In this document: positions 1 to 64,000 of the stretch, piece by piece
How the letters are laid out: each line of letters opens with the position of its first letter
How positions within the stretch are numbered: the stretch's first letter is position 1
Assembly (NCBI GenBank): GCA_001897855.1
Contig: MKUO01000018.1
Location: 227,463 to 291,462 of the forward strand
Length of the DNA stretch: 64,000 nt
Direction: 5' to 3'
Source of the DNA: Bacteroidetes bacterium 43-93
GTDB lineage: Bacteria > Bacteroidota > Bacteroidia > Chitinophagales > Chitinophagaceae
The notes under the pieces: generated by a model
Told to the model about the DNA's origin: nothing
The model's input: only the letters and a program-made list of their open reading frames with translations
Database searches by the model: none
Made by a program: the position numbers and the translations under genes

Positions 1-70
1 TTAGATATTAGTATTTAGATATTAGTATTTAGATATTAGTATTTAGATATTAGTATTTAGATATTAGTAT
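1..70. repeat. 14-bp tandem repeat, five copies
   Basis: Five consecutive perfect copies of the unit ttagatattagtat fill positions 1-70 and may continue off the left edge. The array runs directly into a 75-bp dispersed repeat. Related ttagatatta words recur at about 5141-5187 in front of the second copy of that repeat. The unit carries no reading frame of interest. I see a short AT-rich minisatellite, with no assigned role. Confidence 0.9.
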
Positions 71-143
71 TTAGGATTTTCCACCTGCCATTGCGCGGAG
101 CGACAGCGACAAAGCAATCTCACGAAATGAGTGTAGTGCTCGC
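69..143. repeat. 75-bp dispersed repeat, copy A
   Basis: About 66 of 75 positions match copy B at 5188-5262, without indels. The core is cattgcgcggagcgacagcg followed by acaaagcaatctcacg. The core contains the inverted pair attgc/gcaat, so a short hairpin is possible. Similar GCGxGGAGCGxxGCGACxAAGCAATC words are known dispersed repeats in several bacterial phyla; this comparison is from memory, not from a search. Confidence 0.75.
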
Positions 144-149
144 ATAGTA

Positions 150-833
150 TTATTTGGTATAAGTTGCCATGCAATAATATGGGAAAAATCCCCCGTTTAT
201 CTCTGCGATCACACGTGTAAAGCCTATCTCACCTGTTTTAGGATGAAATTCTAAAATTCCCTTCCCTGATCTATAGGTATATATCTCTTCAGTGGCAGTA
301 TCAAGAGTATAGACTGCCGGGGAATGAAAATAATGGTACGTCGGAGTTCCATCATCATCTCCGCCAACCTGTATAAGAGAATCACCTGTAGAGGTTATGG
401 CGATATCGCGTTCAGCATCCCGTTCAGACTTTACATATGCAGAGTCTACAGAATAATGCACATGCCAATGATACACGCCCGCATACTTTTCTATACCCGT
501 GCTAATACCTATCCTTGCTGTGGCTACGGGCTTTGTATTTATATCATCGAGCCGCAGGCTTACTGTAAAGCTATCCGGGCGGTTATAGGCATGTGATACC
601 TGGCCGCCATCGCCTGTTTGCTGGTCGCCAAAGTCCCAGAATACTTTATGCCCTTCTGTGCCATTGGCAGTAAACTGTAGAGGCTGCAGCAGGCGCATAT
701 TGCCCGATACACTGATGCTGTAAGCAGTTGGCGTATTGCCTGCAGGTTTGGTGTTATTGGCAGTATCCTTCTTTTTGCAGGCTGTGGTAGCCAGGCATAT
801 CAATGCTACAATGGCAATATTGGATATCTTCAT
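150..833 (-). CDS. PKD-domain lipoprotein
   Basis: A 227-aa predicted outer-membrane or surface lipoprotein. The N-terminus has a hydrophobic signal followed by the lipobox LATTAC and then lysines (CKKKD), the usual form in Bacteroidota. Residues about 45-103 look like a PKD domain, with the typical WDFGD and a later SHAY motif, a beta-sandwich fold used in cell-surface and extracellular proteins. The C-terminal 110 residues are not recognised. It lies 102 bp downstream of another lipoprotein on the same strand. A weak promoter-like CAAGTATA (TATACTTG on the coding strand) lies at 871-878. The function is unknown. Confidence 0.8.
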   Translation of the reverse strand: MKISNIAIVALICLATTACKKKDTANNTKPAGNTPTAYSISVSGNMRLLQPLQFTANGTEGHKVFWDFGDQQTGDGGQVSHAYNRPDSFTVSLRLDDINTKPVATARIGISTGIEKYAGVYHWHVHYSVDSAYVKSERDAERDIAITSTGDSLIQVGGDDDGTPTYHYFHSPAVYTLDTATEEIYTYRSGKGILEFHPKTGEIGFTRVIAEINGGFFPYYCMATYTK

Positions 834-935
834 AACGGGGTGCGTTTAGGTGTAGCATTATTAACGCCTGCAAGTATATATTTTTGCTAAGGTTTATAAG
901 CGCTTCATCAGCAACCTGAGAGTCAATAACAAGAA

Positions 936-1841
936 TCAATAGACTTCATACACAAAACTGTAAGAATACGTTCCGTCATTATAAGATTGCAAATGCCCGT
1001 CAGCATCGTAATGGAAAGTATAATTGATGCTTTGTGTTATGCCATTACCGTCGGTGTATGTCCACGCAGAAGCATTGTTTACAGATAAAGTCTGAGGACC
1101 CGGTGTTATCAACCAGGAAAAATTAGCCTCGTAGTTAAAACCATAAACAGGTAGACCAGGTGCAAAAGACTGATAGTTTTGGTTTCTGTCGTATATAATA
1201 TTACTATACAAAGGGAATATAGTTGTTGAATCTTTATAAGTATCTGTTCTTACATCTATTTTCTCTGCGTCGCCCGCAGCATCATAAGTAACGAAGTATT
1301 TAAACACATGATAATTAGGCGATCCATCATCGATATGGTAATAACTGTTTATCTGTCTAATGTTATCGCTGCTGGTACGAATGTATTCTATATAGTGATG
1401 TATACTTGGATCCGAATCGAGTCTATAATCTGTCAATATCAGCTGACCTGAGCTATTATACGAGTACTTGCCGGAAAATTTATCAAACCCAATTGTATCC
1501 TCGGTAGAATGGTCGCCAATGACATGAATCCAATGATCACTAATGACTTTTTTTTCACTATTGTAAATAAATGTTTCTACAAAACGTTCTGTAGTTGGAA
1601 ATTGAGGGGTAGAATCTACCAATGTTACAGATGACACATTACCATCTGTATTATAAGTGTAATTGTACGTTGTAATTTTGTTCGTTCCGGCACGGGACAT
1701 TTGCGAGAGCCTGTAGTGCTTGCTCGCGGTATTCTGCTGATTGTTGTTAGTATTGCTCGCTGCAACCTTGGGCGTATCATTCTTTTTACAGGCAACAATA
1801 GATAGTATCAACAATGAAATAAATGGAAGTTTAGCTTTCAT
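936..1841 (-). CDS. Lipoprotein with YD/RHS-like strand repeats
   Basis: A 301-aa predicted lipoprotein with a short signal and lipobox LSIVAC followed by KKND. The rest is built of short tyrosine-rich beta hairpins such as YNTDGNVSSV, YNSSGQLIL and YDADGHLQSY. This resembles the YD repeats of RHS-like shells and the DUF4595-type lipoproteins common in Bacteroidota. No catalytic motif is visible. It is probably a surface beta-structure protein of unknown role. It is followed on the same strand by the PKD lipoprotein, and the two may be co-expressed. Confidence 0.7.
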   Translation of the reverse strand: MKAKLPFISLLILSIVACKKNDTPKVAASNTNNNQQNTASKHYRLSQMSRAGTNKITTYNYTYNTDGNVSSVTLVDSTPQFPTTERFVETFIYNSEKKVISDHWIHVIGDHSTEDTIGFDKFSGKYSYNSSGQLILTDYRLDSDPSIHHYIEYIRTSSDNIRQINSYYHIDDGSPNYHVFKYFVTYDAAGDAEKIDVRTDTYKDSTTIFPLYSNIIYDRNQNYQSFAPGLPVYGFNYEANFSWLITPGPQTLSVNNASAWTYTDGNGITQSINYTFHYDADGHLQSYNDGTYSYSFVYEVY

Positions 1842-1950
1842 AATTAAGATTTAGCATGAGTTACATACATGTAAATCTATATATTAAGAGAAGTATTTCA
1901 AAGCATTTCATTATCAGTAGTGGTTCCCAATACACCAATAACCAATACCA

Positions 1951-1990
1951 AATTCCATCGTTTATAAGAAAATTCCATCGTTTATAAAGT
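1951..1990. repeat. 20-bp tandem repeat, two copies
   Basis: The 17-bp word aattccatcgtttataa occurs at 1951-1967 and 1971-1987, giving a 20-bp period. It lies about 80 bp upstream of the ELWxxDGT gene starting at 2070 and 110 bp upstream of the divergent lipoprotein. A period near two helical turns suits a tandem protein-binding site, but that is inference. Confidence 0.6.
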
Positions 1991-2069
1991 AATTGAGGGT
2001 ACTTCCGGGCTATTTACATATTACATTCGTAATTTTAGTGACCTTCTTATCCTTTAAAAATTCCACGTT

Positions 2070-3710
2070 ATGCGCTATGTATTGCTATTGTTATTGGTAT
2101 GTGGCATGTACATAACTAATGGCCAGCCCCTGTTTTCTTTTACTTGCTATGATACTACAATCAACAGGACGGGCAACCAGTCGCCCGTCGAAAAGCTTGT
2201 GCTGGATGACGGGCGGCTATTATTTACAGCCGGTAGTACCACTTACGGTTATGAACTATGGATAAGCGACGGTACTCTTACGGGAACACATATCGTTAAG
2301 GATATTAACCCCGGTACGGCAAGTTCGTATGCATCTAACCCTGTAAAATTAGGCCATATAGTATATTTTGCTGCCGATGACGGCATACATGGTAAAGAGC
2401 TTTGGCAAACAGATGGCACAGCATCAAATACCTTTATGGTCAAAGACATTGAACCTGGCTCGCAGTCGTCATTCATTTCTAATATAATTGCGTGCAATAA
2501 CCTCTTGTATTTTCTTGCCCAACCATTGAATGCACCCGCAGTGCTTTGGACATCAGATGGCACATCACCCGGTACCCATATGGTACCCAATGGCTCCTTC
2601 CCGTCTGCGGGTGTTGTAGCGAACAGCCCTTTTTCCTGCAATGGAAAGGTCTATTTCCTGGGGTCAGATAGCGTGAATGGAGACGAGCTATGGGTATCCA
2701 ACGGCACAGCCGCAGGCACGTACCTGCTGAAAGATATTAACCCCGGCAAGGCCAGTACCGCTATATATAATGTTTTAGGTTTAGCCGGCAAAGTATATTT
2801 TGTAGCGTATGACGCCGTTACCGGCAATAATTTGTATTATACCGATGGCACAGACACCGGTACCCATATGATGGGTGGCTTACCCCCTGGTGGTGTCAGC
2901 GGAATCGATATGGTATATAATGGCAGGCTCTATTTTACCTGTGCAACAGCTGCTACCGGCAAAGAGCTATGGAGCACAGACGGCACAGTTATGGGCACTC
3001 ATTTGGTGGCAGACATTAATCCCGGCCCCGCAGGCTCAGACCCTAAAGGACTGTATCCCTACAGAGGTAAACTTTATTTTTCTGCAAAAACAACGGCAAA
3101 TGGCAGGGAATTATGGGTGACCAATGATAGCGCAGCAGGCACTAAAATGGTGATAGACATAAACAAGGCAGGTACCATGAACTCCGACCCACAAATATGG
3201 GCAGAGTTTGAAGGACTACTCTTTTTTAACGCAATAGAAAACACCACACAAAGCCAGGTGTACTATACAGATGGTACGGATACCGGTACGCATATGATCA
3301 GACCCGGGAGCATTGCTTATTCCCCTGTATCAAGAAACGAACTGGGGATAGTTGCAAAGGGGAAACTGTTTTTTAATGCCGACTATAAAAATTATGCAGC
3401 TATTTCACCAGAGCTATGGAGCCTGCAGGATAGCGTCATTAATCCTAATGCAATCGGCAATATCATGTACGATAATAAAAGCATTATCTACCCCAACCCT
3501 AATAACGGGCATTTCACTATCAATACCGGTACGGATGATTTTATGGGCACCGCACGTATATATGATGTAACAGGCAAGCTGATACAAACTTCAAGAGTAG
3601 AAGGCCGTAAGCAAGAGATACAATTAAAAGCTCCGGCAAAAGCTATGTATTTGCTGGAGCTTCAAAACGATGCAGGTGGCACATCAACCAGCACTTTACT
3701 TGTAGAGTAA
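2070..3710 (+). CDS. Secreted ELWxxDGT-repeat protein with T9SS sorting domain
   Basis: A 546-aa secreted protein with a signal peptide (MRYVLLLLLVCGMYITNGQP). About eight repeats of the form ELWxxDGTxxGT follow, spaced roughly 45-50 residues, many continuing as hxKDINPG. The C-terminal 75 residues start with IYPNPNNGHFTI and end in LLVE, which is a T9SS type A sorting domain. It should therefore cross the outer membrane by the T9SS and be surface-anchored or released. The repeat type is known in many bacteria, but its function is not established. Four paralogs lie at 22.1-28.4 kb. It ends two bases before the convergent SnoaL-like gene. Confidence 0.85.
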   Translation: MRYVLLLLLVCGMYITNGQPLFSFTCYDTTINRTGNQSPVEKLVLDDGRLLFTAGSTTYGYELWISDGTLTGTHIVKDINPGTASSYASNPVKLGHIVYFAADDGIHGKELWQTDGTASNTFMVKDIEPGSQSSFISNIIACNNLLYFLAQPLNAPAVLWTSDGTSPGTHMVPNGSFPSAGVVANSPFSCNGKVYFLGSDSVNGDELWVSNGTAAGTYLLKDINPGKASTAIYNVLGLAGKVYFVAYDAVTGNNLYYTDGTDTGTHMMGGLPPGGVSGIDMVYNGRLYFTCATAATGKELWSTDGTVMGTHLVADINPGPAGSDPKGLYPYRGKLYFSAKTTANGRELWVTNDSAAGTKMVIDINKAGTMNSDPQIWAEFEGLLFFNAIENTTQSQVYYTDGTDTGTHMIRPGSIAYSPVSRNELGIVAKGKLFFNADYKNYAAISPELWSLQDSVINPNAIGNIMYDNKSIIYPNPNNGHFTINTGTDDFMGTARIYDVTGKLIQTSRVEGRKQEIQLKAPAKAMYLLELQNDAGGTSTSTLLVE

Positions 3711-3712
3711 GA

Positions 3713-4231
3713 CTACCTCTTCGCCTGCGGTGCAGTAATATCTGCATCTACCACACCCAGTTGCTGCAGGAAGCCCAGCCTGTCTGTCTGCATCCAGGCA
3801 TGGTGTATCTTGCCATCGCGTATTTCGTAGATGGCAATGGCAGTATTGGTCATAGCCTTGCCTGTAGCTGCAAAATGCTGAAAAGGATTTGTATTGGTAC
3901 CCGTCCACTGCCAGCGCACTACTACCTTATCGCCCTCGGCAATAATGTCTTCAATATTCCAGTGTACATCGGGGAAGGCCTCTATCACCGGTTGGGTAGC
4001 ATTCAGGAAACCCTGGTAGCCACGCTCATTGCGTATGCCGGCATAGTCATCGGCAATAATGTCTTTCAGTGGTTCTGTGTTACGATTGTTCAGGCAGTCA
4101 TACACTTTGGTTACGATCTCTTTGTTCTGTGCTGTGGTATTCATGATCTTTTTGCTTTTATCGCCACCATAGCTATATGTACTCATTGCACAGCACAATA
4201 GCAGGCAGCCTGTTTTTAGTAAATGATTCAT
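3713..4231 (-). CDS. Secreted SnoaL-like (NTF2-fold) ester cyclase family protein
   Basis: A 172-aa protein starting at MNHLLKTGCLLLC, chosen because it gives a clean signal peptide; the frame can be extended seven codons to a TTG at 4252. After the signal comes a SnoaL-like NTF2 fold (residues about 40-165), with VYDCLNNRNTEPLKDIIADDY, AFPDVHWNIEDIIAEGDKVV and a late AIYEIRDGKIHHAW, the pattern seen in ester cyclases. These enzymes or binding proteins use a cone-shaped pocket, and the substrate is unknown. It lies 66 bp downstream of an AraC regulator on the same strand, which may control it. Confidence 0.75.
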   Translation of the reverse strand: MNHLLKTGCLLLCCAMSTYSYGGDKSKKIMNTTAQNKEIVTKVYDCLNNRNTEPLKDIIADDYAGIRNERGYQGFLNATQPVIEAFPDVHWNIEDIIAEGDKVVVRWQWTGTNTNPFQHFAATGKAMTNTAIAIYEIRDGKIHHAWMQTDRLGFLQQLGVVDADITAPQAKR

Positions 4232-4297
4232 TGTTATGAATTGATACTGCAAAGCTAGCTGTGCCCGCAGGCGCAGAATTGTAAAAAATCATTGAAA

Positions 4298-5068
4298 TTA
4301 CCAGCGGCGCTCGGTGCTGAAATATGCACGTGGTGCCAGCCCGGTAAACGAACGGAAATCGCGGGTAAAGTGCGACTGATCGTAATAACCCGCATCATAG
4401 GCAAGAGCTGTAAGAGAACTGCCGGGTGTGTATTGATCTATTGCATGGCGCAGGCGCGTGGTAGTGGCAAATTGCTTAGGTGTGCATCCTGCAATGCTGC
4501 GAAATCTTTTCTCCAGCACATCAGTACTCATAAATACACTCTTTGCCAAAGTGCCTATATGGATGATGCCCTTAGCTGCCTGTATGCTTGCGATGGTATG
4601 TAGTATGGCGGCATCTGTCTTTGTGTGTTTCAACTGTGCCAGCAGGAAGCGTTCTATGATACCTATACGTGCCGCATCACCGGTAGCCAGCGCCAGTTGT
4701 TCCTCTACATCGCGCACTTGTTGCAGTTCAAATACATCCTGCAAGGATATGCTTTGGCTATACAATTGATGCACAGGCATATTAAAGAAAGCCGCAGCAC
4801 CACCTTCGCGAAACGTTACCAGTATTACTTCCGTATCGCCCTCATACTGCACCAGGCCGGGAGTGCGACGCAGTCCGCTGATGACGGAGGCAGGCAGCGG
4901 TGTATCGGCACCATTCTTATAAGTAAGCAACCCTTTATAGCGAAACGCCATTACCAAAGATGTACCCGGCAGCAGGCGGTTGGTCATACCTTCGCCGCTA
5001 TGCATCACCATATAACCCTTTATATAAGGGCTCAAGGACGCTGTCGGCTGGTAATGCTTCATCTGCAT
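4298..5068 (-). CDS. AraC family transcriptional regulator
   Basis: A 256-aa regulator. The N-terminal half (from HYQPTASLSPYIKGYMV) resembles the DUF6597-type sensing domain. The C-terminal 100 residues hold the two helix-turn-helix units of AraC proteins, ending with AYDAGYYDQSHFTRDFRSFT, the well-conserved second helix-turn-helix. The start could equally be the ATG two codons later at 5062. The SnoaL-like gene follows on the same strand. Upstream sequence is an AT-rich repeat tract with the 75-bp dispersed element. Confidence 0.85.
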   Translation of the reverse strand: MQMKHYQPTASLSPYIKGYMVMHSGEGMTNRLLPGTSLVMAFRYKGLLTYKNGADTPLPASVISGLRRTPGLVQYEGDTEVILVTFREGGAAAFFNMPVHQLYSQSISLQDVFELQQVRDVEEQLALATGDAARIGIIERFLLAQLKHTKTDAAILHTIASIQAAKGIIHIGTLAKSVFMSTDVLEKRFRSIAGCTPKQFATTTRLRHAIDQYTPGSSLTALAYDAGYYDQSHFTRDFRSFTGLAPRAYFSTERRW

Positions 5069-5118
5069 GATACAAAGTAAATGCAGTTTGCCGGGGTGGT
5101 GTAATAGTTATAGTTGAT

Positions 5119-5195
5119 AGTAGGATTGGGTGATTGGGAATTAGATATTGGGAATTGGGATTAGTGCATTGGGAATTAGATATTAGGATTTAGGA
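5119..5195. repeat. AT-rich low-complexity tract
   Basis: Short words gattggg, attagatatt and gggaattag recur with a roughly 8-bp spacing between the AraC gene and the dispersed repeat copy B. It resembles the ttagatatta array at the left edge of the window. No gene is seen here. Confidence 0.55.
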
Positions 5196-5262
5196 TTTCC
5201 CACCCGTCATTGCGCGGAGCGATAGCGACAAAGCAATCTCACGAAATGAGCGTGACGTTCGC
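5188..5262. repeat. 75-bp dispersed repeat, copy B
   Basis: This copy matches copy A (69-143) over 75 bp without gaps, with about nine substitutions. It ends 12 bp before the start codon of the gene at 5275, so it forms that gene's immediate upstream region. TATATTTA at 5263-5270, just beyond the repeat, resembles a -7 element. Confidence 0.75.
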
Positions 5263-5274
5263 TATATTTATTCT

Positions 5275-5766
5275 ATGGCCAAACCCACCTTATCTATCTT
5301 ACTCGCACTATTATTAATAAATGGTGCGGTAAATGCCCAAACAAAGGCATTCGCTAAAATATACCTTTGGCGATATAATAAGGTCATCTTGCAAACAGAA
5401 CCCTATGATCCTGCATACCTGCGCACACACCACGTTGAGTGCATCTACATAACAGAAGGTATTCCCGCACAGAAGTTACAAACCGCAATGGCGCATATAG
5501 ATTCTGCCCGCTACGATACAGTAGCGCAATATGCCAACAACTTTAGAGCCTGCAGGCTGTTGATAGACCTGCAGGGTGCTAATGGTGTTGTAACACAAAG
5601 CATCGCTATCAATGAGCGCGGACAGTTTGTTTTCATATCACCCGGCGGACAAATAAAGAACGCAAAAGTGTACCATGCAGATGTTGCCTTTGTCTGTGCC
5701 ATTAAAGAGCTGATACCATCGTTCGAGGACTATGATCCTAACTTTATAGATTGTAATAATCGATAG
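5275..5766 (+). CDS. Secreted protein of unknown function
   Basis: A 163-aa protein with a signal peptide ending in AVNAQ. The mature part of about 140 residues has no motif I recognise, apart from an even mix of beta-type segments. It has two cysteines near residues 60 and 90-95 and a third near the C-terminus. Its upstream region consists of the 75-bp dispersed repeat. Base composition matches the neighbours. Probably periplasmic. Confidence 0.6.
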   Translation: MAKPTLSILLALLLINGAVNAQTKAFAKIYLWRYNKVILQTEPYDPAYLRTHHVECIYITEGIPAQKLQTAMAHIDSARYDTVAQYANNFRACRLLIDLQGANGVVTQSIAINERGQFVFISPGGQIKNAKVYHADVAFVCAIKELIPSFEDYDPNFIDCNNR

Positions 5767-5836
5767 ATAGTCACCCAATCAACTCTCCCTATACCACTAT
5801 CAGAAATGAGTAAAACACAACCGCAACCAATGCCTT

Positions 5837-5844
5837 TACCTTTG
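5837..5844 (+). promoter_or_regulatory. -7 element TACCTTTG for the DinB gene
   Basis: A perfect TAnnTTTG element 31 bp upstream of the DinB start. No clear TTTG is visible at the usual distance upstream. Confidence 0.4.
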
Positions 5845-5875
5845 CTGCCTTAGTTCACTTCAACAAACTACTATT

Positions 5876-6394
5876 ATGCAAACCGATTCTGTAAACAATG
5901 CAGCCACCAAACAGATCATTACCCAGGTGCTGAACGCATGGACTGCGGAAAATAAAAAAGTAACTGATTTCTTCAGCAAGTATGCTGATGAGGTGTATAT
6001 GCAGGAAATAGCAGAAGGCCGCAACCGTGCCATATACCTGCTGGGGCACCTGGTGGCTGTAAACGATGCCTTGCTGCCACTGATGGGCTTTGGGGAACGA
6101 TTGTATCCTGAACTGGAACAACCCTTCCTGCGTAGCGCCGACAGAACTACGGAGGATAGCTATACCGTAGCCGACCTGAAACAAAAATGGCAGGAAGTAA
6201 ACGACCTGCTGAGCACACATTTTACAAAGCTCGAACCAGCTGACTGGCTGGACAGGCACATGAGCGTATCCCCTGAAGATTTTGCAAAAGAACCTCACCG
6301 CAACAGGCTGAATGTGATACTGGGCCGCACCAATCACCAGGCATCGCACATGGGCCAGCTAAACCTGCTGCATAAGCACGCACTGGCAGATTAA
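5876..6394 (+). CDS. DinB family protein
   Basis: A 172-aa protein of the DinB/YfiT-like four-helix-bundle superfamily. The signs are the early helix with YLLGHLVAVNDALLPL, a C-terminal NHQASHMGQLNLLHK segment, and histidines placed to form the metal site (H in LLGH, H in NHQASH). Family members are metal-dependent thiol transferases or of unknown function. No signal peptide, so cytoplasmic. A single transcription unit is likely, with a -7 element upstream and a terminator 30 bp downstream. Confidence 0.85.
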   Translation: MQTDSVNNAATKQIITQVLNAWTAENKKVTDFFSKYADEVYMQEIAEGRNRAIYLLGHLVAVNDALLPLMGFGERLYPELEQPFLRSADRTTEDSYTVADLKQKWQEVNDLLSTHFTKLEPADWLDRHMSVSPEDFAKEPHRNRLNVILGRTNHQASHMGQLNLLHKHALAD

Positions 6395-6420
6395 AACAAC
6401 AGAGGGCGATTATATAAAGT

Positions 6421-6455
6421 AAAAGGACGGCTATGCATAGGGCTGTCCTTTTTTA
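6421..6455 (+). terminator. Rho-independent terminator after DinB gene
   Basis: The stem aaaggac/gtccttt is followed by a run of T. It lies 27 bp after the DinB stop codon. Confidence 0.75.
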
Positions 6456-6514
6456 TAGTTGGCAGTTCTCAATTTTCAGTAAGCAGTTTCCGGTTGGCAG
6501 TCACTAATTCCACC

Positions 6515-6567
6515 TATCCACCTATTAACCAATTAACTTATTACCCTACTAACCAATCACCCAATAG
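6515..6567. repeat. 8-bp-phased repeat tract
   Basis: Successive octamers ctatccac, ctattaac, caattaac, ttattacc, ctactaac, caatcacc form a degenerate tandem array between the DinB terminator and the end of the next gene. The same octamer family occurs at about 21950-22035, 52598-52710 and 55648-55675. Confidence 0.65.
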
Positions 6568-7258
6568 CGCTGTTTCCTCCCTGCCAGCCTCCGGCATATT
6601 GCATAAAATAATGCTGATCGTACAGGCCTTTTTCATATTCACGCACGGTGTCAGAATCCTGTGCCTGCCCCATCATGTGTTTCATTTGTATGATGCCGGC
6701 AAATTTATGTGCCGTGGTACCTATAAACCTGTTAAATCGGCTTTCGAGCGATCTTGGTTTTATATGCAACTGATCTGCCAGCTCCTTCACCTGTACATCC
6801 CCTTTGCGCTTGTGTATAATAGCCAGTGCCGTCATCAGCAGCAGATCTGGGGCAGTACGCTGCAGGCGAGCCAGCAGAAACTGCTCTGTCATCATAAAGC
6901 GTTCTTTATCTGTGTTTGCTTCAAACAACTGTTCTTCCAGCACCAGCAGTTCTGAACGTAACATAAAATCGCCGGGAGATATTCGTTGCCCCTGCAACGC
7001 ATCTACCGGCTGATGAAACAGTGGCATAAAGCCTCCGTCACGGAAATATACCAGTACAATGCCTGTCTGTCGGATGGTGTGTTGCGCAAGCGGGCCATTG
7101 TGCTGCCTGCCCTTATACTGAAAACCCAGTACCGAACCCGTACCGTGCAGTATAGTGTATGTTTCGTTTTGCGGACCCTCTACAATAGCCAGCATCCTTA
7201 TATAAGGTCGCAGCTCTTTGGACGGTATGTGCTTTTTGTACTTCAAAGGGATAATCAA
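6557..7258 (-). CDS. AraC family transcriptional regulator
   Basis: A 233-aa regulator. It starts with TTG: an in-frame TAA lies six codons upstream and the next ATG is 21 codons in, so TTG is the likely start. The N-terminal part resembles the DUF6597-like domain of the regulator at 4298, including a shared FRDGG/YFRDGG segment. Residues about 150-225 carry the helix-turn-helix (VQVKELADQLHIKPRSLESRFNRFIGTTAHKFAG). The C-terminal second helix-turn-helix is degenerate (YEKGLYDQHYFMQYAGG), and its end runs into the octamer repeat tract. The target is unknown. Confidence 0.8.
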   Translation of the reverse strand: MIIPLKYKKHIPSKELRPYIRMLAIVEGPQNETYTILHGTGSVLGFQYKGRQHNGPLAQHTIRQTGIVLVYFRDGGFMPLFHQPVDALQGQRISPGDFMLRSELLVLEEQLFEANTDKERFMMTEQFLLARLQRTAPDLLLMTALAIIHKRKGDVQVKELADQLHIKPRSLESRFNRFIGTTAHKFAGIIQMKHMMGQAQDSDTVREYEKGLYDQHYFMQYAGGWQGGNSAIG

Positions 7259-7345
7259 TTTGGAAATTTCAATTTACGTCATATAAAAGTAAAAAGCAAA
7301 GGGTAAATACACCTTTTTCAGCCGGGTATATATGTAATCCGGCGT

Positions 7346-7870
7346 TTACACCAGTTTTATTTGCTCTATGGTACGCAACACGGGGTTTTTGTATTCTATA
7401 ATATCCAGGTGAGTAATGCAGCCATTTATTTCCCAATCGGTACTGTTCCATTCATCGGTCAATTGCTTTACTTCGCGGGCATCAGCTTTGTCTGCAATGC
7501 TCATATGCGGTATATAGGGAATATCCAGCCGCAGGTGTGGCATCAGCAGGCCACTGTACAATTTATCGTGCAGCCTTTGTATAGTGCTAAAACCTTCATC
7601 GGGCACCAGCATGGCATCATACCAGCCGCTGATGGCATCGGGCACAACCATCGTGGTTCGGATAGTAAAATTGATCGTGGTTATGCCTTCTGCCCGTTTC
7701 TTTATTTCTGATACAAAGTCTTCCCGGCTCATATCATTCACCGCAAACACCACGGTAAAGTGCGGCGCTATAACATGGTATAGCCTGTTATGCAGCCTGC
7801 GACAATCCTGTATCCGTTGCAGGTCAGCATCATTCAGTTGTGGGTAAGCTATTACCTGTAGAGATAGCAT
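7346..7870 (-). CDS. 2H phosphoesterase (2'-5' RNA ligase family)
   Basis: A 174-aa protein with the two H-x-S/T-x motifs that define 2H phosphoesterases: PHFTVVF near residue 37 and PHMSIAD near residue 125. Enzymes of this superfamily act on 2'-5' linkages or cyclic phosphates of RNA or nucleotides. The exact substrate cannot be told. There is no signal peptide, so it is cytoplasmic. It is followed after 87 bp by the AraC gene on the same strand and preceded by a DUF2892-like membrane protein. Confidence 0.8.
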   Translation of the reverse strand: MLSLQVIAYPQLNDADLQRIQDCRRLHNRLYHVIAPHFTVVFAVNDMSREDFVSEIKKRAEGITTINFTIRTTMVVPDAISGWYDAMLVPDEGFSTIQRLHDKLYSGLLMPHLRLDIPYIPHMSIADKADAREVKQLTDEWNSTDWEINGCITHLDIIEYKNPVLRTIEQIKLV

Positions 7871-7918
7871 ATTGCAGAGCGTTTACTGCAATATCGGCAA
7901 TAAAGAGATAAACCCCTA

Positions 7919-8143
7919 TTACACTAATGCCCTTAGTTGCTTGCCACTGAAGGGATAGCCAAACAAAGGTGCAAATACGCAGAAATCGAATATACCGGCA
8001 GCCAGCGGCACCAGCCCAATAATGATAGGCCACCAGTTGATACCACCGGTATAGTTATACCCCCATGATATCAATGCCACCCCTGCAATGATACGTACCA
8101 GGCGGCCTGAGCTGCCTGCCATAAAACGGAAAAAACCTTTCAT
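7919..8143 (-). CDS. DUF2892-like small membrane protein
   Basis: A 74-aa protein, start placed at MKGFFRFMAGSSGRLVRIIAG. Two membrane helices (about residues 15-30 and 36-58) separated by a short GGINWWP turn match the inner-membrane DUF2892/YgaP-type module. The frame extends to 8164, but that start would add only MFLKTRT. The family is often linked to rhodanese domains. Here it stands alone, so the function is unknown. Confidence 0.7.
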   Translation of the reverse strand: MKGFFRFMAGSSGRLVRIIAGVALISWGYNYTGGINWWPIIIGLVPLAAGIFDFCVFAPLFGYPFSGKQLRALV

Positions 8144-8297
8144 TGTTCTTGTTTTTAAGAACATAAAACTAACCCACTAACAGGGTTGCAGAAATGACGG
8201 CCATCAGCAAAGACGCGGTTTGTGGTCAGCGTTAAAAGTTTGTAACTTGATGCAACTATGTTGTAGCGCAATATAACAATACAAAGCTCTTAAGGTT

Positions 8298-8558
8298 ATG
8301 ATAGAAAAATTATTGCCCCAGACGCATCACGCAACAGAAACCTTATCAAGGTCTATTGTAAAAACACTCAGTTACAGGGTAGTGATCCTTATACTCGATT
8401 TTACATCCATTTACCTGTTTACGGGTAAGGTAAAGATCGCATTCGGTTTTATGCTGGTGAGCAATATCTATACTACCATAGGCTATTTTGTACACGAGCG
8501 CATCTGGGACAAAATAAAATGGGGCAAGATCATCTACAGGAAGTCTGCAGATCAGTGA
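8298..8558 (+). CDS. DUF2061 family membrane protein
   Basis: An 86-aa protein with the DUF2061 pattern: a leading RSIVKTLSYRVVILILDF helix, a second helix FGFMLVSNIYTTIGYFVHE, and the terminal RIWDKIKWG. These are small inner-membrane proteins, sometimes beside sulfate assimilation genes, but no such genes are near. The 3' end overlaps the convergent gene by seven bases. Confidence 0.8.
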   Translation: MIEKLLPQTHHATETLSRSIVKTLSYRVVILILDFTSIYLFTGKVKIAFGFMLVSNIYTTIGYFVHERIWDKIKWGKIIYRKSADQ

Positions 8559-8830
8559 AACAAGCCATTATGCCTTTTATTGGTACGCCCGGTTGATCCT
8601 CCTGCCTTGATGGCGTTTAGGCGCGTATCTATATCATCCTCGTCCTGCTCTACCCGCACGCGCAGCTTATTATGGTTATCATGTTCCAGTTGCAATTGAT
8701 CGGTCAATGCTTCTATAGATGATTTGATTCGGGTAATATTATCCTCCGCATTATGCAGGGATACCTGCAGGCTGATATTCCAGGCAATGAGGATGACAAT
8801 GATGATGAATAAGGGCACACGGTTTTTCAT
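8552..8830 (-). CDS. Small membrane-anchored coiled-coil protein
   Basis: A 92-aa protein starting at MKNRVPLFIIIVILIAWN. An N-terminal membrane helix is followed by about 45 residues of heptad-like coiled coil (NAEDNITRIKSSIEALTDQL) and a polar tail. The topology fits a bitopic inner-membrane protein with a periplasmic coiled coil. The function is not known. Its promoter lies in the first copy of the 61-bp repeat. Confidence 0.6.
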   Translation of the reverse strand: MKNRVPLFIIIVILIAWNISLQVSLHNAEDNITRIKSSIEALTDQLQLEHDNHNKLRVRVEQDEDDIDTRLNAIKAGGSTGRTNKRHNGLFH

Positions 8831-8835
8831 AAGGT

Positions 8836-8896
8836 TAAGTTTGCTTCGTAAAACAACATAAATACCTGCAAAATTCATAGCTTAGGGTAATACAAA
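8836..8896. repeat. 61-bp direct repeat, copy 1
   Basis: Identical by eye over 61 bp to 9487-9547. It includes the upstream region of the coiled-coil gene. On the minus strand, TTTG at 8893-8896 and GAATTTTG sixteen bases further resemble a promoter. The two copies bracket one gene (8943-9458). Confidence 0.9.
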
Positions 8897-8942
8897 GAAC
8901 ATAACCGTTCAGCGTCGGAGTGCGGTTCTAAGAAGCTTTCAT

Positions 8943-9458
8943 TTAGAGGTACTTAAAAATATCCACTTTATCTATCGGGACTAAATGCTTTAACTTCTTT
9001 TCACTATTCATCTCTTTCTGTGATGATAACATAAAATGGTTTTTCTTTATTAGATATAGATAGAAATATCTATCCCGATAAATGAAGTAAAGATCTATCC
9101 TGTATATATTCTCTCCCCCACCCCACGTTACGTCCATTTTGAAGCCATTTTTTGTTTCTGTGATTTTTCCAACTTGAAAGTTCTTGACTTCATCATCAGG
9201 TATCGGTAATCTAAAAGAAGCAATCTTTTTGTTTCCTATTACAAAAAATAAGGCATGCGATGAGTCTATCCTGTATCCATCTTTTCCAAGGCTATATAAT
9301 TCCAATATGCTTAATCGGTCATTGTCATACGTTTTCCTATTCAACAATAGTTTTGCTACCGTATCTGCCAACTGCTGACTGGGTTCGGCAATCTTTTCTT
9401 GCTGCCCAAAACAAGCAACGCTATACGCCGAAAGTATGAGGAGGAGTATCGTTTTCAT
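8943..9458 (-). CDS. Secreted protein of unknown function, repeat-bracketed cassette
   Basis: A 171-aa protein starting at MKTILLLILSAYSVACFGQQ, a signal peptide. The mature protein is rich in Lys, Ile and Tyr, with alternating beta strands (IDLYFIYRDRYFYLYLIKK), and ends soon after. No family is recognised. The gene is visibly more AT-rich than its neighbours. It is bracketed by perfect 61-bp direct repeats, so it may be a recent insertion or a local duplication and deletion product. The upstream repeat copy supplies the same promoter-like sequence that serves the gene at 8552. Confidence 0.6.
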   Translation of the reverse strand: MKTILLLILSAYSVACFGQQEKIAEPSQQLADTVAKLLLNRKTYDNDRLSILELYSLGKDGYRIDSSHALFFVIGNKKIASFRLPIPDDEVKNFQVGKITETKNGFKMDVTWGGGENIYRIDLYFIYRDRYFYLYLIKKNHFMLSSQKEMNSEKKLKHLVPIDKVDIFKYL

Positions 9459-9486
9459 TACCGTAAATCGAATAGTACCCATTCCA

Positions 9487-9547
9487 TAAGTTTGCTTCGT
9501 AAAACAACATAAATACCTGCAAAATTCATAGCTTAGGGTAATACAAA
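9487..9547. repeat. 61-bp direct repeat, copy 2
   Basis: Second copy of the 61-bp repeat. Its right end joins AATACCTTTCT directly in front of the ATG at 9558, so the repeat also abuts the promoter of the plus-strand DUF1801 gene. Confidence 0.9.
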
Positions 9548-9548
9548 A

Positions 9549-9556
9549 TACCTTTC
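9549..9556 (+). promoter_or_regulatory. -7 like element TACCTTTC
   Basis: A TAnnTTTG-like element (seven of eight) ends one base before the ATG at 9558. If it is used, the transcript would be leaderless or begin inside the gene. Confidence 0.35.
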
Positions 9557-9557
9557 T

Positions 9558-9947
9558 ATGGATGCCCGTAAATACACTACGGTAGGTGAATACATCGATT
9601 CCTTTCCGCCAGATGTGCAGGCGCTGCTAAAGGAAATGCGCACTTTGGTAACACAGGCTGCACCGAAGGCTACGGAGGTCATCAGCTACAATATGCCTGC
9701 CATCAAACAGAACGGCGTATTAGTATATTACGCTGCCGCTAAAGAGCATATAGGCTTCTACCCCACGGCATCGCCTATTGTTGCATTTGCTGATGTACTG
9801 TCTAAATACAAGACATCCAAAGGTGCCATACAGTTGCCTATAGATAAGCCCCTGCCCAAAAAGCTGGTAAAGGATATTGTAAAATTCCGCCTGGCAGAGG
9901 ATGCCGAAAAAGCCGCAAACAAAGCTGCTAAAAATAAAAACAAATGA
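9558..9947 (+). CDS. DUF1801 (YdhG/iron-chaperone-like) protein
   Basis: A 129-aa cytoplasmic protein. The signs are YIDSFPPDVQALLKEMRTLV, EVISYNMPAIKQNGVLVYYAA and HIGFYP, followed by GAIQLPIDKPLP, the order typical of DUF1801 (frataxin-like fold). It ends in a lysine-rich tail. Its stop overlaps the methyltransferase start by four bases (ATGA), so the two are translationally coupled. The biochemical role of the family is not settled. Confidence 0.85.
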   Translation: MDARKYTTVGEYIDSFPPDVQALLKEMRTLVTQAAPKATEVISYNMPAIKQNGVLVYYAAAKEHIGFYPTASPIVAFADVLSKYKTSKGAIQLPIDKPLPKKLVKDIVKFRLAEDAEKAANKAAKNKNK

Positions 9948-10702
9948 GCGATAACACACAACGCTTCAGCAACCGGGTAGATGATTATGTGCGCTACCGG
10001 CCACATTACCCACCGGCCATTATTCCCTATCTGCAGGATACTTACCGCCTCACTACAGGCAAGCATATTGCAGATATAGGTGCAGGCACGGGTATATCCT
10101 CGCAGCTATTCCTGGAGGCGGGTTATATGGTTACCGCGGTAGAGCCTAACAAAGAGATGCGCGATAAATGTATTGAACTGCTGGGAGTATATAACAACTT
10201 CAAGGCCATAGATGGCACGGCAGAGCAAACCAACCTGGCCGATGCATCTGTAGAGGCTATCGTCTGCGGGCAGGCATTTCACTGGTTCGATCGGGAACGC
10301 TGCAAACCCGAGTTTCAGCGCATACTACGCGGCGATAGCCTGGTGATACTGATGTGGAACGAACGCAGCACACATACCCAATTCGAGCGGGAATATGAAG
10401 TACTGATACAAAAGCACGGCAATAACTATAAAGAGGTAAATCACCGCAATGTAGATCCGCATAGCATTGCAGATTTCTTCTCACCCGCACCTATGCAGTG
10501 GCGGGCATTCCCCAATTACCAGGTATTTGATTTTGAGGGATTGCTGGGCAGGTTGCTGTCCTCATCGTACATGCCCGCAAAAGGGGCCGCAGGCTATGAT
10601 GCCATGTACGACAATCTGCTGCGCCTGTTTGATAAACACCAGCAAAACGGCACCATCACCATCCACTACGAGACAAGGGTGTACGCGGCGAGGATGGGGT
10701 AA
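9944..10702 (+). CDS. Class I SAM-dependent methyltransferase
   Basis: A 252-aa enzyme. The SAM-binding motif I is HIADIGAGTGISS (about residues 39-51), followed by an acidic VEPNKEM, then GTAEQTNLADASVEAIVCGQAFHWF, typical of the Methyltransf_11 group with the AFHWF segment. The substrate is unknown. The start overlaps the DUF1801 stop, giving a two-gene operon. Confidence 0.85.
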   Translation: MSDNTQRFSNRVDDYVRYRPHYPPAIIPYLQDTYRLTTGKHIADIGAGTGISSQLFLEAGYMVTAVEPNKEMRDKCIELLGVYNNFKAIDGTAEQTNLADASVEAIVCGQAFHWFDRERCKPEFQRILRGDSLVILMWNERSTHTQFEREYEVLIQKHGNNYKEVNHRNVDPHSIADFFSPAPMQWRAFPNYQVFDFEGLLGRLLSSSYMPAKGAAGYDAMYDNLLRLFDKHQQNGTITIHYETRVYAARMG

Positions 10703-10809
10703 ACAATGTATCTCCACCTGAACTTCTGAACAAAGCAAATTGAACTTTATAACAAACCCTGCCCGTTTGATAGCACCGAGCTTTGCAGTGTAATCAAAAA
10801 TCAAACGAA

Positions 10810-12225
10810 ATGATACGTATTAACAGCATCTACATCAATGGTGCATTTACGGCACCGCACGGCACCGCCACTTTCGATCTCATCAGTCCAATAGACAATA
10901 CCTTGCAGGGCATACTGGCACTGGGCGACGAGGAAGATGTGAACAGAGCAGTAGCCGCCGCGAAAGCCGCTTTTCAAACCTTCTCCCAAACCACGGTAGC
11001 ACAACGCATCGCCTTTCTTCAGCAAATGCACGATGCCATTAGCAGGCGCGCAGACGAGCTTACCAATATCATGGTGCAGGAGTATGGTGGCAGCATTCTC
11101 TTTTGCCGTAACAGCACGCAGAACGCGCTTAACAGCATTCAAACAAACATCGCATTGCTGCAGCAATTTGAATTTACCCGTAAGGCCGGTACCGCTACAG
11201 TACGCCTGGAGCCTGTAGGTGTGGCAGGCATCATTACTCCCTGGAATGCCAGCAACAGCTTTATATGCGGCAAATTATCTACTGCAATAGCGGCGGGCTG
11301 TACGGCTGTTATAAAACCCAGCGAACTCAGCGGCAGGCAAACCCAATTGCTACTCGAATGCCTGCACGAGGCAGGGCTGCCTGATGGTGTATTCAATGTT
11401 GTAAATGGTTTGGGAAATGTTGTTGGCGCAGCCATTACAGCACATAAAGACATAGCCAAAATATCTTTCACCGGCTCTACCATCACCGGCAAAACAATAG
11501 CCCGCGGCGCAGTGGATACGATGAAGCGCATAACACTGGAGCTGGGTGGCAAATCGCCCAACATCCTGCTGGAAGATGCGGATCTGAAAACTGCCATACC
11601 AATGGCGATACAGGCTGCTTATATGAATAGCGGCCAGGCATGTATAGCCGGCACACGCTTATTGGTACCTGCATCACGCATTGATGAGGTGAAGCAACTC
11701 TTAAAGGAAAACATGGACATTGCCAGGGTGGGAAATCCCGCCGAAGAAGATACCTTAATAGGCCCTATGGTGAGCCAAAAACAGTACGAAAGGGTACAAC
11801 AATATATACAGCTGGGCATAGAAGAGGGCGCAGAATTATGGATAGGCGGCCCCGGCAAACCAGCGCACCTGGAAGCGGGTAATTTTGTAAAGCCTACCAT
11901 ATTTGTAAACGTAACCAATGATATGCGCATAGCACGCGAAGAGATATTTGGCCCCGTGCTTTCTGTGATCAGCTACAAGGACGAAGAAGAAGCTATTGCA
12001 ATAGCCAACGATACAGACTATGGGCTGCTAGCATATGTAAGCTCGGCCAGTGATGAGCATGCAAACCATGTCGCAGCACGGATACGCGCAGGGCGGGTAT
12101 TGATAAACGGATTGAAACATGACCCCATGGCACCCTTCGGCGGGTTTAAACAATCAGGCATCGGCAGGGAGTACGGTGTATACGGGTTGGAAGCTTACCT
12201 GGAACCTAAAGCGATCCTTAACTAA
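10810..12225 (+). CDS. Aldehyde dehydrogenase family protein
   Basis: A 471-aa NAD(P)-dependent aldehyde dehydrogenase. The start is set at MIRINSIYINGAF; the frame opens nine codons earlier. Catalytic Cys278 lies in NSGQACIAG, the general base Glu244 in LELGGKSPN, Asn146 in ITPWN, and the cofactor lysine Lys169 in IKPSE. The length is normal for the family. The substrate cannot be assigned. An AraC regulator starts 28 bp downstream on the same strand and is a likely regulator or operon partner. Confidence 0.9.
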   Translation: MIRINSIYINGAFTAPHGTATFDLISPIDNTLQGILALGDEEDVNRAVAAAKAAFQTFSQTTVAQRIAFLQQMHDAISRRADELTNIMVQEYGGSILFCRNSTQNALNSIQTNIALLQQFEFTRKAGTATVRLEPVGVAGIITPWNASNSFICGKLSTAIAAGCTAVIKPSELSGRQTQLLLECLHEAGLPDGVFNVVNGLGNVVGAAITAHKDIAKISFTGSTITGKTIARGAVDTMKRITLELGGKSPNILLEDADLKTAIPMAIQAAYMNSGQACIAGTRLLVPASRIDEVKQLLKENMDIARVGNPAEEDTLIGPMVSQKQYERVQQYIQLGIEEGAELWIGGPGKPAHLEAGNFVKPTIFVNVTNDMRIAREEIFGPVLSVISYKDEEEAIAIANDTDYGLLAYVSSASDEHANHVAARIRAGRVLINGLKHDPMAPFGGFKQSGIGREYGVYGLEAYLEPKAILN

Positions 12226-12253
12226 ACACCTTCATTTGTAACTTGCACACAAT

Positions 12254-13054
12254 ATGAGCGCTCAAGACCATAGCTTCCCCATACAGTTTTCCTGCTACTT
12301 TGCACGCAGCCGCGCAGGCGAGCAATTTATACAGGAGCATACTATTGGCCATGTGATATCGGGCGCTGTAGAGATGGCAGATGAAAGCAACAAAGCTACC
12401 TTCAAAGCCGGCGATCTGTATTTCTGCCGCCGCAACAGGCTAAACAAATACACCAAGATACCGGGTACAGGTGGCGATTATCGTTCGGTCTCTATATACT
12501 TTGGCCAGGATGTGCTACGCAATTTTGCGATAGAGTATGGATATACTTCCGGTAAGCAGGTAACATCTCCCGCATTCATCCCCTTAGCATCACCATCTGT
12601 TTTAGCCAGTTATATGGAGGCGCTACGGGCATACGAACAGACGCTGAACCAGGCCGGCACCGAACACCTGCTGGCCATCAAACAGAAAGAAGCCTTCTTA
12701 CTATTGCTGCAAATGCAGCCGGGCCTAAAAGACATATTGTTTGATTTCTCAGAACCCGGCAAGATAGACCTGGAAGGATTTATGAATCGCAATTATCACT
12801 TCAATGTATCGCTGGAAAGGTTTGCCCACCTTACCGGGCGAAGCCTCTCTACATTCAAGCGCGATTTTGAAAAACAATTTCATCAAACACCCAGCAGGTG
12901 GTTGTTACAAAAGCGGCTTGCAGAGGCATGGCACCTTATTAAGGAAGAGAAAAGATCGCCATCAGATATCTACCTCGACCTGGGCTTCGAAGACCTTTCG
13001 CATTTTTCTTTTGTGTTCAAAAAGCAATATGGTGTTGCGCCCACAATGATATAG
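12254..13054 (+). CDS. AraC family transcriptional regulator
   Basis: A 266-aa regulator. The N-terminal half looks like a cupin-type sensing domain (HTIGHVISGAVEM, then FKAGDLYFCRRN). The C-terminal 100 residues hold two helix-turn-helix units (LERFAHLTGRSLSTFKRDFE and DIYLDLGFEDLSHFSFVFKK). TAACTTGC lies 16 bp upstream of the start and may be a separate -7 element. It lies directly after the aldehyde dehydrogenase gene, which is its most likely target by position. Confidence 0.88.
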   Translation: MSAQDHSFPIQFSCYFARSRAGEQFIQEHTIGHVISGAVEMADESNKATFKAGDLYFCRRNRLNKYTKIPGTGGDYRSVSIYFGQDVLRNFAIEYGYTSGKQVTSPAFIPLASPSVLASYMEALRAYEQTLNQAGTEHLLAIKQKEAFLLLLQMQPGLKDILFDFSEPGKIDLEGFMNRNYHFNVSLERFAHLTGRSLSTFKRDFEKQFHQTPSRWLLQKRLAEAWHLIKEEKRSPSDIYLDLGFEDLSHFSFVFKKQYGVAPTMI

Positions 13055-13070
13055 CACTCTCGTAAAAAAA

Positions 13071-13111
13071 CTATTGCCGGCAGTTGTTTGTTACAATCTT
13101 GCCGGCAATAG
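13071..13111 (-). terminator. Terminator with 12-bp perfect stem
   Basis: ctattgccggca at 13071-13082 pairs with tgccggcaatag at 13100-13111. On the minus strand it is followed by TTTTTTTACG, so it terminates the small minus-strand gene at 13200. In the plus direction it has no T tract but may still act after the AraC gene. Confidence 0.7.
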
Positions 13112-13199
13112 CCTGTGCGTCAAGAAACCGGAGGACGGGGGTAATTCCGGAGGACATGGTAAACGAAATTTCAAGTAGTAGCAGACACTTTCGCAATCC

Positions 13200-13367
13200 T
13201 CACCAGCCGTACATCATTGCATATTTGGCTTTGAGCTTCAGCTCTTCCAGATAGGGGGCTAGTTCTGCCGTACGGGCAGGCTCGTCATCGCCACGTTCCA
13301 GATCAACCAATTTTTTGTAGATGATGGCCAGCATGGTTTCTAACTCTTTGAGTTGTTGTGGGTCCAT
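13200..13367 (-). CDS. Small 55-aa cytoplasmic protein
   Basis: A short frame of 55 codons starting MDPQQLKELETMLAIIYKKL and ending AMMYGW. It is charged and probably helical (LAPYLEELKLKAKYA), with no signal or membrane segment. Support for it being real: ATG start, coding-like composition, an isolated position between convergent and codirectional genes, and a strong minus-strand terminator 90 bp downstream. I do not recognise a family. Confidence 0.6.
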   Translation of the reverse strand: MDPQQLKELETMLAIIYKKLVDLERGDDEPARTAELAPYLEELKLKAKYAMMYGW

Positions 13368-13438
13368 GTGGTTGAAAGTTTGTACTAATATAATAAAAAA
13401 GGCTGCATATGGTAGCCCCGCAGCTCAATTTTAATGTA

Positions 13439-13936
13439 TTACATCTTCGCTAACAAAGTATCCAGTTTCTCATACCCATCGTTAACACCCATCTCCATGC
13501 CACTTTGCATCATACCGTCCCTATCCGCTACCGAGCGGAATACCGAATGCACGGTAACTTTGGTACGATTACCCGGTAATTCTTCAAACAGGGCAGTTTC
13601 CATAGCTACATGGCCTCGCTCAGGCAGTCCCTCAAATTCAAAGGTTTGTATCACGCGCTCGGGCGCTGTGGCCTCGTGTACAGATCCATGGAAGGCAGCT
13701 ATTTCTTTACCATCCTTTGAGCTCACGGTATAGCGGTAGAAACCACCCGGGCGGGGATCAAATTTTTCAAACTTTACCACGCGGTCGGCAGGCCCCATCC
13801 ATTGCGCCAGCATATCGGCATCGGTATGTGCCTGGTACACCATATCGCGCGGTGCATCAAATTCGCGTATGATGTACACTTCCTGTTTTCCGGGTTCTGC
13901 AATAATGCTTGTCTGGTTTTTTGTGCTCATGTTCAT
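13439..13936 (-). CDS. SRPBCC family protein (AHSA1-like)
   Basis: A 165-aa protein of the START/Bet v1-like superfamily. The N-terminal REFDAPRDMVYQAHTDADMLAQWMGP, a central GGFYRY...DGKEIAAFHGSVHE, and VIQTFEFEG match the Hsp90-ATPase-activator-homologue group. Members bind hydrophobic ligands. The start may be ATG at 13936 or at 13930. It lies 28 bp after an ArsR-type regulator on the same strand. That pairing is very common in bacteria, and the two form an operon behind twin operators. Confidence 0.9.
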   Translation of the reverse strand: MNMSTKNQTSIIAEPGKQEVYIIREFDAPRDMVYQAHTDADMLAQWMGPADRVVKFEKFDPRPGGFYRYTVSSKDGKEIAAFHGSVHEATAPERVIQTFEFEGLPERGHVAMETALFEELPGNRTKVTVHSVFRSVADRDGMMQSGMEMGVNDGYEKLDTLLAKM

Positions 13937-13964
13937 GTAGATTGATTGGTTAAGAATTGTATTA

Positions 13965-14294
13965 CTATTTCTTTTTGTTTTTCATTTTGCCGAGCAATTT
14001 ATCCAGGCGGTCGTGCTTCTCCTGCCAGCTGCGGCGGTATTGCTCTACCCAGTCGGCCACCGCTTCCAGGGGCTCCAGCCTGGCTTCGCAGTATCGCTCC
14101 CGTCCCTGTTGTGTTATCTCTATCAGCCCGCACTCCACCAGTATTTTTATGTGCTGCGATATAGCAGGGCGGCTCACATCAAAGTTTTGCGCAATGCTAT
14201 TAAGGTTCATAGGATTTGCAGATACCAGGTTGATGATATCTCTGCGTGTTGGGTCGGCTATTGCCTGGAAAACATCTCTGCGAATGGCATGCAT
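13965..14294 (-). CDS. ArsR family transcriptional regulator
   Basis: A 109-aa winged-helix repressor. The signs are FQAIADPTRRDIINLV at the start, the recognition helix SRPAISQHIKILVECGLIE, and the wing QGRERYCEARL. There is no CxC metal motif, so it is unlikely to sense arsenic; this subgroup is usually paired with AHSA1-like proteins, as here. Two perfect inverted repeats in its promoter (14300-14343) suggest autoregulation. Confidence 0.9.
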   Translation of the reverse strand: MHAIRRDVFQAIADPTRRDIINLVSANPMNLNSIAQNFDVSRPAISQHIKILVECGLIEITQQGRERYCEARLEPLEAVADWVEQYRRSWQEKHDRLDKLLGKMKNKKK

Positions 14295-14299
14295 AATAT

Positions 14300-14343
14300 G
14301 TAAGCGTTTACTTACACAAAAGTATATGTAAGTATTTACTTAC
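14300..14343. promoter_or_regulatory. Twin operator of the ArsR/AHSA1 operon
   Basis: gtaagcgtttacttac (14300-14315) and gtaagtatttacttac (14328-14343) share the arms GTAAG and CTTAC, with centres 28 bp apart, immediately upstream of the ArsR start at 14294. They also lie 56 bp before the plus-strand gene at 14399, which could share the control. Binding by the ArsR protein is inference from position and symmetry. Confidence 0.7.
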
Positions 14344-14398
14344 GCAAATTTATTTTAGAAAAGATTGTTTACCTTGATGAAACTAACACACCCTGCAC

Positions 14399-15433
14399 AT
14401 GCATAGAATATTGTCGTTGATACTACCATTACTTCTATTACAGCAAACGGCTTTTGCCACGGCAGATACGCTCACACTACAAGAAAAGCAAATGCTGGGA
14501 GAGGCATACAGCAAATCTACCCTGGGAGATTGCCAGAGATTCCTCCACTACTCAAAAATGCACGACACCGCAAAAGCAAGCGAATACCTGCTAAAAACAA
14601 ATCCCTACCTGCTGATGTGGGAATGGCATGATGCCCCTAATGCAGATAGTATGCTTCGCAACGAGGCATTGACAGATGATGCCCGTAAAAAATTTGCTAC
14701 CATATATTACAAGCAACGCAATGGTAACAGATCAGAATCTTACATTGTCTTTAACGACATGACGATAGAAGACCAGGCAGTTAGGAACAGTATGGATAAA
14801 TGTGCGGACACCACAAGTTGCCGCCTGCTGGCACGCCGTATGCGCATTACCGATAGCATACATGCCGCTTACTTATACAATTATGTGCAGCACCACGGAT
14901 GGCCCACATTAGAAGATGGTTCTATGCCGGCAATGCTGCTGGCCATACACGATCATGCAAACCACACTTTCTACAAACCTTATATACAGGCTGCGGTACA
15001 AAAAGGCCAGGCCGATCTTAGCGGGCTGATGCTCATTAATATGTTCATCCGAAATAGCAGCTCTGATGGCGCATTGGAAAAAGCACTTGCGTCTGGCAAT
15101 GTTATTAAATATAATATCAGTGAAATGCTATCAGACAGGATGCCCGCAGCCCTTGGCAGGATACAGAAAAAAGTAAAGGAACTATGCGGTAAAAAATATA
15201 AGTACATCTACCTGTTTGATACTCCACGGCAAGTGGAATTTGAAGATTGGACAACAAAAGAGCAGCACTCTCAAAATGACATCATTATCAGATTTCAGAA
15301 AGAGCTACAACCATTCTGCAAAACGAGCTTTGTTTTTGATGATGTATGGAGCGTAAAATATCATCCGTCGGAGAAAAAGGCACTATACCTGGTATTTTAT
15401 GCGTTTGGCAAGGAGATGTATAGCAGTTATTGA
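14399..15433 (+). CDS. Secreted protein of unknown function
   Basis: A 344-aa protein with a signal peptide ending in TAFA. The mature part is mostly helical with several cysteines (GDCQRF, DKCADTTSCRLL, KELCGKKY, QPFCKTSF) that could form disulfides in the periplasm. No known domain is recognised. The ArsR twin operator lies just upstream on the divergent side. Confidence 0.6.
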   Translation: MHRILSLILPLLLLQQTAFATADTLTLQEKQMLGEAYSKSTLGDCQRFLHYSKMHDTAKASEYLLKTNPYLLMWEWHDAPNADSMLRNEALTDDARKKFATIYYKQRNGNRSESYIVFNDMTIEDQAVRNSMDKCADTTSCRLLARRMRITDSIHAAYLYNYVQHHGWPTLEDGSMPAMLLAIHDHANHTFYKPYIQAAVQKGQADLSGLMLINMFIRNSSSDGALEKALASGNVIKYNISEMLSDRMPAALGRIQKKVKELCGKKYKYIYLFDTPRQVEFEDWTTKEQHSQNDIIIRFQKELQPFCKTSFVFDDVWSVKYHPSEKKALYLVFYAFGKEMYSSY

Positions 15434-15441
15434 AATAAAAA

Positions 15442-15465
15442 GGCCCCTGTTCAATAACAGGGGCC
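15442..15465 (-). terminator. Terminator between convergent genes
   Basis: Perfect 10-bp stem ggcccctgtt/aacaggggcc with loop caat. On the minus strand it is followed by TTTTTATTTCA, so it ends the arsenic operon. It also sits 8 bp after the plus-strand stop and may serve both directions. Confidence 0.75.
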
Positions 15466-15498
15466 AAACGCTTTTAAGAGCGTTATGCGTAAACATCC

Positions 15499-16272
15499 TT
15501 AATAAGCTTTGCGCAGCATATCAGCGTATGCAGCGGGAAGTGGACTACGCTCGACAGCTCTTGCCGCAACGTCAATATCGTAGCCAAATCTTATAAACGA
15601 AACCTGGACCGAGCTCTTTACTGCCACCGAGGTATTTTCATCAATCGTGATCATTACATAACATCCCCGCGGGTCCCCATCCTTGGGCTTACCCACAGAT
15701 CCTGTATTAATAGCATGATAATAACGGGGGTTGCCTCCATCAGTATATTCCAAAACGCGATGATATGGCTTGTGCGTATGGCCAAAACACATAATATCTG
15801 CACCTGCCTGTTGCATGATACGCAAAAGGCTTTTCTCCTCACGATCCTCAAAAAGATATTCATTTATTTTACGCGGACTACCATGTACCAGCAATAAGTT
15901 TAACTGATCATTATTCAACCGGTATTCAACTTTTATATGTGCAGGCAGTGTCCTGAGATAGGAACGAGCAGAATAGTTGATTATTTCATTGGTAAAGGAA
16001 ATAGATACCTTTCCCATTGCCTTTTCCTCGTCTGTTTTATAGGCACATCCACAATCATCGCTGCTACGGCCAATCCCAAAATCGTAGTTGCCTGCAATAA
16101 CCGGTATACCACGCTTGCGTATTTCTGCGATTACCTCGTTCGGCCAAACGTTGTACCCAACAAGATCGCCCAGGCAATATATGGCATCCGGTTGCCTCTT
16201 ATCTATATCAGCAAGGCAGGCTTCCAATGCTGGGAGGTTGGCGTGTATATCACTAAACACCGCTATTCTCAT
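15499..16272 (-). CDS. Metallophosphoesterase in the arsenic operon
   Basis: A 257-aa calcineurin-like phosphoesterase of the YfcE/MJ0936 type. Metal-site motifs in order: [11 protein letters not shown] at the N-terminus, [27 protein letters not shown], and FGHTHKPY. The start is MRIAVFSD at 16272; the longer frame is not needed. The start lies 20 bp inside the 3' end of acr3, so the two genes are translationally coupled. This places it in the arsenic operon. Metallophosphoesterase genes do occur near ars genes elsewhere, but their role there is not established. The substrate is unknown. Confidence 0.85.
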
Positions 16273-17347
16273 CACCGAATATTTTTGTTGTATACAATTT
16301 ATCGCGCAATAAAAAGGCAAGACGTACCAATAGTATCAATGCCGGTACTTCTACCAGCGGGCCTATCACACCAACAAATGCCTCGCCCGAATTAATACCG
16401 AACACTCCGATAGCTACTGCAATAGCAAGTTCAAAATTATTGCCGGCCGCAGTAAATGCTATAGATGCATTCTTTGAATAGTCGGCCCCTAAAGCTCTGC
16501 CGGTAAAAAAACTTACCAGGAACATGATAGCGAAATACACCACCAACGGAATGGCGATACGTACGACATCCATAGGTATGGTTACGATCAGCTGCCCTTT
16601 GAGGCTAAACATCACTACAATGGTAAACAGTAAGGCTATAAGTGTTATAGGAGAGATAACAGGTACAAATTTTTCGTTGAACCATTGCTCCCCTTTCATC
16701 GCTATTAGCGAATACCTGCTTATGATGCCTGCGGCAAAGGGTATGCCCAGGTAGATGCCCACACTACGCGCTATATCACCAATAGTTATGTTCACCTCCA
16801 TACCCTTCATACCAAATAGTGGTGGCAGCACAGTGATGAAGAGGTAAGCATACACACTATAGAGCAATATCTGGAAGATGCTGTTGAGTGCTACCAGGCC
16901 TGCGGCATATTCCCTGCTTCCATCTGCCAGTTCGTTCCATACTATCACCATAGCTATGCAGCGTGCCAGCCCTATCAGTATCAGCCCGGTCATATAATGC
17001 GGGTAGCCTTGCAGAAAGGTCATCGCTAATACAAACATCAGTATCGGGCCTACTATCCAGTTAAGGAATAAAGATGCGCCCAGCACTTTGGTATTTTTAA
17101 ATACCTCTTTCATATTCTCATACTTCACTTTTGCCAGCGGTGGGTACATCATCAGTATCAGTCCTATAGCCAATGGTATATTGGTAGTACCGGTAGAAAA
17201 GGAATTAATGAATGAGGAAGAGGATGGTATAAAATAACCTATGGATACTCCCAATGCCATAGCAAGGAATATCCATAGAGTAAGGTACCTGTCCAGGAAG
17301 GAGAGCTTCTTACGTTCTGCGGCAGGTGCGCAATTATTAGATGACAT
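16253..17347 (-). CDS. acr3: ACR3 family arsenite efflux permease
   Basis: A 364-aa inner-membrane transporter with about ten helices. The conserved cysteine lies at residue 130 in [13 protein letters not shown], the ACR3 signature in helix 4. A second typical segment is [22 protein letters not shown] cut into short motifs ([16 protein letters not shown]). It exports arsenite, and possibly antimonite, using the proton motive force. It lies 27 bp after arsM on the same strand. The length is normal. Confidence 0.95.
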
Positions 17348-17374
17348 GTATTGTCTTTTCGGTTTTATGATCTG

Positions 17375-18211
17375 TTAGCAACATCCTGCACCCGGTGTGC
17401 AGCAATTAGGCTTTCGTGCAAATACAGTAATGCTGTAGATGCCTGTACCACTGTTTTTAAATGCTGTGATCTCTTCTGCATCCAGGTAGCCACTCAGTAT
17501 ATCATCCGGTATGGTTATCTTTTTTTCCTTCTGTATGGTGATGGATTCAAAACCAGCTTCTTTAATAAAGCCCAGGTATTCTTCTTTTTGTATCGCACCG
17601 CTAACGCAGCCGGCATACATTTCGGCAGCCTGTTGCAGGTTGGCAGGCAAGATGCCATCCAGCACTATATCTGATATGCTGAAGTGCCCGCCCGATTTCA
17701 GTACGCGGAAAATCTCGTTGATAACATTCTTTTTATTGGGTACCAGGTTCAGCACACAATTGCTCACAACCACATCGGCTACGCCACCACCTACAGGCAT
17801 CTGCTCTATATCCCCCTGGCGAAATTCTACATTGTTATAGCCCAGCTTGTCTGCATTGATGCGCGCTTTGTTGATCATTGCTTCTGTAAAGTCTATGCCT
17901 ATTACCTTCCCTGTTTCACCCGTTAGTGATCGGGCTATAAAGCAGTCATTGCCCGCGCCGCTGCCCAGGTCTATCACGGTATCGCCCGGCTTTATCTGCG
18001 CAAATTCCGTAGGCAGGCCACAGCCCAGGCCCAGGTCAGCATCGGGGTTATAGCCTTTCAGTTGTGTATAGTCTTCACTCATGATGTTATACACCTCTGT
18101 ACTGCATCCACCTGCACCGCAGCAGGATGATGCATTGGTTTCTTTGTCCTGCAAGGCTATCTCGCTATATTTCTGCCTCACCAGTTCTTTCAGTTCTTGT
18201 TCGTTTTGCAT
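17375..18211 (-). CDS. arsM: Arsenite S-adenosylmethionine methyltransferase
   Basis: A 278-aa enzyme that methylates arsenite to methylated, partly volatile species. SAM motif DLGSGAGND is at residues 81-89. The three arsenic-binding cysteines of the family are visible as C64 (GLGCGLP), C152 (SNCVLNL) and C202 (AGCVSGA). Extra cysteine clusters occur at the N-terminus (SCCGAGGC, residues 29-36) and C-terminus (NCCTPGAGCC) and may help bind arsenic. It sits between arsC and acr3 in the operon. Confidence 0.95.
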   Translation of the reverse strand: MQNEQELKELVRQKYSEIALQDKETNASSCCGAGGCSTEVYNIMSEDYTQLKGYNPDADLGLGCGLPTEFAQIKPGDTVIDLGSGAGNDCFIARSLTGETGKVIGIDFTEAMINKARINADKLGYNNVEFRQGDIEQMPVGGGVADVVVSNCVLNLVPNKKNVINEIFRVLKSGGHFSISDIVLDGILPANLQQAAEMYAGCVSGAIQKEEYLGFIKEAGFESITIQKEKKITIPDDILSGYLDAEEITAFKNSGTGIYSITVFARKPNCCTPGAGCC

Positions 18212-18239
18212 TGCTCTAAATTTTTATGATGATAAATTA

Positions 18240-18686
18240 TTAGTTCCCGTTCCAGAAAGCAGGTTCTGCTGCTTCTTTGATAAAGCGCTCTACAGATGCT
18301 TTTATCTCGTCCCTGATGGGGCGTATCTGTTGTAATTTTTCTTCTTCTGTGCCGGTAAACTGTGAAGGATCATTGAAATACCAGGCAAGGCGTTTGCATT
18401 TGCCGGGGAATACCGGGCATTTATCTGCACTGGCCTCATCGCAAACGGTTATTACCGCGTCATAGGTCTTGCCATGTTCTATCAGCGTTGCAGCTTCTTT
18501 GGTCTGGTGCATACTAATATCTATACCTGTCTCCATCATGGCCTTCACTACCAATGGGTTCAGTACGCCTTTTTCTATACCCGCGCTTTCGGCTACAAAA
18601 TGGCCATGGCCCAGTGCGTTCAGGAAGCCTTCTGCCATCTGGCTGCGGGCAGAGTTGTGGATGCAAACGAATAATACCTTTTTCAT
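18240..18686 (-). CDS. arsC: Arsenate reductase, thioredoxin-coupled LMW-phosphatase type
   Basis: A 148-aa enzyme that reduces arsenate to arsenite. The phosphatase-like loop C-x5-R is CIHNSAR (C8 to R14). The two further redox cysteines are C82 and C90 in VCDEASADKC, matching the triple-cysteine relay of the thioredoxin-linked family. DPSQFTGTEEEK is the usual C-terminal motif. It lies 10 bp after arsR. Confidence 0.95.
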   Translation of the reverse strand: MKKVLFVCIHNSARSQMAEGFLNALGHGHFVAESAGIEKGVLNPLVVKAMMETGIDISMHQTKEAATLIEHGKTYDAVITVCDEASADKCPVFPGKCKRLAWYFNDPSQFTGTEEEKLQQIRPIRDEIKASVERFIKEAAEPAFWNGN

Positions 18687-18696
18687 AAGCTTGTTA

Positions 18697-19026
18697 TTAA
18701 CAGCATTTATTGGTTAAACTAATTTCTGTAAAGAAGCCCGACAGCAACTGCCTGTACTCGTTCCATATTTTCGGGTTAATGCAATAACATACACTCGTTC
18801 CCTCTACCGTACCTTGTATCAGCCCGGCGTTCTTCAGTTCCTTCAGGTGCTGCGATATGGTAGGCTGTGCCAGCCCCAGCGCATCTACCAGGCTGCCACA
18901 TATACAGGCATTGGCCTTCAGCAGGTATTGCAGTATGGCTATACGCGCGGGGTGCGCTATAGCCTTGGCCATATTGGCCAGTTCGTTTTGTTTTTTGGTA
19001 AACAGGTCTGTCTTCGTTGCACCCAT
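18697..19026 (-). CDS. arsR: Arsenic-responsive ArsR repressor
   Basis: A 109-aa winged-helix repressor. The CxC of the arsenite sensor is C41-I-C43 in [14 protein letters not shown], followed by the recognition helix [18 protein letters not shown]. Additional cysteines C80/C82 and C108/C109 could complete a three-coordinate site. It is the first gene of the minus-strand operon arsR-arsC-arsM-acr3-phosphoesterase. It should repress the operon until arsenite binds. Confidence 0.95.
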
Positions 19027-19044
19027 CCTTTCATCTATTTATTG

Positions 19045-19074
19045 CAATATTACGATTAATATAAAACGAACAAA
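19045..19074 (-). promoter_or_regulatory. ars operon promoter with overlapping inverted repeat
   Basis: On the minus strand, TTTG (19071-19074), an 18-bp spacer and TAATATTG (19045-19052) form a Bacteroidota-type promoter 19 bp before arsR. The inverted repeat aatatta-n4-taatata (19046-19063) covers the -7 element and is a likely ArsR operator. Confidence 0.5.
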
Positions 19075-19094
19075 AAAAATTTTGAGTTAAAATA

Positions 19095-20273
19095 TTATTT
19101 GACCGTGATGCTTGTTTGATAAGGCAGCCTGGCCAGGTACACCACAACAGCGATAGCAACCACACCGGTAATACTAAATGTAACGGCAGGGCCCAGGCTA
19201 TACCATAGCAACCCAGCAATACTACTGGCCAGCAATGCGCATATACTCTGGAAAGCGGCAAAAGTACCTATGGCGGTAGCTACCTGCGTATTGCTCACCA
19301 TATTACTGATCCATGCTTTGGATACCCCTTCCGTGGCGGCGGCATACAGCCCGTAGGTAAAGAAAAGGGCGAAATAATAATAACGGCTGCCGGGTATAGC
19401 CATACCAAAATAGGTGATGGCAAACAGCACCAGCCCTGTCAGCAGTGTACGCTTTAGCCCTACCCTGTCTGCGATGATACCAATAGGGAAGGCAGCGAGC
19501 GCATATACCAGGTTGTAAAAGATATATACCAGTATTACCGACTGATCGTTGAGGCCCGCACTTTTGGCACGCAGCAGCAGGAATACATCTGAGCTGTTGA
19601 ACAAGGTAAATACCAGCAGGCCACCTGCCAGCTTCCGGTAAGCAGCTGGGCTTTGCTTCCTGTAACCAAGGAAGGCAAAAAACGATACACGCTGCCGTTG
19701 TACCGGTTTTGCACCCTTGTCCTTTATCAGCATAGCACAGATAACCGCCAGCACCCCGGGTGCAAAAGCTATCAGGAAAAGTGTTTTGTATTGCTGCGGG
19801 TGATATTGCAGGTATATCAATGCCAGCAGGGGCCCCAGTACAGCACCTACGGTATCCATAGAGCGGTGGAAGCCAAATATTTTCCCCTTGTTTTGCGGTG
19901 TACTCTCGCCGGATAGTATAGCGTCCCTTGCGGCGGTGCGTACACCCTTACCCAGGCGGTCTATAGTACGCACGCCAAATATCCATAATGGCGCAGTAAA
20001 CAAAGCCATCAACGGCTTGGATATAGCACTGAGCGCGTAACCCATCTGCACAAAGGGTGCACGCCTGCCGCTATTGTCAGACCAATTACCAAAATACCCC
20101 TTGCTAAAACCCGCCGTTGCTTCCGCCAGCCCTTCCAGCATACCTATCAATACTACAGAGAAGCCAATGCTCTGCAGGTATATGGGCATAATGGGATACA
20201 GCATTTCGCTGGCGGTATCTGTAAACAGACTCACTAATGATAGTATCCATATAGTGCGGGTGATAACTTTCAT
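19095..20273 (-). CDS. MFS transporter next to the arsenic operon
   Basis: A 392-aa major facilitator protein with about twelve helices. The start TIWILSLVSLFTDTASEMLYP and the loop motif GNWSDNSGRRAPFVQMGYALSA, here read in parts, match MFS exporters of unknown drug or ion specificity. RIGLGKGVRTAARDA-like sequence (IDRLGKGVRTAARDAIL) is also typical of this group. It lies upstream of arsR on the same strand and may read through into the operon. A role in arsenic export is only inferred. It is not obviously ArsJ, since no glyceraldehyde-3-phosphate dehydrogenase gene is present. Confidence 0.85.
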   Translation of the reverse strand: MKVITRTIWILSLVSLFTDTASEMLYPIMPIYLQSIGFSVVLIGMLEGLAEATAGFSKGYFGNWSDNSGRRAPFVQMGYALSAISKPLMALFTAPLWIFGVRTIDRLGKGVRTAARDAILSGESTPQNKGKIFGFHRSMDTVGAVLGPLLALIYLQYHPQQYKTLFLIAFAPGVLAVICAMLIKDKGAKPVQRQRVSFFAFLGYRKQSPAAYRKLAGGLLVFTLFNSSDVFLLLRAKSAGLNDQSVILVYIFYNLVYALAAFPIGIIADRVGLKRTLLTGLVLFAITYFGMAIPGSRYYYFALFFTYGLYAAATEGVSKAWISNMVSNTQVATAIGTFAAFQSICALLASSIAGLLWYSLGPAVTFSITGVVAIAVVVYLARLPYQTSITVK

Positions 20274-20286
20274 CGCCTCATGAAGT

Positions 20287-20294
20287 TACTTTTG
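20287..20294 (+). promoter_or_regulatory. -7 element TACTTTTG for the Crp-family gene
   Basis: A perfect TAnnTTTG element 37 bp upstream of the ATG at 20331. It lies inside the longer open frame that begins at 20280, which supports choosing the later start. Confidence 0.4.
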
Positions 20295-20330
20295 TTTTCG
20301 CAGCTTTCAGCTAACCATTATATTTGGGAT

Positions 20331-20885
20331 ATGATCCATTGGCTCAAAGATCAGTTTCCGCAAATAGCGAAGCACTATACAACTTATGCCGCCAATTTCC
20401 GTCGCAAAGAAGTGCCGGCCAAAACAATATTGCTACGCGAAGGCGAGGTAGCCCGCAAGCTATTCTTTATCGAGTCGGGCTGTATGCGTATCTGGTTCAA
20501 TGACGACGGGCGTGATATTACCATGCAGTTTTTCTTCGAAGGCAGTTGCGTAGCATCTTACGAGAGCCTACGCACCGGCCAGCCCGGTTTATATACCCTG
20601 GAAACACTGGAGCCCTGCATCGCGCATGAGATCGATAAGGATGATTTCGACCGCATGGAAAAAGAAGTACCTGCCATACGCGATGAGATGGAAGACCTGA
20701 TATACCGCCGCTGGTTTTATTACCAGAAACTATTCCTGTCTCGCATCAGGGATACTCCGCAGCAACGCTATAAAATCCTCCGGGCAGAAAATCCGCATAT
20801 TGTTGACCGTGTGCCGCAGCATTATATCGCATCTTACCTCGGCATTACATCTGTATCGCTCAGCCGCATCAAGAATAAGGTGTAA
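20331..20885 (+). CDS. Crp/Fnr family transcriptional regulator
   Basis: A 184-aa regulator, started at MIHWLKDQFPQIAKHY. The cyclic-nucleotide-type beta-roll spans about residues 20-115 (KTILLREGEVARKLFFIESG, then FFFEGSCVASYESL). A short C-terminal helix-turn-helix reads HYIASYLGITSVSLSRIKNK. This short-tailed form is common in Bacteroidota. It is divergent from the MFS gene, and the next gene is an oxidoreductase behind three palindromes, its probable target. Confidence 0.88.
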   Translation: MIHWLKDQFPQIAKHYTTYAANFRRKEVPAKTILLREGEVARKLFFIESGCMRIWFNDDGRDITMQFFFEGSCVASYESLRTGQPGLYTLETLEPCIAHEIDKDDFDRMEKEVPAIRDEMEDLIYRRWFYYQKLFLSRIRDTPQQRYKILRAENPHIVDRVPQHYIASYLGITSVSLSRIKNKV

Positions 20886-20899
20886 AAACTTATCGGCCG

Positions 20900-20949
20900 A
20901 TAACAATTGTTATTGCAGTGAAATTTCACCGTAATGAAATTTGTATTTC
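20900..20949. promoter_or_regulatory. Three consecutive palindromes
   Basis: ataacaattgttat (20900-20913) and gtgaaatttcac (20918-20929) are perfect palindromes. gaaat-ttgt-atttc (20936-20949) is a third inverted repeat. They fill the gap between the Crp-family gene and the oxidoreductase and are probable operator sites. Which protein binds is not shown by the sequence. Confidence 0.6.
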
Positions 20950-20966
20950 AAATAACAATAAAGAAG

Positions 20967-21944
20967 ATGAAAGCAGCAGTATTGCACCAACTGGGCAGCG
21001 CACCCCGTTACGAAGATTTTCCCGACCCCAAACCGGCAAACGACGAAGAACTACTATTAACCATAAAAGCGGCCAGCATCAAAAACCTGGACCGTGGCCG
21101 TGCCAGCGGGCAGCATTATGCCAGCCATACCAACCTGCCGGAAGTTGTAGGCATGGATGGTGTAGGGCTATTGCAGGATGGCACACGGGTATATGCTACG
21201 GGCATCACAGGCATGATAGCAGAAAAAGCGCTTACAAGCGCACACAGGTACATACCTGTACCCAACGGTGTAGATGATGCTACTGCTGCAGCATTACCTA
21301 ATGCAGTATTGGGTAGTGCCGTGGCATTACGCTACAAAGCACAGCTGCAACCCGGGCAGACGATCCTGATAAACGGGGCTACCGGTGTTACCGGCAAAGT
21401 AGCGATACAGATAGCCAAACATTATGGTGCATCATATATCATCGCCACAGGCCGCAACCCGAAGCAACTGGCAAAACTATCCGCGCTAGGGGCAAACGAA
21501 GTGATATCGCTGAAACAGGACGATAAAGACTTGCTTGCACAACTGAAAACAATAAACGAGCAACATCCTATAGATGTGGTGCTCGACTATACATGGGGCA
21601 AACCCATAAAGCTGATCATTCAATCGTTGAAGGGCGGAGGTATGCATCATATAAGCCGAAAGGTGCGCATTGTAACCGTAGGCAGCATGGCGGGCGAAGA
21701 TATCAGCCTGTCGTCCGGCACATTACGCAGCTCTGCAATAGAGTTGTTAGGATCAGGCATTGGCAGCATCCTGCCCGAAGAGATGCACGAATATCGTGTT
21801 AGCATCCTACCCGAAATGTTTCAACTGGCAGCAGATGGCAAACTGAATATAGACACCGATACTGTACTGCTGAAAGATGTAGAGCAGGCATGGCTTACAC
21901 ATAATAACCCAGGCAGCAGGCTGGTGGTGATGATGCACAATTAG
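20967..21944 (+). CDS. Zinc-type alcohol dehydrogenase/quinone oxidoreductase family protein
   Basis: A 325-aa medium-chain dehydrogenase/reductase, started at MKAAVLHQLGSAPRYEDF. The catalytic domain opens with LLLTIKAASIKNLDRGRASG. The Rossmann fold has QTILINGATGVTGKVAIQIAK in pieces (NGATGVTGKVA), with a later GANEVISL. Structural zinc cysteines are absent, which points to the NADPH:quinone oxidoreductase subgroup. The substrate is unknown. It follows a Crp-family regulator on the same strand. Confidence 0.85.
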   Translation: MKAAVLHQLGSAPRYEDFPDPKPANDEELLLTIKAASIKNLDRGRASGQHYASHTNLPEVVGMDGVGLLQDGTRVYATGITGMIAEKALTSAHRYIPVPNGVDDATAAALPNAVLGSAVALRYKAQLQPGQTILINGATGVTGKVAIQIAKHYGASYIIATGRNPKQLAKLSALGANEVISLKQDDKDLLAQLKTINEQHPIDVVLDYTWGKPIKLIIQSLKGGGMHHISRKVRIVTVGSMAGEDISLSSGTLRSSAIELLGSGIGSILPEEMHEYRVSILPEMFQLAADGKLNIDTDTVLLKDVEQAWLTHNNPGSRLVVMMHN

Positions 21945-21949
21945 TTAAT

Positions 21950-22035
21950 ACGGTAATAGGGCGATAAGGTAACAGGTTAATAAGGCATATGGAGTATGCA
22001 AAAAATCCTTATCATCATATTAACCTATCAGCCTA
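21950..22035. repeat. 8-bp-phased repeats in inverted arrangement
   Basis: ggtaatag, ggcgataa, ggtaacag, gttaataa on the left and atattaac, ctatcagc, ctatgaag, ctatcagc on the right are the two strands of the same octamer family, so a long imperfect hairpin is possible. It lies in the leader of the next gene. Confidence 0.5.
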
Positions 22036-22070
22036 TGAAGCTATCAGCCAAACCCCGTATCTTCATGATA

Positions 22071-23432
22071 ATGAAAGCATTCCTGTGTTTTGCGTTTTTA
22101 TTGTTGGTAAGCGTACAATTACATGCCCAGGCTCCCTATGCCTTTACAAGTTATGATATCAGCAAGGGTAATGCATCATCGCAGCCTGAGCGGTTTACAC
22201 CCTTTGGCAGGCAAATGGTGTTTTCCGCCATTAATCCCATAATAGGCCGTGAGCCCTGGATAAGCGATGGCACCAAAGCCGGCACCTTTATGCTGAAGGA
22301 TATAGCTACCGGCGACCATAGCGGCAACCCAACCGGTTTCACAGCGATGGGCAACAAACTATACTTCGCGGCAACAGACACGCTCAGTGAAGCGCTGTGG
22401 GTAACTGATGGCACAAAGAAGGGTACGCGTATGGTAAAGCGCATTATCCCGTTTGGCTCCATCTATACCGATGAAACACAAATCGCAGCCGTTAACAACA
22501 AACTATTGCTGCGCGGGCAGGATGCGGCAGGCGATATAGAACTATGGGTAAGCGATGGCACAGATACAGGTACGCACCTGCTTAAAAATATCAATCCATA
22601 TGGCAGCAGTTATCCGCTTAACATGTTTGTGTACAATAGCAACGCTTACTTTACTGTAGACGACGGTGTGTATGGTAACCGCACATGGGTATCAGACGGC
22701 ACGGCGGAAGGCACACATATATTATTGCCCGGCGATCCTAAGGCTACACCATTGCTATCTAAAAACTGCCTGCCTGTAGTATGCAATGGCAAAATGTATT
22801 TTGTAGCAAGGGACGATGCACATGGTACCGAACTGTGGGTTACCGATGGCACCGAGGCAGGCACGCATATCATCCTCGACTGCCCCGATTGTGATGGCGC
22901 AGACGCCCATTCTCCTGTAGTCATGAATGGTAAGGTATATTTTGTTGGCAATACAAAAATCAGTACCGGCAACCTGTGGGTAACAGATGGCACTGCCGAT
23001 GGTACATCCATGGTTTATAGCCCCAACCCTACAGGCCATAGCGATATTGCAGACATTGCAGTGCTCAGCAATAAGCTATACTTTAACGCTTACGAAGAAA
23101 CGCATGGCAAAGAGTTATGGACAAGCGATGGCACCCCATCGGGCTCCCGCTTATTCAAAGATCTGAACCCCGGCGAACAAAGTGCATATCCGGCACAATT
23201 CTACATCTTTGGCACCAGGATGTTGTTTACAGCTGTTTCTGAAGGAAAAAAATCTTATTACTATACAGATGGTAAAACAGTAGGACAGCTAAAACCTGCC
23301 GGCGTATCAAAGGTGATACCACATGATCTTACCGGTGCTGCCGCTAATGGTATCTTCTATTTCGTTGCCGATTATGCGGATGGCGCAGGTTATGATCTAT
23401 GGTCTATACAAGAGGTTGCGGGGCAGAAATAA
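22071..23432 (+). CDS. Secreted ELWxxDGT-repeat protein without sorting domain
   Basis: A 453-aa secreted protein started at MKAFLCFAFLLLVSVQLHAQ. The open frame begins at 21996, but the added residues come from the octamer repeats and would spoil the signal peptide. About eight ELWxxDGT repeats follow (ALWVTDGTKKGT, ELWVSDGTDTGT, ELWVTDGTEAGT and others). It ends at LWSIQEVAGQK with no YPNPNNG sorting domain, unlike its four paralogs in this window. It may stay periplasmic or be a truncated copy. Confidence 0.75.
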   Translation: MKAFLCFAFLLLVSVQLHAQAPYAFTSYDISKGNASSQPERFTPFGRQMVFSAINPIIGREPWISDGTKAGTFMLKDIATGDHSGNPTGFTAMGNKLYFAATDTLSEALWVTDGTKKGTRMVKRIIPFGSIYTDETQIAAVNNKLLLRGQDAAGDIELWVSDGTDTGTHLLKNINPYGSSYPLNMFVYNSNAYFTVDDGVYGNRTWVSDGTAEGTHILLPGDPKATPLLSKNCLPVVCNGKMYFVARDDAHGTELWVTDGTEAGTHIILDCPDCDGADAHSPVVMNGKVYFVGNTKISTGNLWVTDGTADGTSMVYSPNPTGHSDIADIAVLSNKLYFNAYEETHGKELWTSDGTPSGSRLFKDLNPGEQSAYPAQFYIFGTRMLFTAVSEGKKSYYYTDGKTVGQLKPAGVSKVIPHDLTGAAANGIFYFVADYADGAGYDLWSIQEVAGQK

Positions 23433-23452
23433 TATCTCGTGATATTTTTTCT
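23431..23452 (+). terminator. Weak terminator-like hairpin
   Basis: aatatc-tcgt-gatatt followed by ttttctt lies at the stop codon of the preceding gene. The stem is only six AT-rich pairs. Confidence 0.35.
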
Positions 23453-23479
23453 TAATTTAACACTTACAAACCACTTCCT

Positions 23480-25097
23480 ATGCGATCTGTTTTTACCCTA
23501 ATTGCATTACTGTTATCTATAGCAGTTAATGCGCAGTCCTTTAGCCGTTTTGATCTAAACCCGGGCCCTCAGGATTCCGGACCTTCTTTTTTTACACTGG
23601 CTGCTAACAAAATGTTTTTTGTAGCCGGTGCCCGTATAGACAGTACCAGCAGCTTCGCATCGCTACTTATGCGTAAGCGATGGCCATGATACAGGCACCC
23701 ACAAACTACAAGATATAATACACAATCTACCACCGGGAGACATATACGCCTTCAATCCCAGGACACTTCAAGTGCTTAATAACAAATTGTTCTTTGTATG
23801 GCAGGATTCACAGCAGCATATGCAATTATGGACAACCGATGGCACAGATACAGGGTCGCACCATGTCATTACTCTCCGGCAGATCATGCCCATATCTACT
23901 TATAAAAGCAGCTACATTTTCCTTGGGAAGGATAGTAATTTGATACAATCTTTGTGGATTACAGATGGAACATCCTCAGGAACACGCATTATAAAACGTG
24001 GAAACAAATATTGGAACGCCAACCCTACTTCCGCATGCAGTTATAAAGACAAGATCTTCTGGTTGATGAATGATAGTACTTACATTGCCCAAATGTGGTA
24101 TACAGATGGAACAGATACCGGCACACATATTATTTACAAAGACAACCTGGATATACTCAGCTCTGTCAATCAGTATATTAATGTAATTGATAGCCAGATA
24201 TTATACAGTGCATCTGACACAGCTCATGGAATGGAACTATGGACATGCGATGGTACGGACTCCGGAACACATATGCTTGTTGAGATCAATCCCGGCCCGA
24301 AAAACCAGGGAGCTTTTACTTATTCAACCTTAAAATTCAATGGCAAACTATATTTCGGTGGAATGTATGGCAATGCAACTGGACTTTATTGCAGCGACGG
24401 AACGGCAAAAGGAACCCGGATAATAAAACCAATGAATTCGGTTTTTTATGGTTCTATACTCGAAACTTTTAATAACAAATTCTATTTCCTTGCAGAAGAC
24501 AGTCGCAGATGGGCTTGTATGTATGTATCTGACGGAACTACAGCTGGTACAAAAATATTTACCGATAGCGCCGGTAAAGAGATAAGGGGAACGCCTATAG
24601 CTTACAACAATAAACTATACATTCAATCCTATTTCGATACAGCAGCAGTTGGACTATATCAAAGCGATGGTACATCTGCAAACACTTATGTGATACATGC
24701 TGCATTTCCAAGGTCTGTGAATTATAGCACATTCGGATATTATTATACCATATACAAAAATGCCTTATGGCTGGAAGGCCAGTACGATAGTACCGGGTTA
24801 GAACTATGGCATCTTGGCGACGTTGACACACCAATATCTATCAACTCAATAAAACACAGCACCATTCTATGGTCCATCTACCCCAATCCAAACAATGGCA
24901 ATTTTACAATAAATACAAGTAATCCATCTTTTGATGGTATAGTTAGTGTATACGACATCACAGGGCGAGTGGTCATCAGCAAAGCAATACATGGTGCAAC
25001 CCACACCCTGCAACTACCCGCCGGCGCCAAAGGCATCTACATTGTAAAGCTGCAAAGCGGGGATGCTGTAAGTACAAAGAAGATATTGGTGGAGTGA
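23480..25097 (+). pseudogene. Frameshifted ELWxxDGT-repeat T9SS protein
   Basis: The signal peptide (MRSVFTLIALLLSIAVNAQS) and first repeat are in one frame up to about 23689. The remainder, from YLCVSDGHDTGTHKL onward, is in the frame one base later and runs to the T9SS sorting domain (IYPNPNNGNFTI ... KKILVE) at 25097. Removing one base near 23667-23675 would restore a protein of about 538 aa. It is a pseudogene, a phase-variable gene or a sequencing error. Everything after the shift looks intact. It is the second gene of the four-gene paralog array. Confidence 0.75.
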
Positions 25098-25115
25098 TAA
25101 TAACCCGTAGTTTTG
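25085..25115 (+). promoter_or_regulatory. Promoter of the third ELWxxDGT array gene
   Basis: ATTG (25085-25088), a 19-bp spacer and a perfect TAGTTTTG (25108-25115), 20 bp before the ATG at 25135. The -33 part lies in the last codons of the previous gene. Confidence 0.5.
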
Positions 25116-25134
25116 CGGCACAAAACCACTTCCT

Positions 25135-26727
25135 ATGCGATCTATTTTTACCGTCGTGTTAATTCTACTGTGCCTATCAACAGGTGCTCAAACATTCAAT
25201 CACTTTGATCTATATCACGGATTAAAAGATGGCGATCCTGGCAGTTTCTGTGTATTGGGAGACAAAATGCTATTCGCAGCCCAAGATAGTAACGGCCGGG
25301 AATTATGGATTACTGACGGAACCCGGCAAGGTACATACATGCTGAAAGATATAGTACCCGGACAATCTCCATCCTGGCCCAGCACATTTGTCACATTAAA
25401 TGGTAAAGCGTACTTTTTGGCAGCTGACCAGGCGTTAAACACAAACGTATGGACTACTGACGGCACTCCTGCCAATACATTTATGGTCAAAGGTGTCGGT
25501 TTTTTCAACAACTCGGGAGTATTGGGAGACCTGACCGTGTACAACAATAAACTATATTTTTTTTTACAAGACTCTATAGTTGCATTGTATGAGTCTGACG
25601 GTACACCTTCCGGTACGCATATAGTGAAATCTGGCGGACAATCATGGATAGTTGCTTCTTCCAATTTCTGCGAGTACGGTGGCAAATTATACTTCCAAAT
25701 GTCAGATGGCATTAATGGAACACAGCTATGGTATACAGATGGTACCGAGGCAGGCACACAAATGTTATACAGGCCGGAAATAACTTTTACAAGTAGTAAA
25801 AGTCCTATGAAGATCAGGGTTTGTAACAATAAAATGTTTTACCTGGGCACCGACACGCTTCATGGTACTGAGCTTTGGGTAAGCGATGGCTCCGTTCAGG
25901 GCACACACATGGTCAAAGACCTCTACGCCGGGAAACTACCGGGTATTAATATGGATGGCGTTGTGTATAATGGCAAATTATATTTCCAGGGATATGACAG
26001 CACGCATAAAGGTCTATTCAGTAGTGACGGTACAGATACAGGCACACAACACATAGCTACACTGAGTTTTGTAGGAACCAACGAATACTCAGCAATTTAT
26101 AGCGGCCGCCTTTATTTCATGGCTCATGATAGCATCGGCTCATCTTGTGTATATAGTACTGACGGGTCAATCGCAGGCACTTACAGGCTTACAGATAGTT
26201 CGGGTAAAGATTTCCTGGAGCCTACGATGTTTGTCTATGACAACCACTTGTATATACAACCATTATTTAACCGTTCGTCCTCACCGGGTTTAATACGCAG
26301 TGATGGTACAGTAGCTAACACATATACAATACTCAAGGGATATATCAATCCACGCTACGCACTATCACAATGGAATAGCTATTTTCAGGAATATAAAGGT
26401 AAAATGTGGTTTGGCGGCTGTTTCGATTCCACAGGTAAGGAACTATGGTCGTTCACAGATTCTACCAACTCTATTACTAATATCAGCAACGTAACATCCT
26501 TCTCCATCTACCCCAATCCAAACAATGGCAATTTTACAATAAATACAGGCAATCCGTTTTTTGATGGCATAGCTACAGCATATGACATGACAGGGCGAGT
26601 GGTCATCAGCAAAGCAATACATGGTGCAACCCACACCCTGCAACTACCCATCGCTGCCAAAGGCATTTACCTTATCAAACTACAAAGCGGTGATGCTGTA
26701 AGTACAAGAAAGATATTGGTGGAGTGA
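25135..26727 (+). CDS. Secreted ELWxxDGT-repeat protein with T9SS sorting domain
   Basis: A 530-aa protein with signal peptide MRSIFTVVLILLCLSTGAQ, about eight ELWxxDGT-type repeats (ELWITDGTRQGT, QLWYTDGTEAGT, ELWVSDGSVQGT) and a C-terminal T9SS type A domain from SIYPNPNNGNFTI to RKILVE. The sorting domain is nearly identical in DNA to that of the frameshifted gene before it, including an exact 60-bp run. It has its own promoter-like site upstream. Surface or secreted location expected; function unknown. Confidence 0.85.
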   Translation: MRSIFTVVLILLCLSTGAQTFNHFDLYHGLKDGDPGSFCVLGDKMLFAAQDSNGRELWITDGTRQGTYMLKDIVPGQSPSWPSTFVTLNGKAYFLAADQALNTNVWTTDGTPANTFMVKGVGFFNNSGVLGDLTVYNNKLYFFLQDSIVALYESDGTPSGTHIVKSGGQSWIVASSNFCEYGGKLYFQMSDGINGTQLWYTDGTEAGTQMLYRPEITFTSSKSPMKIRVCNNKMFYLGTDTLHGTELWVSDGSVQGTHMVKDLYAGKLPGINMDGVVYNGKLYFQGYDSTHKGLFSSDGTDTGTQHIATLSFVGTNEYSAIYSGRLYFMAHDSIGSSCVYSTDGSIAGTYRLTDSSGKDFLEPTMFVYDNHLYIQPLFNRSSSPGLIRSDGTVANTYTILKGYINPRYALSQWNSYFQEYKGKMWFGGCFDSTGKELWSFTDSTNSITNISNVTSFSIYPNPNNGNFTINTGNPFFDGIATAYDMTGRVVISKAIHGATHTLQLPIAAKGIYLIKLQSGDAVSTRKILVE

Positions 26728-26800
26728 TAATAACCACCGGTTAAAGCTGATTGCGGTATGCAAAAACAGTGATAACTTAGGTATATAAGAGCTATTGTAT

Positions 26801-28396
26801 ATGCTTAAATACCTGCTTGTCATACTGCTATTAGTGCGTGTAAGTGTATCTGCACAGCCGGTAACACTTACCTGTTTCGATCTCTTGCCAGGGCCACTTG
26901 GTTCTGTACCCCAATATATGGCATCCTGCAACGGAAAGATGCTGTTTACCTGCGAAGCCGATTCTAATTCCGGGCGGGAATTATGGATAAGCGACGGTAC
27001 GCTGCCGGGCACACATTTGCTGAAAGATATACGCAAGGGCGCAAACAGTAGCTGGCCATTATGCATCACGGGTGCTAACGACAAGGTGTTTTTTATCGCG
27101 GTCGAAAAAAACTACAATTCACAGCTTTGGGTAAGCGATGGCACCGAAGCAGGCACCCGCCGTATAAGCAATATCGATACCAACAACATCAATGGTGGTG
27201 TTTATCCACCGCTTACCGTCCAGGGCGGCAAGGCATTTTTCTGGGGCTCAGACAGCATACACAGGCAGGCTCTTTGGGTAAGCGACGGAACGGTAGCAGG
27301 TACTCAATTGGTATTGTCGCTTAACAATGCTGATAACGCTGCCTTTACAGACTTTATAGCTTGCCGGGGGAAAATGTATTTTATGGCACGATACCCAACC
27401 GGCTTTACAGAACTATGGGCAACAGATGGCACCCCTGCGGGCACTACCAGGATAGATACACTGCACACTACTTCTCTTATTTACCAGCACCTGGCTAGCT
27501 GCAACAATTTATTGTTTTTTATGGGCGAGGATAATACGCATGGCCTGGAACCATGGGTATCTGATGGCACCGCTGCCGGCACGCACATGATAACAGACCT
27601 CAACCCCGGCCCCGCGCAGGGGTACATGGGCTCTGCATTTTACGCTTACAATGGCCGTACCTATTTCTTTGGCGACGATGGCCGGCAAAAAGGTTTGTAC
27701 GCCACCGATGGTACGGCTGCCGGTACGCAATTTATAACAACAACCACCGGTGCATTTGGCTGGGATTATACAACCGTATATAAAGACAAGCTCTACTTTA
27801 TTGGCGATAGTGCCGCTATAAGCGTAACCAACGGAACAAAAGAAGGCACTTACCCGTTAAGAGATTCCGCAGGCCGCCTAATGTATCCTTCTTTATTGCA
27901 TGAATATAAAGGTAACCTATACATACTTACTGCTGAAGGCTGGCGCCACGGGCTTTACAGAACGTCCGGCAACGATACGGTAGAAACATTAAAAGAAGGA
28001 TTGGTAGTAAGTCCGTGGATATACTATGCAAAGCAATTCTTCGAATACGATGATGCGCTTTGGATAAACGACTGGATGGATAGCAGCGGTGCGGAGCTGT
28101 GGCGCATATATGACACCACCACTATTGTAAAACAACCCACCCTACCCTTTGCTATATACCCCAACCCCAATCATGGCAGCTTCACCATCAGCACAGCCGA
28201 TAGTAATTTCACAGGCCGCATACATATCTGCGATGTTGCAGGCAGGGCTGTATACTATAACAATCATGTTTCAGGTGCTACTATCCATGTTACCATACCC
28301 GGTGCTGCAGCAGGTGTATACTTCCTCACCATGCAGGATATCTCTAACCCTAAAACCAGCAGAACTATCAATAGCTATAAGATAGTGGTATGGTAA
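26801..28396 (+). CDS. Secreted ELWxxDGT-repeat protein with T9SS sorting domain
   Basis: A 531-aa protein started at the ATG of MLKYLLVILLLVRVSVSAQ (a TTG two codons earlier is possible). It carries ELWISDGTLPGT, QLWVSDGTEAGT, ALWVSDGTVAGT, ELWATDGTPAGT, PWVSDGTAAGT and further repeats, then a sorting domain from AIYPNPNHGSFTI. This domain is more diverged than in the two preceding genes and ends KIVVW. Last gene of the array. Confidence 0.85.
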   Translation: MLKYLLVILLLVRVSVSAQPVTLTCFDLLPGPLGSVPQYMASCNGKMLFTCEADSNSGRELWISDGTLPGTHLLKDIRKGANSSWPLCITGANDKVFFIAVEKNYNSQLWVSDGTEAGTRRISNIDTNNINGGVYPPLTVQGGKAFFWGSDSIHRQALWVSDGTVAGTQLVLSLNNADNAAFTDFIACRGKMYFMARYPTGFTELWATDGTPAGTTRIDTLHTTSLIYQHLASCNNLLFFMGEDNTHGLEPWVSDGTAAGTHMITDLNPGPAQGYMGSAFYAYNGRTYFFGDDGRQKGLYATDGTAAGTQFITTTTGAFGWDYTTVYKDKLYFIGDSAAISVTNGTKEGTYPLRDSAGRLMYPSLLHEYKGNLYILTAEGWRHGLYRTSGNDTVETLKEGLVVSPWIYYAKQFFEYDDALWINDWMDSSGAELWRIYDTTTIVKQPTLPFAIYPNPNHGSFTISTADSNFTGRIHICDVAGRAVYYNNHVSGATIHVTIPGAAAGVYFLTMQDISNPKTSRTINSYKIVVW

Positions 28397-28403
28397 AACA
28401 AAA

Positions 28404-28426
28404 AGGCCCCGCAAATTGCGAGGCCT
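28404..28426 (-). terminator. Terminator of the cold-shock gene
   Basis: On the minus strand aggcctcgcaa pairs with the following tgcggggcct and is followed by TTTTTGTTTTA. It lies 22 bp beyond the cold-shock stop and 8 bp after the convergent ELWxxDGT gene. Confidence 0.7.
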
Positions 28427-28448
28427 GTAAATGACTGATATGATTAGA

Positions 28449-28640
28449 TTAGATAACTCTTACGTTAACTGCATTTAAACCCTTCGGACCATTTTGTAAC
28501 TCGTAGGATACTGCGCTGTTTTCGAAGATCTCGTCTATAAGACCTGAAACGTGCACAAATACATCCTGACCACCTGTTGAAGGTGTAATGAAACCAAAAC
28601 CTTTAGTTTCATTGAAAAATTTTACTTTGCCTTCTTGCAT
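28449..28640 (-). CDS. CspA-family cold-shock protein
   Basis: A 63-aa single cold-shock domain that binds single-stranded nucleic acid and acts as an RNA chaperone. RNP1 is KGFGFI (residues 13-18) and RNP2 is VFVHVS (27-32). A perfect -7 element (TATATTTG at 28667-28674 on the minus strand) lies upstream and a terminator downstream, so it is probably monocistronic. It opens a group of small nucleic-acid-binding genes. Confidence 0.95.
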
Positions 28641-28666
28641 AAAAATTGAAATAAATTAATAAAGTG

Positions 28667-28674
28667 CAAATATA
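28667..28674 (-). promoter_or_regulatory. -7 element of the cold-shock gene
   Basis: CAAATATA on the plus strand reads TATATTTG on the minus strand, 26 bp before the ATG. No clear -33 TTTG is seen. Confidence 0.4.
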
Positions 28675-28729
28675 CTAAACTTATTAGAATATTTGGCATT
28701 TATTTTAAAATAGCCTGCAAATTAACATT

Positions 28730-29029
28730 TCATATCAGCTTGTAGTGCTCCTGTTGCATGATCTCGGTATACGCTTTGTCGATAAACTGCTCTGCGGCTA
28801 TACTTCTTACCTGGCCGTTATCCGAGAACAAAGGTGTGTATGCTCCGGCGGTTATTAAAGAGCGTAATTCAAATTTGCGCAAACGCAGCCAGTTAGGTAT
28901 GCTGCTTAATTCACCCGTCACTTCGCAATATATAGTATGAACATTTTCATCAGTGATCATATCATACATCAGCTCTACAGAACTAGCTTGCTTATTTACA
29001 TCAAATGCAACTGTTATCAGTTTATTCAT
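28730..29029 (-). CDS. Small protein of unknown function
   Basis: A 99-aa cytoplasmic protein starting MNKLITVAFDVNKQASSVEL. No motif is recognised. It lies between the cold-shock gene and an RRM protein on the same strand, with gaps of about 75-90 bp, so it may belong to the same stress-related group by position only. Confidence 0.6.
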   Translation of the reverse strand: MNKLITVAFDVNKQASSVELMYDMITDENVHTIYCEVTGELSSIPNWLRLRKFELRSLITAGAYTPLFSDNGQVRSIAAEQFIDKAYTEIMQQEHYKLI

Positions 29030-29104
29030 AATTATTTGTTTTACTGATTATACTCTAAAAGACGGTACACTAAAATGCAAACCTTTCTAAGTTGCCACCA
29101 CGCC

Positions 29105-29371
29105 CTATTGGCCCGGATACTTCCACTTACTGTTATCCTTTGCTTCTGTAACAGTTATTACCTGCTCCAGGTACATCGTGTTATTCAAGCCTGCTATTGC
29201 AGCCTTTGCACTTGCAGCACTTTCAATATCTACAAAGGCAAAGATATTGGGGTCAGAAGAGTACCTCGATCCTCCAAGCCTTGCTGACGATATTTCACCG
29301 TATTGTGACAATAATTGTACAAGTTCTGATTCTGTAACCTGGCGTTTAAGATTACCAATAAATAAGCGCAT
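29105..29371 (-). CDS. RRM-domain RNA-binding protein
   Basis: An 88-aa protein that is a single RNA recognition motif. RNP2 is LFIGNL at residues 3-8 and RNP1 is represented by FAFVDIES around residue 45, preceded by the usual loop. A short basic tail (DNSKWKYPGQ) follows. Such single-RRM proteins in bacteria are thought to bind RNA, often under cold or stress. A second, more diverged RRM gene lies 400 bp upstream. Confidence 0.9.
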   Translation of the reverse strand: MRLFIGNLKRQVTESELVQLLSQYGEISSARLGGSRYSSDPNIFAFVDIESAASAKAAIAGLNNTMYLEQVITVTEAKDNSKWKYPGQ

Positions 29372-29532
29372 AAAAAAAGTGTTTAAGTCGGCAAAAAGAA
29401 ACTAAGGAAAGAAATCAAAAAGCCAATGTGAAAAACCGAAGGTACATATAATAATGCCGGCTACCTAAATAAAAGATAATCTCTTAACCGGGAGAATATT
29501 GTAGCCCTTGCAATTTTTTATAACACCACGCC

Positions 29533-29748
29533 TTATTGCACTATATCCGATGAGCTGAATATCTCGCAAATATATTTCTCGAAATAGCGATCGGGGGAAT
29601 ATGCATTCAGCAAGGAAAAATAAACGGTGGATGGAACATTTTTATACTGTTTCTTATTACCGTTTTTAAAAACGATCTCCAACACGTGTGTGTTGGTATC
29701 ATATTCTGCAGATAATAAATCCGAAAAAAGAAGTTGGGTGTGGCTCAT
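29533..29748 (-). CDS. KTSC-domain protein
   Basis: A 71-aa protein. VLEIVFKNGNKKQYKNVPST followed by VYFSLLNAYSPDRYFEKYI matches the KTSC domain, a small fold found with nucleic-acid-related proteins. Here it is the whole protein. It lies between two RRM genes on the same strand. Its molecular role is unknown. Confidence 0.75.
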   Translation of the reverse strand: MSHTQLLFSDLLSAEYDTNTHVLEIVFKNGNKKQYKNVPSTVYFSLLNAYSPDRYFEKYICEIFSSSDIVQ

Positions 29749-29771
29749 TAGTTTGTTCTTACCGAAAATAT

Positions 29772-30020
29772 TTATCCCGCTATAGTAACTCCTGCCACGT
29801 TACCTAGTATCTTACTGTTGTTTAGCTGTTCTATTGCCCTGTGGGCGGCGGCATCGTCCTCTATATCCAAAAAGACATAACCGTGGGCGATAGGACTATC
29901 AAAATTCCTCACAAACATGATCTTACTAACATGTTTGATCTCATAGCCGGCAAAGAAAGTCATTATATCCGCAGGGCAGGTCATGTCATTCAGATTATCA
30001 ACACGTATCGTCAAAGTCAC
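29772..30020 (-). CDS. Diverged RRM-like protein
   Basis: An 82-aa protein starting with GTG. TIRVDNLNDM resembles RNP2, and HGYVFLDIEDDAAAHRAIEQLNN resembles RNP1 plus the second helix of an RNA recognition motif. The RNP aromatic residues are only partly kept, so RNA binding is less certain than for the gene at 29105. It ends 24 bp before the KTSC gene. Confidence 0.7.
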   Translation of the reverse strand: MTLTIRVDNLNDMTCPADIMTFFAGYEIKHVSKIMFVRNFDSPIAHGYVFLDIEDDAAAHRAIEQLNNSKILGNVAGVTIAG

Positions 30021-30051
30021 ACTGTTTTAATGGTGATGGGAAAGGGAAATA

Positions 30052-30276
30052 TTATGCACGGGGCTTGCTCTTGCTTATACTCAGGTCTATCGGCCGTTCA
30101 ATAATGTAAGAGCCATACTCATAAAGCCTCGCAGCATCCAGCACCGCTTCAGAATTAGTTGCGTATACACCCGCTACCTGCTTGTCTTTGATTACCAGGT
30201 GCTTACCTTGATACTTCGTTATAAAATCGCTCCTGTTCGCTTTATAATAGGCAATATTCGCTTCTATATGATCCAT
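30052..30276 (-). CDS. DUF5678-like small protein
   Basis: A 74-aa protein. YYKANRSDFITKYQGKHLVI and KDKQVAGVYATNSEAVLDAA match the pattern of DUF5678 (a short alpha-beta protein). A basic tail SKSKPRA follows. Function unknown. First gene of the minus-strand group of small RNA- or stress-related genes. Confidence 0.65.
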   Translation of the reverse strand: MDHIEANIAYYKANRSDFITKYQGKHLVIKDKQVAGVYATNSEAVLDAARLYEYGSYIIERPIDLSISKSKPRA

Positions 30277-30437
30277 ACTACAATTCCGTTTACTCGTTAT
30301 ATAGTAAAGGTATGGTTATATTGTATTAAATAAAAATATTGTTTCAATTTTTGTACGTTTTATTTATTTTTTGAAATAATCTATAACGCGGTAAGCGCGA
30401 AACGCAACGCTTGAAAAATAGGCGTACCTTTATATAC

Positions 30438-30632
30438 ATGAAGGACATAGGTAAGATACGGATAGAGCTATGCAAGATGAATTGCAGGGTGCATCTGGTA
30501 CTACCTGAGATCAAAAAAACAGGAAATGGATTGGAATACAGTACCTGTTGCGATGATTTCAGAAAAAAACTGGAAGCGCGATATCACGAGTTGTGGAACG
30601 AGCCGGAAACCAAACCAAGGTCTGTAAGATAA
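30438..30632 (+). CDS. Small protein of unknown function
   Basis: A 64-aa protein started at MKDIGKIRIELCKMNCRVHL; the upstream TTG start at 30411 would only add a poor leader. It is basic with three to four cysteines (LCKMNC, STCCDD). A promoter-like TACCTTTA ends six bases before the ATG. No family recognised. Confidence 0.5.
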   Translation: MKDIGKIRIELCKMNCRVHLVLPEIKKTGNGLEYSTCCDDFRKKLEARYHELWNEPETKPRSVR

Positions 30633-30740
30633 GCAGGCAAAAACAGTTGCGGCCATCACAATACATATTTTAGCAAACGCCGGTTTAAATGCACTACCTT
30701 TAGCGGGGATGGGTGTTCTATCTCTTAAAACATTAAGATA

Positions 30741-30932
30741 ATGACGGCTGAAGTATTGAAAAACTGGAATAAGATGAAGGGCCACTTGAAACGCGAATTC
30801 CCCATGCTAACCAATAATGATGTAGCACAACGTACCGGTAAAGACGAGCAAATGCTGCAAAACATTCTGTTCAAAACCGGCAAAAGCGAAGAAGAGATGA
30901 CAACTTTTTTGAACGAGATACTGGCGAAATAA
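30741..30932 (+). CDS. CsbD-like stress protein
   Basis: A 63-aa protein. NWNKMKGHLKREFPMLTNND followed by a GKDEQMLQNIL and a GKSEEEMTTFL segment matches the CsbD fold (small helical general-stress protein). A perfect 13-bp terminator hairpin lies 20 bp downstream. Stress induction is known for family members; here it is inferred. Confidence 0.75.
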   Translation: MTAEVLKNWNKMKGHLKREFPMLTNNDVAQRTGKDEQMLQNILFKTGKSEEEMTTFLNEILAK

Positions 30933-30952
30933 GTTTAAAAAAAACATAAAAG

Positions 30953-30981
30953 AAAGAGGCTGCAATTGTTGCAGCCTCTTT
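30953..30981. terminator. Bidirectional terminator
   Basis: Perfect 13-bp stem aaagaggctgcaa/ttgcagcctcttt with loop ttg, located between the convergent CsbD-like and T9SS genes. T-rich sequence follows on both strands. Confidence 0.85.
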
Positions 30982-31002
30982 GCTTTTTATTGCAGTATAA
31001 TA

Positions 31003-31884
31003 TCATCGCCTTACCACAAACCTCTTCTGCGCTACAGCGTCATCGGTTGTGTATCGTAACAGGTAAGTGCCATTGGGCAGGTTTATGGGTATATTATCTG
31101 TAGTAAGCGCTGCGTTATATAATTGCCTGCCGAGTGCATCATAAATGCTTACCTGCGGTGTATGCGTCACTATCTTTTTGCTGTTTATATACAACTTGTT
31201 TGTGCAGGGGTTGGGGTAAATGTTGATGAGGGTATTATCTTGTTTTAGGTTTGCAATACCCTCCCAATATCCTTCCAGCAGAATATTATCAATAGCCCAT
31301 CCGTCTTTATGGGTATCTATACTATCAGATATAAAGGTGAATCGATAGCTGATGGAATCAGTATTTGGGTAAAACATCAGTTCGCCTAGCATAATAGATG
31401 CATGCACCCATGTATTGGTAGAAGTATCCAATCTGAGCGAATCGGCCGACCAGATCAGCAAATGTTTAGTAATGTCTTTCCATGTCTTGCCGGTATCGGT
31501 TGAATATTCCAATGTAGCTTTATCTCCTGAGTCCTTTTGCATGAAATAGTCAAAGCTCAAAATTGGTATCCCATTCCATCCCCAATAGGAAGGGAAATGA
31601 TGGCGGATAATAAAAACAGAAGTATCATTAGAGGGATAGGGGTACAGAGTATCAGTTATAATGGCATTAGGAACGCTTGCAGCAGAATCACAGCCGGCTT
31701 TTTGAGGGCGCCCTATCTGCCATACATTATGCTTATAGTGCATTGTATCAATTACCAGATGATAACCAACAGAATCTGTTGTCTTATCGAAACTACATTG
31801 CCAATAACCGGGGTATCGAAATTGCGCATTTGCCGCTGTTACCGTAAGCAACAGGCACAAAAAAAGTAGTAAAGTTTTTTGCAT
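31003..31884 (-). CDS. T9SS type A sorting-domain protein
   Basis: A 293-aa secreted protein started at MQKTLLLFLCLLLTVTAANA. Residues about 25-210 form a beta-sandwich-like region with WDFD-type features (SFDYFMQKDSGDKATLEYST, DGWAIDNILLEG), similar to MAM or laminin-G-like adhesion modules. The C-terminal 75 residues (INIYPNPCTNKLYI ... KRFVVRR) are a T9SS sorting domain. The longer frame from 31953 is rejected because it precedes the signal peptide. Confidence 0.8.
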   Translation of the reverse strand: MQKTLLLFLCLLLTVTAANAQFRYPGYWQCSFDKTTDSVGYHLVIDTMHYKHNVWQIGRPQKAGCDSAASVPNAIITDTLYPYPSNDTSVFIIRHHFPSYWGWNGIPILSFDYFMQKDSGDKATLEYSTDTGKTWKDITKHLLIWSADSLRLDTSTNTWVHASIMLGELMFYPNTDSISYRFTFISDSIDTHKDGWAIDNILLEGYWEGIANLKQDNTLINIYPNPCTNKLYINSKKIVTHTPQVSIYDALGRQLYNAALTTDNIPINLPNGTYLLRYTTDDAVAQKRFVVRR

Positions 31885-32008
31885 AGAAAGGAGTTTTAAG
31901 AGTTTAATAAAGATACATGAAATAATTTCACATTCATTCCTATTCTGTAACATTTATCACACTACAACGCTGGCAGGGTGGCTAACTTTACAAACAATCG
32001 TATATAGT

Positions 32009-32626
32009 ATGTTTGATGCAAAAGCGCACTGGGAGCAGATATACAATACCAAAGCTATTACAGATTTTAGCTGGTATCAACAGGTACCCGAAACTTCTCT
32101 TGCTTTCATCCGCGAGTTCAACGTACCATTAGACGCAAAGATCATTGACGTAGGCGGCGGTGATGGCTATTTTGTAGATCACCTGCTGGCACTGGGTTAT
32201 ACCAATATCACTGTGCTGGATATCTCTGAGGCAGCCATTCATCGTGCACAGCAGAGGCTGGGCGACAAGGCAAAACAGGTGCACTGGATAGTAGCAGATG
32301 CGGCTACGTTTGTTCCGCAGCAGCAGTACGATTTCTGGCACGATAGGGCAGCCTTTCACTTCCTTACCGGCGAGGCAGATATAAAACACTATGTAGCCAC
32401 TATCAAAAAAGGATTGTCACCCAACGGCATCCTCGTAATTGGCACTTTCTCTGAGCAGGGCCCTAAAAAATGCAGTGGCATTGAGATCAGGCAATATTCA
32501 GAGCAGAGCCTGTCAGAAAAATTACAAGCTTATTTCCAAAAGATCAGGTGTATTACTACAGACCACACCACACCGTCCAACGCGATACAGAATTTCATTT
32601 TCTGTAGTTTCCGCCCCGCAGCATGA
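32009..32626 (+). CDS. Class I SAM-dependent methyltransferase
   Basis: A 205-aa enzyme. Motif I reads IIDVGGGDGYFVDHLLALGY, followed by VLDISEAAIHRAQ and the motif FWHDRAAFHFL. The HW...WYQ start (FDAKAHWEQIYNTKAITDFSWYQ) is typical of a family related to tellurite and thiopurine methyltransferases. The substrate is unknown. Single gene, no neighbours in the same direction within 60 bp. Confidence 0.85.
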   Translation: MFDAKAHWEQIYNTKAITDFSWYQQVPETSLAFIREFNVPLDAKIIDVGGGDGYFVDHLLALGYTNITVLDISEAAIHRAQQRLGDKAKQVHWIVADAATFVPQQQYDFWHDRAAFHFLTGEADIKHYVATIKKGLSPNGILVIGTFSEQGPKKCSGIEIRQYSEQSLSEKLQAYFQKIRCITTDHTTPSNAIQNFIFCSFRPAA

Positions 32627-32680
32627 CAATAATCATTCTCTAAAATGTCTGTCGTCAATGCGCGGGGTACATCGCCATAT

Positions 32681-32688
32681 TAGCTTTG
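32681..32688 (+). promoter_or_regulatory. -7 element TAGCTTTG directly before a start codon
   Basis: A perfect TAnnTTTG ends four bases before the ATG at 32693, implying a leaderless or nearly leaderless transcript. Confidence 0.45.
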
Positions 32689-32692
32689 CTAT

Positions 32693-32917
32693 ATGGACGT
32701 GTACAGGGTAACATTTGATAATAACAGGGCAGTATCGGCGACTAAGACAGACGTAGCTAAGCATGGAGATATAGCGCTATACCCCAATGATATGGTAAAC
32801 TGGTATGCAGTGGAATGCGAATCGGAACAGATGGCCATCATTGTGGCGCAGAGTGTGGTGAACGAGATGTGGCGGCAGCTACACTTTAATGCACCGCTAC
32901 CTGACGGCCTTTGCTGA
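32693..32917 (+). CDS. Small protein of unknown function
   Basis: A 74-aa protein starting MDVYRVTFDNNRAVSATKTD. It has no signal peptide and a Trp/Tyr-containing middle (NDMVNWYAVECESEQMA). No family recognised. A perfect -7 element lies just before the start, and a terminator lies 80 bp downstream, which supports a real one-gene transcript. Confidence 0.6.
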   Translation: MDVYRVTFDNNRAVSATKTDVAKHGDIALYPNDMVNWYAVECESEQMAIIVAQSVVNEMWRQLHFNAPLPDGLC

Positions 32918-32999
32918 CAAACATCATATTTTTTGTGCAATGGCTAAACGAACTTTACCCTGTGGCGTGAATTAGTAAGAAATGTGTTTCGTTTATCAG

Positions 33000-33032
33000 C
33001 CCCTTTCTTTTCGTGGAAAGGGGATATTTTTT
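33000..33032 (+). terminator. Rho-independent terminator
   Basis: cccctttc pairs with gaaagggg (33016-33023), followed by atattttttt. It lies 80 bp after the small gene at 32693. Confidence 0.7.
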
Positions 33033-33045
33033 TGCAAAAAAGAAA

Positions 33046-33062
33046 GGCAGCCCGAAGCTGCC
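33046..33062 (-). terminator. Minus-strand terminator-like hairpin
   Basis: On the minus strand ggcagc-ttcgg-gctgcc is followed by TTTCTTTTTTGC. No minus-strand gene lies upstream of it, so it is either antisense to the ligD leader or ends an unseen transcript. Confidence 0.55.
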
Positions 33063-33254
33063 CTATCCGTGGTTGCAACAAAAAATGCTTTTACCCTATA
33101 AAACTATCCGTTTCAGCGACATATGCAAGCATTTAAGGAAGAATATTAACCTGCGGGCTAAATTTCTTTTTATCGCACCATTTATAATACCCAGCATAGT
33201 TAACGATAACACTGGCATGAACTTTTAAAATCATATATTTCAACTTATTGGCTT

Positions 33255-35351
33255 ATGGCCCCCGCAACTCGGAAAACAAGCACGAAACAAAAACCCGCTT
33301 CCAGGAAGAAAGCAAGTACTAAAAAAGCACCAGTCCCCAGCGGAAAGGTAGCGACCTTACTTCAACATGCCGCAAAACAAAAATTCTACACATCTATCAC
33401 CGAACCAATGCTGGCTACATTGGTAGATAAGCCCGTGGAAGATGATAATTGGCTTTATGAAGTGAAATGGGACGGCTACCGTGCTGTTGCATTTAAGAAT
33501 GGCAATAAGCTGGAACTAAAGTCCCGCAACGATAAATCGTTTAATGAGAAATACTACCCTATCTATGATGCGCTGAAATCGCTGAAGCTAAATGCCATAC
33601 TCGACGGCGAGATAGTGGTGGTAGATGATAACGGACAGGCCAATTTCGGAGCTTTGCAGAATTGGCGTAGCGAAGCCGATGGCACACTGCTCTATTATAT
33701 ATTTGACATCCTGTGGCTGGATGGTTATGATCTGAAAGAACTGCCTCTTACAGATAGGAAGGCAATATTGGAAAACGTCATCAAGCCGAATGACATCATC
33801 AAGCTGAGCCAGGCATTTGAAACATCAGGCACCGAAATGCTGGAGGCTGCGAAACAAATGGGGTTGGAAGGTATCATGGCCAAACGAAAGGACAGTACCT
33901 ACCACGTGGGCAACCGCACGCGCGACTGGCTGAAGATAAAAGCCAACAAACGGCAGGAAGTGATCATTGGCGGATATACACGAAACGAAGACAGCAGCAA
34001 GCCATTCAGTTCTCTGTTAGTGGGCGTAATGCAGGGCGGTAAGCTGCACTATATAGGCAAGATAGGCACCGGTTTCAATAGCAAGCTGCAAAAAGAAATG
34101 CTGGAACAATTCAGGCCACTTATCATCAACAAGCCACCTTTTGCAGATACGCCGGATGTAAATAAGCCCAGCCGATTTCGCCCTAACCCACCCAAAGCAA
34201 CAGCTACCTGGCTAAAACCAAAACTCATTTGCGAAGTAAGCTATGCAGAGATAACAAGTGATGGCGTCATGAGGCATCCATCCTTCGAGGGTATGCGCAA
34301 TGATAAAACCGCTAAAGACGTAAAGCTGGAAGAAGAAACACCAACCGACGCCATCATAACACCTAAAAAATCGGCATCGAAAAAAAGTATCGCAATAGAT
34401 AAGCCCGCCAAGGGCGAAAGAAAAACATTGCTGAACCCATCTGAAGATACACAGGTACGCATCATCAACGGGCATGAACTAAAGTTTACCAACCTGGGCA
34501 AAATATTCTGGCCGGAAATAAAGGGCACCAAGCGCGATATGATCAACTACTATTACCAGGTAGCACCTATAATACTGCCTTACCTGAAAGACAGGCCCAT
34601 GTCGCTCAACCGCTACCCCAACGGTATTAACGGAAAAAGCTTTTACCAGAAAGATATGACGGGCAAAGCGCCCGATTGGGTAGAAACTTATCTCTATCAT
34701 AGCAGTGCAGACGACCGCGACCGTAATTATCTCGTCTGCAAAAAAGAAGCAGACCTGCTATTCATGGCCAATCTCGGCTCTATAGAGATGAACCCTTGGA
34801 ATAGTAAAGAACAATCAGAAGATTACCCCGACTGGTGTGTAATAGATCTTGACCCCGATAAGAATACATTTGACCAGGTGATAGAATGTGCGCAGGTAAC
34901 ACACCAGGTGCTGGATACGCTGGGTGTACCTTCTTATTGCAAAACATCGGGCTCTACAGGGCTGCACGTGTACATACCATTAGGTGCTAAATACGGTTAC
35001 GAAACCTCTAAGGAGTTTGGCCGCGCCATAGCTACCATTGTACATAAACAACTACCCAAATACACCAGCATCGAAAGGCTTACGAGCAACCGCAATGGTA
35101 AAATGTATATCGACTTTTTGCAAAACCGCCCTCAGGCTACATTGGCAGCGCCCTACTCTGTTAGGCCCAAACCAGGCGCTACGGTTTCTATGCCCCTGCA
35201 CTGGGATGAGGTAAAGAAGGGGTTGAAAATATCCGACTTCACCATATACAATGCTATAGACCGCATCAGAGAGATGGGAGATATCTTCAAGCCCGTTATT
35301 GGCAAGGGCGTAAACCTCGAAAAAGTGATCAAAAAGCTGGATGATTTCTAG
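33255..35351 (+). CDS. ligD: LigD-type DNA ligase-polymerase (NHEJ)
   Basis: A 698-aa two-domain enzyme. After a basic linker, the ATP-dependent ligase occupies about residues 45-350. Its adenylated lysine is K71 in KWDGYR, with further motifs LDGEIVV, ADGTLLYYIFDILWLDG in parts, GLEGIMAKRKDS and RDWLKIK. After a second linker, the polymerase/primase domain runs from about residue 405 (FTNLGKIFWPE) to the end, with the catalytic CVIDLDPD and the GSTGLHVYIP motif. The 3'-phosphoesterase domain common in LigD is absent. No Ku gene is in the window. The predicted role is end-joining repair. Confidence 0.93.
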   Translation: MAPATRKTSTKQKPASRKKASTKKAPVPSGKVATLLQHAAKQKFYTSITEPMLATLVDKPVEDDNWLYEVKWDGYRAVAFKNGNKLELKSRNDKSFNEKYYPIYDALKSLKLNAILDGEIVVVDDNGQANFGALQNWRSEADGTLLYYIFDILWLDGYDLKELPLTDRKAILENVIKPNDIIKLSQAFETSGTEMLEAAKQMGLEGIMAKRKDSTYHVGNRTRDWLKIKANKRQEVIIGGYTRNEDSSKPFSSLLVGVMQGGKLHYIGKIGTGFNSKLQKEMLEQFRPLIINKPPFADTPDVNKPSRFRPNPPKATATWLKPKLICEVSYAEITSDGVMRHPSFEGMRNDKTAKDVKLEEETPTDAIITPKKSASKKSIAIDKPAKGERKTLLNPSEDTQVRIINGHELKFTNLGKIFWPEIKGTKRDMINYYYQVAPIILPYLKDRPMSLNRYPNGINGKSFYQKDMTGKAPDWVETYLYHSSADDRDRNYLVCKKEADLLFMANLGSIEMNPWNSKEQSEDYPDWCVIDLDPDKNTFDQVIECAQVTHQVLDTLGVPSYCKTSGSTGLHVYIPLGAKYGYETSKEFGRAIATIVHKQLPKYTSIERLTSNRNGKMYIDFLQNRPQATLAAPYSVRPKPGATVSMPLHWDEVKKGLKISDFTIYNAIDRIREMGDIFKPVIGKGVNLEKVIKKLDDF

Positions 35352-35361
35352 TTTTTCTTCG

Positions 35362-36681
35362 TTACTCCATTATCACCCGTACCGTATCTGCATGTATGCG
35401 TTGCTGCAACCATATTGCCAGCCTGTTTCTATCCCTTACCGGCAACGGCCGCGAAAAATGCGCAGTAAAAAGCATGAGGGTGTCATTACGTACACTATCC
35501 GCTACATGCACCTGCACGCTTCTGCCAAGTGAATAGCGGGTAATGGTGGGGTATAAAGCATGTAGCTCCTCCCGCAGGTCGGGTAGCTCACTATTCTTTT
35601 GCAGGGTATGTATCTGGGTATCTATATGCTGTTGTGCATATACCTCTTCCAGCACACTCGCCTTTATCTCAGACAGGTCTATTTTTTGTTTTGCATCCAG
35701 CCCCTGGTGTATTACCAGCTTCACTTTACCAAGCCCATATTGCGGCATTTTCTTACGCAGGGTATCTACCAGGGTGTCCGGCAATGGCTGCCCCACCAGC
35801 AGCAGCTCTATGCTTGGCTGCCCGCCATCATATACATATTCAGGCGCTACCACCTGCGTACGCGCAAAGTGAAACTCCGTTCTTACAAAACTCTTTGCAT
35901 TGCTTTCAAAAATGCTGCGTTGCACAATGCGGTATGCAAGGTATATACTCGGTATTACGGTAATGATAACCAGGATAAAGATCAGCCTCGATACCCGCTT
36001 TTCATTTTCAGGTGTAGTAAATTCCACTTTATGAAAACGCAGCCGCTTTACTATCAGGAAGGTTGCCAGGCAGATAAACAGGCTATTGATGAAGAAAAGA
36101 TACAGCGCGCCCAAAAAATAAAACACTTTGCCGGTAGCCAGTCCAAAACCGGCGGTACATAATGGCGGCATCAAAGCGGTAGCTATGGCCACACCGGGTA
36201 TCACATTGCTTTTCTTTTTACGCGTACCTGCAACAATACCTGCAAGGCCGCCTAAAAAGGCGATGAACACATCCCATATTGAAGGGTTGGTACGTGCCAG
36301 CAATTCAGAGCTGGCCTCGTGCAATGGTGTAATGGTAAAATACAGGAAAGAAGTGGTGATACTGATGGTTGCTGCTACCAGCAGGTTTTTCGCCCCTTTC
36401 TTCAGCAGGTCCAGGTCGTTAATGGCAATGGCAAGCCCCACACCCATGATAGGCCCCATTAGTGGCGATATAAGCATTGCGCCTATTACCACGGCGGTGC
36501 TGTTCATATTCAGCCCAATGGATGCTATAAATATGGCAAATATCAGCGTCCACACATTAGTGCCCTTAAACTGCACTTCTGCCTTTATAGATTCTATTAT
36601 TTCTTTCTCGTCGGCTTTGTCTTCGGTTAGGGTAAACCGTTCAGACAGAAACCTGCGTATAGCAAATAATATTCTTTTCAT
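35362..36681 (-). CDS. DUF389 family membrane protein (TIGR00341-like)
   Basis: A 439-aa membrane protein. The DUF389 block lies at about residues 45-210 with NVWTLIFAIFIASIGLNMNS, AVVIGAMLISPLMGPIMGVG and VAIATALMPPLCTAGFG in pieces. About seven membrane helices are followed by a long soluble C-terminal region (residues 240-439). The family's transported substrate, if any, is unknown. Its stop lies 10 bp from the convergent ligD stop. Confidence 0.88.
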   Translation of the reverse strand: MKRILFAIRRFLSERFTLTEDKADEKEIIESIKAEVQFKGTNVWTLIFAIFIASIGLNMNSTAVVIGAMLISPLMGPIMGVGLAIAINDLDLLKKGAKNLLVAATISITTSFLYFTITPLHEASSELLARTNPSIWDVFIAFLGGLAGIVAGTRKKKSNVIPGVAIATALMPPLCTAGFGLATGKVFYFLGALYLFFINSLFICLATFLIVKRLRFHKVEFTTPENEKRVSRLIFILVIITVIPSIYLAYRIVQRSIFESNAKSFVRTEFHFARTQVVAPEYVYDGGQPSIELLLVGQPLPDTLVDTLRKKMPQYGLGKVKLVIHQGLDAKQKIDLSEIKASVLEEVYAQQHIDTQIHTLQKNSELPDLREELHALYPTITRYSLGRSVQVHVADSVRNDTLMLFTAHFSRPLPVRDRNRLAIWLQQRIHADTVRVIME

Positions 36682-36782
36682 ATACTTTTTGTAATATACA
36701 AATTTTGCCGAAAAAGGTTTTCTGCAAGAAGTAGCTATCCGTAATACCTAAACAACTGATGTTCAGTAAGAAAGGTCAACAT

Positions 36783-36813
36783 TTTGAGGCTGCCTGCATT
36801 TTTTGTAAACTTG
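36783..36813 (+). promoter_or_regulatory. Promoter of the trehalose gene with long leader
   Basis: TTTG (36783-36786), a 19-bp spacer and TAAACTTG (36806-36813). The start codon is about 150 bp downstream, so the transcript would have a long leader that includes an AT tract (36928-36946) next to two GC-rich words (ccgcgag and ccgcgcc). Confidence 0.5.
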
Positions 36814-36962
36814 CACACCTGCAGCGGACAACAATCCTAATAACAGATCACCGGTTTTCTTTGTTTAATTACTCCGCTATTCTTATTAAATGCAGGCAAT
36901 CAGCCATCGCACACCGCGAGGCATGATTTTTTTATTTTTTTATAAAAAACCGCGCCATAACC

Positions 36963-39194
36963 ATGCTTAAAAGATTATTCGTTGTATCCAACCGTCTGCC
37001 CTTAACAATAGAACATCAAAACGGCACGTACGAATGCAGGCAATCCTCCGGTGGTTTGGTATCAGCTATCAACTCTTATCTCCAGTCATCCGGCGGACAT
37101 GAATTTTCTGAAACTATATGGTCAGGCGTGCCAGGCTGCAGCGAAAAAATATGGCAGGCTGCAATTAGCAGCACACCCCACGGCGATTATACTTATTTGC
37201 CTGTTTTCCTGCAGCGGAAAGACTATGAGCAGTATTACAGCGGCTTCAGCAATTCGGTAGTATGGCCTTTGTTTCATTATTTTCCAACGTATGTAGATTA
37301 TAATGCCGCATACTTCGATGCATATATCAGGGTCAATGAACACTTTGCCGAGGTACTCTCTGCACAGCTTACCTCCAATGATGTAGTATGGATACATGAT
37401 TATCACCTGTTGCCACTTGCGGGTATGCTTAGGAAACGTATGCCGGGCCTTACTATCGGCTTTTTCCTGCATATACCTTTCCCATCTTATGAGCTCTTCA
37501 GGGTAATGCCCAAACCGTGGCAGCAAATGATACTTACGGGCATGCTCGGTGCCGATCTCGTAGGTTTTCATACGGTAGATTATGCTGCACATTTTCTTAA
37601 CTGTGCAGAACGTGTACTTAAAGTGCAGCACGATGGGCAGATGATAGCCTGGGACAACAGGCAGGTACGCGCCGATGCATTCCCAATCAGCATAGATTTT
37701 GAGCAATTCAATAATGCTTACAGTGAAGACGGAGTAGCCACTATGCGCGATCAATACCTGCAGGTAAAAGGAGATAAAAAAATGGTCTTTTCTGTCGATA
37801 GGCTCGATTATACCAAAGGGCTATCTAACAGGCTGCGTGGCTACGAACAGTTTTTGCAGGATAACCCCGATTACATGAGTAAGGTAATATTTGTGCTGGT
37901 TGTTGTTCCATCGCGCGATTCTATTACCAAGTATGCAGAACGTAAAAAAATGATAGACGAGTTCATTGGCAGCTTCAACAGCCGCATGGGAGATATCAGC
38001 TGGCAGCCCGTGCTTTACAAATACGGGCACTTGTCCTTTGATGAGCTGATGGGCCTGTACACTGCCTGCGATGTGGCGCTCATTACCCCCCTGCGCGATG
38101 GTATGAACCTGGTATCAAAAGAGTTTGTTGCCAGTCGTAAAGATAAACTGGGGGTACTGATATTAAGCGAAATGGCAGGTGCATCCAAAGAACTTACAGA
38201 AGCCTTGCTCATCAATCCTAATGATACCAGTGAGATAGCTGATATGATAAAAGCAGGTTTTGAAATGGATCCAAACGAGCAGCAGGTACGTATGGCCGCA
38301 ATGCAAGACCGCATCAGCACCTATAATGTAAACACATGGGCGGCAGATTTCTTTGAACAGCTATATCATGTAAAAAGCCAGCAACTGGCATTTGAGATAA
38401 AATTCCTCGACAATGCATCACGCATACAATTGCTGGATGCTTACGGGACATCGACCAAGCGGTTGCTCTTGCTTGATTATGACGGAACGCTTACACCTTT
38501 CGCCAAGCTACCCTCTATGGCCGTACCTGGCAGAGATGTGCTGGACGCCCTGCAGCAATTGGCCGACAACCCGGCAAACGATGTCTACATTGTCAGCGGC
38601 AGGGATGCCAATACGCTGGAAGAATGGCTTGGGGCATTACATGTAGGTTTAGTTGCAGAGCATGGCGCTGCTATAAAGCACCCCGATGGCCTTTGGGAAA
38701 AAACCATCATTGCAGAGCATGTTACCTGGCGCCCGCAGATAGAGGCCATTATGCAAAACTATGTAAGCAAATGCCCTAACAGTTTTATAGAGCAAAAAGA
38801 ACACTCACTGGCATGGCACTATCGTAATGCCGATAAAGTATTAGGAACATTGCGCGCACGCGAGCTATACGAGCTGCTGATGGCACAAACAGAAGGCCTC
38901 TCGTTAAATGTGCTCAACGGCAATAAAGTAATAGAAGTGCGTATGAAGGGAATCAATAAGGGTATGGCCGCAGAACGCCTGCTTTTGCACGATCATTACG
39001 ATTTTATTCTTTCTATCGGTGATGATCTTACCGATGAGGACATGTTTAAGAAACTGGCCAACGTAGATGGAGCATACACTATTAAAGTAGGCAACGAAGC
39101 ATCCTTTGCAAAGTACAATCTGCACACGCCGCAAATGGTGCTGTCACTGCTGCAAACTATAGGCCACTACGCCACCCGCATGACGGGAGTGTAA
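36963..39194 (+). CDS. otsAB: Bifunctional trehalose-6-phosphate synthase/phosphatase
   Basis: A 743-aa fusion. The GT20 synthase occupies about residues 1-470 (RLFVVSNRLPLTIE, SSGGLVSAI, VWIHDYHLLPLAGMLRK, SVDRLDYTKGL, TPLRDGMNLVSKEFVASR) and makes trehalose-6-phosphate from a nucleotide-glucose and glucose-6-phosphate. The HAD-type phosphatase occupies about 495-735, with LLDYDGTLTPF (nucleophile near residue 503) and GDDLTDEDMF. Together they make trehalose, an osmo- and desiccation protectant. The stop codon lies in a stem of a nested inverted repeat reaching to the next gene. Confidence 0.95.
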   Translation: MLKRLFVVSNRLPLTIEHQNGTYECRQSSGGLVSAINSYLQSSGGHEFSETIWSGVPGCSEKIWQAAISSTPHGDYTYLPVFLQRKDYEQYYSGFSNSVVWPLFHYFPTYVDYNAAYFDAYIRVNEHFAEVLSAQLTSNDVVWIHDYHLLPLAGMLRKRMPGLTIGFFLHIPFPSYELFRVMPKPWQQMILTGMLGADLVGFHTVDYAAHFLNCAERVLKVQHDGQMIAWDNRQVRADAFPISIDFEQFNNAYSEDGVATMRDQYLQVKGDKKMVFSVDRLDYTKGLSNRLRGYEQFLQDNPDYMSKVIFVLVVVPSRDSITKYAERKKMIDEFIGSFNSRMGDISWQPVLYKYGHLSFDELMGLYTACDVALITPLRDGMNLVSKEFVASRKDKLGVLILSEMAGASKELTEALLINPNDTSEIADMIKAGFEMDPNEQQVRMAAMQDRISTYNVNTWAADFFEQLYHVKSQQLAFEIKFLDNASRIQLLDAYGTSTKRLLLLDYDGTLTPFAKLPSMAVPGRDVLDALQQLADNPANDVYIVSGRDANTLEEWLGALHVGLVAEHGAAIKHPDGLWEKTIIAEHVTWRPQIEAIMQNYVSKCPNSFIEQKEHSLAWHYRNADKVLGTLRARELYELLMAQTEGLSLNVLNGNKVIEVRMKGINKGMAAERLLLHDHYDFILSIGDDLTDEDMFKKLANVDGAYTIKVGNEASFAKYNLHTPQMVLSLLQTIGHYATRMTGV

Positions 39195-39257
39195 ATCCTT
39201 TAACATATCGTTCAGTAAATAGTGTATATTTTTATGATATACACTATTCACTCCCGT
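39183..39257 (+). promoter_or_regulatory. Nested stem-loop across the otsAB/S41 junction
   Basis: Inner arms aatagtgtata (39218-39228) and tatacactatt (39238-39248) pair perfectly over 11 bp. Directly outside, acgggagtg (39183-39191) pairs with cactcccgt (39249-39257) over 9 bp, with a 26-nt bulge on the 5' side. It contains the otsAB stop and ends one base before the ATG of the next gene. TATTTTTA, a -7-like word, lies in the loop. Confidence 0.7.
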
Positions 39258-39258
39258 T

Positions 39259-41490
39259 ATGCATATTTCCCTTCAAAAGGCCATGGGGCTCATCGGCTGT
39301 ATTGCTTTGCCGTTTACAATATTTGCGCAGCAACGTTATAATCTTGATTTCGAACAGGCAACAGGTGATGTACCTAAAGATTGGGGTATAGGACAAATAC
39401 TGGATACAGGACTACCCAAAGAAGCGCTTGCAGGCACCTGGCATGTAGATGGGAAAGTAAAACATAATGGGAAACAGTCTCTATGCCTTGATCTTAGCAA
39501 GGCTACAACGGAATATGTTTGTAGTGGTTATAAGATACCTGTACTGCCTGTAGGCCATAAAATAACACTGACAGGCTATATAAAAACGCAGGACGCAGAC
39601 AGCGGTGCGGCGCTGTGGCTAAGATTAGACGGGCCAAATGGACAAAACATCGATAATATGGATCATCGCCTGATCAAAGGCACCACCAACTGGCAGCAAT
39701 ATACCATAGAGCTTAATTACAATGGGCAAGAAGAAAGGCAAATACTAATGGGTGCTTTGCTCTACGGCAAAGGCAAACTTTGGGTAGATGATATGCATGT
39801 GTATATTGATGGCAATGATCTCCAAAATATAGACACAGCCAATATTGACAAAAGTAAATTCTTACCTGACGATCATTCTTACACGCAAAACATTCACCTT
39901 ACAGAAGATATAATAACACGATTGACAAAATTGGGAAAGCTGTGGGCCTTCATCAAATATTATCATCAGGCTATAAACGATGGGCATTACAATATGGACG
40001 ATGAGCTATTTTCACTGCTAAACCCTGTTATAGCAGCCAAAGATAATACTGCTTTTGAGCAGATAATATCCTCCTGGATGGATAAATTAGGAACACCTTA
40101 TCCCTGCACTCACTGTTTAATGCTACAACGCACAGGGGATACGCGGATGATGCCCGACAATGATTTCATTAAGGCGTTTTCACCTGCACTACAAAGTAAA
40201 CTCAATACGATACTGAAAAACAGGGATAGCGTCACCAGCCAGTACTATGTATACTTGCCACCCGTAGGTAACCCGTTTTTTATGAACGAAAATAATTTTG
40301 CGGGTGTAAGTTACCCCGATGCTGGTGTACGGTTGCTGGCTTTGTACCGCTATTGGGCTATGGTACAATATTATTATCCTTACAAATACCGGCTGAATGA
40401 TTGGAACCTTAAACTGCAGGAGTACATACCTGTTTTCATTAATGCCAAGAACGAAACTGATTATGTACTTGCCTGCCAACGCCTTGTAGCTGCTATCAAT
40501 GATTCACATGCAATTCTCTACAACAATACACTGTTAACTCCACTACCTACAGACCACTACCTACCTGTGCAAACAAGGTTTATCAACGATACCTTAGTTG
40601 TAACAAACGTATTACCAACAGCAGGCACCAGCCCATCTGCAAACCCACTTAAAAAAGGCGATATTATCCTTGCAATTAATGACACTAATGCTATTGCTAT
40701 GGCCAATGCTATGATGCCTTATATATCCGGATCGAACCGGCAGGATAAACTACGAGACATAGCAATGGGTAAATTGTTTTGGCGCCACAAAGACACGAAA
40801 ATGAAGTTGCAGATCATGGACAGCAGCAACCACATCAAAACCATTGAAATGCCAATGGTTGAAGTGAGTGAACTATTGCGCCCTAAACACTCTGACGAAA
40901 CTTACAAACTGCTTAAAGATAGCATAGGGTATATAAAGATAGGCATGTTAAAAAATGGTGATTTTGAAAACATCAAAGAATGGTTTAAAAAAACAAACGC
41001 ACTTATATTCGATTTTCGTGGCTACCCCCATATCGATGTTACCCATATTTATGGCGCATGGCTAAGTAGCACACGTACATTATTTTCTGCGTCGTCGCAT
41101 AACAGCGCCACCTGGCCCGGGCTATTTCACATAGAGAATACAGGCTACCTGCCGGAAAATGCAGATACCTATAAAGGCAAAGTGATCATATTAGTTGATG
41201 AAACTACTCAAAGCGCGGCAGAGTATGCAGCAATGGCCTTCCAGGCTTCAGATATTGTCACTACAATAGGTACGGCAACTGCCGGCGCAGATGGCAATGT
41301 ATCGCAAATAGAACTGCCAGGTGGTATTAAAACTATGTACTCAGGCATCGGCATCTATTACCCAAACAAATCTGAGACACAAGGCAACGGCATACGTATT
41401 GACAAAATTGTACAACAGCGTGCTTTTTCTGTACGCGAAGGCAGAGACGATACTTTAGATGCAGCAATAGATATTGCAGAAAAAAAGTAG
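39259..41490 (+). CDS. Secreted S41 family peptidase
   Basis: A 743-aa protein with a signal peptide ending in IFAQ. An N-terminal beta-sandwich (about residues 25-195, with TLTGYIKTQDADSGAALWLR and LWVDDMHVYIDG) resembles a carbohydrate-binding-like module. A helical linker follows, then a PDZ-like part (about 450-540, PLKKGDIILAINDT) and the S41 tail-specific protease core (550-740). The core holds GYIKIGMLKNGDF, ALIFDFRGYPHID and VDETTQSAAEYAAMAF, with the catalytic serine in QSAAE. It probably acts in the periplasm or at the surface. Confidence 0.88.
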   Translation: MHISLQKAMGLIGCIALPFTIFAQQRYNLDFEQATGDVPKDWGIGQILDTGLPKEALAGTWHVDGKVKHNGKQSLCLDLSKATTEYVCSGYKIPVLPVGHKITLTGYIKTQDADSGAALWLRLDGPNGQNIDNMDHRLIKGTTNWQQYTIELNYNGQEERQILMGALLYGKGKLWVDDMHVYIDGNDLQNIDTANIDKSKFLPDDHSYTQNIHLTEDIITRLTKLGKLWAFIKYYHQAINDGHYNMDDELFSLLNPVIAAKDNTAFEQIISSWMDKLGTPYPCTHCLMLQRTGDTRMMPDNDFIKAFSPALQSKLNTILKNRDSVTSQYYVYLPPVGNPFFMNENNFAGVSYPDAGVRLLALYRYWAMVQYYYPYKYRLNDWNLKLQEYIPVFINAKNETDYVLACQRLVAAINDSHAILYNNTLLTPLPTDHYLPVQTRFINDTLVVTNVLPTAGTSPSANPLKKGDIILAINDTNAIAMANAMMPYISGSNRQDKLRDIAMGKLFWRHKDTKMKLQIMDSSNHIKTIEMPMVEVSELLRPKHSDETYKLLKDSIGYIKIGMLKNGDFENIKEWFKKTNALIFDFRGYPHIDVTHIYGAWLSSTRTLFSASSHNSATWPGLFHIENTGYLPENADTYKGKVIILVDETTQSAAEYAAMAFQASDIVTTIGTATAGADGNVSQIELPGGIKTMYSGIGIYYPNKSETQGNGIRIDKIVQQRAFSVREGRDDTLDAAIDIAEKK

Positions 41491-41529
41491 CATGCCTTTT
41501 AATAGTTGTAGATTTGCTTGTCTATCCAT

Positions 41530-42393
41530 CTATCCACCCATCTTCTTATCATAAGTCTCCTGTATCTTTTGCAATGCAGCATCATAGCCTGCATGGTCTA
41601 TAAAAACATCAGGATTATAAGGATCTCCGTCTTTATGCTTCTTGTGGAGGTCTACCTGGCTGGCATGGCTGGCAAGCCATATGTCAAACTGCAGGTGCTT
41701 CATCGCCTCCAGCGTATAGCCGTAATCTTTACCTATATTAGGATACGTGACCATAGATGGTAAAGTGTATTCGTCAAGTATGCTCGGCATATTTGCTATC
41801 AGCACACGATAGCTGCGATGCTCATCCTTTACGTCAAAAAGAAAACTACTTGCCCCCTTGGTATGCCCCGGATGGTGAAGCATCACTACATTCATACCCC
41901 CCAGTTTTATGGTATCACCATCATACAGCAATACATCGGGAGTTACCGGTGTATAATGTGCGCCATACTTACCATACTCAAAATCAGACAAGCCACCATC
42001 TGCAATGACACCGGCATCCTGCGCGTTCACCATTAGTTTAGCATGTGTCATTTGTTTCACTCTTGCTATATCGGCAGCATGGTCATAATGTGCATGTGTT
42101 AGTAACAGCACCTTTATATCAGAGAATTTAAAGCCCAATCGCTGCACATGGCGCTTGATCATCTCTGCGGAACCATAGGTGCCCGTATTAATAAGTATAT
42201 GGCCTTCCGGAGTAGTTATTAAATAGCTGGCAAGATCATAAGTACCTACATAATACAGGTTGCCCGCTATGCGAAAAGGCTTCATATCCTGCGTCCATTC
42301 TTTGTTGAGCGTAGGAAAATGTTTAATAGTTTGAGCCTGTATATAACCTGCAGTTAGCAGGCAGCCCGTCAGCATTAATGCGCGCAATTTCAT
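41530..42393 (-). CDS. Subclass B3 metallo-beta-lactamase
   Basis: A 287-aa enzyme started at MKLRALMLTGCLLTAGYIQAQ, a signal peptide. The zinc ligands are all present: H100, H102, D104 and H105 in THAHYDHAAD, H177 in HHPGHTKGA, and H243 in ASHASQV. HxHxDH, PGHT and a late ASH are the marks of subclass B3. The predicted activity is periplasmic hydrolysis of beta-lactams including carbapenems. B3 enzymes are often chromosomal in environmental Bacteroidota, and no mobile element flanks it, so I read it as intrinsic. The extended frame up to 42468 is not used. Confidence 0.92.
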   Translation of the reverse strand: MKLRALMLTGCLLTAGYIQAQTIKHFPTLNKEWTQDMKPFRIAGNLYYVGTYDLASYLITTPEGHILINTGTYGSAEMIKRHVQRLGFKFSDIKVLLLTHAHYDHAADIARVKQMTHAKLMVNAQDAGVIADGGLSDFEYGKYGAHYTPVTPDVLLYDGDTIKLGGMNVVMLHHPGHTKGASSFLFDVKDEHRSYRVLIANMPSILDEYTLPSMVTYPNIGKDYGYTLEAMKHLQFDIWLASHASQVDLHKKHKDGDPYNPDVFIDHAGYDAALQKIQETYDKKMGG

Positions 42394-42545
42394 ATCTGTA
42401 AGATGTAGCAGCAAATTTTGCAATTCTAAGTTCAAAAACAAAAAGAAAGTAGATGAAAAAGGATGCACATCTAGACCATCGTGGGATCCCGGTTAACATT
42501 CATTTGTATTAAATTATTATTTTCACCCCTTACATATCACTATAT

Positions 42546-43286
42546 ATGAACCGCATTATCCTTTTACTATTATTAGTGTCTTTTACAGTATCATCAAATG
42601 CCCAAAAGAAAAAAGATGATCACGTGCTTGTCTGCGAAGAAAATGTACCCGTACCTGAGGGAGCAAAGTATATAGGGAAGGTGAAGGTAAACAACAGATT
42701 CATGCCTCAGTACTCCGAAGAGGTGGTAATGAAAACAGCCATAGAAAAAGTGCTCAACAGGCATGGCAATGTCTTGAAAATCAAAAAAATAAATAAATCA
42801 CACTCACCTTTTAAAAATGACTATAGCATATGGGGTGAAATTTATCATGTTGATGATATAGAAATTGCAAAGGCTTCCATTAAGAATGTACCAGATACTA
42901 TCACGCCTCATTTAATTAGCGACACGGCAAAATATGCATTGCTCTTTGTTTACCGGCCACTCAGCTTTATTGCACAGTTAATAAATTACAAATTGCATCT
43001 GGGTGACAAAGAAATATTTACAGCTAAAAATGGCAGTTACGATACTATAAAAGTATTTAAAGAAGGTCCTGCAAATATATGGGCCACCATCGAAACTCGT
43101 TCTGAACAACAACTAGAAATAAGCTTTGGTAAAGTATATTTTATCAAATGTGAGATCGAGAATGGTGTTGTTGCACCTTCACCGCGGCTTACCGTGATGA
43201 AAAACCTGTTTAGAGGCTATACAGAATATCAACAAGTTTTCGCTGATTTAAACATTCATCGCCCCAAACAGTACGAAGATTACTAA
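42546..43286 (+). CDS. Secreted DUF2846-like protein
   Basis: A 246-aa protein with a signal peptide ending in SSNAQ. The C-terminal half, with YALLFVYRPLSFIAQLINYK, LHLGDKEIFTAKNGSYDTI and a final ISFGKVYFIKCEI, resembles the DUF2846 pattern of small surface proteins. The N-terminal half is not recognised. It overlaps the convergent gene by four bases. Function unknown. Confidence 0.65.
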   Translation: MNRIILLLLLVSFTVSSNAQKKKDDHVLVCEENVPVPEGAKYIGKVKVNNRFMPQYSEEVVMKTAIEKVLNRHGNVLKIKKINKSHSPFKNDYSIWGEIYHVDDIEIAKASIKNVPDTITPHLISDTAKYALLFVYRPLSFIAQLINYKLHLGDKEIFTAKNGSYDTIKVFKEGPANIWATIETRSEQQLEISFGKVYFIKCEIENGVVAPSPRLTVMKNLFRGYTEYQQVFADLNIHRPKQYEDY

Positions 43287-44053
43287 AAACCTACCCCAAT
43301 AAGCAGGGACAGCGTACGATGCTTCCCATCAAATTTATCCTGCGCTACCGGGTACCCGGTATTGTAGTAGGTGACATCCACTCTGTTAGCTCCACTAGCC
43401 ATTATATACTGCTGACGATATTGCACACCGAGCTTTAGAGACTTAATGTTTTTGCTACCATGCCATACATCTGCAGCAAGTGTTACACTATTTAACAGTT
43501 CTCCAATAGGCAGGTGTCTCGCACTGTTACCGAATCCGCCTCTTGCAACTGTTTCGTAATAGCCGTGATAATTGAAAGGATATTCATTGATATTTCGGTA
43601 GACCTCTGTAGACCTCATAGGCATATGCAGGGTTTGTCCTACCCTTAGTTCAGGCCAGAACTTCTTCGTAACCTTGAAACGCCAGCCTAATTCTATATTC
43701 ACATCGCCATAAGGTATAGTGCTGCGTAGTTTGTAATCTTTGGGTTTATTAACAAAGCTAAAACCTGTTATGACAGGTGGTGCGGTAAATAAGTCTATAG
43801 TGTACCGCTCATACCCTACTTCCAATCCACCGGCAACTATTAGTCCAAATTTTGTATAAAGGGAATAACGCGCACCCAGCGCCTGTGTCCAGGTATTCTT
43901 TACTGTGGTAAATTTGTAAGGTGTAGCTGACGCATAAGTTGCGTCCTTTTTATTCATCAGTATCCCTTGCCTGGTATATACATCAAATTGTCCTTTTGCA
44001 ATGGTTATTGCCGGTGCAGCTATACATAGTGCCGCGATAATGACCTTCTTCAA
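43283..44053 (-). CDS. Predicted outer-membrane beta-barrel protein
   Basis: A 256-aa protein with a signal peptide (MKKVIIAALCIAAPAITIAK). The rest alternates short amphipathic strands with glycine- and tyrosine-rich turns (LGARYSLYTKFGLIVAGGLE, VNIELGWRFKV) and ends in LLIGVGF, a terminal aromatic as in outer-membrane barrels. Function unknown. Confidence 0.65.
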   Translation of the reverse strand: MKKVIIAALCIAAPAITIAKGQFDVYTRQGILMNKKDATYASATPYKFTTVKNTWTQALGARYSLYTKFGLIVAGGLEVGYERYTIDLFTAPPVITGFSFVNKPKDYKLRSTIPYGDVNIELGWRFKVTKKFWPELRVGQTLHMPMRSTEVYRNINEYPFNYHGYYETVARGGFGNSARHLPIGELLNSVTLAADVWHGSKNIKSLKLGVQYRQQYIMASGANRVDVTYYNTGYPVAQDKFDGKHRTLSLLIGVGF

Positions 44054-44272
44054 TCTATAGGTTTTTTAGTGGCGCGAAGATAAGGGTATATAGCAAACGA
44101 GCTTCTATTCCAACCTTTTTATTTTACACGCTTCCGTTTAATTTTCACACAAAGCAACTATATACAAACATTCCAATTTGCTAGTTCCCCACAAACACAT
44201 AGGCAAAGCACATACGGTAAGCCCAATTTCCCACTTAGCAATTTTGGGAAGCTGTTTTGTAAAACATAATCT

Positions 44273-44304
44273 TTTGGCAGCGGCTATAGCGCGTAGTAGC
44301 TTTG
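44273..44304 (+). promoter_or_regulatory. Promoter of the phage packaging module
   Basis: TTTG (44273-44276), a 20-bp spacer and a perfect TAGCTTTG (44297-44304), 22 bp before the ATG at 44327. This is the host housekeeping pattern, so the module could be expressed from the chromosome. Confidence 0.6.
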
Positions 44305-44326
44305 CTGTATAAACAACCTATCACAC

Positions 44327-44950
44327 ATGGCTATAGACATTAGTCCGCTGCTAACGGACCACAACGCCCGGCCATACCACTTGTCTGCCGTGGCAGACAT
44401 CTACTCCGGGCAATACGAAGACACTTATTATTCTGATGCGCTCAGCACTGCAAGAGAAACAGCTAAAACCACCATCCATACAGATGTGGATGCTGCTGCC
44501 GGCGATGTAAATATCGCAGCCGCTATCACTGCTATCAACAGCATTATTGATGCCGCACATGCAGCGGGCAGCTTTGATGAAACAGTAGGCAGCGATCTGA
44601 AGGCCGACATCGCAGCAGCTATCAGTGCAAACATCAGCTTTGACGCAACAGCGTTGAAAACCGCGACAGACTCAGCGGTGAATGAGATACCGGTAACGGT
44701 AAACAAATCAGATGTACTGAACCGGGTAAAGGTAGAACTGGATGATTATATATCTTCTGACACTACCAACTTCCCTTATGTGGATGTTTGGTGCCAGGGT
44801 GCGGGACGGTATGAAAAATACAGGGATGCGGGTGCAGACCCCGGCGATGCTTCCCTGAAGCATTGTGATGTATGCGATGGCTTTGGCCGTAAGCCTACAC
44901 AGGGAGAGATCATTGTCATTAAACCTGCCACCACTACCTATCCTCAGTAA
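44327..44950 (+). CDS. Phage-module protein with C-terminal CxxCxG motif
   Basis: A 207-aa protein at the head of the packaging module. Residues about 35-130 are alanine-rich and helical (TARETAKTTIHTDVDAAAGD). The C-terminal part has VWCQGAGRY and, 25 residues later, HCDVCDGFGRKP, which resembles DnaJ-type zinc motifs. No family is recognised. It is one base from the small terminase gene. A structural or packaging-accessory role is inferred from position only. Confidence 0.65.
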   Translation: MAIDISPLLTDHNARPYHLSAVADIYSGQYEDTYYSDALSTARETAKTTIHTDVDAAAGDVNIAAAITAINSIIDAAHAAGSFDETVGSDLKADIAAAISANISFDATALKTATDSAVNEIPVTVNKSDVLNRVKVELDDYISSDTTNFPYVDVWCQGAGRYEKYRDAGADPGDASLKHCDVCDGFGRKPTQGEIIVIKPATTTYPQ

Positions 44951-44951
44951 T

Positions 44952-45425
44952 ATGAAGCTCAATTACATCATTAAGGGTTCAGAACAAAAATACAATAAGA
45001 CATACGCAGAGCAGGCGCATAAGCTATGCCTGCTGGGTATGGATGATGCTGCACTCGCCGGTGTTTTCGATATTACCGAAGATGTATTGCAGCAGTGGAA
45101 ACAGGAACATAAGGAATTTGCAGCAGGTATACATAAAGGGCGGGCGCTCGCGGATGCAGAGGTAGCTATGGCACTCTACAAAAGAGCAGTGGGATATGAA
45201 GCGCCGGATGTGGATATACGATTGGTGGCCGGCGAAGTGATACAGACACCATGCATCAAATATTACCCGCCCGATACCTCTGCCATCAACCTGTGGCTTA
45301 AATACAGGCAACCCAATTACTGGGCCGATAAAAAACGCAGCACTACAAACACCTTCGAAGACCTTAGCAATGTTTCAGAAGCTGAGATAGATGCACGCAT
45401 TGCAGCACTAACCGGATCACTATGA
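44952..45425 (+). CDS. Phage terminase small subunit
   Basis: A 157-aa protein started at MKLNYIIKGSEQKYNKTYAE. The N-terminal helix-turn-helix (YAEQAHKLCLLGMDDAALAG, then FDITEDVLQQWKQEH) is the form seen in terminase small subunits that bind phage DNA ends. A helical middle (HKGRALADAEVAMALYKRAVG) and a C-terminal acidic tail follow. It overlaps the large subunit start by four bases. The open frame upstream to 44865 overlaps the previous gene and is rejected. Confidence 0.82.
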   Translation: MKLNYIIKGSEQKYNKTYAEQAHKLCLLGMDDAALAGVFDITEDVLQQWKQEHKEFAAGIHKGRALADAEVAMALYKRAVGYEAPDVDIRLVAGEVIQTPCIKYYPPDTSAINLWLKYRQPNYWADKKRSTTNTFEDLSNVSEAEIDARIAALTGSL

Positions 45426-46828
45426 AGCTTGAAGAAAAAAAAGGCCTGCTGCGCTTACTATTACAGAAGCGTTGTACGGCGGCACGCAACCACCTGGCGG
45501 CATTTACACAGTTTACCATGCCTGCATTCTCACCCACCTGGTTTCACCGGTCGTACTACGAGGTATTGAACCGCTTTGCACAGGGGCAGATACGCAAGCT
45601 GATGATCTTTGTACCGCCGCAGCATGGAAAGTCGGAAGGGGCTACGCGCAGGCTGCCTGCTTACCTGCTCGGCATCAACCCGGATCATAAGATAGCCATC
45701 GTTAGCTACTCTGCTGCCAAAGCGCGTAAGTTCAATCGCGAGATACAGCATATACTGGATGATGCACCATACGGACAGCTGTTCCCGAATGTAAAACTCT
45801 CTAACGGTGCCGATGGTTATGCCCGCACTATGGACGAGATAGAAGCAGTGGGCTATAACGGTGGCATCAAAACGGTAGGTGTTGGTGGCGCACTTACGGG
45901 CGAACCTGTAGACATCCTCATCATGGACGATCTGTACAAAGATGCCAAAACGGCCTGGAGCGAGCTGATGCGTGATAGTATAGAACATTGGTACAATGCT
46001 GTTGCAGAAACACGCCTGCACAACAATAGCCGTCAACTCATCGTCTTCACACGCTGGCACGAGAAAGACCTTGCAGGGTATCTTTTGCAAAAAGAGTCCG
46101 ACTGGGAAGTATTTACCTACCCGGCTATAAAAGTGGGCAAGCCCAATGCTTATGACCCTCGGGATGAAGGAGAGGCCCTTTGGCCCGAACGGCACAGCGC
46201 TGCTAAGATGGAGGCTATACGCCAGCGCGATCCCTGGGTGTTTGGCAACCTCTACCAGCAGGACCCTAAAGTAAAAGAAGGCTTGCTGTATAAAACCTTT
46301 AAGACCTACAAGCTGTTACCTGCCGATGCAGTAACCATCAAAGCGGTAGTAGACACCGCTGATACCGGCAGCGATTACCTGTGCAGTATTGTATATGCTA
46401 CATCTCCGCAAGGGTATTATATACTCGATGTCCTATACACGCAGGAGGGCATGGATACTACCGAGCAGCAAGTGGCAGCACAGCTCTGCAAATACCAGGT
46501 GCAGCAGGCACGTATAGAAAGCAACAACGGTGGCCGTGGCTTTGCCCGCAATGCAGAACGCATCTGCCGCACGATGGGCAATACGCGCACTATGTTCCAA
46601 TGGTATCACCAGAGAGATAATAAAGAGGTACGCATCTTCACCCGTGCTGCCGAGGTACAGAACATGATCTATTACCCCGATGGCTGGAATGCATTATACC
46701 CACAGTTCTACGGCGCTGTAAAAGGCTATATGGCGCAAGGCCGCAACAGGCACGATGATGCTGCAGATGCACTCACCATGATACTCGAAGCAGAAACCAA
46801 AAAAACTTATAACATTCATTACACCTAA
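45422..46828 (+). CDS. Phage terminase large subunit
   Basis: A 468-aa ATPase-nuclease that drives DNA into the capsid. The Walker A-like motif is VPPQHGKSEGATR (about residues 64-76), Walker B is DILIMDD (164-170), and VFTRWHEKDLAGYL follows. The RNase H-like nuclease begins with VVDTADTGSDYLCSIVY (about 305-320) and ends with HDDAADALTMILEAE, giving the acidic metal residues. It is intact in length, with no frameshift. Confidence 0.93.
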   Translation: MKLEEKKGLLRLLLQKRCTAARNHLAAFTQFTMPAFSPTWFHRSYYEVLNRFAQGQIRKLMIFVPPQHGKSEGATRRLPAYLLGINPDHKIAIVSYSAAKARKFNREIQHILDDAPYGQLFPNVKLSNGADGYARTMDEIEAVGYNGGIKTVGVGGALTGEPVDILIMDDLYKDAKTAWSELMRDSIEHWYNAVAETRLHNNSRQLIVFTRWHEKDLAGYLLQKESDWEVFTYPAIKVGKPNAYDPRDEGEALWPERHSAAKMEAIRQRDPWVFGNLYQQDPKVKEGLLYKTFKTYKLLPADAVTIKAVVDTADTGSDYLCSIVYATSPQGYYILDVLYTQEGMDTTEQQVAAQLCKYQVQQARIESNNGGRGFARNAERICRTMGNTRTMFQWYHQRDNKEVRIFTRAAEVQNMIYYPDGWNALYPQFYGAVKGYMAQGRNRHDDAADALTMILEAETKKTYNIHYT

Positions 46829-46833
46829 ACATT

Positions 46834-48486
46834 ATGATACTATCACAGCAAGACATAGAGCACATCTTAAAGAACAGGCCCAACAAACCATTGGTAGACG
46901 CCGCACAGGCATACAGCCGTAAGCTTACCATGCACATCACGGGTACGGGGCTCGATGCCTACATTCAGAAGCTCGACTATTTTGAAAAGAAGGAGCTATA
47001 CGATATACGCCTCCGCTACACACGTAGCAATAAAGATTTCTTCAGCCGCCTGCACCGCCCTATAGACAAAGTGTTTACCGCCAATGGTGGCAGCAGCTAT
47101 TACAATATGCCCGATGGCGCGCGCCGTGCCTTCCTGCAAATGCTCAGCGATGTAGAATGGGGGCATAGCCTGCGCAGCTGGGTAAAGACCTTCTGGCAGC
47201 CTGCCCTGCATTACGATCCTATGGGCCTTATTATGATGGAGGTAGATGATAAGGGAGATACTTACCCCACCTACAAAAGCAGCAACACTATCTACGATTA
47301 CCAGCTTACAGGACGCCGGCCCGAGTACGTGATCTTCTGCACCGATATTAAGCCCGATGATGCAAGCATTGCAGATAGCAGGCCACGGAAAATATACAGG
47401 GTGGTTGATGATGCTATGGACTACCTGGTAGAGTGGAATGGCAACGCAGCGACAATTATAGAAGAGCATAGTTTTGCCAATCATTACGGCAAGCTGGCTG
47501 CATGGGTATTGTCAGACAGGTATGATCCGCAACGGGGCTATTATATTTCTCCTGATGATGCCGTGATAGAGCTGGCAGATCAGTACCTGCGCGAAGGCGG
47601 CATTCTTAATGTGTTCAAGAATCATTTTGGTTTCCCACAGCGCTGGCGCTATATGGGCGATTGCGATAAATGCAAGGGCACCACGCAGATAAACGGCGAG
47701 CAATGCGATGCCTGCAACGGCAGCGGTAAAAAACATAAGTACGATGTATCTCAGGATATTAACCTGCCCATACCATCTAAGGAAGATCCTTTACTGGTGC
47801 CACCTGCGGGCAATATAGAAACATCCGTCACCTCCTGGGATAAGATGGATAGCTCGCTCGATGCACTCTTTAATATGGCCTACTACACCAAATGGGGTGT
47901 GGAGTATGCGATACAAACTACTGGGCCGGACGTTAAGACAGCTACACAATCGCTGATGGATGAGCAACCTAAGATAGAGGCGCTCTATGCATACAGTGCT
48001 GCAGCAGAGCAAACGGAGAAGATGATCGCAGACCACATGGGTAGCTTTTACTTCGGTAGCAGCTATGGCGGTGCAGATATCAATTACGGCAAACGCTTTA
48101 TGCTCGAAAGCCCGGATAAGATCATGGATGCACTGGTAGCATTGGTACGTGATGAAGCTCCCTACGAGATCGTCCGCGAAAAGATGGAAGCCTACTATCA
48201 TACCCTGTACCAGGGCGATAGTGTAAAACTAAACACTGCCCTGAAGCTGATAGATGTAGAGCCGCTTCCTTTCTGCCCGCTCAGCCGAGCGAAGGGTCTG
48301 CTAAGCCCTATGGACTATGCACGCAAGCTATATTATAACGACTGGCGCGGCCTCAAAGCCACCCGCGATATGCTGATGAAGAGCACCGTAGAAGCCCTGC
48401 GTGCATCCCTCACTGTCTATACATTGCAGCGCATCAGCGACCCCACCACCCAAACCACCTTGCAACCAACAACCACAATAATATGA
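46834..48486 (+). CDS. Phage portal-like protein with inserted CxxCxG zinc motif
   Basis: A 550-aa protein directly after the large terminase, the portal position. The helical C-terminal region (VEYAIQTTGPDVKTATQSLM, later DALVALVRDEAPYEIVREKM) fits a portal. The assignment rests mainly on position and size. Four cysteines, C277, C280, C291 and C294, form CDKCKG and CDACNGSG, a DnaJ-like zinc pair unusual in a portal. The frame is intact and overlaps the next gene by four bases. Confidence 0.7.
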   Translation: MILSQQDIEHILKNRPNKPLVDAAQAYSRKLTMHITGTGLDAYIQKLDYFEKKELYDIRLRYTRSNKDFFSRLHRPIDKVFTANGGSSYYNMPDGARRAFLQMLSDVEWGHSLRSWVKTFWQPALHYDPMGLIMMEVDDKGDTYPTYKSSNTIYDYQLTGRRPEYVIFCTDIKPDDASIADSRPRKIYRVVDDAMDYLVEWNGNAATIIEEHSFANHYGKLAAWVLSDRYDPQRGYYISPDDAVIELADQYLREGGILNVFKNHFGFPQRWRYMGDCDKCKGTTQINGEQCDACNGSGKKHKYDVSQDINLPIPSKEDPLLVPPAGNIETSVTSWDKMDSSLDALFNMAYYTKWGVEYAIQTTGPDVKTATQSLMDEQPKIEALYAYSAAAEQTEKMIADHMGSFYFGSSYGGADINYGKRFMLESPDKIMDALVALVRDEAPYEIVREKMEAYYHTLYQGDSVKLNTALKLIDVEPLPFCPLSRAKGLLSPMDYARKLYYNDWRGLKATRDMLMKSTVEALRASLTVYTLQRISDPTTQTTLQPTTTII

Positions 48487-48683
48487 CAAAACGTAAAGAA
48501 ACCACACCCGCACTAAAGCAGTACGAATACTGGAAGGTACGCCCGGAATATGAGGGCAACGACATTACCGAATGGCGCAGGATAGAAGAACTGATAGCAA
48601 TAGTAAGCCTGGAACCACGCCATGCCGATGCACTCAACGAACACGCACACAACACAGGCTTTCGCTATTTCCCTATATCGTAA
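48483..48683 (+). CDS. Small phage-module protein
   Basis: A 66-aa basic protein starting MTKRKETTPALKQYEYWKVR. The ATGA overlap with the portal-like gene shows translational coupling. No family recognised. Confidence 0.6.
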   Translation: MTKRKETTPALKQYEYWKVRPEYEGNDITEWRRIEELIAIVSLEPRHADALNEHAHNTGFRYFPIS

Positions 48684-48707
48684 ACACATTTAAAACCACT
48701 TTACACC

Positions 48708-49517
48708 ATGCTTAGCAAACAAGCACAGCTACAACTATTACAGCTTATAGGCCTGCCCGCAGACGAGATAGAACAACTGCTGGCGGAAGAAGAACCGCAG
48801 GACATCTCCCTGCCCGATGGCATCCGCATATATGATGCAGAAGGTTATGCCGCCCTGGAGGCACAGCTCAAAGCCAATGGCAAAACAGGCTATATCAATG
48901 CCGGTAAGGAAATAGCTATTAAGAACCTGAAGGAGAAACTAGGTATAGAATACGATGGCAAGGATGCAGACATCTTCCTGCAAAAAGCAAAGGAAAAGAT
49001 ATTGGCAGATGCCGGTGATGCAGAGCAGGTAGCAACGCTCCGCCGGCAGTTGCAGGATTATGAAGCGCAACTGCAAACACTCGGCACAGAGAAACAAGCC
49101 CTTGCCCGCGACACCGAATGGCTGAAGAAATTCCCTGCAGGGCGCAGCACAGGTATGAGCGATGAGGACAGGCTACTGCTGTTAAAAACACGCATCACGC
49201 AGCAGCAGGACGAGGAAGGCAACACCACCTACCTGTACAAAGGCAAGCCCCTGGCAGATGAAGAAGGCAGCTATGATATAGCCCGCACACTGGAGCATGT
49301 ATTTACCGAAGAGCGCTGGCTGGGCGATAGCTACCCCATGCAGCACCGCCCGGGGCGTGGTGCCCACAGCACCCATGGCAGCGGCTACCGCCCCATGACC
49401 TTAACAGAAGCCGAAACCCAGTGGGAACGTACCGGCCGCAAAGCAGAGGGCTACGAGTTCCAGGCACATGTAGTGGGCCTCAAAAAAGAGAATCCTGATT
49501 TTGATTTAAATAAGTAA
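48708..49517 (+). CDS. Phage scaffold-like protein
   Basis: A 269-aa acidic, helical protein. A coiled coil at about residues 100-140 (ADAGDAEQVATLRRQLQDYE) and a position between portal and where the capsid gene should be suggest a scaffolding protein. The N-terminus has LGLPADEIEQLLAEEE-like helices. No capsid gene follows; a terminator and then an unrelated AT-rich gene come next. Confidence 0.6.
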   Translation: MLSKQAQLQLLQLIGLPADEIEQLLAEEEPQDISLPDGIRIYDAEGYAALEAQLKANGKTGYINAGKEIAIKNLKEKLGIEYDGKDADIFLQKAKEKILADAGDAEQVATLRRQLQDYEAQLQTLGTEKQALARDTEWLKKFPAGRSTGMSDEDRLLLLKTRITQQQDEEGNTTYLYKGKPLADEEGSYDIARTLEHVFTEERWLGDSYPMQHRPGRGAHSTHGSGYRPMTLTEAETQWERTGRKAEGYEFQAHVVGLKKENPDFDLNK

Positions 49518-49570
49518 CGGCCTGCCCCTTTCCAGGGGCTCAGGGAATCTTTCATAAGTTGATAGGAATT

Positions 49571-49598
49571 AAAGCCTACCCGCAAGGGTGGGCTTTTT
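49571..49598 (+). terminator. Terminator of the packaging module
   Basis: A 10-bp stem aagcctaccc/gggtgggctt with GCAA loop and T tract, 54 bp after the scaffold-like gene. Confidence 0.75.
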
Positions 49599-49674
49599 GG
49601 GTATGATTGACAATGGTGTTTTTCACGGTGGCTGAATGAGTCCGAATTAGTAGGTTTGAGTAAACCTAATACCT

Positions 49675-51453
49675 GTGCGACATAATTTATCGTCTATTCG
49701 AATAGTCAATTTTAAGTCTTTAATCGATTGTAACTTCAAATTATCTGATTATACACCCTTAGTAGGTTACAACAATGCGGGGAAATCAAATATTATTCAT
49801 GCTATAAAATGGCTGTTCCAGAAATCCTCTTTGTCTACCGAGGATTTCAAAGACCCAACAAAACCTGTTGAAGTAATTGGTGTTATTGAAGGGATAACAA
49901 AAGAAATACTTGAACAACTTGACATAAAACACAAAAAGGCCATTGAAAAATTTATTAATAATGGTTGTATAACAATCAAGCGGGTTCAAGAAATACCGGC
50001 AGCTAAATCCCCAGATATAAAATTACAAGTACGAAAGATAGAATTTACCCCGGAAGAGGATGAATGGGCAGTTAACCCAACAGGAATTGATAATGCAATT
50101 AGTTCATTGTTTCCTGAACCAATACATGTAGGTGCAATGGAAAATGCCGAAGAAGATGTTTCTAAATCAAAAACTGGAACAACTATTGGGAAACTTCTTT
50201 CGCGCATTGTCGAACCTATCGAAAAAAAATATGGTGCTGATCTCAAAAAGCAATTGTCTAGTATTGGTTCTTTATTGGACGCAGATAGTGATTCGCGCGC
50301 ACCTGAATTGAACGAATTCGACAGCGGGATGAATGATAAAATTGATATTTTTTTTCAGGGCGTTAAAGTTAAAGTTCATGTACCAACTCCCGAGTTAAAA
50401 GAAGTATTTGGTAAAGGGACTTTAAAGGTTTTCGAATCTGATAGGATTGGCGGAAAAGATGTATCATCGTTAGGACATGGAGCTCAACGATCAATTCAGA
50501 TGGCATTGATTCAACATCTATCTGAACTACAGAAATTTTCGGATAATGATCCATCCAGGACCTTATTGCTTATCGACGAACCTGAACTTTACCTTCATCC
50601 ACAAGCTATTGAGGTTATCAGACATGCCTTGAAAACCTTGTCAAAAAATAATTATCAAATCATCTTCTCAACACACTCTGCATTATTAATAACAGAAAAA
50701 GACATGCCAAGCACTATTTTGGTAAGAAAGTCAACATCAGATGGAACGCACAAAAAACCAACATTACATGAGGCTGTAATTCAAACTTTATCTGACAGAC
50801 CGAGCCAAACCAAACTTCTGTTCTCTTTAGGTAATTCGTCTAAACTATTATTTTCTGAAACAGTAATACTAGCCGAGGGAAAGACCGAAAATCGATTGTT
50901 GCCGATTATTTTTGAATCAATAAAAGGAATTTCATTAGGAAAGGCCAAGGTAGCACTTATTGAGCAAGGCGGAAGTGGAGACACTAAAAAATCTATGGAG
51001 ATATTAAAAGTAATGGGGTTACCAAATAAAGCAATCGTGGATTTAGATTATGCATTCAAATCTGCCATTGACAATAAGACATTAAGTCCCGATGATGAAG
51101 ATTGTATAAAATGTAAGCAGATCTTGTCAGACCTTGCTGATGGCTACAATATAATATTGGATAACTCCGGCTGGCCGACAAAAAAAGATGGAAGTTTGAC
51201 AGCCGCTGAAGCATTTGCCATTTTGGCAAAAGATCAGAGAGCTAAAGATAGTATTGACTCTTTGCATAAAAAGCTAAAAGAACACAACATTTGGTTATGG
51301 AAATATGGAACGATTGAACATCATCTTGGGCTTACACAAAAGAATGAACTCGCTTGGGCCGAATTTGCTAACAAAATAGAAATAACTAGTCCGGAGGAAC
51401 TTATTCTTGATTACGATGGTGTTAAAGAATGTATGGAATGGCTCATGAATTAA
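49675..51453 (+). CDS. OLD-family ATP-dependent endonuclease
   Basis: A 592-aa protein starting with GTG. The N-terminal ABC/SMC-like ATPase has Walker A GYNNAGKS (31-38), a signature-like SLGHGAQRS (265-273), Walker B LLLIDEPELYLHP (297-309) and FSTHSALL (331-338). The C-terminal TOPRIM nuclease has the glutamate in VILAEGKTE (E401) and the aspartates in IVDLDYA (D456, D458). This order defines OLD nucleases, several of which act in phage defence. No GajB-type helicase follows, so Gabija is not supported. It is markedly AT-richer than its neighbours, a sign of transfer. Confidence 0.9.
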   Translation: MRHNLSSIRIVNFKSLIDCNFKLSDYTPLVGYNNAGKSNIIHAIKWLFQKSSLSTEDFKDPTKPVEVIGVIEGITKEILEQLDIKHKKAIEKFINNGCITIKRVQEIPAAKSPDIKLQVRKIEFTPEEDEWAVNPTGIDNAISSLFPEPIHVGAMENAEEDVSKSKTGTTIGKLLSRIVEPIEKKYGADLKKQLSSIGSLLDADSDSRAPELNEFDSGMNDKIDIFFQGVKVKVHVPTPELKEVFGKGTLKVFESDRIGGKDVSSLGHGAQRSIQMALIQHLSELQKFSDNDPSRTLLLIDEPELYLHPQAIEVIRHALKTLSKNNYQIIFSTHSALLITEKDMPSTILVRKSTSDGTHKKPTLHEAVIQTLSDRPSQTKLLFSLGNSSKLLFSETVILAEGKTENRLLPIIFESIKGISLGKAKVALIEQGGSGDTKKSMEILKVMGLPNKAIVDLDYAFKSAIDNKTLSPDDEDCIKCKQILSDLADGYNIILDNSGWPTKKDGSLTAAEAFAILAKDQRAKDSIDSLHKKLKEHNIWLWKYGTIEHHLGLTQKNELAWAEFANKIEITSPEELILDYDGVKECMEWLMN

Positions 51454-51751
51454 ATTTCTTTTTTTCCTCAGTTGGCGCAAGCATACCGCCCCACTTTGTG
51501 AGCAGCGTGCTTGTGCTTCATAATATATAGTCGCAGTTTTTAGCATCCACTGTCACACTCCCGTCATCTGCATTATTATTCAGAGAGTTATGAACATTTT
51601 AACAATAAACCTATTATCTTTAGAGAAAGCTGCACAGCGCAGCTAAGTTCATATCAAGACAGATCTTCCGTTTTTTCGGCCCAGCTACTGTGTCCTAATC
51701 TCTCAATTTCCCTCTTGGTTTTTTTAACCTTCAAAACACACAGGTAGTCTT

Positions 51752-52519
51752 ATGCCCGTAATTATTGTTTTCATTGCCATGTGGTATCTGTCGCTCTTTG
51801 CGCAAACATTTTTTCACCACAGGTATGCCTCTCATGGCGCCTTTACCATGAGCAAACGCTGGGAGCGTTTCTTTTACATCTTCACCTTCGTCTCGCAGGG
51901 CGCGCACTATATGAGCCCCCGCTCTTATGCCATCATGCACCGTATGCACCATGCTTATACAGATACTGCCAAAGACCCGCACTCACCTGCTTTTTCTTCC
52001 AACCTCATCAGCATGATGCTGCGTACCCGCCGTTATTATAATGATATCCTCAAGGGCCGTATGCCTGTAGAGGAGCGTTTCCTGAAAAACCTGCCCGAAT
52101 GGAAGAGCTTCGACAAATGGGCCAATTCCACAACCTCGCGTTTATTGTGGGCTGCCGTGTACCTGGCATTCTTCATCATGTACGCTACCAATCCGTGGAT
52201 CTACTTACTGTTGCCTATTATGCTGGGCATGGGTGCTTTTCATGGTGCACTCATCAACTGGTTTGCACACAAATATGGTTATATCAATTTCAGGCTCCGC
52301 AACACATCACGAAACCTGCTGTTCATAGATGTGCTCATGCTCGGCGAGTCTTATCATAACAATCACCACAAGCGCCCCTCAGCCATCAACTTTGGTAAGC
52401 GCTGGCACGAGATAGACCCGGTGTACCCCGTCATACGCATGCTGGCCTGGATGCGCATCATCAAAGTTGCAAAGCTGAAACCTCTGCCCGTAGAGGCCAC
52501 CACAACAACAGACCATTAA
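51752..52519 (+). CDS. Acyl-CoA (fatty acid) desaturase
   Basis: A 255-aa di-iron membrane desaturase. The three histidine boxes are HHRYASH (22-28), HRMHHAYTD (63-71) and HNNHHKRP near residue 200. Membrane helices lie between them (about 1-20, 40-55, 120-160). Predicted role: introduces a double bond into saturated acyl chains, adjusting membrane fluidity. The upstream 130 bp could be a leader, with TATCTTTA at 51615-51622 as a weak -7. Confidence 0.9.
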   Translation: MPVIIVFIAMWYLSLFAQTFFHHRYASHGAFTMSKRWERFFYIFTFVSQGAHYMSPRSYAIMHRMHHAYTDTAKDPHSPAFSSNLISMMLRTRRYYNDILKGRMPVEERFLKNLPEWKSFDKWANSTTSRLLWAAVYLAFFIMYATNPWIYLLLPIMLGMGAFHGALINWFAHKYGYINFRLRNTSRNLLFIDVLMLGESYHNNHHKRPSAINFGKRWHEIDPVYPVIRMLAWMRIIKVAKLKPLPVEATTTTDH

Positions 52520-52540
52520 AAATAACCGATCATAAACACA

Positions 52541-52579
52541 AGGCGATCTCATCTGCAAAGAAGAGGTCGCTTTTTTTAT
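52541..52579 (+). terminator. Terminator of the desaturase gene
   Basis: gcgatctc pairs with gaggtcgc (one G-T pair), followed by a seven-T run. Confidence 0.7.
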
Positions 52580-52597
52580 TTATCGATCTATATCACC

Positions 52598-52710
52598 TAT
52601 TAACCTATCGCCCTATTACCCTATTAACCTATTACCCTATTAACCTATCACCCCATTAACCTATTAACCTATCACCCCATTACCCTCTCACCCTATTAAC
52701 TTATCACCCC
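52598..52710. repeat. 8-bp-phased tandem repeat tract
   Basis: About thirteen near-consecutive octamers of the type ctattaac, ctattacc, ctatcacc, ccattaac. It is the longest member of the repeat family found in four intergenic regions of the window. No coding frame. Confidence 0.8.
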
Positions 52711-52740
52711 CACAAAAATACCGCTCTTAAAAAAGAGCGG
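52711..52740 (-). terminator. Minus-strand terminator without upstream gene
   Basis: ccgctctt-aaaa-aagagcgg (52721-52740), followed on the minus strand by TATTTTTGTG. The plus strand has no T tract after it. Confidence 0.65.
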
Positions 52741-52920
52741 CCATGTGCTATACCATATATGTACGACCCCAAATCTTCTATAGGGTGTTCCTAACCAAAC
52801 AGCTTCTTAACGATATGCCGTGTACCTGCTCATGCAATTGCACAAGCACACACTTTTACCAATAAAGGAACAGGAAAGCAGGAGCGGAGTAGCGGTCGGC
52901 TTCATGATGCAGGAGGTTTG
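52713..52920 (-). ncRNA. Candidate structured small RNA, 6S-like shape
   Basis: A gene-free 300-bp stretch. On the minus strand TAACTTTA (52926-52933) could be the -7 element and a hairpin plus U tract (52711-52740) the end, giving about 208 nt. Pairings: cgacc/ggtcg (52764-52768 with 52894-52898), tgttcc/ggaaca (52786-52791 with 52867-52872) and a terminal hairpin 52828-52847. Two mismatches of the terminal hairpin on the plus strand become G-U pairs on the minus strand. Closing stem, open middle and terminal stem resemble 6S RNA in outline, but no conserved core was verified. Confidence 0.4.
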
Positions 52921-53021
52921 TACTGTAAAGTTATATGTAAATAATCCTTAAAATTCGCTACCCGTGTTTTTCTCAGCATTAAATCTTCGTAACTTTAAGT
53001 AACAATTAATAAACCACACAC

Positions 53022-53663
53022 ATGAAAGCCCTTTTCTCCACCACAGCATTATTACTGTTGCATTTTGCAGCATCCGCCTCACCCGCATGGGAGCTTAAAA
53101 AAAACCAGGACAGCATTAAAGTATATACCGCCAATGCCGATAACAGCAATGTAAAATCGGTACGGGTAGAATGTATCATCAATGCAACCCCGTCGCAGCT
53201 TACTGCACTCTTACTCGATGCCAAAGCGCACGAGCAGTGGGTGTATAGCACCAAAAGATCTTATGCTATACGCAGCACAGGCCCGGGCAGTCAGCTATAC
53301 TATTCAGAGATATCTATGCCATGGCCGCTTGCCAATCGAGAGGTAGTAGTGAATTTCTCTGTATCGCAACAGCCTGTTACCAAAGTGCTCACTGTAAAGG
53401 CAATTGCTATCAACGGCGAGCTGGAGCCTAAGAATGATAAGGTACGTGTAGTAAGGTCTAACGTCATCTGGACAGTAACACCGCTTGCCCCAAACAGGTT
53501 AAAGATAGAATACATTGCAGATGCCGATCCCGGTGGTTCTGTACCTGCATGGATCACCAATATGTTCCTAACCAAAGGCCCTTACGAAACCTTCAAACAA
53601 CTACGGCAGGAAGTAACCAAGCCCGCCTATCAAAAAGCTCATTTCGATTTTATTGCAGATTAG
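53022..53663 (+). CDS. Secreted START-domain protein
   Basis: A 213-aa protein with a signal peptide ending ASASP. The mature part is a START (lipid-binding) domain: WELKKNQDSIKVYTANADNS, VRVECIINATPSQLTALLLD, a YYSEISMPWPLANREVV segment, and SNVIWTVTPLAPNRLKIEY. It probably binds a lipid or other hydrophobic ligand in the periplasm. TAACTTTA at 52990-52997 is a weak -7. The 3' end overlaps the convergent gene by 14 bp. Confidence 0.85.
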   Translation: MKALFSTTALLLLHFAASASPAWELKKNQDSIKVYTANADNSNVKSVRVECIINATPSQLTALLLDAKAHEQWVYSTKRSYAIRSTGPGSQLYYSEISMPWPLANREVVVNFSVSQQPVTKVLTVKAIAINGELEPKNDKVRVVRSNVIWTVTPLAPNRLKIEYIADADPGGSVPAWITNMFLTKGPYETFKQLRQEVTKPAYQKAHFDFIAD

Positions 53664-54273
53664 AGCCTTCTTTCTTAAACCATAAGGCCAGTGCCAGCAT
53701 AGACCCTGCTGCAGTCACCAGCCATGGTGTGCCCAGCAACAAAAGCGGTATGGAAAACTGCGGGTAGAAATACACTACCGATATTACAGGCACCATAATG
53801 CCATGCGCTATAAAGAAATAACGCACTCGTTTACCCCGACCCAGGTTGGTCAATGCACCGGATGCAAACAAGGTAGCAATGCCCATGAATATATAAGCCA
53901 TCGCATCCAGGGTCCAGAAGAGGGAGTGCGGCGTTACAGTGAGCGCAGCATTTACTTCTCCTTTCACGGATGCAGGTATCACTGTCGCCAGTTGCTCTAC
54001 ATACATCAGGCTGGCACTCATAGCATATAACACAGCAAAGAGCAGTCCCGCATGGCTCCATAGCTTCCGCTCTCCGGGCGTGCTGTAGTGCAATGCAAGC
54101 ATAGCCAGCATAAAAGGCGGTGCAATGCACAGAGATGTAGCATATATCAATGTTGCGTCTGCAGGATAGCTGACCAATCTTATCACCTGTGCTATCTGCA
54201 CTATTCCGTAAGCGATAATAGCTAAGAAAGACATGCCGGCGCTGTAGTATCCAAATCGGGTTACGGTTTTCAT
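53650..54273 (-). CDS. Multi-pass membrane protein of unknown function
   Basis: A 207-aa protein with about six membrane helices (FLAIIAYGIVQIAQVIRL, LCIAPPFMLAMLALHYS, HAGLLFAVLYAMSASLMYVE and three more). No catalytic motif is recognised. It ends inside the convergent START gene, an overlap of 14 bp. Confidence 0.7.
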   Translation of the reverse strand: MKTVTRFGYYSAGMSFLAIIAYGIVQIAQVIRLVSYPADATLIYATSLCIAPPFMLAMLALHYSTPGERKLWSHAGLLFAVLYAMSASLMYVEQLATVIPASVKGEVNAALTVTPHSLFWTLDAMAYIFMGIATLFASGALTNLGRGKRVRYFFIAHGIMVPVISVVYFYPQFSIPLLLLGTPWLVTAAGSMLALALWFKKEGSNLQ

Positions 54274-54398
54274 ACCTGTGGTTTTTTCCCGTAAAGTGAA
54301 TGAAAGAATGCATCTACTTCATTGATACCCGTTAGCCTGTCATATGATATTCATCACCATATGGCAGATTTCACCGGGATACATAAGCCTGTTTTTTA

Positions 54399-54406
54399 TA
54401 TTTTTG
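54399..54406 (+). promoter_or_regulatory. -7 element TATTTTTG of lysA
   Basis: A perfect TAnnTTTG 17 bp before the ATG at 54424. A matching -33 is not evident. Confidence 0.4.
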
Positions 54407-54423
54407 CAGACTTTTAAAAATTT

Positions 54424-55638
54424 ATGAGCCATACTTTAAGTAATCAGCAGCTGATTGAGATCGCCAATGAATTTGGCACGCCGGTATATATATACCATGC
54501 AGAAAAGATAGCAGAACAGTACAACAAGCTGAAGGATGCGTTCAAGAACCATCCTACGCGTTTTTTCTATGCATGCAAGGCCCTCACCAACATCAATGTG
54601 CTGAAGTACCTGAAGAGCCTGGGCGCATCTATAGATTGTGTAAGCATCAACGAAGTAAACCTGGCATTAAAAGCAGGCTTCGAACCGTCTGATATACTGT
54701 TTACACCCAACTGTGTAGACCTGAACGAGATCATCGAAGGACAAAAGCTGGGCGTTAATATCAATATAGATAACATCAGCATCCTGGAGCAGTTTGGCAA
54801 TAAGTATGGCAACAGCTATCCTGTGTGCATCCGTATCAATCCGCATATAGAAGCGGGTGGTAACTATAAAATATCTACCGGGCATATAGATAGCAAGTTT
54901 GGTATCTCTGTGCACCAGATGCGTCATATAGAGCGTATTGTTAAAACAACTAAGCTGCATGTAAAGGGCCTGCACATGCATACCGGCAGCGAGATCAAAG
55001 ATGCGGATGTATTCCTGCAGGGGCTGGAAGTGATGTTTGATATTGCCCGCCATTTCGAGCAGTTGGAGTTCATCGATATGGGCTCGGGCTTTAAAGTGCC
55101 TTATAAAGACGGCGATAAAGAAACAGACGTAGCTAAGCTGGGCGAAAAGCTCACCAGTGCTATCAAAGAATTTGAAGCAGAGTACAACCGCACGCTGGAA
55201 GTATGGTTTGAGCCCGGCAAATACCTGGTGAGCGAATGTGGGTACTTTGTAGTAAAGGCCAATGTGATCAAACAAACACCGGCAACTGTTTTCGTGGGTG
55301 TCAATTCAGGCTTCAATCACCTGATACGCCCTATGTTCTACGATGCCTACCACCGCATTGCCAATATCAGCAATCCATCAGGTGCAGAGCGCATCTACAC
55401 CATTGTAGGTAATATTTGTGAAACAGACACTTTCGCTTGGGACCGTGTACTGAACGAAGTACGCGAAGGTGATTACCTGGCATTCTACAATGCCGGTGCT
55501 TATGGTTTTGAAATGAGCAGTAATTTCAACTCCCGCCTCAAGCCTGCGGAAGTAATGGTAAAAGATGGCCAGCCGTTCCTCATACGCAAGCGCGATGTGT
55601 TTGAAGACCTCCTCCGCAACCAGGTAGAGGTTTTGTAA
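54424..55638 (+). CDS. lysA: Diaminopimelate decarboxylase
   Basis: A 404-aa PLP enzyme that converts meso-diaminopimelate to lysine, the last step of lysine synthesis. The PLP lysine is K52 in FYACKALTN. HMHTGSEI and FIDMGSGFKVPY follow, then EPGKYLVSECGY, and CETDTFA and NAGAYGFEMSS in the C-terminal barrel, which contribute to the dimer active site. The length and motif order are normal. It is a single gene with its own -7 element and terminator. Confidence 0.93.
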   Translation: MSHTLSNQQLIEIANEFGTPVYIYHAEKIAEQYNKLKDAFKNHPTRFFYACKALTNINVLKYLKSLGASIDCVSINEVNLALKAGFEPSDILFTPNCVDLNEIIEGQKLGVNINIDNISILEQFGNKYGNSYPVCIRINPHIEAGGNYKISTGHIDSKFGISVHQMRHIERIVKTTKLHVKGLHMHTGSEIKDADVFLQGLEVMFDIARHFEQLEFIDMGSGFKVPYKDGDKETDVAKLGEKLTSAIKEFEAEYNRTLEVWFEPGKYLVSECGYFVVKANVIKQTPATVFVGVNSGFNHLIRPMFYDAYHRIANISNPSGAERIYTIVGNICETDTFAWDRVLNEVREGDYLAFYNAGAYGFEMSSNFNSRLKPAEVMVKDGQPFLIRKRDVFEDLLRNQVEVL

Positions 55639-55647
55639 TATTTCATT

Positions 55648-55675
55648 AATAGGGTAACAAGTTAATTAGGTAAAA
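55648..55675. repeat. Short 8-bp-phased repeat
   Basis: Octamers gtaacaag, ttaattag, gtaaaaag after lysA are the reverse-complement type of the family described at 52598. It merges with the terminator. Confidence 0.45.
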
Positions 55676-55706
55676 AGCTCTCTTCCTACAAGAAGGGAGC
55701 TTTTTT
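55674..55706 (+). terminator. Terminator of lysA
   Basis: aaagctctctt pairs imperfectly with aagggagcttt, followed by a T run. Confidence 0.65.
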
Positions 55707-55730
55707 AATGCTATACGTTCGAATCTCACG

Positions 55731-55738
55731 TAATTTTG
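55731..55738 (+). promoter_or_regulatory. -7 element TAATTTTG next to a start codon
   Basis: A perfect TAnnTTTG that ends five bases before the GTG at 55743, so the transcript would be leaderless. Confidence 0.45.
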
Positions 55739-55742
55739 CAGC

Positions 55743-56390
55743 GTGAAATGGATCATATCCCTGGTAGTAGTGGCAGCAGCAGTGTACTTTTTTGTACAGG
55801 CGCAGGTTCCCGCGCACGATGCGCATACTATAGCGCAGATGCAGCAAAACCCATACAACAGGCAGGCTATTGATAAAGCTATCTCAATGGTGCACACCGG
55901 CGATATTGTAGTACGTACCGGCAACGATATGACCAGCTATATGTTTTGCCGTGCCAACAGGCGAGATCATACTTATTCGCATTGTGGTATTGTATCTGTA
56001 GAGAACGGATATCCTTTCGTGTATCATAGCATAGGTGGTGAGGATAATCCCGACGAGGTGCTGCGAAGAGACTCTCTCAATTTCTGGCTCTCCCCTGCCC
56101 ATAACACGGGCTTCGGCATCCGCCGCACCTTGTTTAATCCCGCACAAATAGACACCATGCTGCAGGTGGCACAATCTTACTACCGTCAGCAGAAGAAGTT
56201 CGATCTGGATTTTGACATACAAAATGACGATAAGCTTTATTGTGCGGAATTGCTCTACCGGGCTATGAACCGGGCTGCGGCAGATAGTAATTACATCAGC
56301 CCTACCCATTCGGCAGGCTACACTTACGTGGCGGTAGATAATATCACCGCAGCACCGGGCTCCTGGGTTTGGCAGATAACATATAAGTAA
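55743..56390 (+). CDS. YiiX/YebB-like NlpC/P60-superfamily hydrolase
   Basis: A 215-aa protein starting with GTG and an N-terminal membrane anchor or signal (WIISLVVVAAAVYFFVQA). HTGDIVVRTGNDMTSYMF and YSHCGIVSV carry the catalytic histidine (H80), and DDKLYCAELLYRA the cysteine (C167), in the circularly permuted order of YiiX-like enzymes. A peptidase or amidase acting in the periplasm is likely. The 3' end holds the promoter of the next gene. Confidence 0.85.
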   Translation: MKWIISLVVVAAAVYFFVQAQVPAHDAHTIAQMQQNPYNRQAIDKAISMVHTGDIVVRTGNDMTSYMFCRANRRDHTYSHCGIVSVENGYPFVYHSIGGEDNPDEVLRRDSLNFWLSPAHNTGFGIRRTLFNPAQIDTMLQVAQSYYRQQKKFDLDFDIQNDDKLYCAELLYRAMNRAAADSNYISPTHSAGYTYVAVDNITAAPGSWVWQITYK

Positions 56391-56398
56391 TACCTTTG
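56368..56398 (+). promoter_or_regulatory. Promoter of the DUF4878 lipoprotein gene
   Basis: TTTG (56368-56371), a 19-bp spacer and a perfect TACCTTTG (56391-56398). It starts inside the last codons of the preceding gene. The ATG is 30 bp further. Confidence 0.6.
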
Positions 56399-56428
56399 CC
56401 GCGAAATTGAACTGACAATTAAGAAATT

Positions 56429-56920
56429 ATGAAGAAAATATTTTTGGGGCTCGCCGCCATCCTCACTTTCACGCTGGTAAGCTGTTCGTCTAACAGCCCT
56501 AAAGCTGTGGCTCAAAAATTCCTGGAGCACTTCTGGCACATGGAATATAAAGATGCTAAAGAGTACTCTACAGATGTTACTAAAGATATGCTAGATATGC
56601 TGGAACAGGTATCAACCATTATGCCCGATTCTGCTAAGCAAAACGCAAAGAAGATAAAAGTGGACATTAAAGATGTAAAAGAAAATGGCGATAAGGCGGT
56701 AGTGTCTTTTACCACCTCAGAAATGCCCGAAGAAAAGCAACTGAATATGGTGAAGCAAAACGGCAAATGGCTGGTGAACCTCACTAAAAACGACAACCTG
56801 GGCGATGAACCGGATAATACCGCTGCACCGGAGGTAGATAGCGCAGCGGCAGACCCAAATGTAGGCCGCAACGAAGCTGATGCTGCCGCAGAAGGCGATA
56901 CGGCAAAGAACAAACAATAA
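56429..56920 (+). CDS. DUF4878 lipoprotein
   Basis: A 163-aa lipoprotein with lipobox LVSC after a short signal. AVAQKFLEHFWHMEYKDAKE and the following LDMLEQVST form the helical front of a DUF4878/NTF2-like domain. KADAVVSFTT-type strands follow (GDKAVVSFTTSEM, KQNGKWLVNLTK). The acidic low-complexity C-terminal 50 residues (PEVDSAAADPNVGRNEADAA) are probably disordered. Function unknown. Confidence 0.8.
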   Translation: MKKIFLGLAAILTFTLVSCSSNSPKAVAQKFLEHFWHMEYKDAKEYSTDVTKDMLDMLEQVSTIMPDSAKQNAKKIKVDIKDVKENGDKAVVSFTTSEMPEEKQLNMVKQNGKWLVNLTKNDNLGDEPDNTAAPEVDSAAADPNVGRNEADAAAEGDTAKNKQ

Positions 56921-56937
56921 ATGAATCCTGATATTTA

Positions 56938-56967
56938 GAAACCCCGCTACGCGGGGTTTCTTGTTTT
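56938..56967 (+). terminator. Terminator of the DUF4878 gene
   Basis: Perfect 10-bp stem gaaaccccgc/gcggggtttc with loop tac, then ttgtttta. Confidence 0.8.
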
Positions 56968-57039
56968 ATAGCCCAAGCTCGGCTGAAATCCACTGCCAAC
57001 ACCGAAAAGCTGTTTTGTCTATACTGTTCTTACCAACCT

Positions 57040-57150
57040 GTAAAACAAAAATGCCGGGATAAACCCGGCGCTTTGTACAAACTTATATAACAACATTTAA
57101 ATGTCATGTTCGGGGTTAATTGCCTCTACTCTTCTCCCCTATCACATGAT
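57040..57150 (-). ncRNA. Candidate minus-strand small RNA
   Basis: About 105-110 nt between a strong minus-strand promoter and a minus-strand terminator (gccggg hairpin with TTTTTGTTTTA). The body contains the palindrome acatttaaatgt (57092-57103). No convincing protein frame is present. No known RNA family is recognised. Confidence 0.45.
57045..57069 (-). terminator. Terminator of the candidate small RNA
   Basis: gccggg-ataaa-cccggc (57053-57069), read on the minus strand and followed by ATTTTTGTTTTA. Confidence 0.6.
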
Positions 57151-57157
57151 CATGAAC

Positions 57158-57189
57158 CAAAGCTACATTAGCAACAATGGCTTTGCAAG
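57158..57189 (-). promoter_or_regulatory. Promoter of the candidate small RNA
   Basis: On the minus strand CTTG (57186-57189), a 20-bp spacer and a perfect TAGCTTTG (57158-57165). Confidence 0.5.
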
Positions 57190-57200
57190 GGCTTTACATC

Positions 57201-57264
57201 GCTTTAAGAAAGCTATAACAGCGTTTTATAATACTTATAACACTGCTTTAAGAAAGCTATAACA
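57201..57264. repeat. 20-bp direct repeat pair
   Basis: gctttaagaaagctataaca is present at 57201-57220 and 57245-57264, a 44-bp period. The pair lies just upstream of the small-RNA promoter and 90 bp before the small lipoprotein gene, so a regulatory role is possible. Confidence 0.8.
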
Positions 57265-57356
57265 ATCACCAGGTTATTTGCTAACGATTTCTTAAAACAA
57301 TGCGTGTATGTCAGCATTGGCAGGCTTTTTGGACTTCTTAGTGAAAAGCGAATTGT

Positions 57357-57506
57357 ATGAAATCGATAATCATAATAGGCCTGCTGGCGGTGCTTGGTTT
57401 ATCGTCCTGTGCAGTGTATGTTCCCGGCCCTCCAAGGCCCCGGTATCATTATTATCACGGGTATTATCATCACCCGCATTATTATGGCCATTACAGGCAC
57501 TGGTAA
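57357..57506 (+). CDS. Small His/Tyr-rich lipoprotein
   Basis: A 49-aa protein. MKSIIIIGLLAVLGLSSCAV is a signal with lipobox LSSC; after YVPGPPRPR come 20 residues made almost only of His, Tyr, Gly, Pro and Arg, ending HYRHW. The C-terminus has nine histidines and eight tyrosines, so metal binding is plausible. Support for coding: lipobox, a strong terminator 34 bp downstream, and frame continuity. It lies below the size of usual gene calls. Confidence 0.7.
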   Translation: MKSIIIIGLLAVLGLSSCAVYVPGPPRPRYHYYHGYYHHPHYYGHYRHW

Positions 57507-57539
57507 TTAGTTAATTAGGTTTGGATTATAGAATGGTTG

Positions 57540-57566
57540 AGCCCGTGATTTCTCACGGGCTTTTTG
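57540..57566 (+). terminator. Terminator after the small lipoprotein
   Basis: Perfect 9-bp stem agcccgtga/tcacgggct, loop tttc, then TTTTT. Confidence 0.85.
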
Positions 57567-57604
57567 ATCTCATCTTATAGCTAACTTTATCCAAACCACA
57601 CCTT

Positions 57605-57982
57605 ATGGCAGAATTCGCTTACAACCAACACATGGATATCAAATTTGGCCACCTGCAATTGATTGATGTCCCGGAAATTGTATCGGCTTGTACAGAGCCT
57701 TGGTTCAACCAGACACTCACACAAGTGAATGATTCTGTAATACGCCTGGGTATTGTGCAGGGTGAATATCACTGGCATAACCATCCGGATGATGATGAAT
57801 TTTTCTTTGTATTGTCGGGCAGGTTGTTTATAGATCTCGAGGATCGTACCATAGAGCTCGGCCCTATGCAAGGCACTACTATTACCAAAGGAGTAATGCA
57901 TCGCCCGCGTGCGCTCGAAAAAACGGTAATGCTGATGGCAGAAACCAACACTATTGATCCTATTGGCAATATCACTCAGTAA
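57605..57982 (+). CDS. Cupin-domain protein
   Basis: A 125-aa single-cupin protein. The metal ligands H58, H60 and E65 lie in YHWHNHPDDDEFFFVLSG and H99 in GVMHRPRA. The fold covers almost the whole protein. Possible roles are a small dioxygenase, isomerase or storage-like protein. Its stop abuts that of the convergent outer-membrane protein gene. Confidence 0.88.
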   Translation: MAEFAYNQHMDIKFGHLQLIDVPEIVSACTEPWFNQTLTQVNDSVIRLGIVQGEYHWHNHPDDDEFFFVLSGRLFIDLEDRTIELGPMQGTTITKGVMHRPRALEKTVMLMAETNTIDPIGNITQ

Positions 57983-59323
57983 TTACATCCGCTTCATTAG
58001 CGTAGGATAGAACCTCAGGTACACTTCGCCCCCCATTGGTGCATTGCCATACAGGCTGCGTAGCTTTATACCAGGTATATAAAGCGTTGCCTGCGTACCT
58101 GCAGATACGCGCAGTGCCCCTGCGTGCAGCAGATCGTAGGATATGCCTAATGTAGCTGCGTTTATAGAATAATTCGCATCGTTATAATAAAACGCCAAAT
58201 ACTTTAAGTCCAGTTCTTCAGGAGATTTTTGTACCCATTCATACCGGGTATAAACATTCATCCTGTTCAGCGCAAGAGACGCTTCCAGTAATACCGCATT
58301 TTCCCCTTGCTCAGTTCCGGTCTTATTCAGTCCCCATAGCGCCGTAGCATTGAGTAATTTGTTGTCACTGAAGCTATAGCTATAGACAACAGAGGCAGTT
58401 GTACGATCCACATCTTCGTTAGGATATAACTCTTCCGTGCTTTTCACCCATCCGTGAGATACCTGCAACGCCCAATGCATGTTCGGATTAAACGATAACC
58501 TTCCACTCCACGAATCGAACTTTGGCATATCAAAATTATACCGGTTCTCATCAGGCTCTCTTCCCGTGAAAGAAGAACCTTCTATTTTGAACTTACCATA
58601 CCGGAAACCTATCGTCGCTACTCCAAAGGTTATATGGGTTCCGTCATTCCAGTGATGGCTGATGGGCGCATCGGGATTGGTGAGTGCCGATGGCCGGTGC
58701 ATAAAGGCTACAGAACCCAAAGCAGGCTCTCCGGGATAACCAAAGTAGGCAAATACATCAGCCTTTTTACTGAGTGCGTACGAATAACTTACGGACAATT
58801 CAGAAAACAGATCATGCGGGTGCTGCCTGTCTACTAATGGCTGCCCATTCCACGACTCCCCCGTTTGAAATAACAATGGGTATCCGCTGCCACCCGCTAT
58901 TAACGCATCCAGCGAGAACATGGTACTAAAATGAAACAAGCCTCTACGTCCTACTTTTCTTTGCCCCATCAGCATTAGCCAGTTCGGCGCATCCACTTTA
59001 CTATCTCCCCGCCCGCCGTTATTAAAAACATCCTGGCTGTTATACCGTATAAACAAATTGCCGTGCAACATAAACATCCACCGACCGGTATGCAGCATTT
59101 TACCATACATAGGTGAGTTATCCGGCAGCCAGCCGGTACCCGATCCATTTCTCGTCATTGGCAGGTTCAAAGAGTAGGCATGGCTCATACTACCCATATC
59201 GTGCATATGCATCTCCGTCCCGCTCGCCATGGTATCGTCCATTTTCATGCCTTTCATATCATGCTGAGCAGATGCCGACTGTAATCGCAGCAATGCAAAA
59301 GCCAAAAAGATCAGTCTTTTCAT
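57983..59323 (-). CDS. Outer-membrane protein with Met/His-rich N-terminus
   Basis: A 446-aa protein started at MKRLIFLAFALLRLQSASAQ. Residues 21-50 are rich in Met and His (MKGMKMDDTMASGTEMHMHD), as in copper- or silver-binding segments. The rest is predicted beta-barrel with many aromatic-ended strands (FHFSTMFSLDALIAGGSGYP, LSVSYSYALSKKADVFAYFG) and a terminal FYPTLMKRM. No efflux partner is adjacent. A metal-related outer-membrane role is inferred from the N-terminus only. Confidence 0.7.
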   Translation of the reverse strand: MKRLIFLAFALLRLQSASAQHDMKGMKMDDTMASGTEMHMHDMGSMSHAYSLNLPMTRNGSGTGWLPDNSPMYGKMLHTGRWMFMLHGNLFIRYNSQDVFNNGGRGDSKVDAPNWLMLMGQRKVGRRGLFHFSTMFSLDALIAGGSGYPLLFQTGESWNGQPLVDRQHPHDLFSELSVSYSYALSKKADVFAYFGYPGEPALGSVAFMHRPSALTNPDAPISHHWNDGTHITFGVATIGFRYGKFKIEGSSFTGREPDENRYNFDMPKFDSWSGRLSFNPNMHWALQVSHGWVKSTEELYPNEDVDRTTASVVYSYSFSDNKLLNATALWGLNKTGTEQGENAVLLEASLALNRMNVYTRYEWVQKSPEELDLKYLAFYYNDANYSINAATLGISYDLLHAGALRVSAGTQATLYIPGIKLRSLYGNAPMGGEVYLRFYPTLMKRM

Positions 59324-59381
59324 ATTTGCAGTTCTTTTAACATGGCAACAATATCGTACCAATCAGCTTAAAATTATTCAG

Positions 59382-59415
59382 TTTGGTGTTCGTTTAGTAT
59401 TTTAGTTTACTTTAC
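59382..59415 (+). promoter_or_regulatory. Possible promoter of the receptor gene
   Basis: TTTG (59382-59385), a 22-bp spacer and TACTTTAC (59408-59415), 13 bp before the ATG at 59429. The -7 is imperfect. Confidence 0.35.
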
Positions 59416-59428
59416 TACCCACCCAATC

Positions 59429-61858
59429 ATGCAGAAACTGTTACTGACCATATTAGTTTTCATAAGCACGCTCTACCATTCCCATGCTCAAAAAACGGAC
59501 AGTACACATAGTAAACTTAAAGACACTGCAGCGCTGGATGAATTTGTGATCGTTAACAAGGTAGCAATTAAAGTTACCAAAGATACCGTAAGCTATACCG
59601 TAGATTCATTTAACCGTAATGCACAGGCTACTACCGAAGATGTGCTAAAAAGATTGCCGGGCGTAGAAGTAGCAAGCGATGGCACCATAACAGTACAGGG
59701 CAAAACCGTTGCCAAACTATACATCAATGGTAAGGAATATACAGCGCAAGACCTTCGTACCATTACCCAGAACATGCCTGCAGAGGTTCTGGAAAAAATT
59801 CAGTTTGCCGACTACCAGGACGAGGATGCTCTATTTACAGGCATCAAACCTAATACGGATAAGAAGATCGTTAACCTGCAATTCAAGAAAAAGTATAAAG
59901 GCACTATACTCAGCCGCCTTTCCGCAGGGTATGGCACCAACAACAGGTACCAGGCAGGCTTGTTTACCAATTACATCACCGATACTGTACGAATTACTGC
60001 AATAGGCTATGCCGGCAACACCGGCGTAAACGATGCAAATAGCCAGGGCAATGACAATACACGTGCCGGCAGCAGGCCGCAAAACGGCATTAATAACAGG
60101 CAGGGCGGAAACCTCAACTTCTCTTACGAGCCAGGTAAGCGTTTCAGGCTCAATGGCACGTACGATGTAAGCAATAGCAAAAACGACCTTACGCAAACCA
60201 TATTCCGAACTACCTATTTACCGGGAGATAGCCAGCAACTGCGCACACAGGCTACTGCACAGACAGCCAATACCATGCAACACCACCTTTCCATGAGAAG
60301 CTATTACGAGGTAAACGACCGTAACATCCTGCAGTTAGATGGAGGCATAGGCTATCAATCTGCAACAACACATAGTAATACTACAGATGCTATAGCCTAT
60401 CAATATGTGGACAATACCAGTTTTCGCAGAACGGCAGACAACCACACTGAAAATAAACGCCCCTCGTATAACCTTGCTGCCATTTACAGGCATCGCTTCC
60501 AGAAACCGAAACGTACACTCATGCTAACCGGTAACGTTAACTATGGCAATGGCAAAGGCAGCGGTACGAACAATAATATCAATGAATATTTTACACCTGG
60601 CGCTGACAATAGCACCAGTTTTATTTCCTCCGATAATATTAATAACCTCTCAGCTACCGGTTCGCTGCGTTATACAGAGCCTTTAGGTAAAAGGCATTTA
60701 TTGTCCTTCAGCTATTCTTATAATTACACAAAGGGCAACAGTGCCAAAGAGGTATTTGCAGATACCGGTAACGTTTTGGTAAAAGACACCGTTCAAAGCA
60801 GATCGTACAACAATCGCAATATAGATCAGCCCCTGAGCCTTACTTATCAGTACAGCGCAGAAAAGCTTACTGCCAATGTTAGTTTTATGGCTAAGCCATA
60901 CTATCGCTACAGCGGGCAAAATACATCGGTGGGCACAGTAGAACAGAGCGGTATCAATTATGCACCGGGATTATCACTGAGGTATGATCTGGGCACAGGC
61001 AGGTCTCTTTCGTTTGGATACAATGGCAATATTACCGCTCCGGATATATCACAGCTACAGCCTGTTCCTGATTATACAGATAGTCTGAATATTCGCATCG
61101 GCAACCCTTCTCTGAGGCCGGAAATAACACATAATGCCAGCTTGTCGCTCAACTTTACTGATCCTAAAAAACAACGTGTAGCCTGGGTACAGGCAAACGG
61201 TGGTAAGACAGACAATAAGATCATCAGTAAAACAGATATTACAGCAACCAAAAGGATCAGTTCCTATATCAATGAAAACGGAACGTATCACATGGGCGCC
61301 TCTGCCAATTATGCGGTACCGTTCCTGGTAAAAAAAATGAAACTTATCGTGGGTATCAATGGTAATTATAACAATAGTATCTCTTATACCAACGGCAGGC
61401 TACTGAATGTAGGCAACTATTACATACAGCCTTCCGTAAGACTGCTCTATATATCCGATGCCTATGAAGGCGACCTGAACGCCAGTTACCGAACGAGTAT
61501 AGTTGATAACCCTGCTGCTATATCTAATACTTTACAAACTTATAGCGTGGTGCAAAGCGGTGCCATTGCTTTACCATTTAAAACCAAGCTGGTGTACTAT
61601 ATCAGCTACACATACAATATGGGCCTTGCTGCAGATCTGCAAAAAGATTTCCTTCTTGTGAATGCTTCGCTTGATAAAACTTTTGATAAGCCTAAAGGTG
61701 TTTCTATAAGGTTACAGGCGTTTGATATCTTCAACAACTACCCTACCGTTACCCGTACTGTAGGCGACAACTATTTTGAAGATCGGGGGGTAAACCGGGT
61801 CGGCAGCTATTACATGTTATCGTTGGTGTATAAATTTACAAAAGGGGCAAGGCGATAA
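59429..61858 (+). CDS. Outer-membrane TonB-receptor-like beta-barrel protein
   Basis: An 809-aa protein with a signal peptide ending SHAQ. Residues about 75-140 form a plug-like domain (EDVLKRLPGVEVASDGTITV, then VAKLYINGKEY). The remaining 650 residues are strand-rich with the OMP_b-brl_3 pattern (GTILSRLSAGYGTNNRYQAG, YNLAAIYRHRFQKPKRTL) and end YMLSLVYKFTKGARR. The usual carboxypeptidase-like front domain is missing. It may take part in uptake, but the ligand is unknown. Confidence 0.85.
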   Translation: MQKLLLTILVFISTLYHSHAQKTDSTHSKLKDTAALDEFVIVNKVAIKVTKDTVSYTVDSFNRNAQATTEDVLKRLPGVEVASDGTITVQGKTVAKLYINGKEYTAQDLRTITQNMPAEVLEKIQFADYQDEDALFTGIKPNTDKKIVNLQFKKKYKGTILSRLSAGYGTNNRYQAGLFTNYITDTVRITAIGYAGNTGVNDANSQGNDNTRAGSRPQNGINNRQGGNLNFSYEPGKRFRLNGTYDVSNSKNDLTQTIFRTTYLPGDSQQLRTQATAQTANTMQHHLSMRSYYEVNDRNILQLDGGIGYQSATTHSNTTDAIAYQYVDNTSFRRTADNHTENKRPSYNLAAIYRHRFQKPKRTLMLTGNVNYGNGKGSGTNNNINEYFTPGADNSTSFISSDNINNLSATGSLRYTEPLGKRHLLSFSYSYNYTKGNSAKEVFADTGNVLVKDTVQSRSYNNRNIDQPLSLTYQYSAEKLTANVSFMAKPYYRYSGQNTSVGTVEQSGINYAPGLSLRYDLGTGRSLSFGYNGNITAPDISQLQPVPDYTDSLNIRIGNPSLRPEITHNASLSLNFTDPKKQRVAWVQANGGKTDNKIISKTDITATKRISSYINENGTYHMGASANYAVPFLVKKMKLIVGINGNYNNSISYTNGRLLNVGNYYIQPSVRLLYISDAYEGDLNASYRTSIVDNPAAISNTLQTYSVVQSGAIALPFKTKLVYYISYTYNMGLAADLQKDFLLVNASLDKTFDKPKGVSIRLQAFDIFNNYPTVTRTVGDNYFEDRGVNRVGSYYMLSLVYKFTKGARR

Positions 61859-61861
61859 CAC

Positions 61862-63451
61862 CTACCTGCTACGCTCATACACCTCGTTCCACGCCATACC
61901 TTTCTGATACCTGTGCACCAGTTTATAATGTGGGTCTTGTTTATATTGTTTGCTGGAGTCCACCGCGCGCATGCTTTCCACATTATCAAGTATCACTATT
62001 TGGGTACTATCCATTACACCCCATAGCAGTTTATTAAAAGGCCTGTTATTGCTTCTAAAACCGGAGCCCGGGTCTTCCAAATGCAGTTTCTGCAGGTTGT
62101 CAAATACGGTTGTCCATTTATCGTAGTAGTTGGCCTCCTCTGCAAATCGCACTTCATCCTGTTGCACATCCATAGCGTCGTAGGCTGTTATCTTTACATC
62201 TGCTATGTGGTTTGCCCTATAATACGATAGTGCCTGTAAGGCAACGATCAATAGCAACCCCGGCCAAAACAAATGCTTGTTCAACTTCAAAAGGCCATCG
62301 GTATAGATCAATCCTGCAATAAACAACAAGGGCACCAATGCTATGATCAGGTAACGTGTGATGAAAAAATTGGTTGCGGTAAAAATGCTAAAGGCTACCA
62401 CCAGGCAAGCACTCAGCAACAGGAATTTTCTAAGGCTTTTATCACCAACACCTGCTTCCCTGCTCCATTGGTTAGTAACTGCAGGTAGTAATACCGCCAA
62501 CCCGGCAAGGAATATACCTCTTAACGGTGGTGCAAAATCAATAGTCGCTATTAATATGCAAACAACCAGCAGTGCCAGCATAACGCCGTATCTGCGATAT
62601 CTATTTTTTATCGCAACGATCAATGAAAGTATGCCCACCCCTGCAAACCATACCTTTCGCATATCATCCCTGAAAAACACCTTCATGCAATCCCTGAATT
62701 TTGTAGAAAATTCATCGACAGAAAAACTAATTGCCTCTGTATGCAACGGAAACATATACCAGCCGCATCTCTGTTTCTGCATCACAAAAAATATCCCTAC
62801 TGCTACGGCTGGTAACACAAGCGAGCCTAGTTTATATAACTTGTCTTTTACGCTTACCTGCTTTTGAAACAGGGATACCAATGCATCTATGCCCAGTACA
62901 ATACCAACTACCATTCCGCTTTCTTTGGTAAAGCACAGCAGCGTTACAAACAGAGTAGTTAATAGATACCGTCGTTGGGTATAGAAGTAGATGCTTAAAA
63001 AAGCGAGTAATGCCAGCAGCACTTCGGGCATTACAAAACTGGCCTGCACAAAAAATATTTGCTGAAAGGCGATTAGCACGGTGGTTATTACAGCGGCCTT
63101 TACTCCTCCTATCTTGTTTGCTGCTTCATACACGCCCACCAGCAGCAGGCAGGCTATCAGCAACATTACCGAGTGCATTGCCATGTGCGACGGGCCAAAC
63201 ACCCTCATCCAGGAGCTTACAATAAAATGCAGCAATAGCGGGTGCCCTCTTGATAATTCGCTATCTATAACGCCCGGCAGCAAACTTGGTCCTCTTTCAT
63301 ACATCTGGTTAATAGCACTGGCGTAGGGCCAGCTCTCATCCCAAATGAACGGATAAGACAGGTGTGGAAACTTTAATACAATAAACACCAGCAATATTGC
63401 CAGCAGGGGCAGTCTTTGTTTTAGTGCTCCATTAGCTGTGGTAGTAGACAA
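61862..63451 (-). CDS. GT-C family glycosyltransferase (ArnT/PMT-like)
   Basis: A 529-aa membrane protein with about twelve helices. FIWDESWPYA in the first periplasmic loop carries the Asp-Glu pair of polyprenyl-phosphate-sugar-dependent enzymes. A large C-terminal soluble part (from about 430) follows. It starts with TTG, since a TAA lies two codons upstream and no ATG is near. It would transfer a sugar to a lipid or protein in the periplasm. The acceptor is unknown. Its stop is four bases from the receptor stop. Confidence 0.8.
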   Translation of the reverse strand: MSTTTANGALKQRLPLLAILLVFIVLKFPHLSYPFIWDESWPYASAINQMYERGPSLLPGVIDSELSRGHPLLLHFIVSSWMRVFGPSHMAMHSVMLLIACLLLVGVYEAANKIGGVKAAVITTVLIAFQQIFFVQASFVMPEVLLALLAFLSIYFYTQRRYLLTTLFVTLLCFTKESGMVVGIVLGIDALVSLFQKQVSVKDKLYKLGSLVLPAVAVGIFFVMQKQRCGWYMFPLHTEAISFSVDEFSTKFRDCMKVFFRDDMRKVWFAGVGILSLIVAIKNRYRRYGVMLALLVVCILIATIDFAPPLRGIFLAGLAVLLPAVTNQWSREAGVGDKSLRKFLLLSACLVVAFSIFTATNFFITRYLIIALVPLLFIAGLIYTDGLLKLNKHLFWPGLLLIVALQALSYYRANHIADVKITAYDAMDVQQDEVRFAEEANYYDKWTTVFDNLQKLHLEDPGSGFRSNNRPFNKLLWGVMDSTQIVILDNVESMRAVDSSKQYKQDPHYKLVHRYQKGMAWNEVYERSR

Positions 63452-63491
63452 GGGTTACTAATTGTTTAGCGGCAAGATACCCAAAACAAAT

Positions 63492-63511
63492 AAGGGGGCA
63501 AAAGCCCCCTT
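63492..63511 (-). terminator. Hairpin between two minus-strand genes
   Basis: aagggggc-aaaa-gccccctt between the partial T9SS gene and the glycosyltransferase, with TATTTGTTTTGG beyond it on the minus strand. Confidence 0.55.
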
Positions 63512-63541
63512 ATCTCTTCATATCCTGTTATGGTTTTACTC

Positions 63542-64000
63542 TTATCGCTCAACCGTGAATTTGCTGCGCTGCAGCACATTCCCTTTAGTATCAGTTACCG
63601 TATAAAAGTACATACCCGGCATATAGGCGGATATATCCACAGGTGTATTTCCTTTGATAGTTGCTGTTCCGGTTACCTGGCCGCTAATATTGCAGGCCTG
63701 CCAGTGTAGTTCCATGTTATCCGGCCCCTGCACATAGAATGTATTATGGGCCGGATTGGGATAGCAGCTAACCTTGATATTATTTGCAACAGTAGTTACA
63801 GCTACGGGAAACAATGTATATGATACATCATCTACATATAGCACACTGCTATCTACCGCCTGCGATCCGCTGCTGGCAAATATTACCTGTATCGCATCAG
63901 GCTGAGAGTTCGGATCATCATAGGTGAGTGGTATTGATATCAAGGTATAATTTGGTAATGCGCTAAAGGCAGCATACCCCATGCCCAGAGATGAATCGGT
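63542..64000 (-). CDS. T9SS sorting-domain protein, partial at the window edge
   Basis: The C-terminal 152 residues of a protein whose start lies beyond position 64000. An open frame continues to the edge. Residues near the end (VSCYPNPAHNTFYV ... LQRSKFTVER) are a T9SS type A sorting domain. The preceding part (DPNSQPDAIQVIFASSGSQA) resembles a PCMD or beta-sandwich carbohydrate-type module. Secretion by the T9SS is expected. Confidence 0.8.
   Translation of the reverse strand, partial: TDSSLGMGYAAFSALPNYTLISIPLTYDDPNSQPDAIQVIFASSGSQAVDSSVLYVDDVSYTLFPVAVTTVANNIKVSCYPNPAHNTFYVQGPDNMELHWQACNISGQVTGTATIKGNTPVDISAYMPGMYFYTVTDTKGNVLQRSKFTVER

Follow-up and report, generated by a model that had tools for sequence, protein, structure and literature searches.

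A conserved phage packaging module in a Bacteroidota genome lies apart from capsid, tail and lysis genes of its phage family

The window, by which we mean the whole 64,000-nucleotide stretch analysed, belongs to contig C18 of the genome under study (G000). At 44254-49600 its plus strand carries a compact phage-type module in which a predicted promoter, six open genes and a terminator follow one another, with host genes flanking both sides. The genes run in the order orphan, TerS, TerL, portal, a small protein and a scaffold-type protein, and in contig coordinates the packaging module occupies C18:271789-276979. The features are listed below in window coordinates, except for two regions to the left of the window that are given in contig coordinates.

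44254..44326, plus strand: predicted promoter with 5′ leader (match to the Bacteroidetes-type consensus; conserved in the sister species G014)
44327..44950, plus strand: orphan first gene, 207 aa, with a cysteine-rich C-terminal stretch (open frame; 93% identity to G014)
44952..45425, plus strand: TerS (small terminase), 157 aa (phrog_309 in PHROGs, E=7.9e-39)
45422..46828, plus strand: TerL (large terminase), 468 aa (phrog_38, E=7e-94; Terminase_6N, Terminase_6C, TIGR01630)
46834..48486, plus strand: portal protein, 550 aa, with a DnaJ-like CxxC..CxxC insertion (phrog_7376 in PHROGs, E=4.4e-35)
48483..48683, plus strand: small protein, 66 aa (open; 4-base overlap with the portal gene)
48708..49517, plus strand: scaffold-type protein, 269 aa (phrog_30432, a family common to Pan5 gene 5)
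49566..49600, plus strand: intrinsic terminator that ends the module (stem-loop and T run; hairpin at about 49571-49600)
49675..51453, plus strand: OLD-family defence nuclease gene, cargo outside the conserved module (PADLOC Old, E=2.5e-232)
C18:208780-209793, strand opposite to the module: capsid protein gene (E=1e-101 to the family profile; phrog_7231)
C18:222299-227291: phage replication genes (DnaB, replication initiator) and S24 repressor, 0.2-5 kb left of the window

A sequence-only reading of this locus had described an open, tightly coupled unit with its own promoter and terminator, and that description holds. All six frames are open, the TerS/TerL and portal/66-aa gene pairs overlap by 4 bases, and the remaining gaps measure 1, 5 and 24 bases. 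The upstream match, TTG-N20-TAGCTTTG, spans 44274-44304 (TTG at 44274-44276, TAGCTTTG at 44297-44304), and we call it a predicted promoter by its fit to the Bacteroidetes-type consensus. Allowing spacers of 18-22, the two strands of 199 kb together contain 19 copies of the motif.

The protein assignments draw on profile matches and on comparison with related phages. TerL possesses ATPase and RNase H-like nuclease domains and is closest, within the phage collection, to enzymes from Porphyromonas and Bacteroides phages. The portal is 35.3% identical across 97% of its length to that of Pseudanabaena phage Pan5, matches the solved portal 9wwa by profile comparison (E=8e-21), and carries an insertion whose four cysteines are invariant in 5/5 aligned portals. 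By itself the 269-aa protein gives a weak PHROGs match (phrog_30432, E=9e-4); the same family also takes in the Pan5 gene immediately before the capsid gene (E=1e-12). Homologues in portal-bearing viral contigs, the best 25 listed, measure 266-287 aa, and 21 of these aligned over roughly their full length. The orphan gene returned weak matches only from Pfam, PHROG and NCBIfam, no match in the phage collection and no confirmed relative in IMG/VR, and its structure model is uninformative (pLDDT 43).

In G000, queries with proteins of the module or with the portal profile matched one portal and one TerL. Across 395 genomes of the class, the portal profile produced 23 matches, G000 included, most of which are short stretches at the cysteine motif and probably DnaJ-type matches. 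Scanning IMG/VR with the portal family alignment yielded 143 relatives, the best 80 of which were retained; a peptide-pattern scan with the portal alone as query confirmed none.

Portal, scaffold-type and capsid proteins related to those described here occur in the same relative order in Pan5, Rhodobacteraceae phage LS06-2018-MD05, Polaribacter phage P12002L and the G212 prophage, and in all four the homologue of the 269-aa gene sits directly before the capsid gene; Pan5 has both the scaffold family (phrog_30432) and the capsid family (phrog_7231) in common with G000. Of 47 related viral contigs that extend at least 4 kb past the portal, 46 carry a capsid gene no more than 6 kb after it and on its strand. 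The module departs from this Pan5-like head operon, as no capsid gene follows portal and scaffold shortly downstream on the same strand. Instead, the unit closes with a terminator, and the capsid gene is on the other strand, 62 kb further left.

The sequence-only reading had also reported capsid, tail, lysis and integrase genes as missing, which is correct near the module. None of these families turned up when ten proteins around the module were scanned in PHROGs and Pfam, four on its left (39259-44053) and six on its right (51752-56920); elsewhere in the window the frames were inspected by eye. Outside the window, however, 17-36 kb to its left and on the opposite strand, the same phage family is represented by a capsid-tail-endolysin cluster, with capsid, tail and lysis genes spanning C18:191729-209919. 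The first phage gene of this cluster is the capsid gene, the one expected after the scaffold-type gene that ends the module, and the cluster further encodes a tail protein (profile match), an adaptor, a tail terminator and additional tail genes in phage order, together with an endolysin (phrog_181). We found no terminase or portal gene in the cluster, and no portal of the module's family elsewhere in G000 by portal profile; a Pfam scan of 20 proteins encoded within C18:191.7-227.3 revealed no integrase. A contiguous, complete temperate prophage was rejected as a description of the locus, since the capsid, tail and lysis genes are some 62-80 kb away on the other strand and the module's neighbours are host genes. 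No empty site emerged for comparison: in 20-kb stretches around lysA from six congeners, lysA was present in 6/6 and the other 19 query proteins in 0/6.

The sister species G014 served to judge the age of the module. It carries the same short module with identical ends, in the same place and between the same flanks (86% DNA identity over window positions 43264-49599), and among 15 genomes of the genus, G000 itself included, the module TerL was matched in these two only, the other 13 giving no match. Complete prophages with identical left ends, the expected signature in sister genomes of a simple recent deletion, were thus looked for and not found. Aligned to G014, none of the six genes contains a gap. 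Their dS values of 0.37-1.04 resemble those of 12 flanking genes (0.50-1.64), and dN/dS ranges from 0.027 to 0.146, compared with 0.014-0.257 for the flanks. Individual dN/dS values are 0.051 for the orphan, 0.146 for TerS (154 codons), 0.027 for TerL, 0.051 for the portal, 0.122 for the 66-aa protein and 0.076 for the scaffold-type protein. At a neutral distance of 0.65, approximately 138 nonsense hits would be expected to first order; the module genes contain 0.

The regulatory ends are kept as well, whereas adjoining DNA diverges. Identity to G014 is 93.2% with zero gaps across 44254-44326, but 53.7% across 44201-44253 and 73.5% across 44054-44200. At the other end, the hairpin and T run are identical, the 35-base terminator segment is 88.6% identical, and homology stops right after it; the position of the OLD nuclease gene is occupied in G014 by other genes. 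Judged from these alignments, the short form of the module is older than the split between the two species, and purifying selection has acted on it, as indicated by the shared unit with the same ends, the flank-like dS and the lack of decay. The proposal that most of a prophage was deleted very recently does not survive this comparison, while the companion suggestion that the module is kept for a purpose gains from it.

What that purpose might be is less certain. We favour, at a probability of roughly 45%, a reading in which a particle system derived from a prophage is divided between two loci, the module being its packaging half; such a system would probably be GTA-like (that is, like a gene transfer agent). 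The earlier idea of DNA packaging into helper particles accordingly needs amending, because a matching capsid, tail and lysis cluster sits in the same genome; overall, the sequence-only interpretation is partly supported. In the two-locus reading, portal and scaffold from the module would nucleate procapsids built of the distant capsid protein, whose gene is 62 kb away, and these would be filled by TerS/TerL. The two halves together span 85 kb and related phage genomes measure 46.5, 44.8 and 48.7 kb, so that one particle should not carry the whole set. Most of the DNA in the particles would therefore come from the host, as with gene transfer agents or with lateral transduction that has the module as its starting point, and we infer that this DNA might be packaged and delivered. 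The fuller proposition, a domesticated two-locus gene-transfer system in Bacteroidota whose packaging unit has moved off from the particle genes, with packaging that begins at the module and proceeds into the chromosome, seems unlikely on present evidence. The best-scoring relatives of the halves differ (L192 and L178 for the portal, the G212 prophage for the capsid), which we counted against claiming one common origin. With the G000 capsid protein alone as query, IMG/VR gave no confirmed relative.

The capsid half was also sought in G014, where the module is intact but profile searches for the family's capsid and tail genes found none. This absence was not accepted as proof of a capsid-free function because the G014 assembly breaks at the place in question. 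Its contig C7 tracks G000 up to C18:153433 and continues with 7.8 kb of other sequence, and its contig C6 starts at a match to C18:228108. All 20 G014 contig ends (8-15 kb each) showed no match of at least 200 bases to C18:92463-227462; in the search of G014 as a whole, C18:187463-207462 was covered through its tail protein (profile). For the stretch C18:153.4-228.1, which holds the capsid half and is bounded on its left by tRNA-Asp, no syntenic counterpart was found in G014 where searched, and the other sequence beyond tRNA-Asp indicates that at least its left edge differs there. No second copy of the capsid half was found for comparison of selection or descent. We considered using hemN to detect core sequence that is missing, and set it aside because it is not core (close homologue in 3/15 genomes).

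A rival reading is an ancestral prophage that chromosomal rearrangement broke in two before the species split, leaving two slowly dying, functionless pieces. Such an origin would account for two halves of one phage family on opposite strands of one contig, for the persisting phage-like replication region and repressor, for a capsid half confined to a stretch without a found G014 counterpart, and for the capsid gene not found in G014. Relics, however, should not retain six genes at dN/dS 0.03-0.15 with zero stops or indels since the split, nor a conserved promoter and terminator, and we regard this explanation as doubtful.

More improbable still is a domesticated module with a capsid-independent job, such as DNA translocation or a decoy portal and terminase against phages, with the G000 capsid cluster being an unrelated prophage. 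Retention in G014, where no capsid gene was found, the module's own promoter and terminator, and the defence gene directly downstream in G000 would fit such a role, but that defence gene is absent from the G014 locus. Moreover, a scaffold is of use only together with capsid protein, and the scaffold-type gene is conserved. The G000 capsid cluster also lacks just what the module has, with no other portal of the family found in that genome.

Packaging genes without adjoining structural genes, and a cargo immediately downstream that varies and includes a defence gene, bring to mind a satellite-like parasite, a stripped element that borrows helper capsids and tails to package itself or nearby DNA. 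A PICI-type satellite is a single element with its own integrase, regulator and replication genes. None of these was found joined to the module among the neighbours scanned, which are host-type or the OLD nuclease; assignment as a PICI or other satellite was rejected on these grounds. The module also occupies one fixed place in two species, without a match in 13 other genomes of the genus, making this option very unlikely. Finally, separate entry into both species by phage recombination, with conservation reflecting phage evolution, would suit the frequent exchange of phage genes and the TerS dS of 0.37, the lowest of the six, but is hardly credible given the same ends, the same two flanks, flank-like dS across the whole unit and no close IMG/VR relative of the portal or first gene in peptide-pattern scans.

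The two-locus reading can be set against known systems. GTAs are defined (PMC9662315) as tailed-phage-like particles made of tailed-phage-derived proteins, whose genome is fully endogenised, often at several loci, and cannot be packaged whole. They package mostly random host DNA and deliver it to cells, are inherited vertically, co-diversifying with the host, and have lost the ability to replicate as phage. In G000, tailed-phage protein families are present across two loci. Packaging genes, capsid/tail/lysis genes, and replication genes with repressor are separate on C18, and would have to be read as one system. Vertical inheritance is seen for the packaging module in two species. RcGTA is described as spread over five loci (PMC9662315), and the head and packaging genes of Bartonella BaGTA are reported to be kept by selection at rates like those of neighbouring core genes (PMC3610622). 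The likeness to these agents lies in selected phage-derived head or packaging genes and, if the loci here form one system, in their spread over several places. BaGTA additionally has a separate phage replication region (run-off replication, ROR), as with the replication genes here. In contrast, capsid, portal and terminase are among nine co-located BaGTA genes (PMC3610622), whereas here terminase, portal and scaffold are split from the capsid gene. Unlike in GTAs, an S24 repressor is still present in G000, and the persistence of replication genes and repressor beside the capsid half is prophage-like more than GTA-like.

Transduction offers a second parallel. Fixed-site chromosomal packaging moves adjoining DNA, defence genes included (PMC12829572), and lateral transduction is reported in Bacteroides (PMC12946183). 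In lateral transduction by headful (pac) prophages, however, a whole prophage packages in situ, whereas here packaging genes alone stand at the proposed start point. P4-like and PICI satellites (AH14b, PMC4936722) rely on particles encoded elsewhere, as the module would, but the module differs from them in that it encodes portal and scaffold, and the scan of its neighbours showed no attached integrase or replication genes. Among the matches listed for open papers on GTAs with Bacteroidetes/Bacteroidota, no title concerned a GTA of this phylum, and a literature search on split prophages or separately located packaging genes found no paper.

Parting packaging genes from capsid genes would be a simple route from a phage to a device that packages host DNA, and such a step in GTA origin is, in our judgement, rarely caught. 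If the fuller gene-transfer proposition is true, particles would hold tens of kilobases of host DNA from beside the module but could not pass on the particle genes, and the first packaged gene would be whatever adjoins the module, namely the OLD defence nuclease in G000 and other genes in G014.

As for how the halves came apart, a single inversion from capsid gene to terminator would restore the order portal-scaffold-capsid. It is not sufficient, however, since the replication genes would still be out of place, with 44 kb of host genes in between; the module occupies its present place in both species. The gene order also fits another reading, in which a 12-kb accessory stretch, C18:210.0-222.3, may now occupy the position expected for the packaging genes.

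The packaging genes of Bacteroidetes bacterium 43-93 form a single unit at window positions 44254-49600, with a promoter ahead of six open genes, all on the + strand, and a terminator behind them, much as the sequence-only reading had described. That observation is correct, and the module is of more interest than a relic.

44327-44950, + strand: orphan first gene, 207 aa
Within the module, + strand: small terminase (TerS), phrog_309
Within the module, + strand: large terminase (TerL), phrog_38; Pfam domains: terminase ATPase and nuclease
46834-48486, + strand: portal protein, phrog_7376
Within the module, + strand: 66-aa protein
Within the module, last gene, + strand: scaffold-type protein, 269 aa, phrog_30432 (E=9e-4, weak alone)
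49675-51453: OLD-family defence nuclease, next gene behind the module

The family phrog_30432 also holds the Pseudanabaena phage Pan5 gene directly 5' of the major capsid gene, and the best 25 listed homologues of the 269-aa protein, from portal-bearing viral contigs, measure 266-287 aa, with near full-length alignment in 21. At its C-terminus the orphan has a CxGxG...CxxCxGxG-like stretch, similar to the cysteine insertion that the module's own portal carries. Ten neighbouring proteins were scanned and belong to host-type families or to none, with no capsid, tail, lysis or integrase genes beside the module; the rest of the window was assessed by eye only. Two of these neighbours also match PHROGs, a desaturase (51752-52519) one of unknown function and a metallo-beta-lactamase-fold protein (41530-42468) those of hydrolases.

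Matches to TerL were found in three of 99 genomes, the source genome included: a sister species of the same genus (G014) carries a 96% identical protein, and the match in G042 is partial (27%). Of the 15 genomes of the genus, only the source genome and G014 match the module TerL. Window positions 43264-49599 align to the sister species at 86% identity, in the same place and with both flanks collinear. Between the two species, dS was 0.37-1.04 for the six module genes versus 0.50-1.64 for 12 flanking genes, and dN/dS was 0.027-0.146 versus 0.014-0.257 (TerS compared over 154 of 157 codons, one flanking gene over 47 codons only). All six module genes aligned with zero gaps and stops, and a first-order estimate at a neutral distance of 0.65 predicts ~138 nonsense hits. 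The promoter and leader (44254-44326) are gapless at 93.2% identity, versus 53.7% for the preceding 53 bases; the terminator hairpin and T run are unchanged, and homology ends just 3' of them. Because position is shared, dS is flank-like, dN/dS is low and promoter and terminator are conserved, these comparisons show that the short form is older than the split of the two species, vertically inherited and under purifying selection. Very recent deletion of most of a prophage, one of the explanations offered initially, is contradicted by the undecayed counterpart of the unit in the sister species.

The missing genes, absent beside the module as had been claimed, are encoded elsewhere in the genome, beyond the window. 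A capsid profile gave one match (E=1e-101) on the - strand of the same contig, MKUO01000018.1 (C18), at C18:208780-209793. The window occupies C18:227463-291462, which places this match 17.7 kb to the window's left and 62 kb to the module's left. Adjoining it on that strand, the phage order continues with adaptor and tail-terminator genes, more tail genes, one for a tape-measure-like protein and one for a GH19-type endolysin.

C18:191729-209919, - strand: capsid-tail-endolysin cluster
C18:218644-221001 (L152 11182-13539): AAA_13 protein, candidate defence gene (PADLOC PDC-S06, E=2e-260)
Within C18:222299-227291, - strand: DnaA-C-like protein, DnaB helicase, replication initiator
Within C18:222299-227291, + strand: S24 repressor, divergent from the replication genes

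The replication genes and repressor sit 0.2-5 kb left of the window, separated from the capsid genes by ~12 kb of accessory genes that include the AAA_13 gene, an acyltransferase and, named by eye, a DoxX-like protein. No terminase or portal was found at either region, and searches confined to the module's own portal and TerL families returned one portal and one TerL in the genome. Two PKD-like lipoprotein paralogues (named by eye; window 150-833 and L152 4772-5467; 33% identical) flank the replication region in opposite orientation.

The portal and scaffold family and the capsid profile were both drawn from Pan5, LS06-2018-MD05, Polaribacter phage P12002L and a prophage in genome G212. In all four, the scaffold gene is followed by the capsid gene, whereas the module has no capsid gene there. 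Among the best 80 viral contigs by portal alignment, 77 had a portal frame and 47 at least 4 kb downstream; 46 of these 47 (several contigs score alike and are probably near-identical copies) carry a capsid frame on the portal's strand no more than 6 kb away, at a median of 1.8 kb, and the sole miss, L188, has a capsid match by tblastn. The two loci are complementary: terminase, portal and scaffold lie in one, which stops at the scaffold gene, and capsid, tail and endolysin in the other, whose phage genes start at the capsid gene. The portal's best-scoring relatives are viral contigs L192 and L178 (448 and 447 bits; 41% and 45%), and that of the capsid protein is the G212 prophage (369 bits, 54%). 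Because phage genomes are mosaic, these differing relatives neither prove nor exclude a single origin. Third-position GC in five module genes (0.46-0.57) is similar to that in head-proximal structural genes (0.53-0.55), and distal tail genes have a lower one (0.36-0.41).

With G212 as its own positive control among five genomes, the capsid profile found no match in G014, G013 or G003, and profile searches found no capsid or tail genes of the family in G014, whose assembly breaks at the place concerned. This result counts against a two-locus reading; owing to the break, it is not proof of absence. DNA searches of G014, in which 40 of 88, 46 and 50 candidates were scored and C18:187463-207462 was left out, gave among those candidates short scattered matches for C18:207463-227462, three matches of at most 333 bases for C18:172463-187462, and, for C18:152463-172462, a match over the first 971 bases, as far as a tRNA-Asp, plus two of ~100 bases or less. 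Contig C7 of G014 departs from the source genome at C18:153433, 7.8 kb short of its own end, contig C6 starts at the match to C18:228108, and none of 20 contig ends matches C18:92463-227462 over at least 200 bases; at least the left edge therefore differs. C6 starts inside the match to the window copy of the PKD-like lipoprotein gene. The point of divergence is marked by the tRNA-Asp (L168 896-970), probably an integration site, since a serine-recombinase-like gene (named by eye; L174 96-1739) lies against it in G014.

The genome holds a self-contained packaging unit under selection and a complementary particle cluster, most likely a split, prophage-derived particle system that is possibly GTA-like, though not a proved gene transfer agent. 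The module's portal and scaffold would nucleate shells from the distant capsid protein, TerS and TerL would fill them, and the distant cluster would supply tail and endolysin. The main rival is a slowly dying, rearranged prophage, which leaves purifying selection after the species split unexplained. Our certainty is lowered by the replication genes and repressor still being there, by a capsid half with no second copy to compare for selection, by a sister genome showing the packaging half only, and by a TerL search that covered the module's own family. Together the loci of the possible split system span 85 kb, so a particle of the related-phage kind (genomes of 44.8-48.7 kb) could not hold the whole set. 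Dispersal over several loci and an own genome that cannot be packaged are among the features described as defining GTAs (PMC9662315), and a split system of this span would share them. Substitution rates similar to those of flanking core genes are described for BaGTA (PMC3610622), a sign that the module's flank-like divergence resembles.

Directly behind the module, the slot holding the OLD-family nuclease carries unrelated short genes in G014 (L009 14325-15908), and extended homology restarts at window 52714, a pattern suggestive of a minor hot spot for gene exchange. In pac phages, packaging starts near terS. If the same applied here, the chromosome beside the module would be taken up, the first gene on that side being the OLD nuclease in one species and a different gene in the other. 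In lateral transduction, defence genes are known to be mobilised when packaging proceeds from a fixed site in the chromosome (PMC12829572). Elsewhere in the window, inspection by eye picked out long proteins of one family that carry repeated 'SDGTxxGT' units (2070-3710, 21996-23432 and 23772-28396), several of them sharing a C-terminal tail; G014 alignment blocks at these genes are interrupted and partly duplicated, so their copy arrangement probably differs between the two species.
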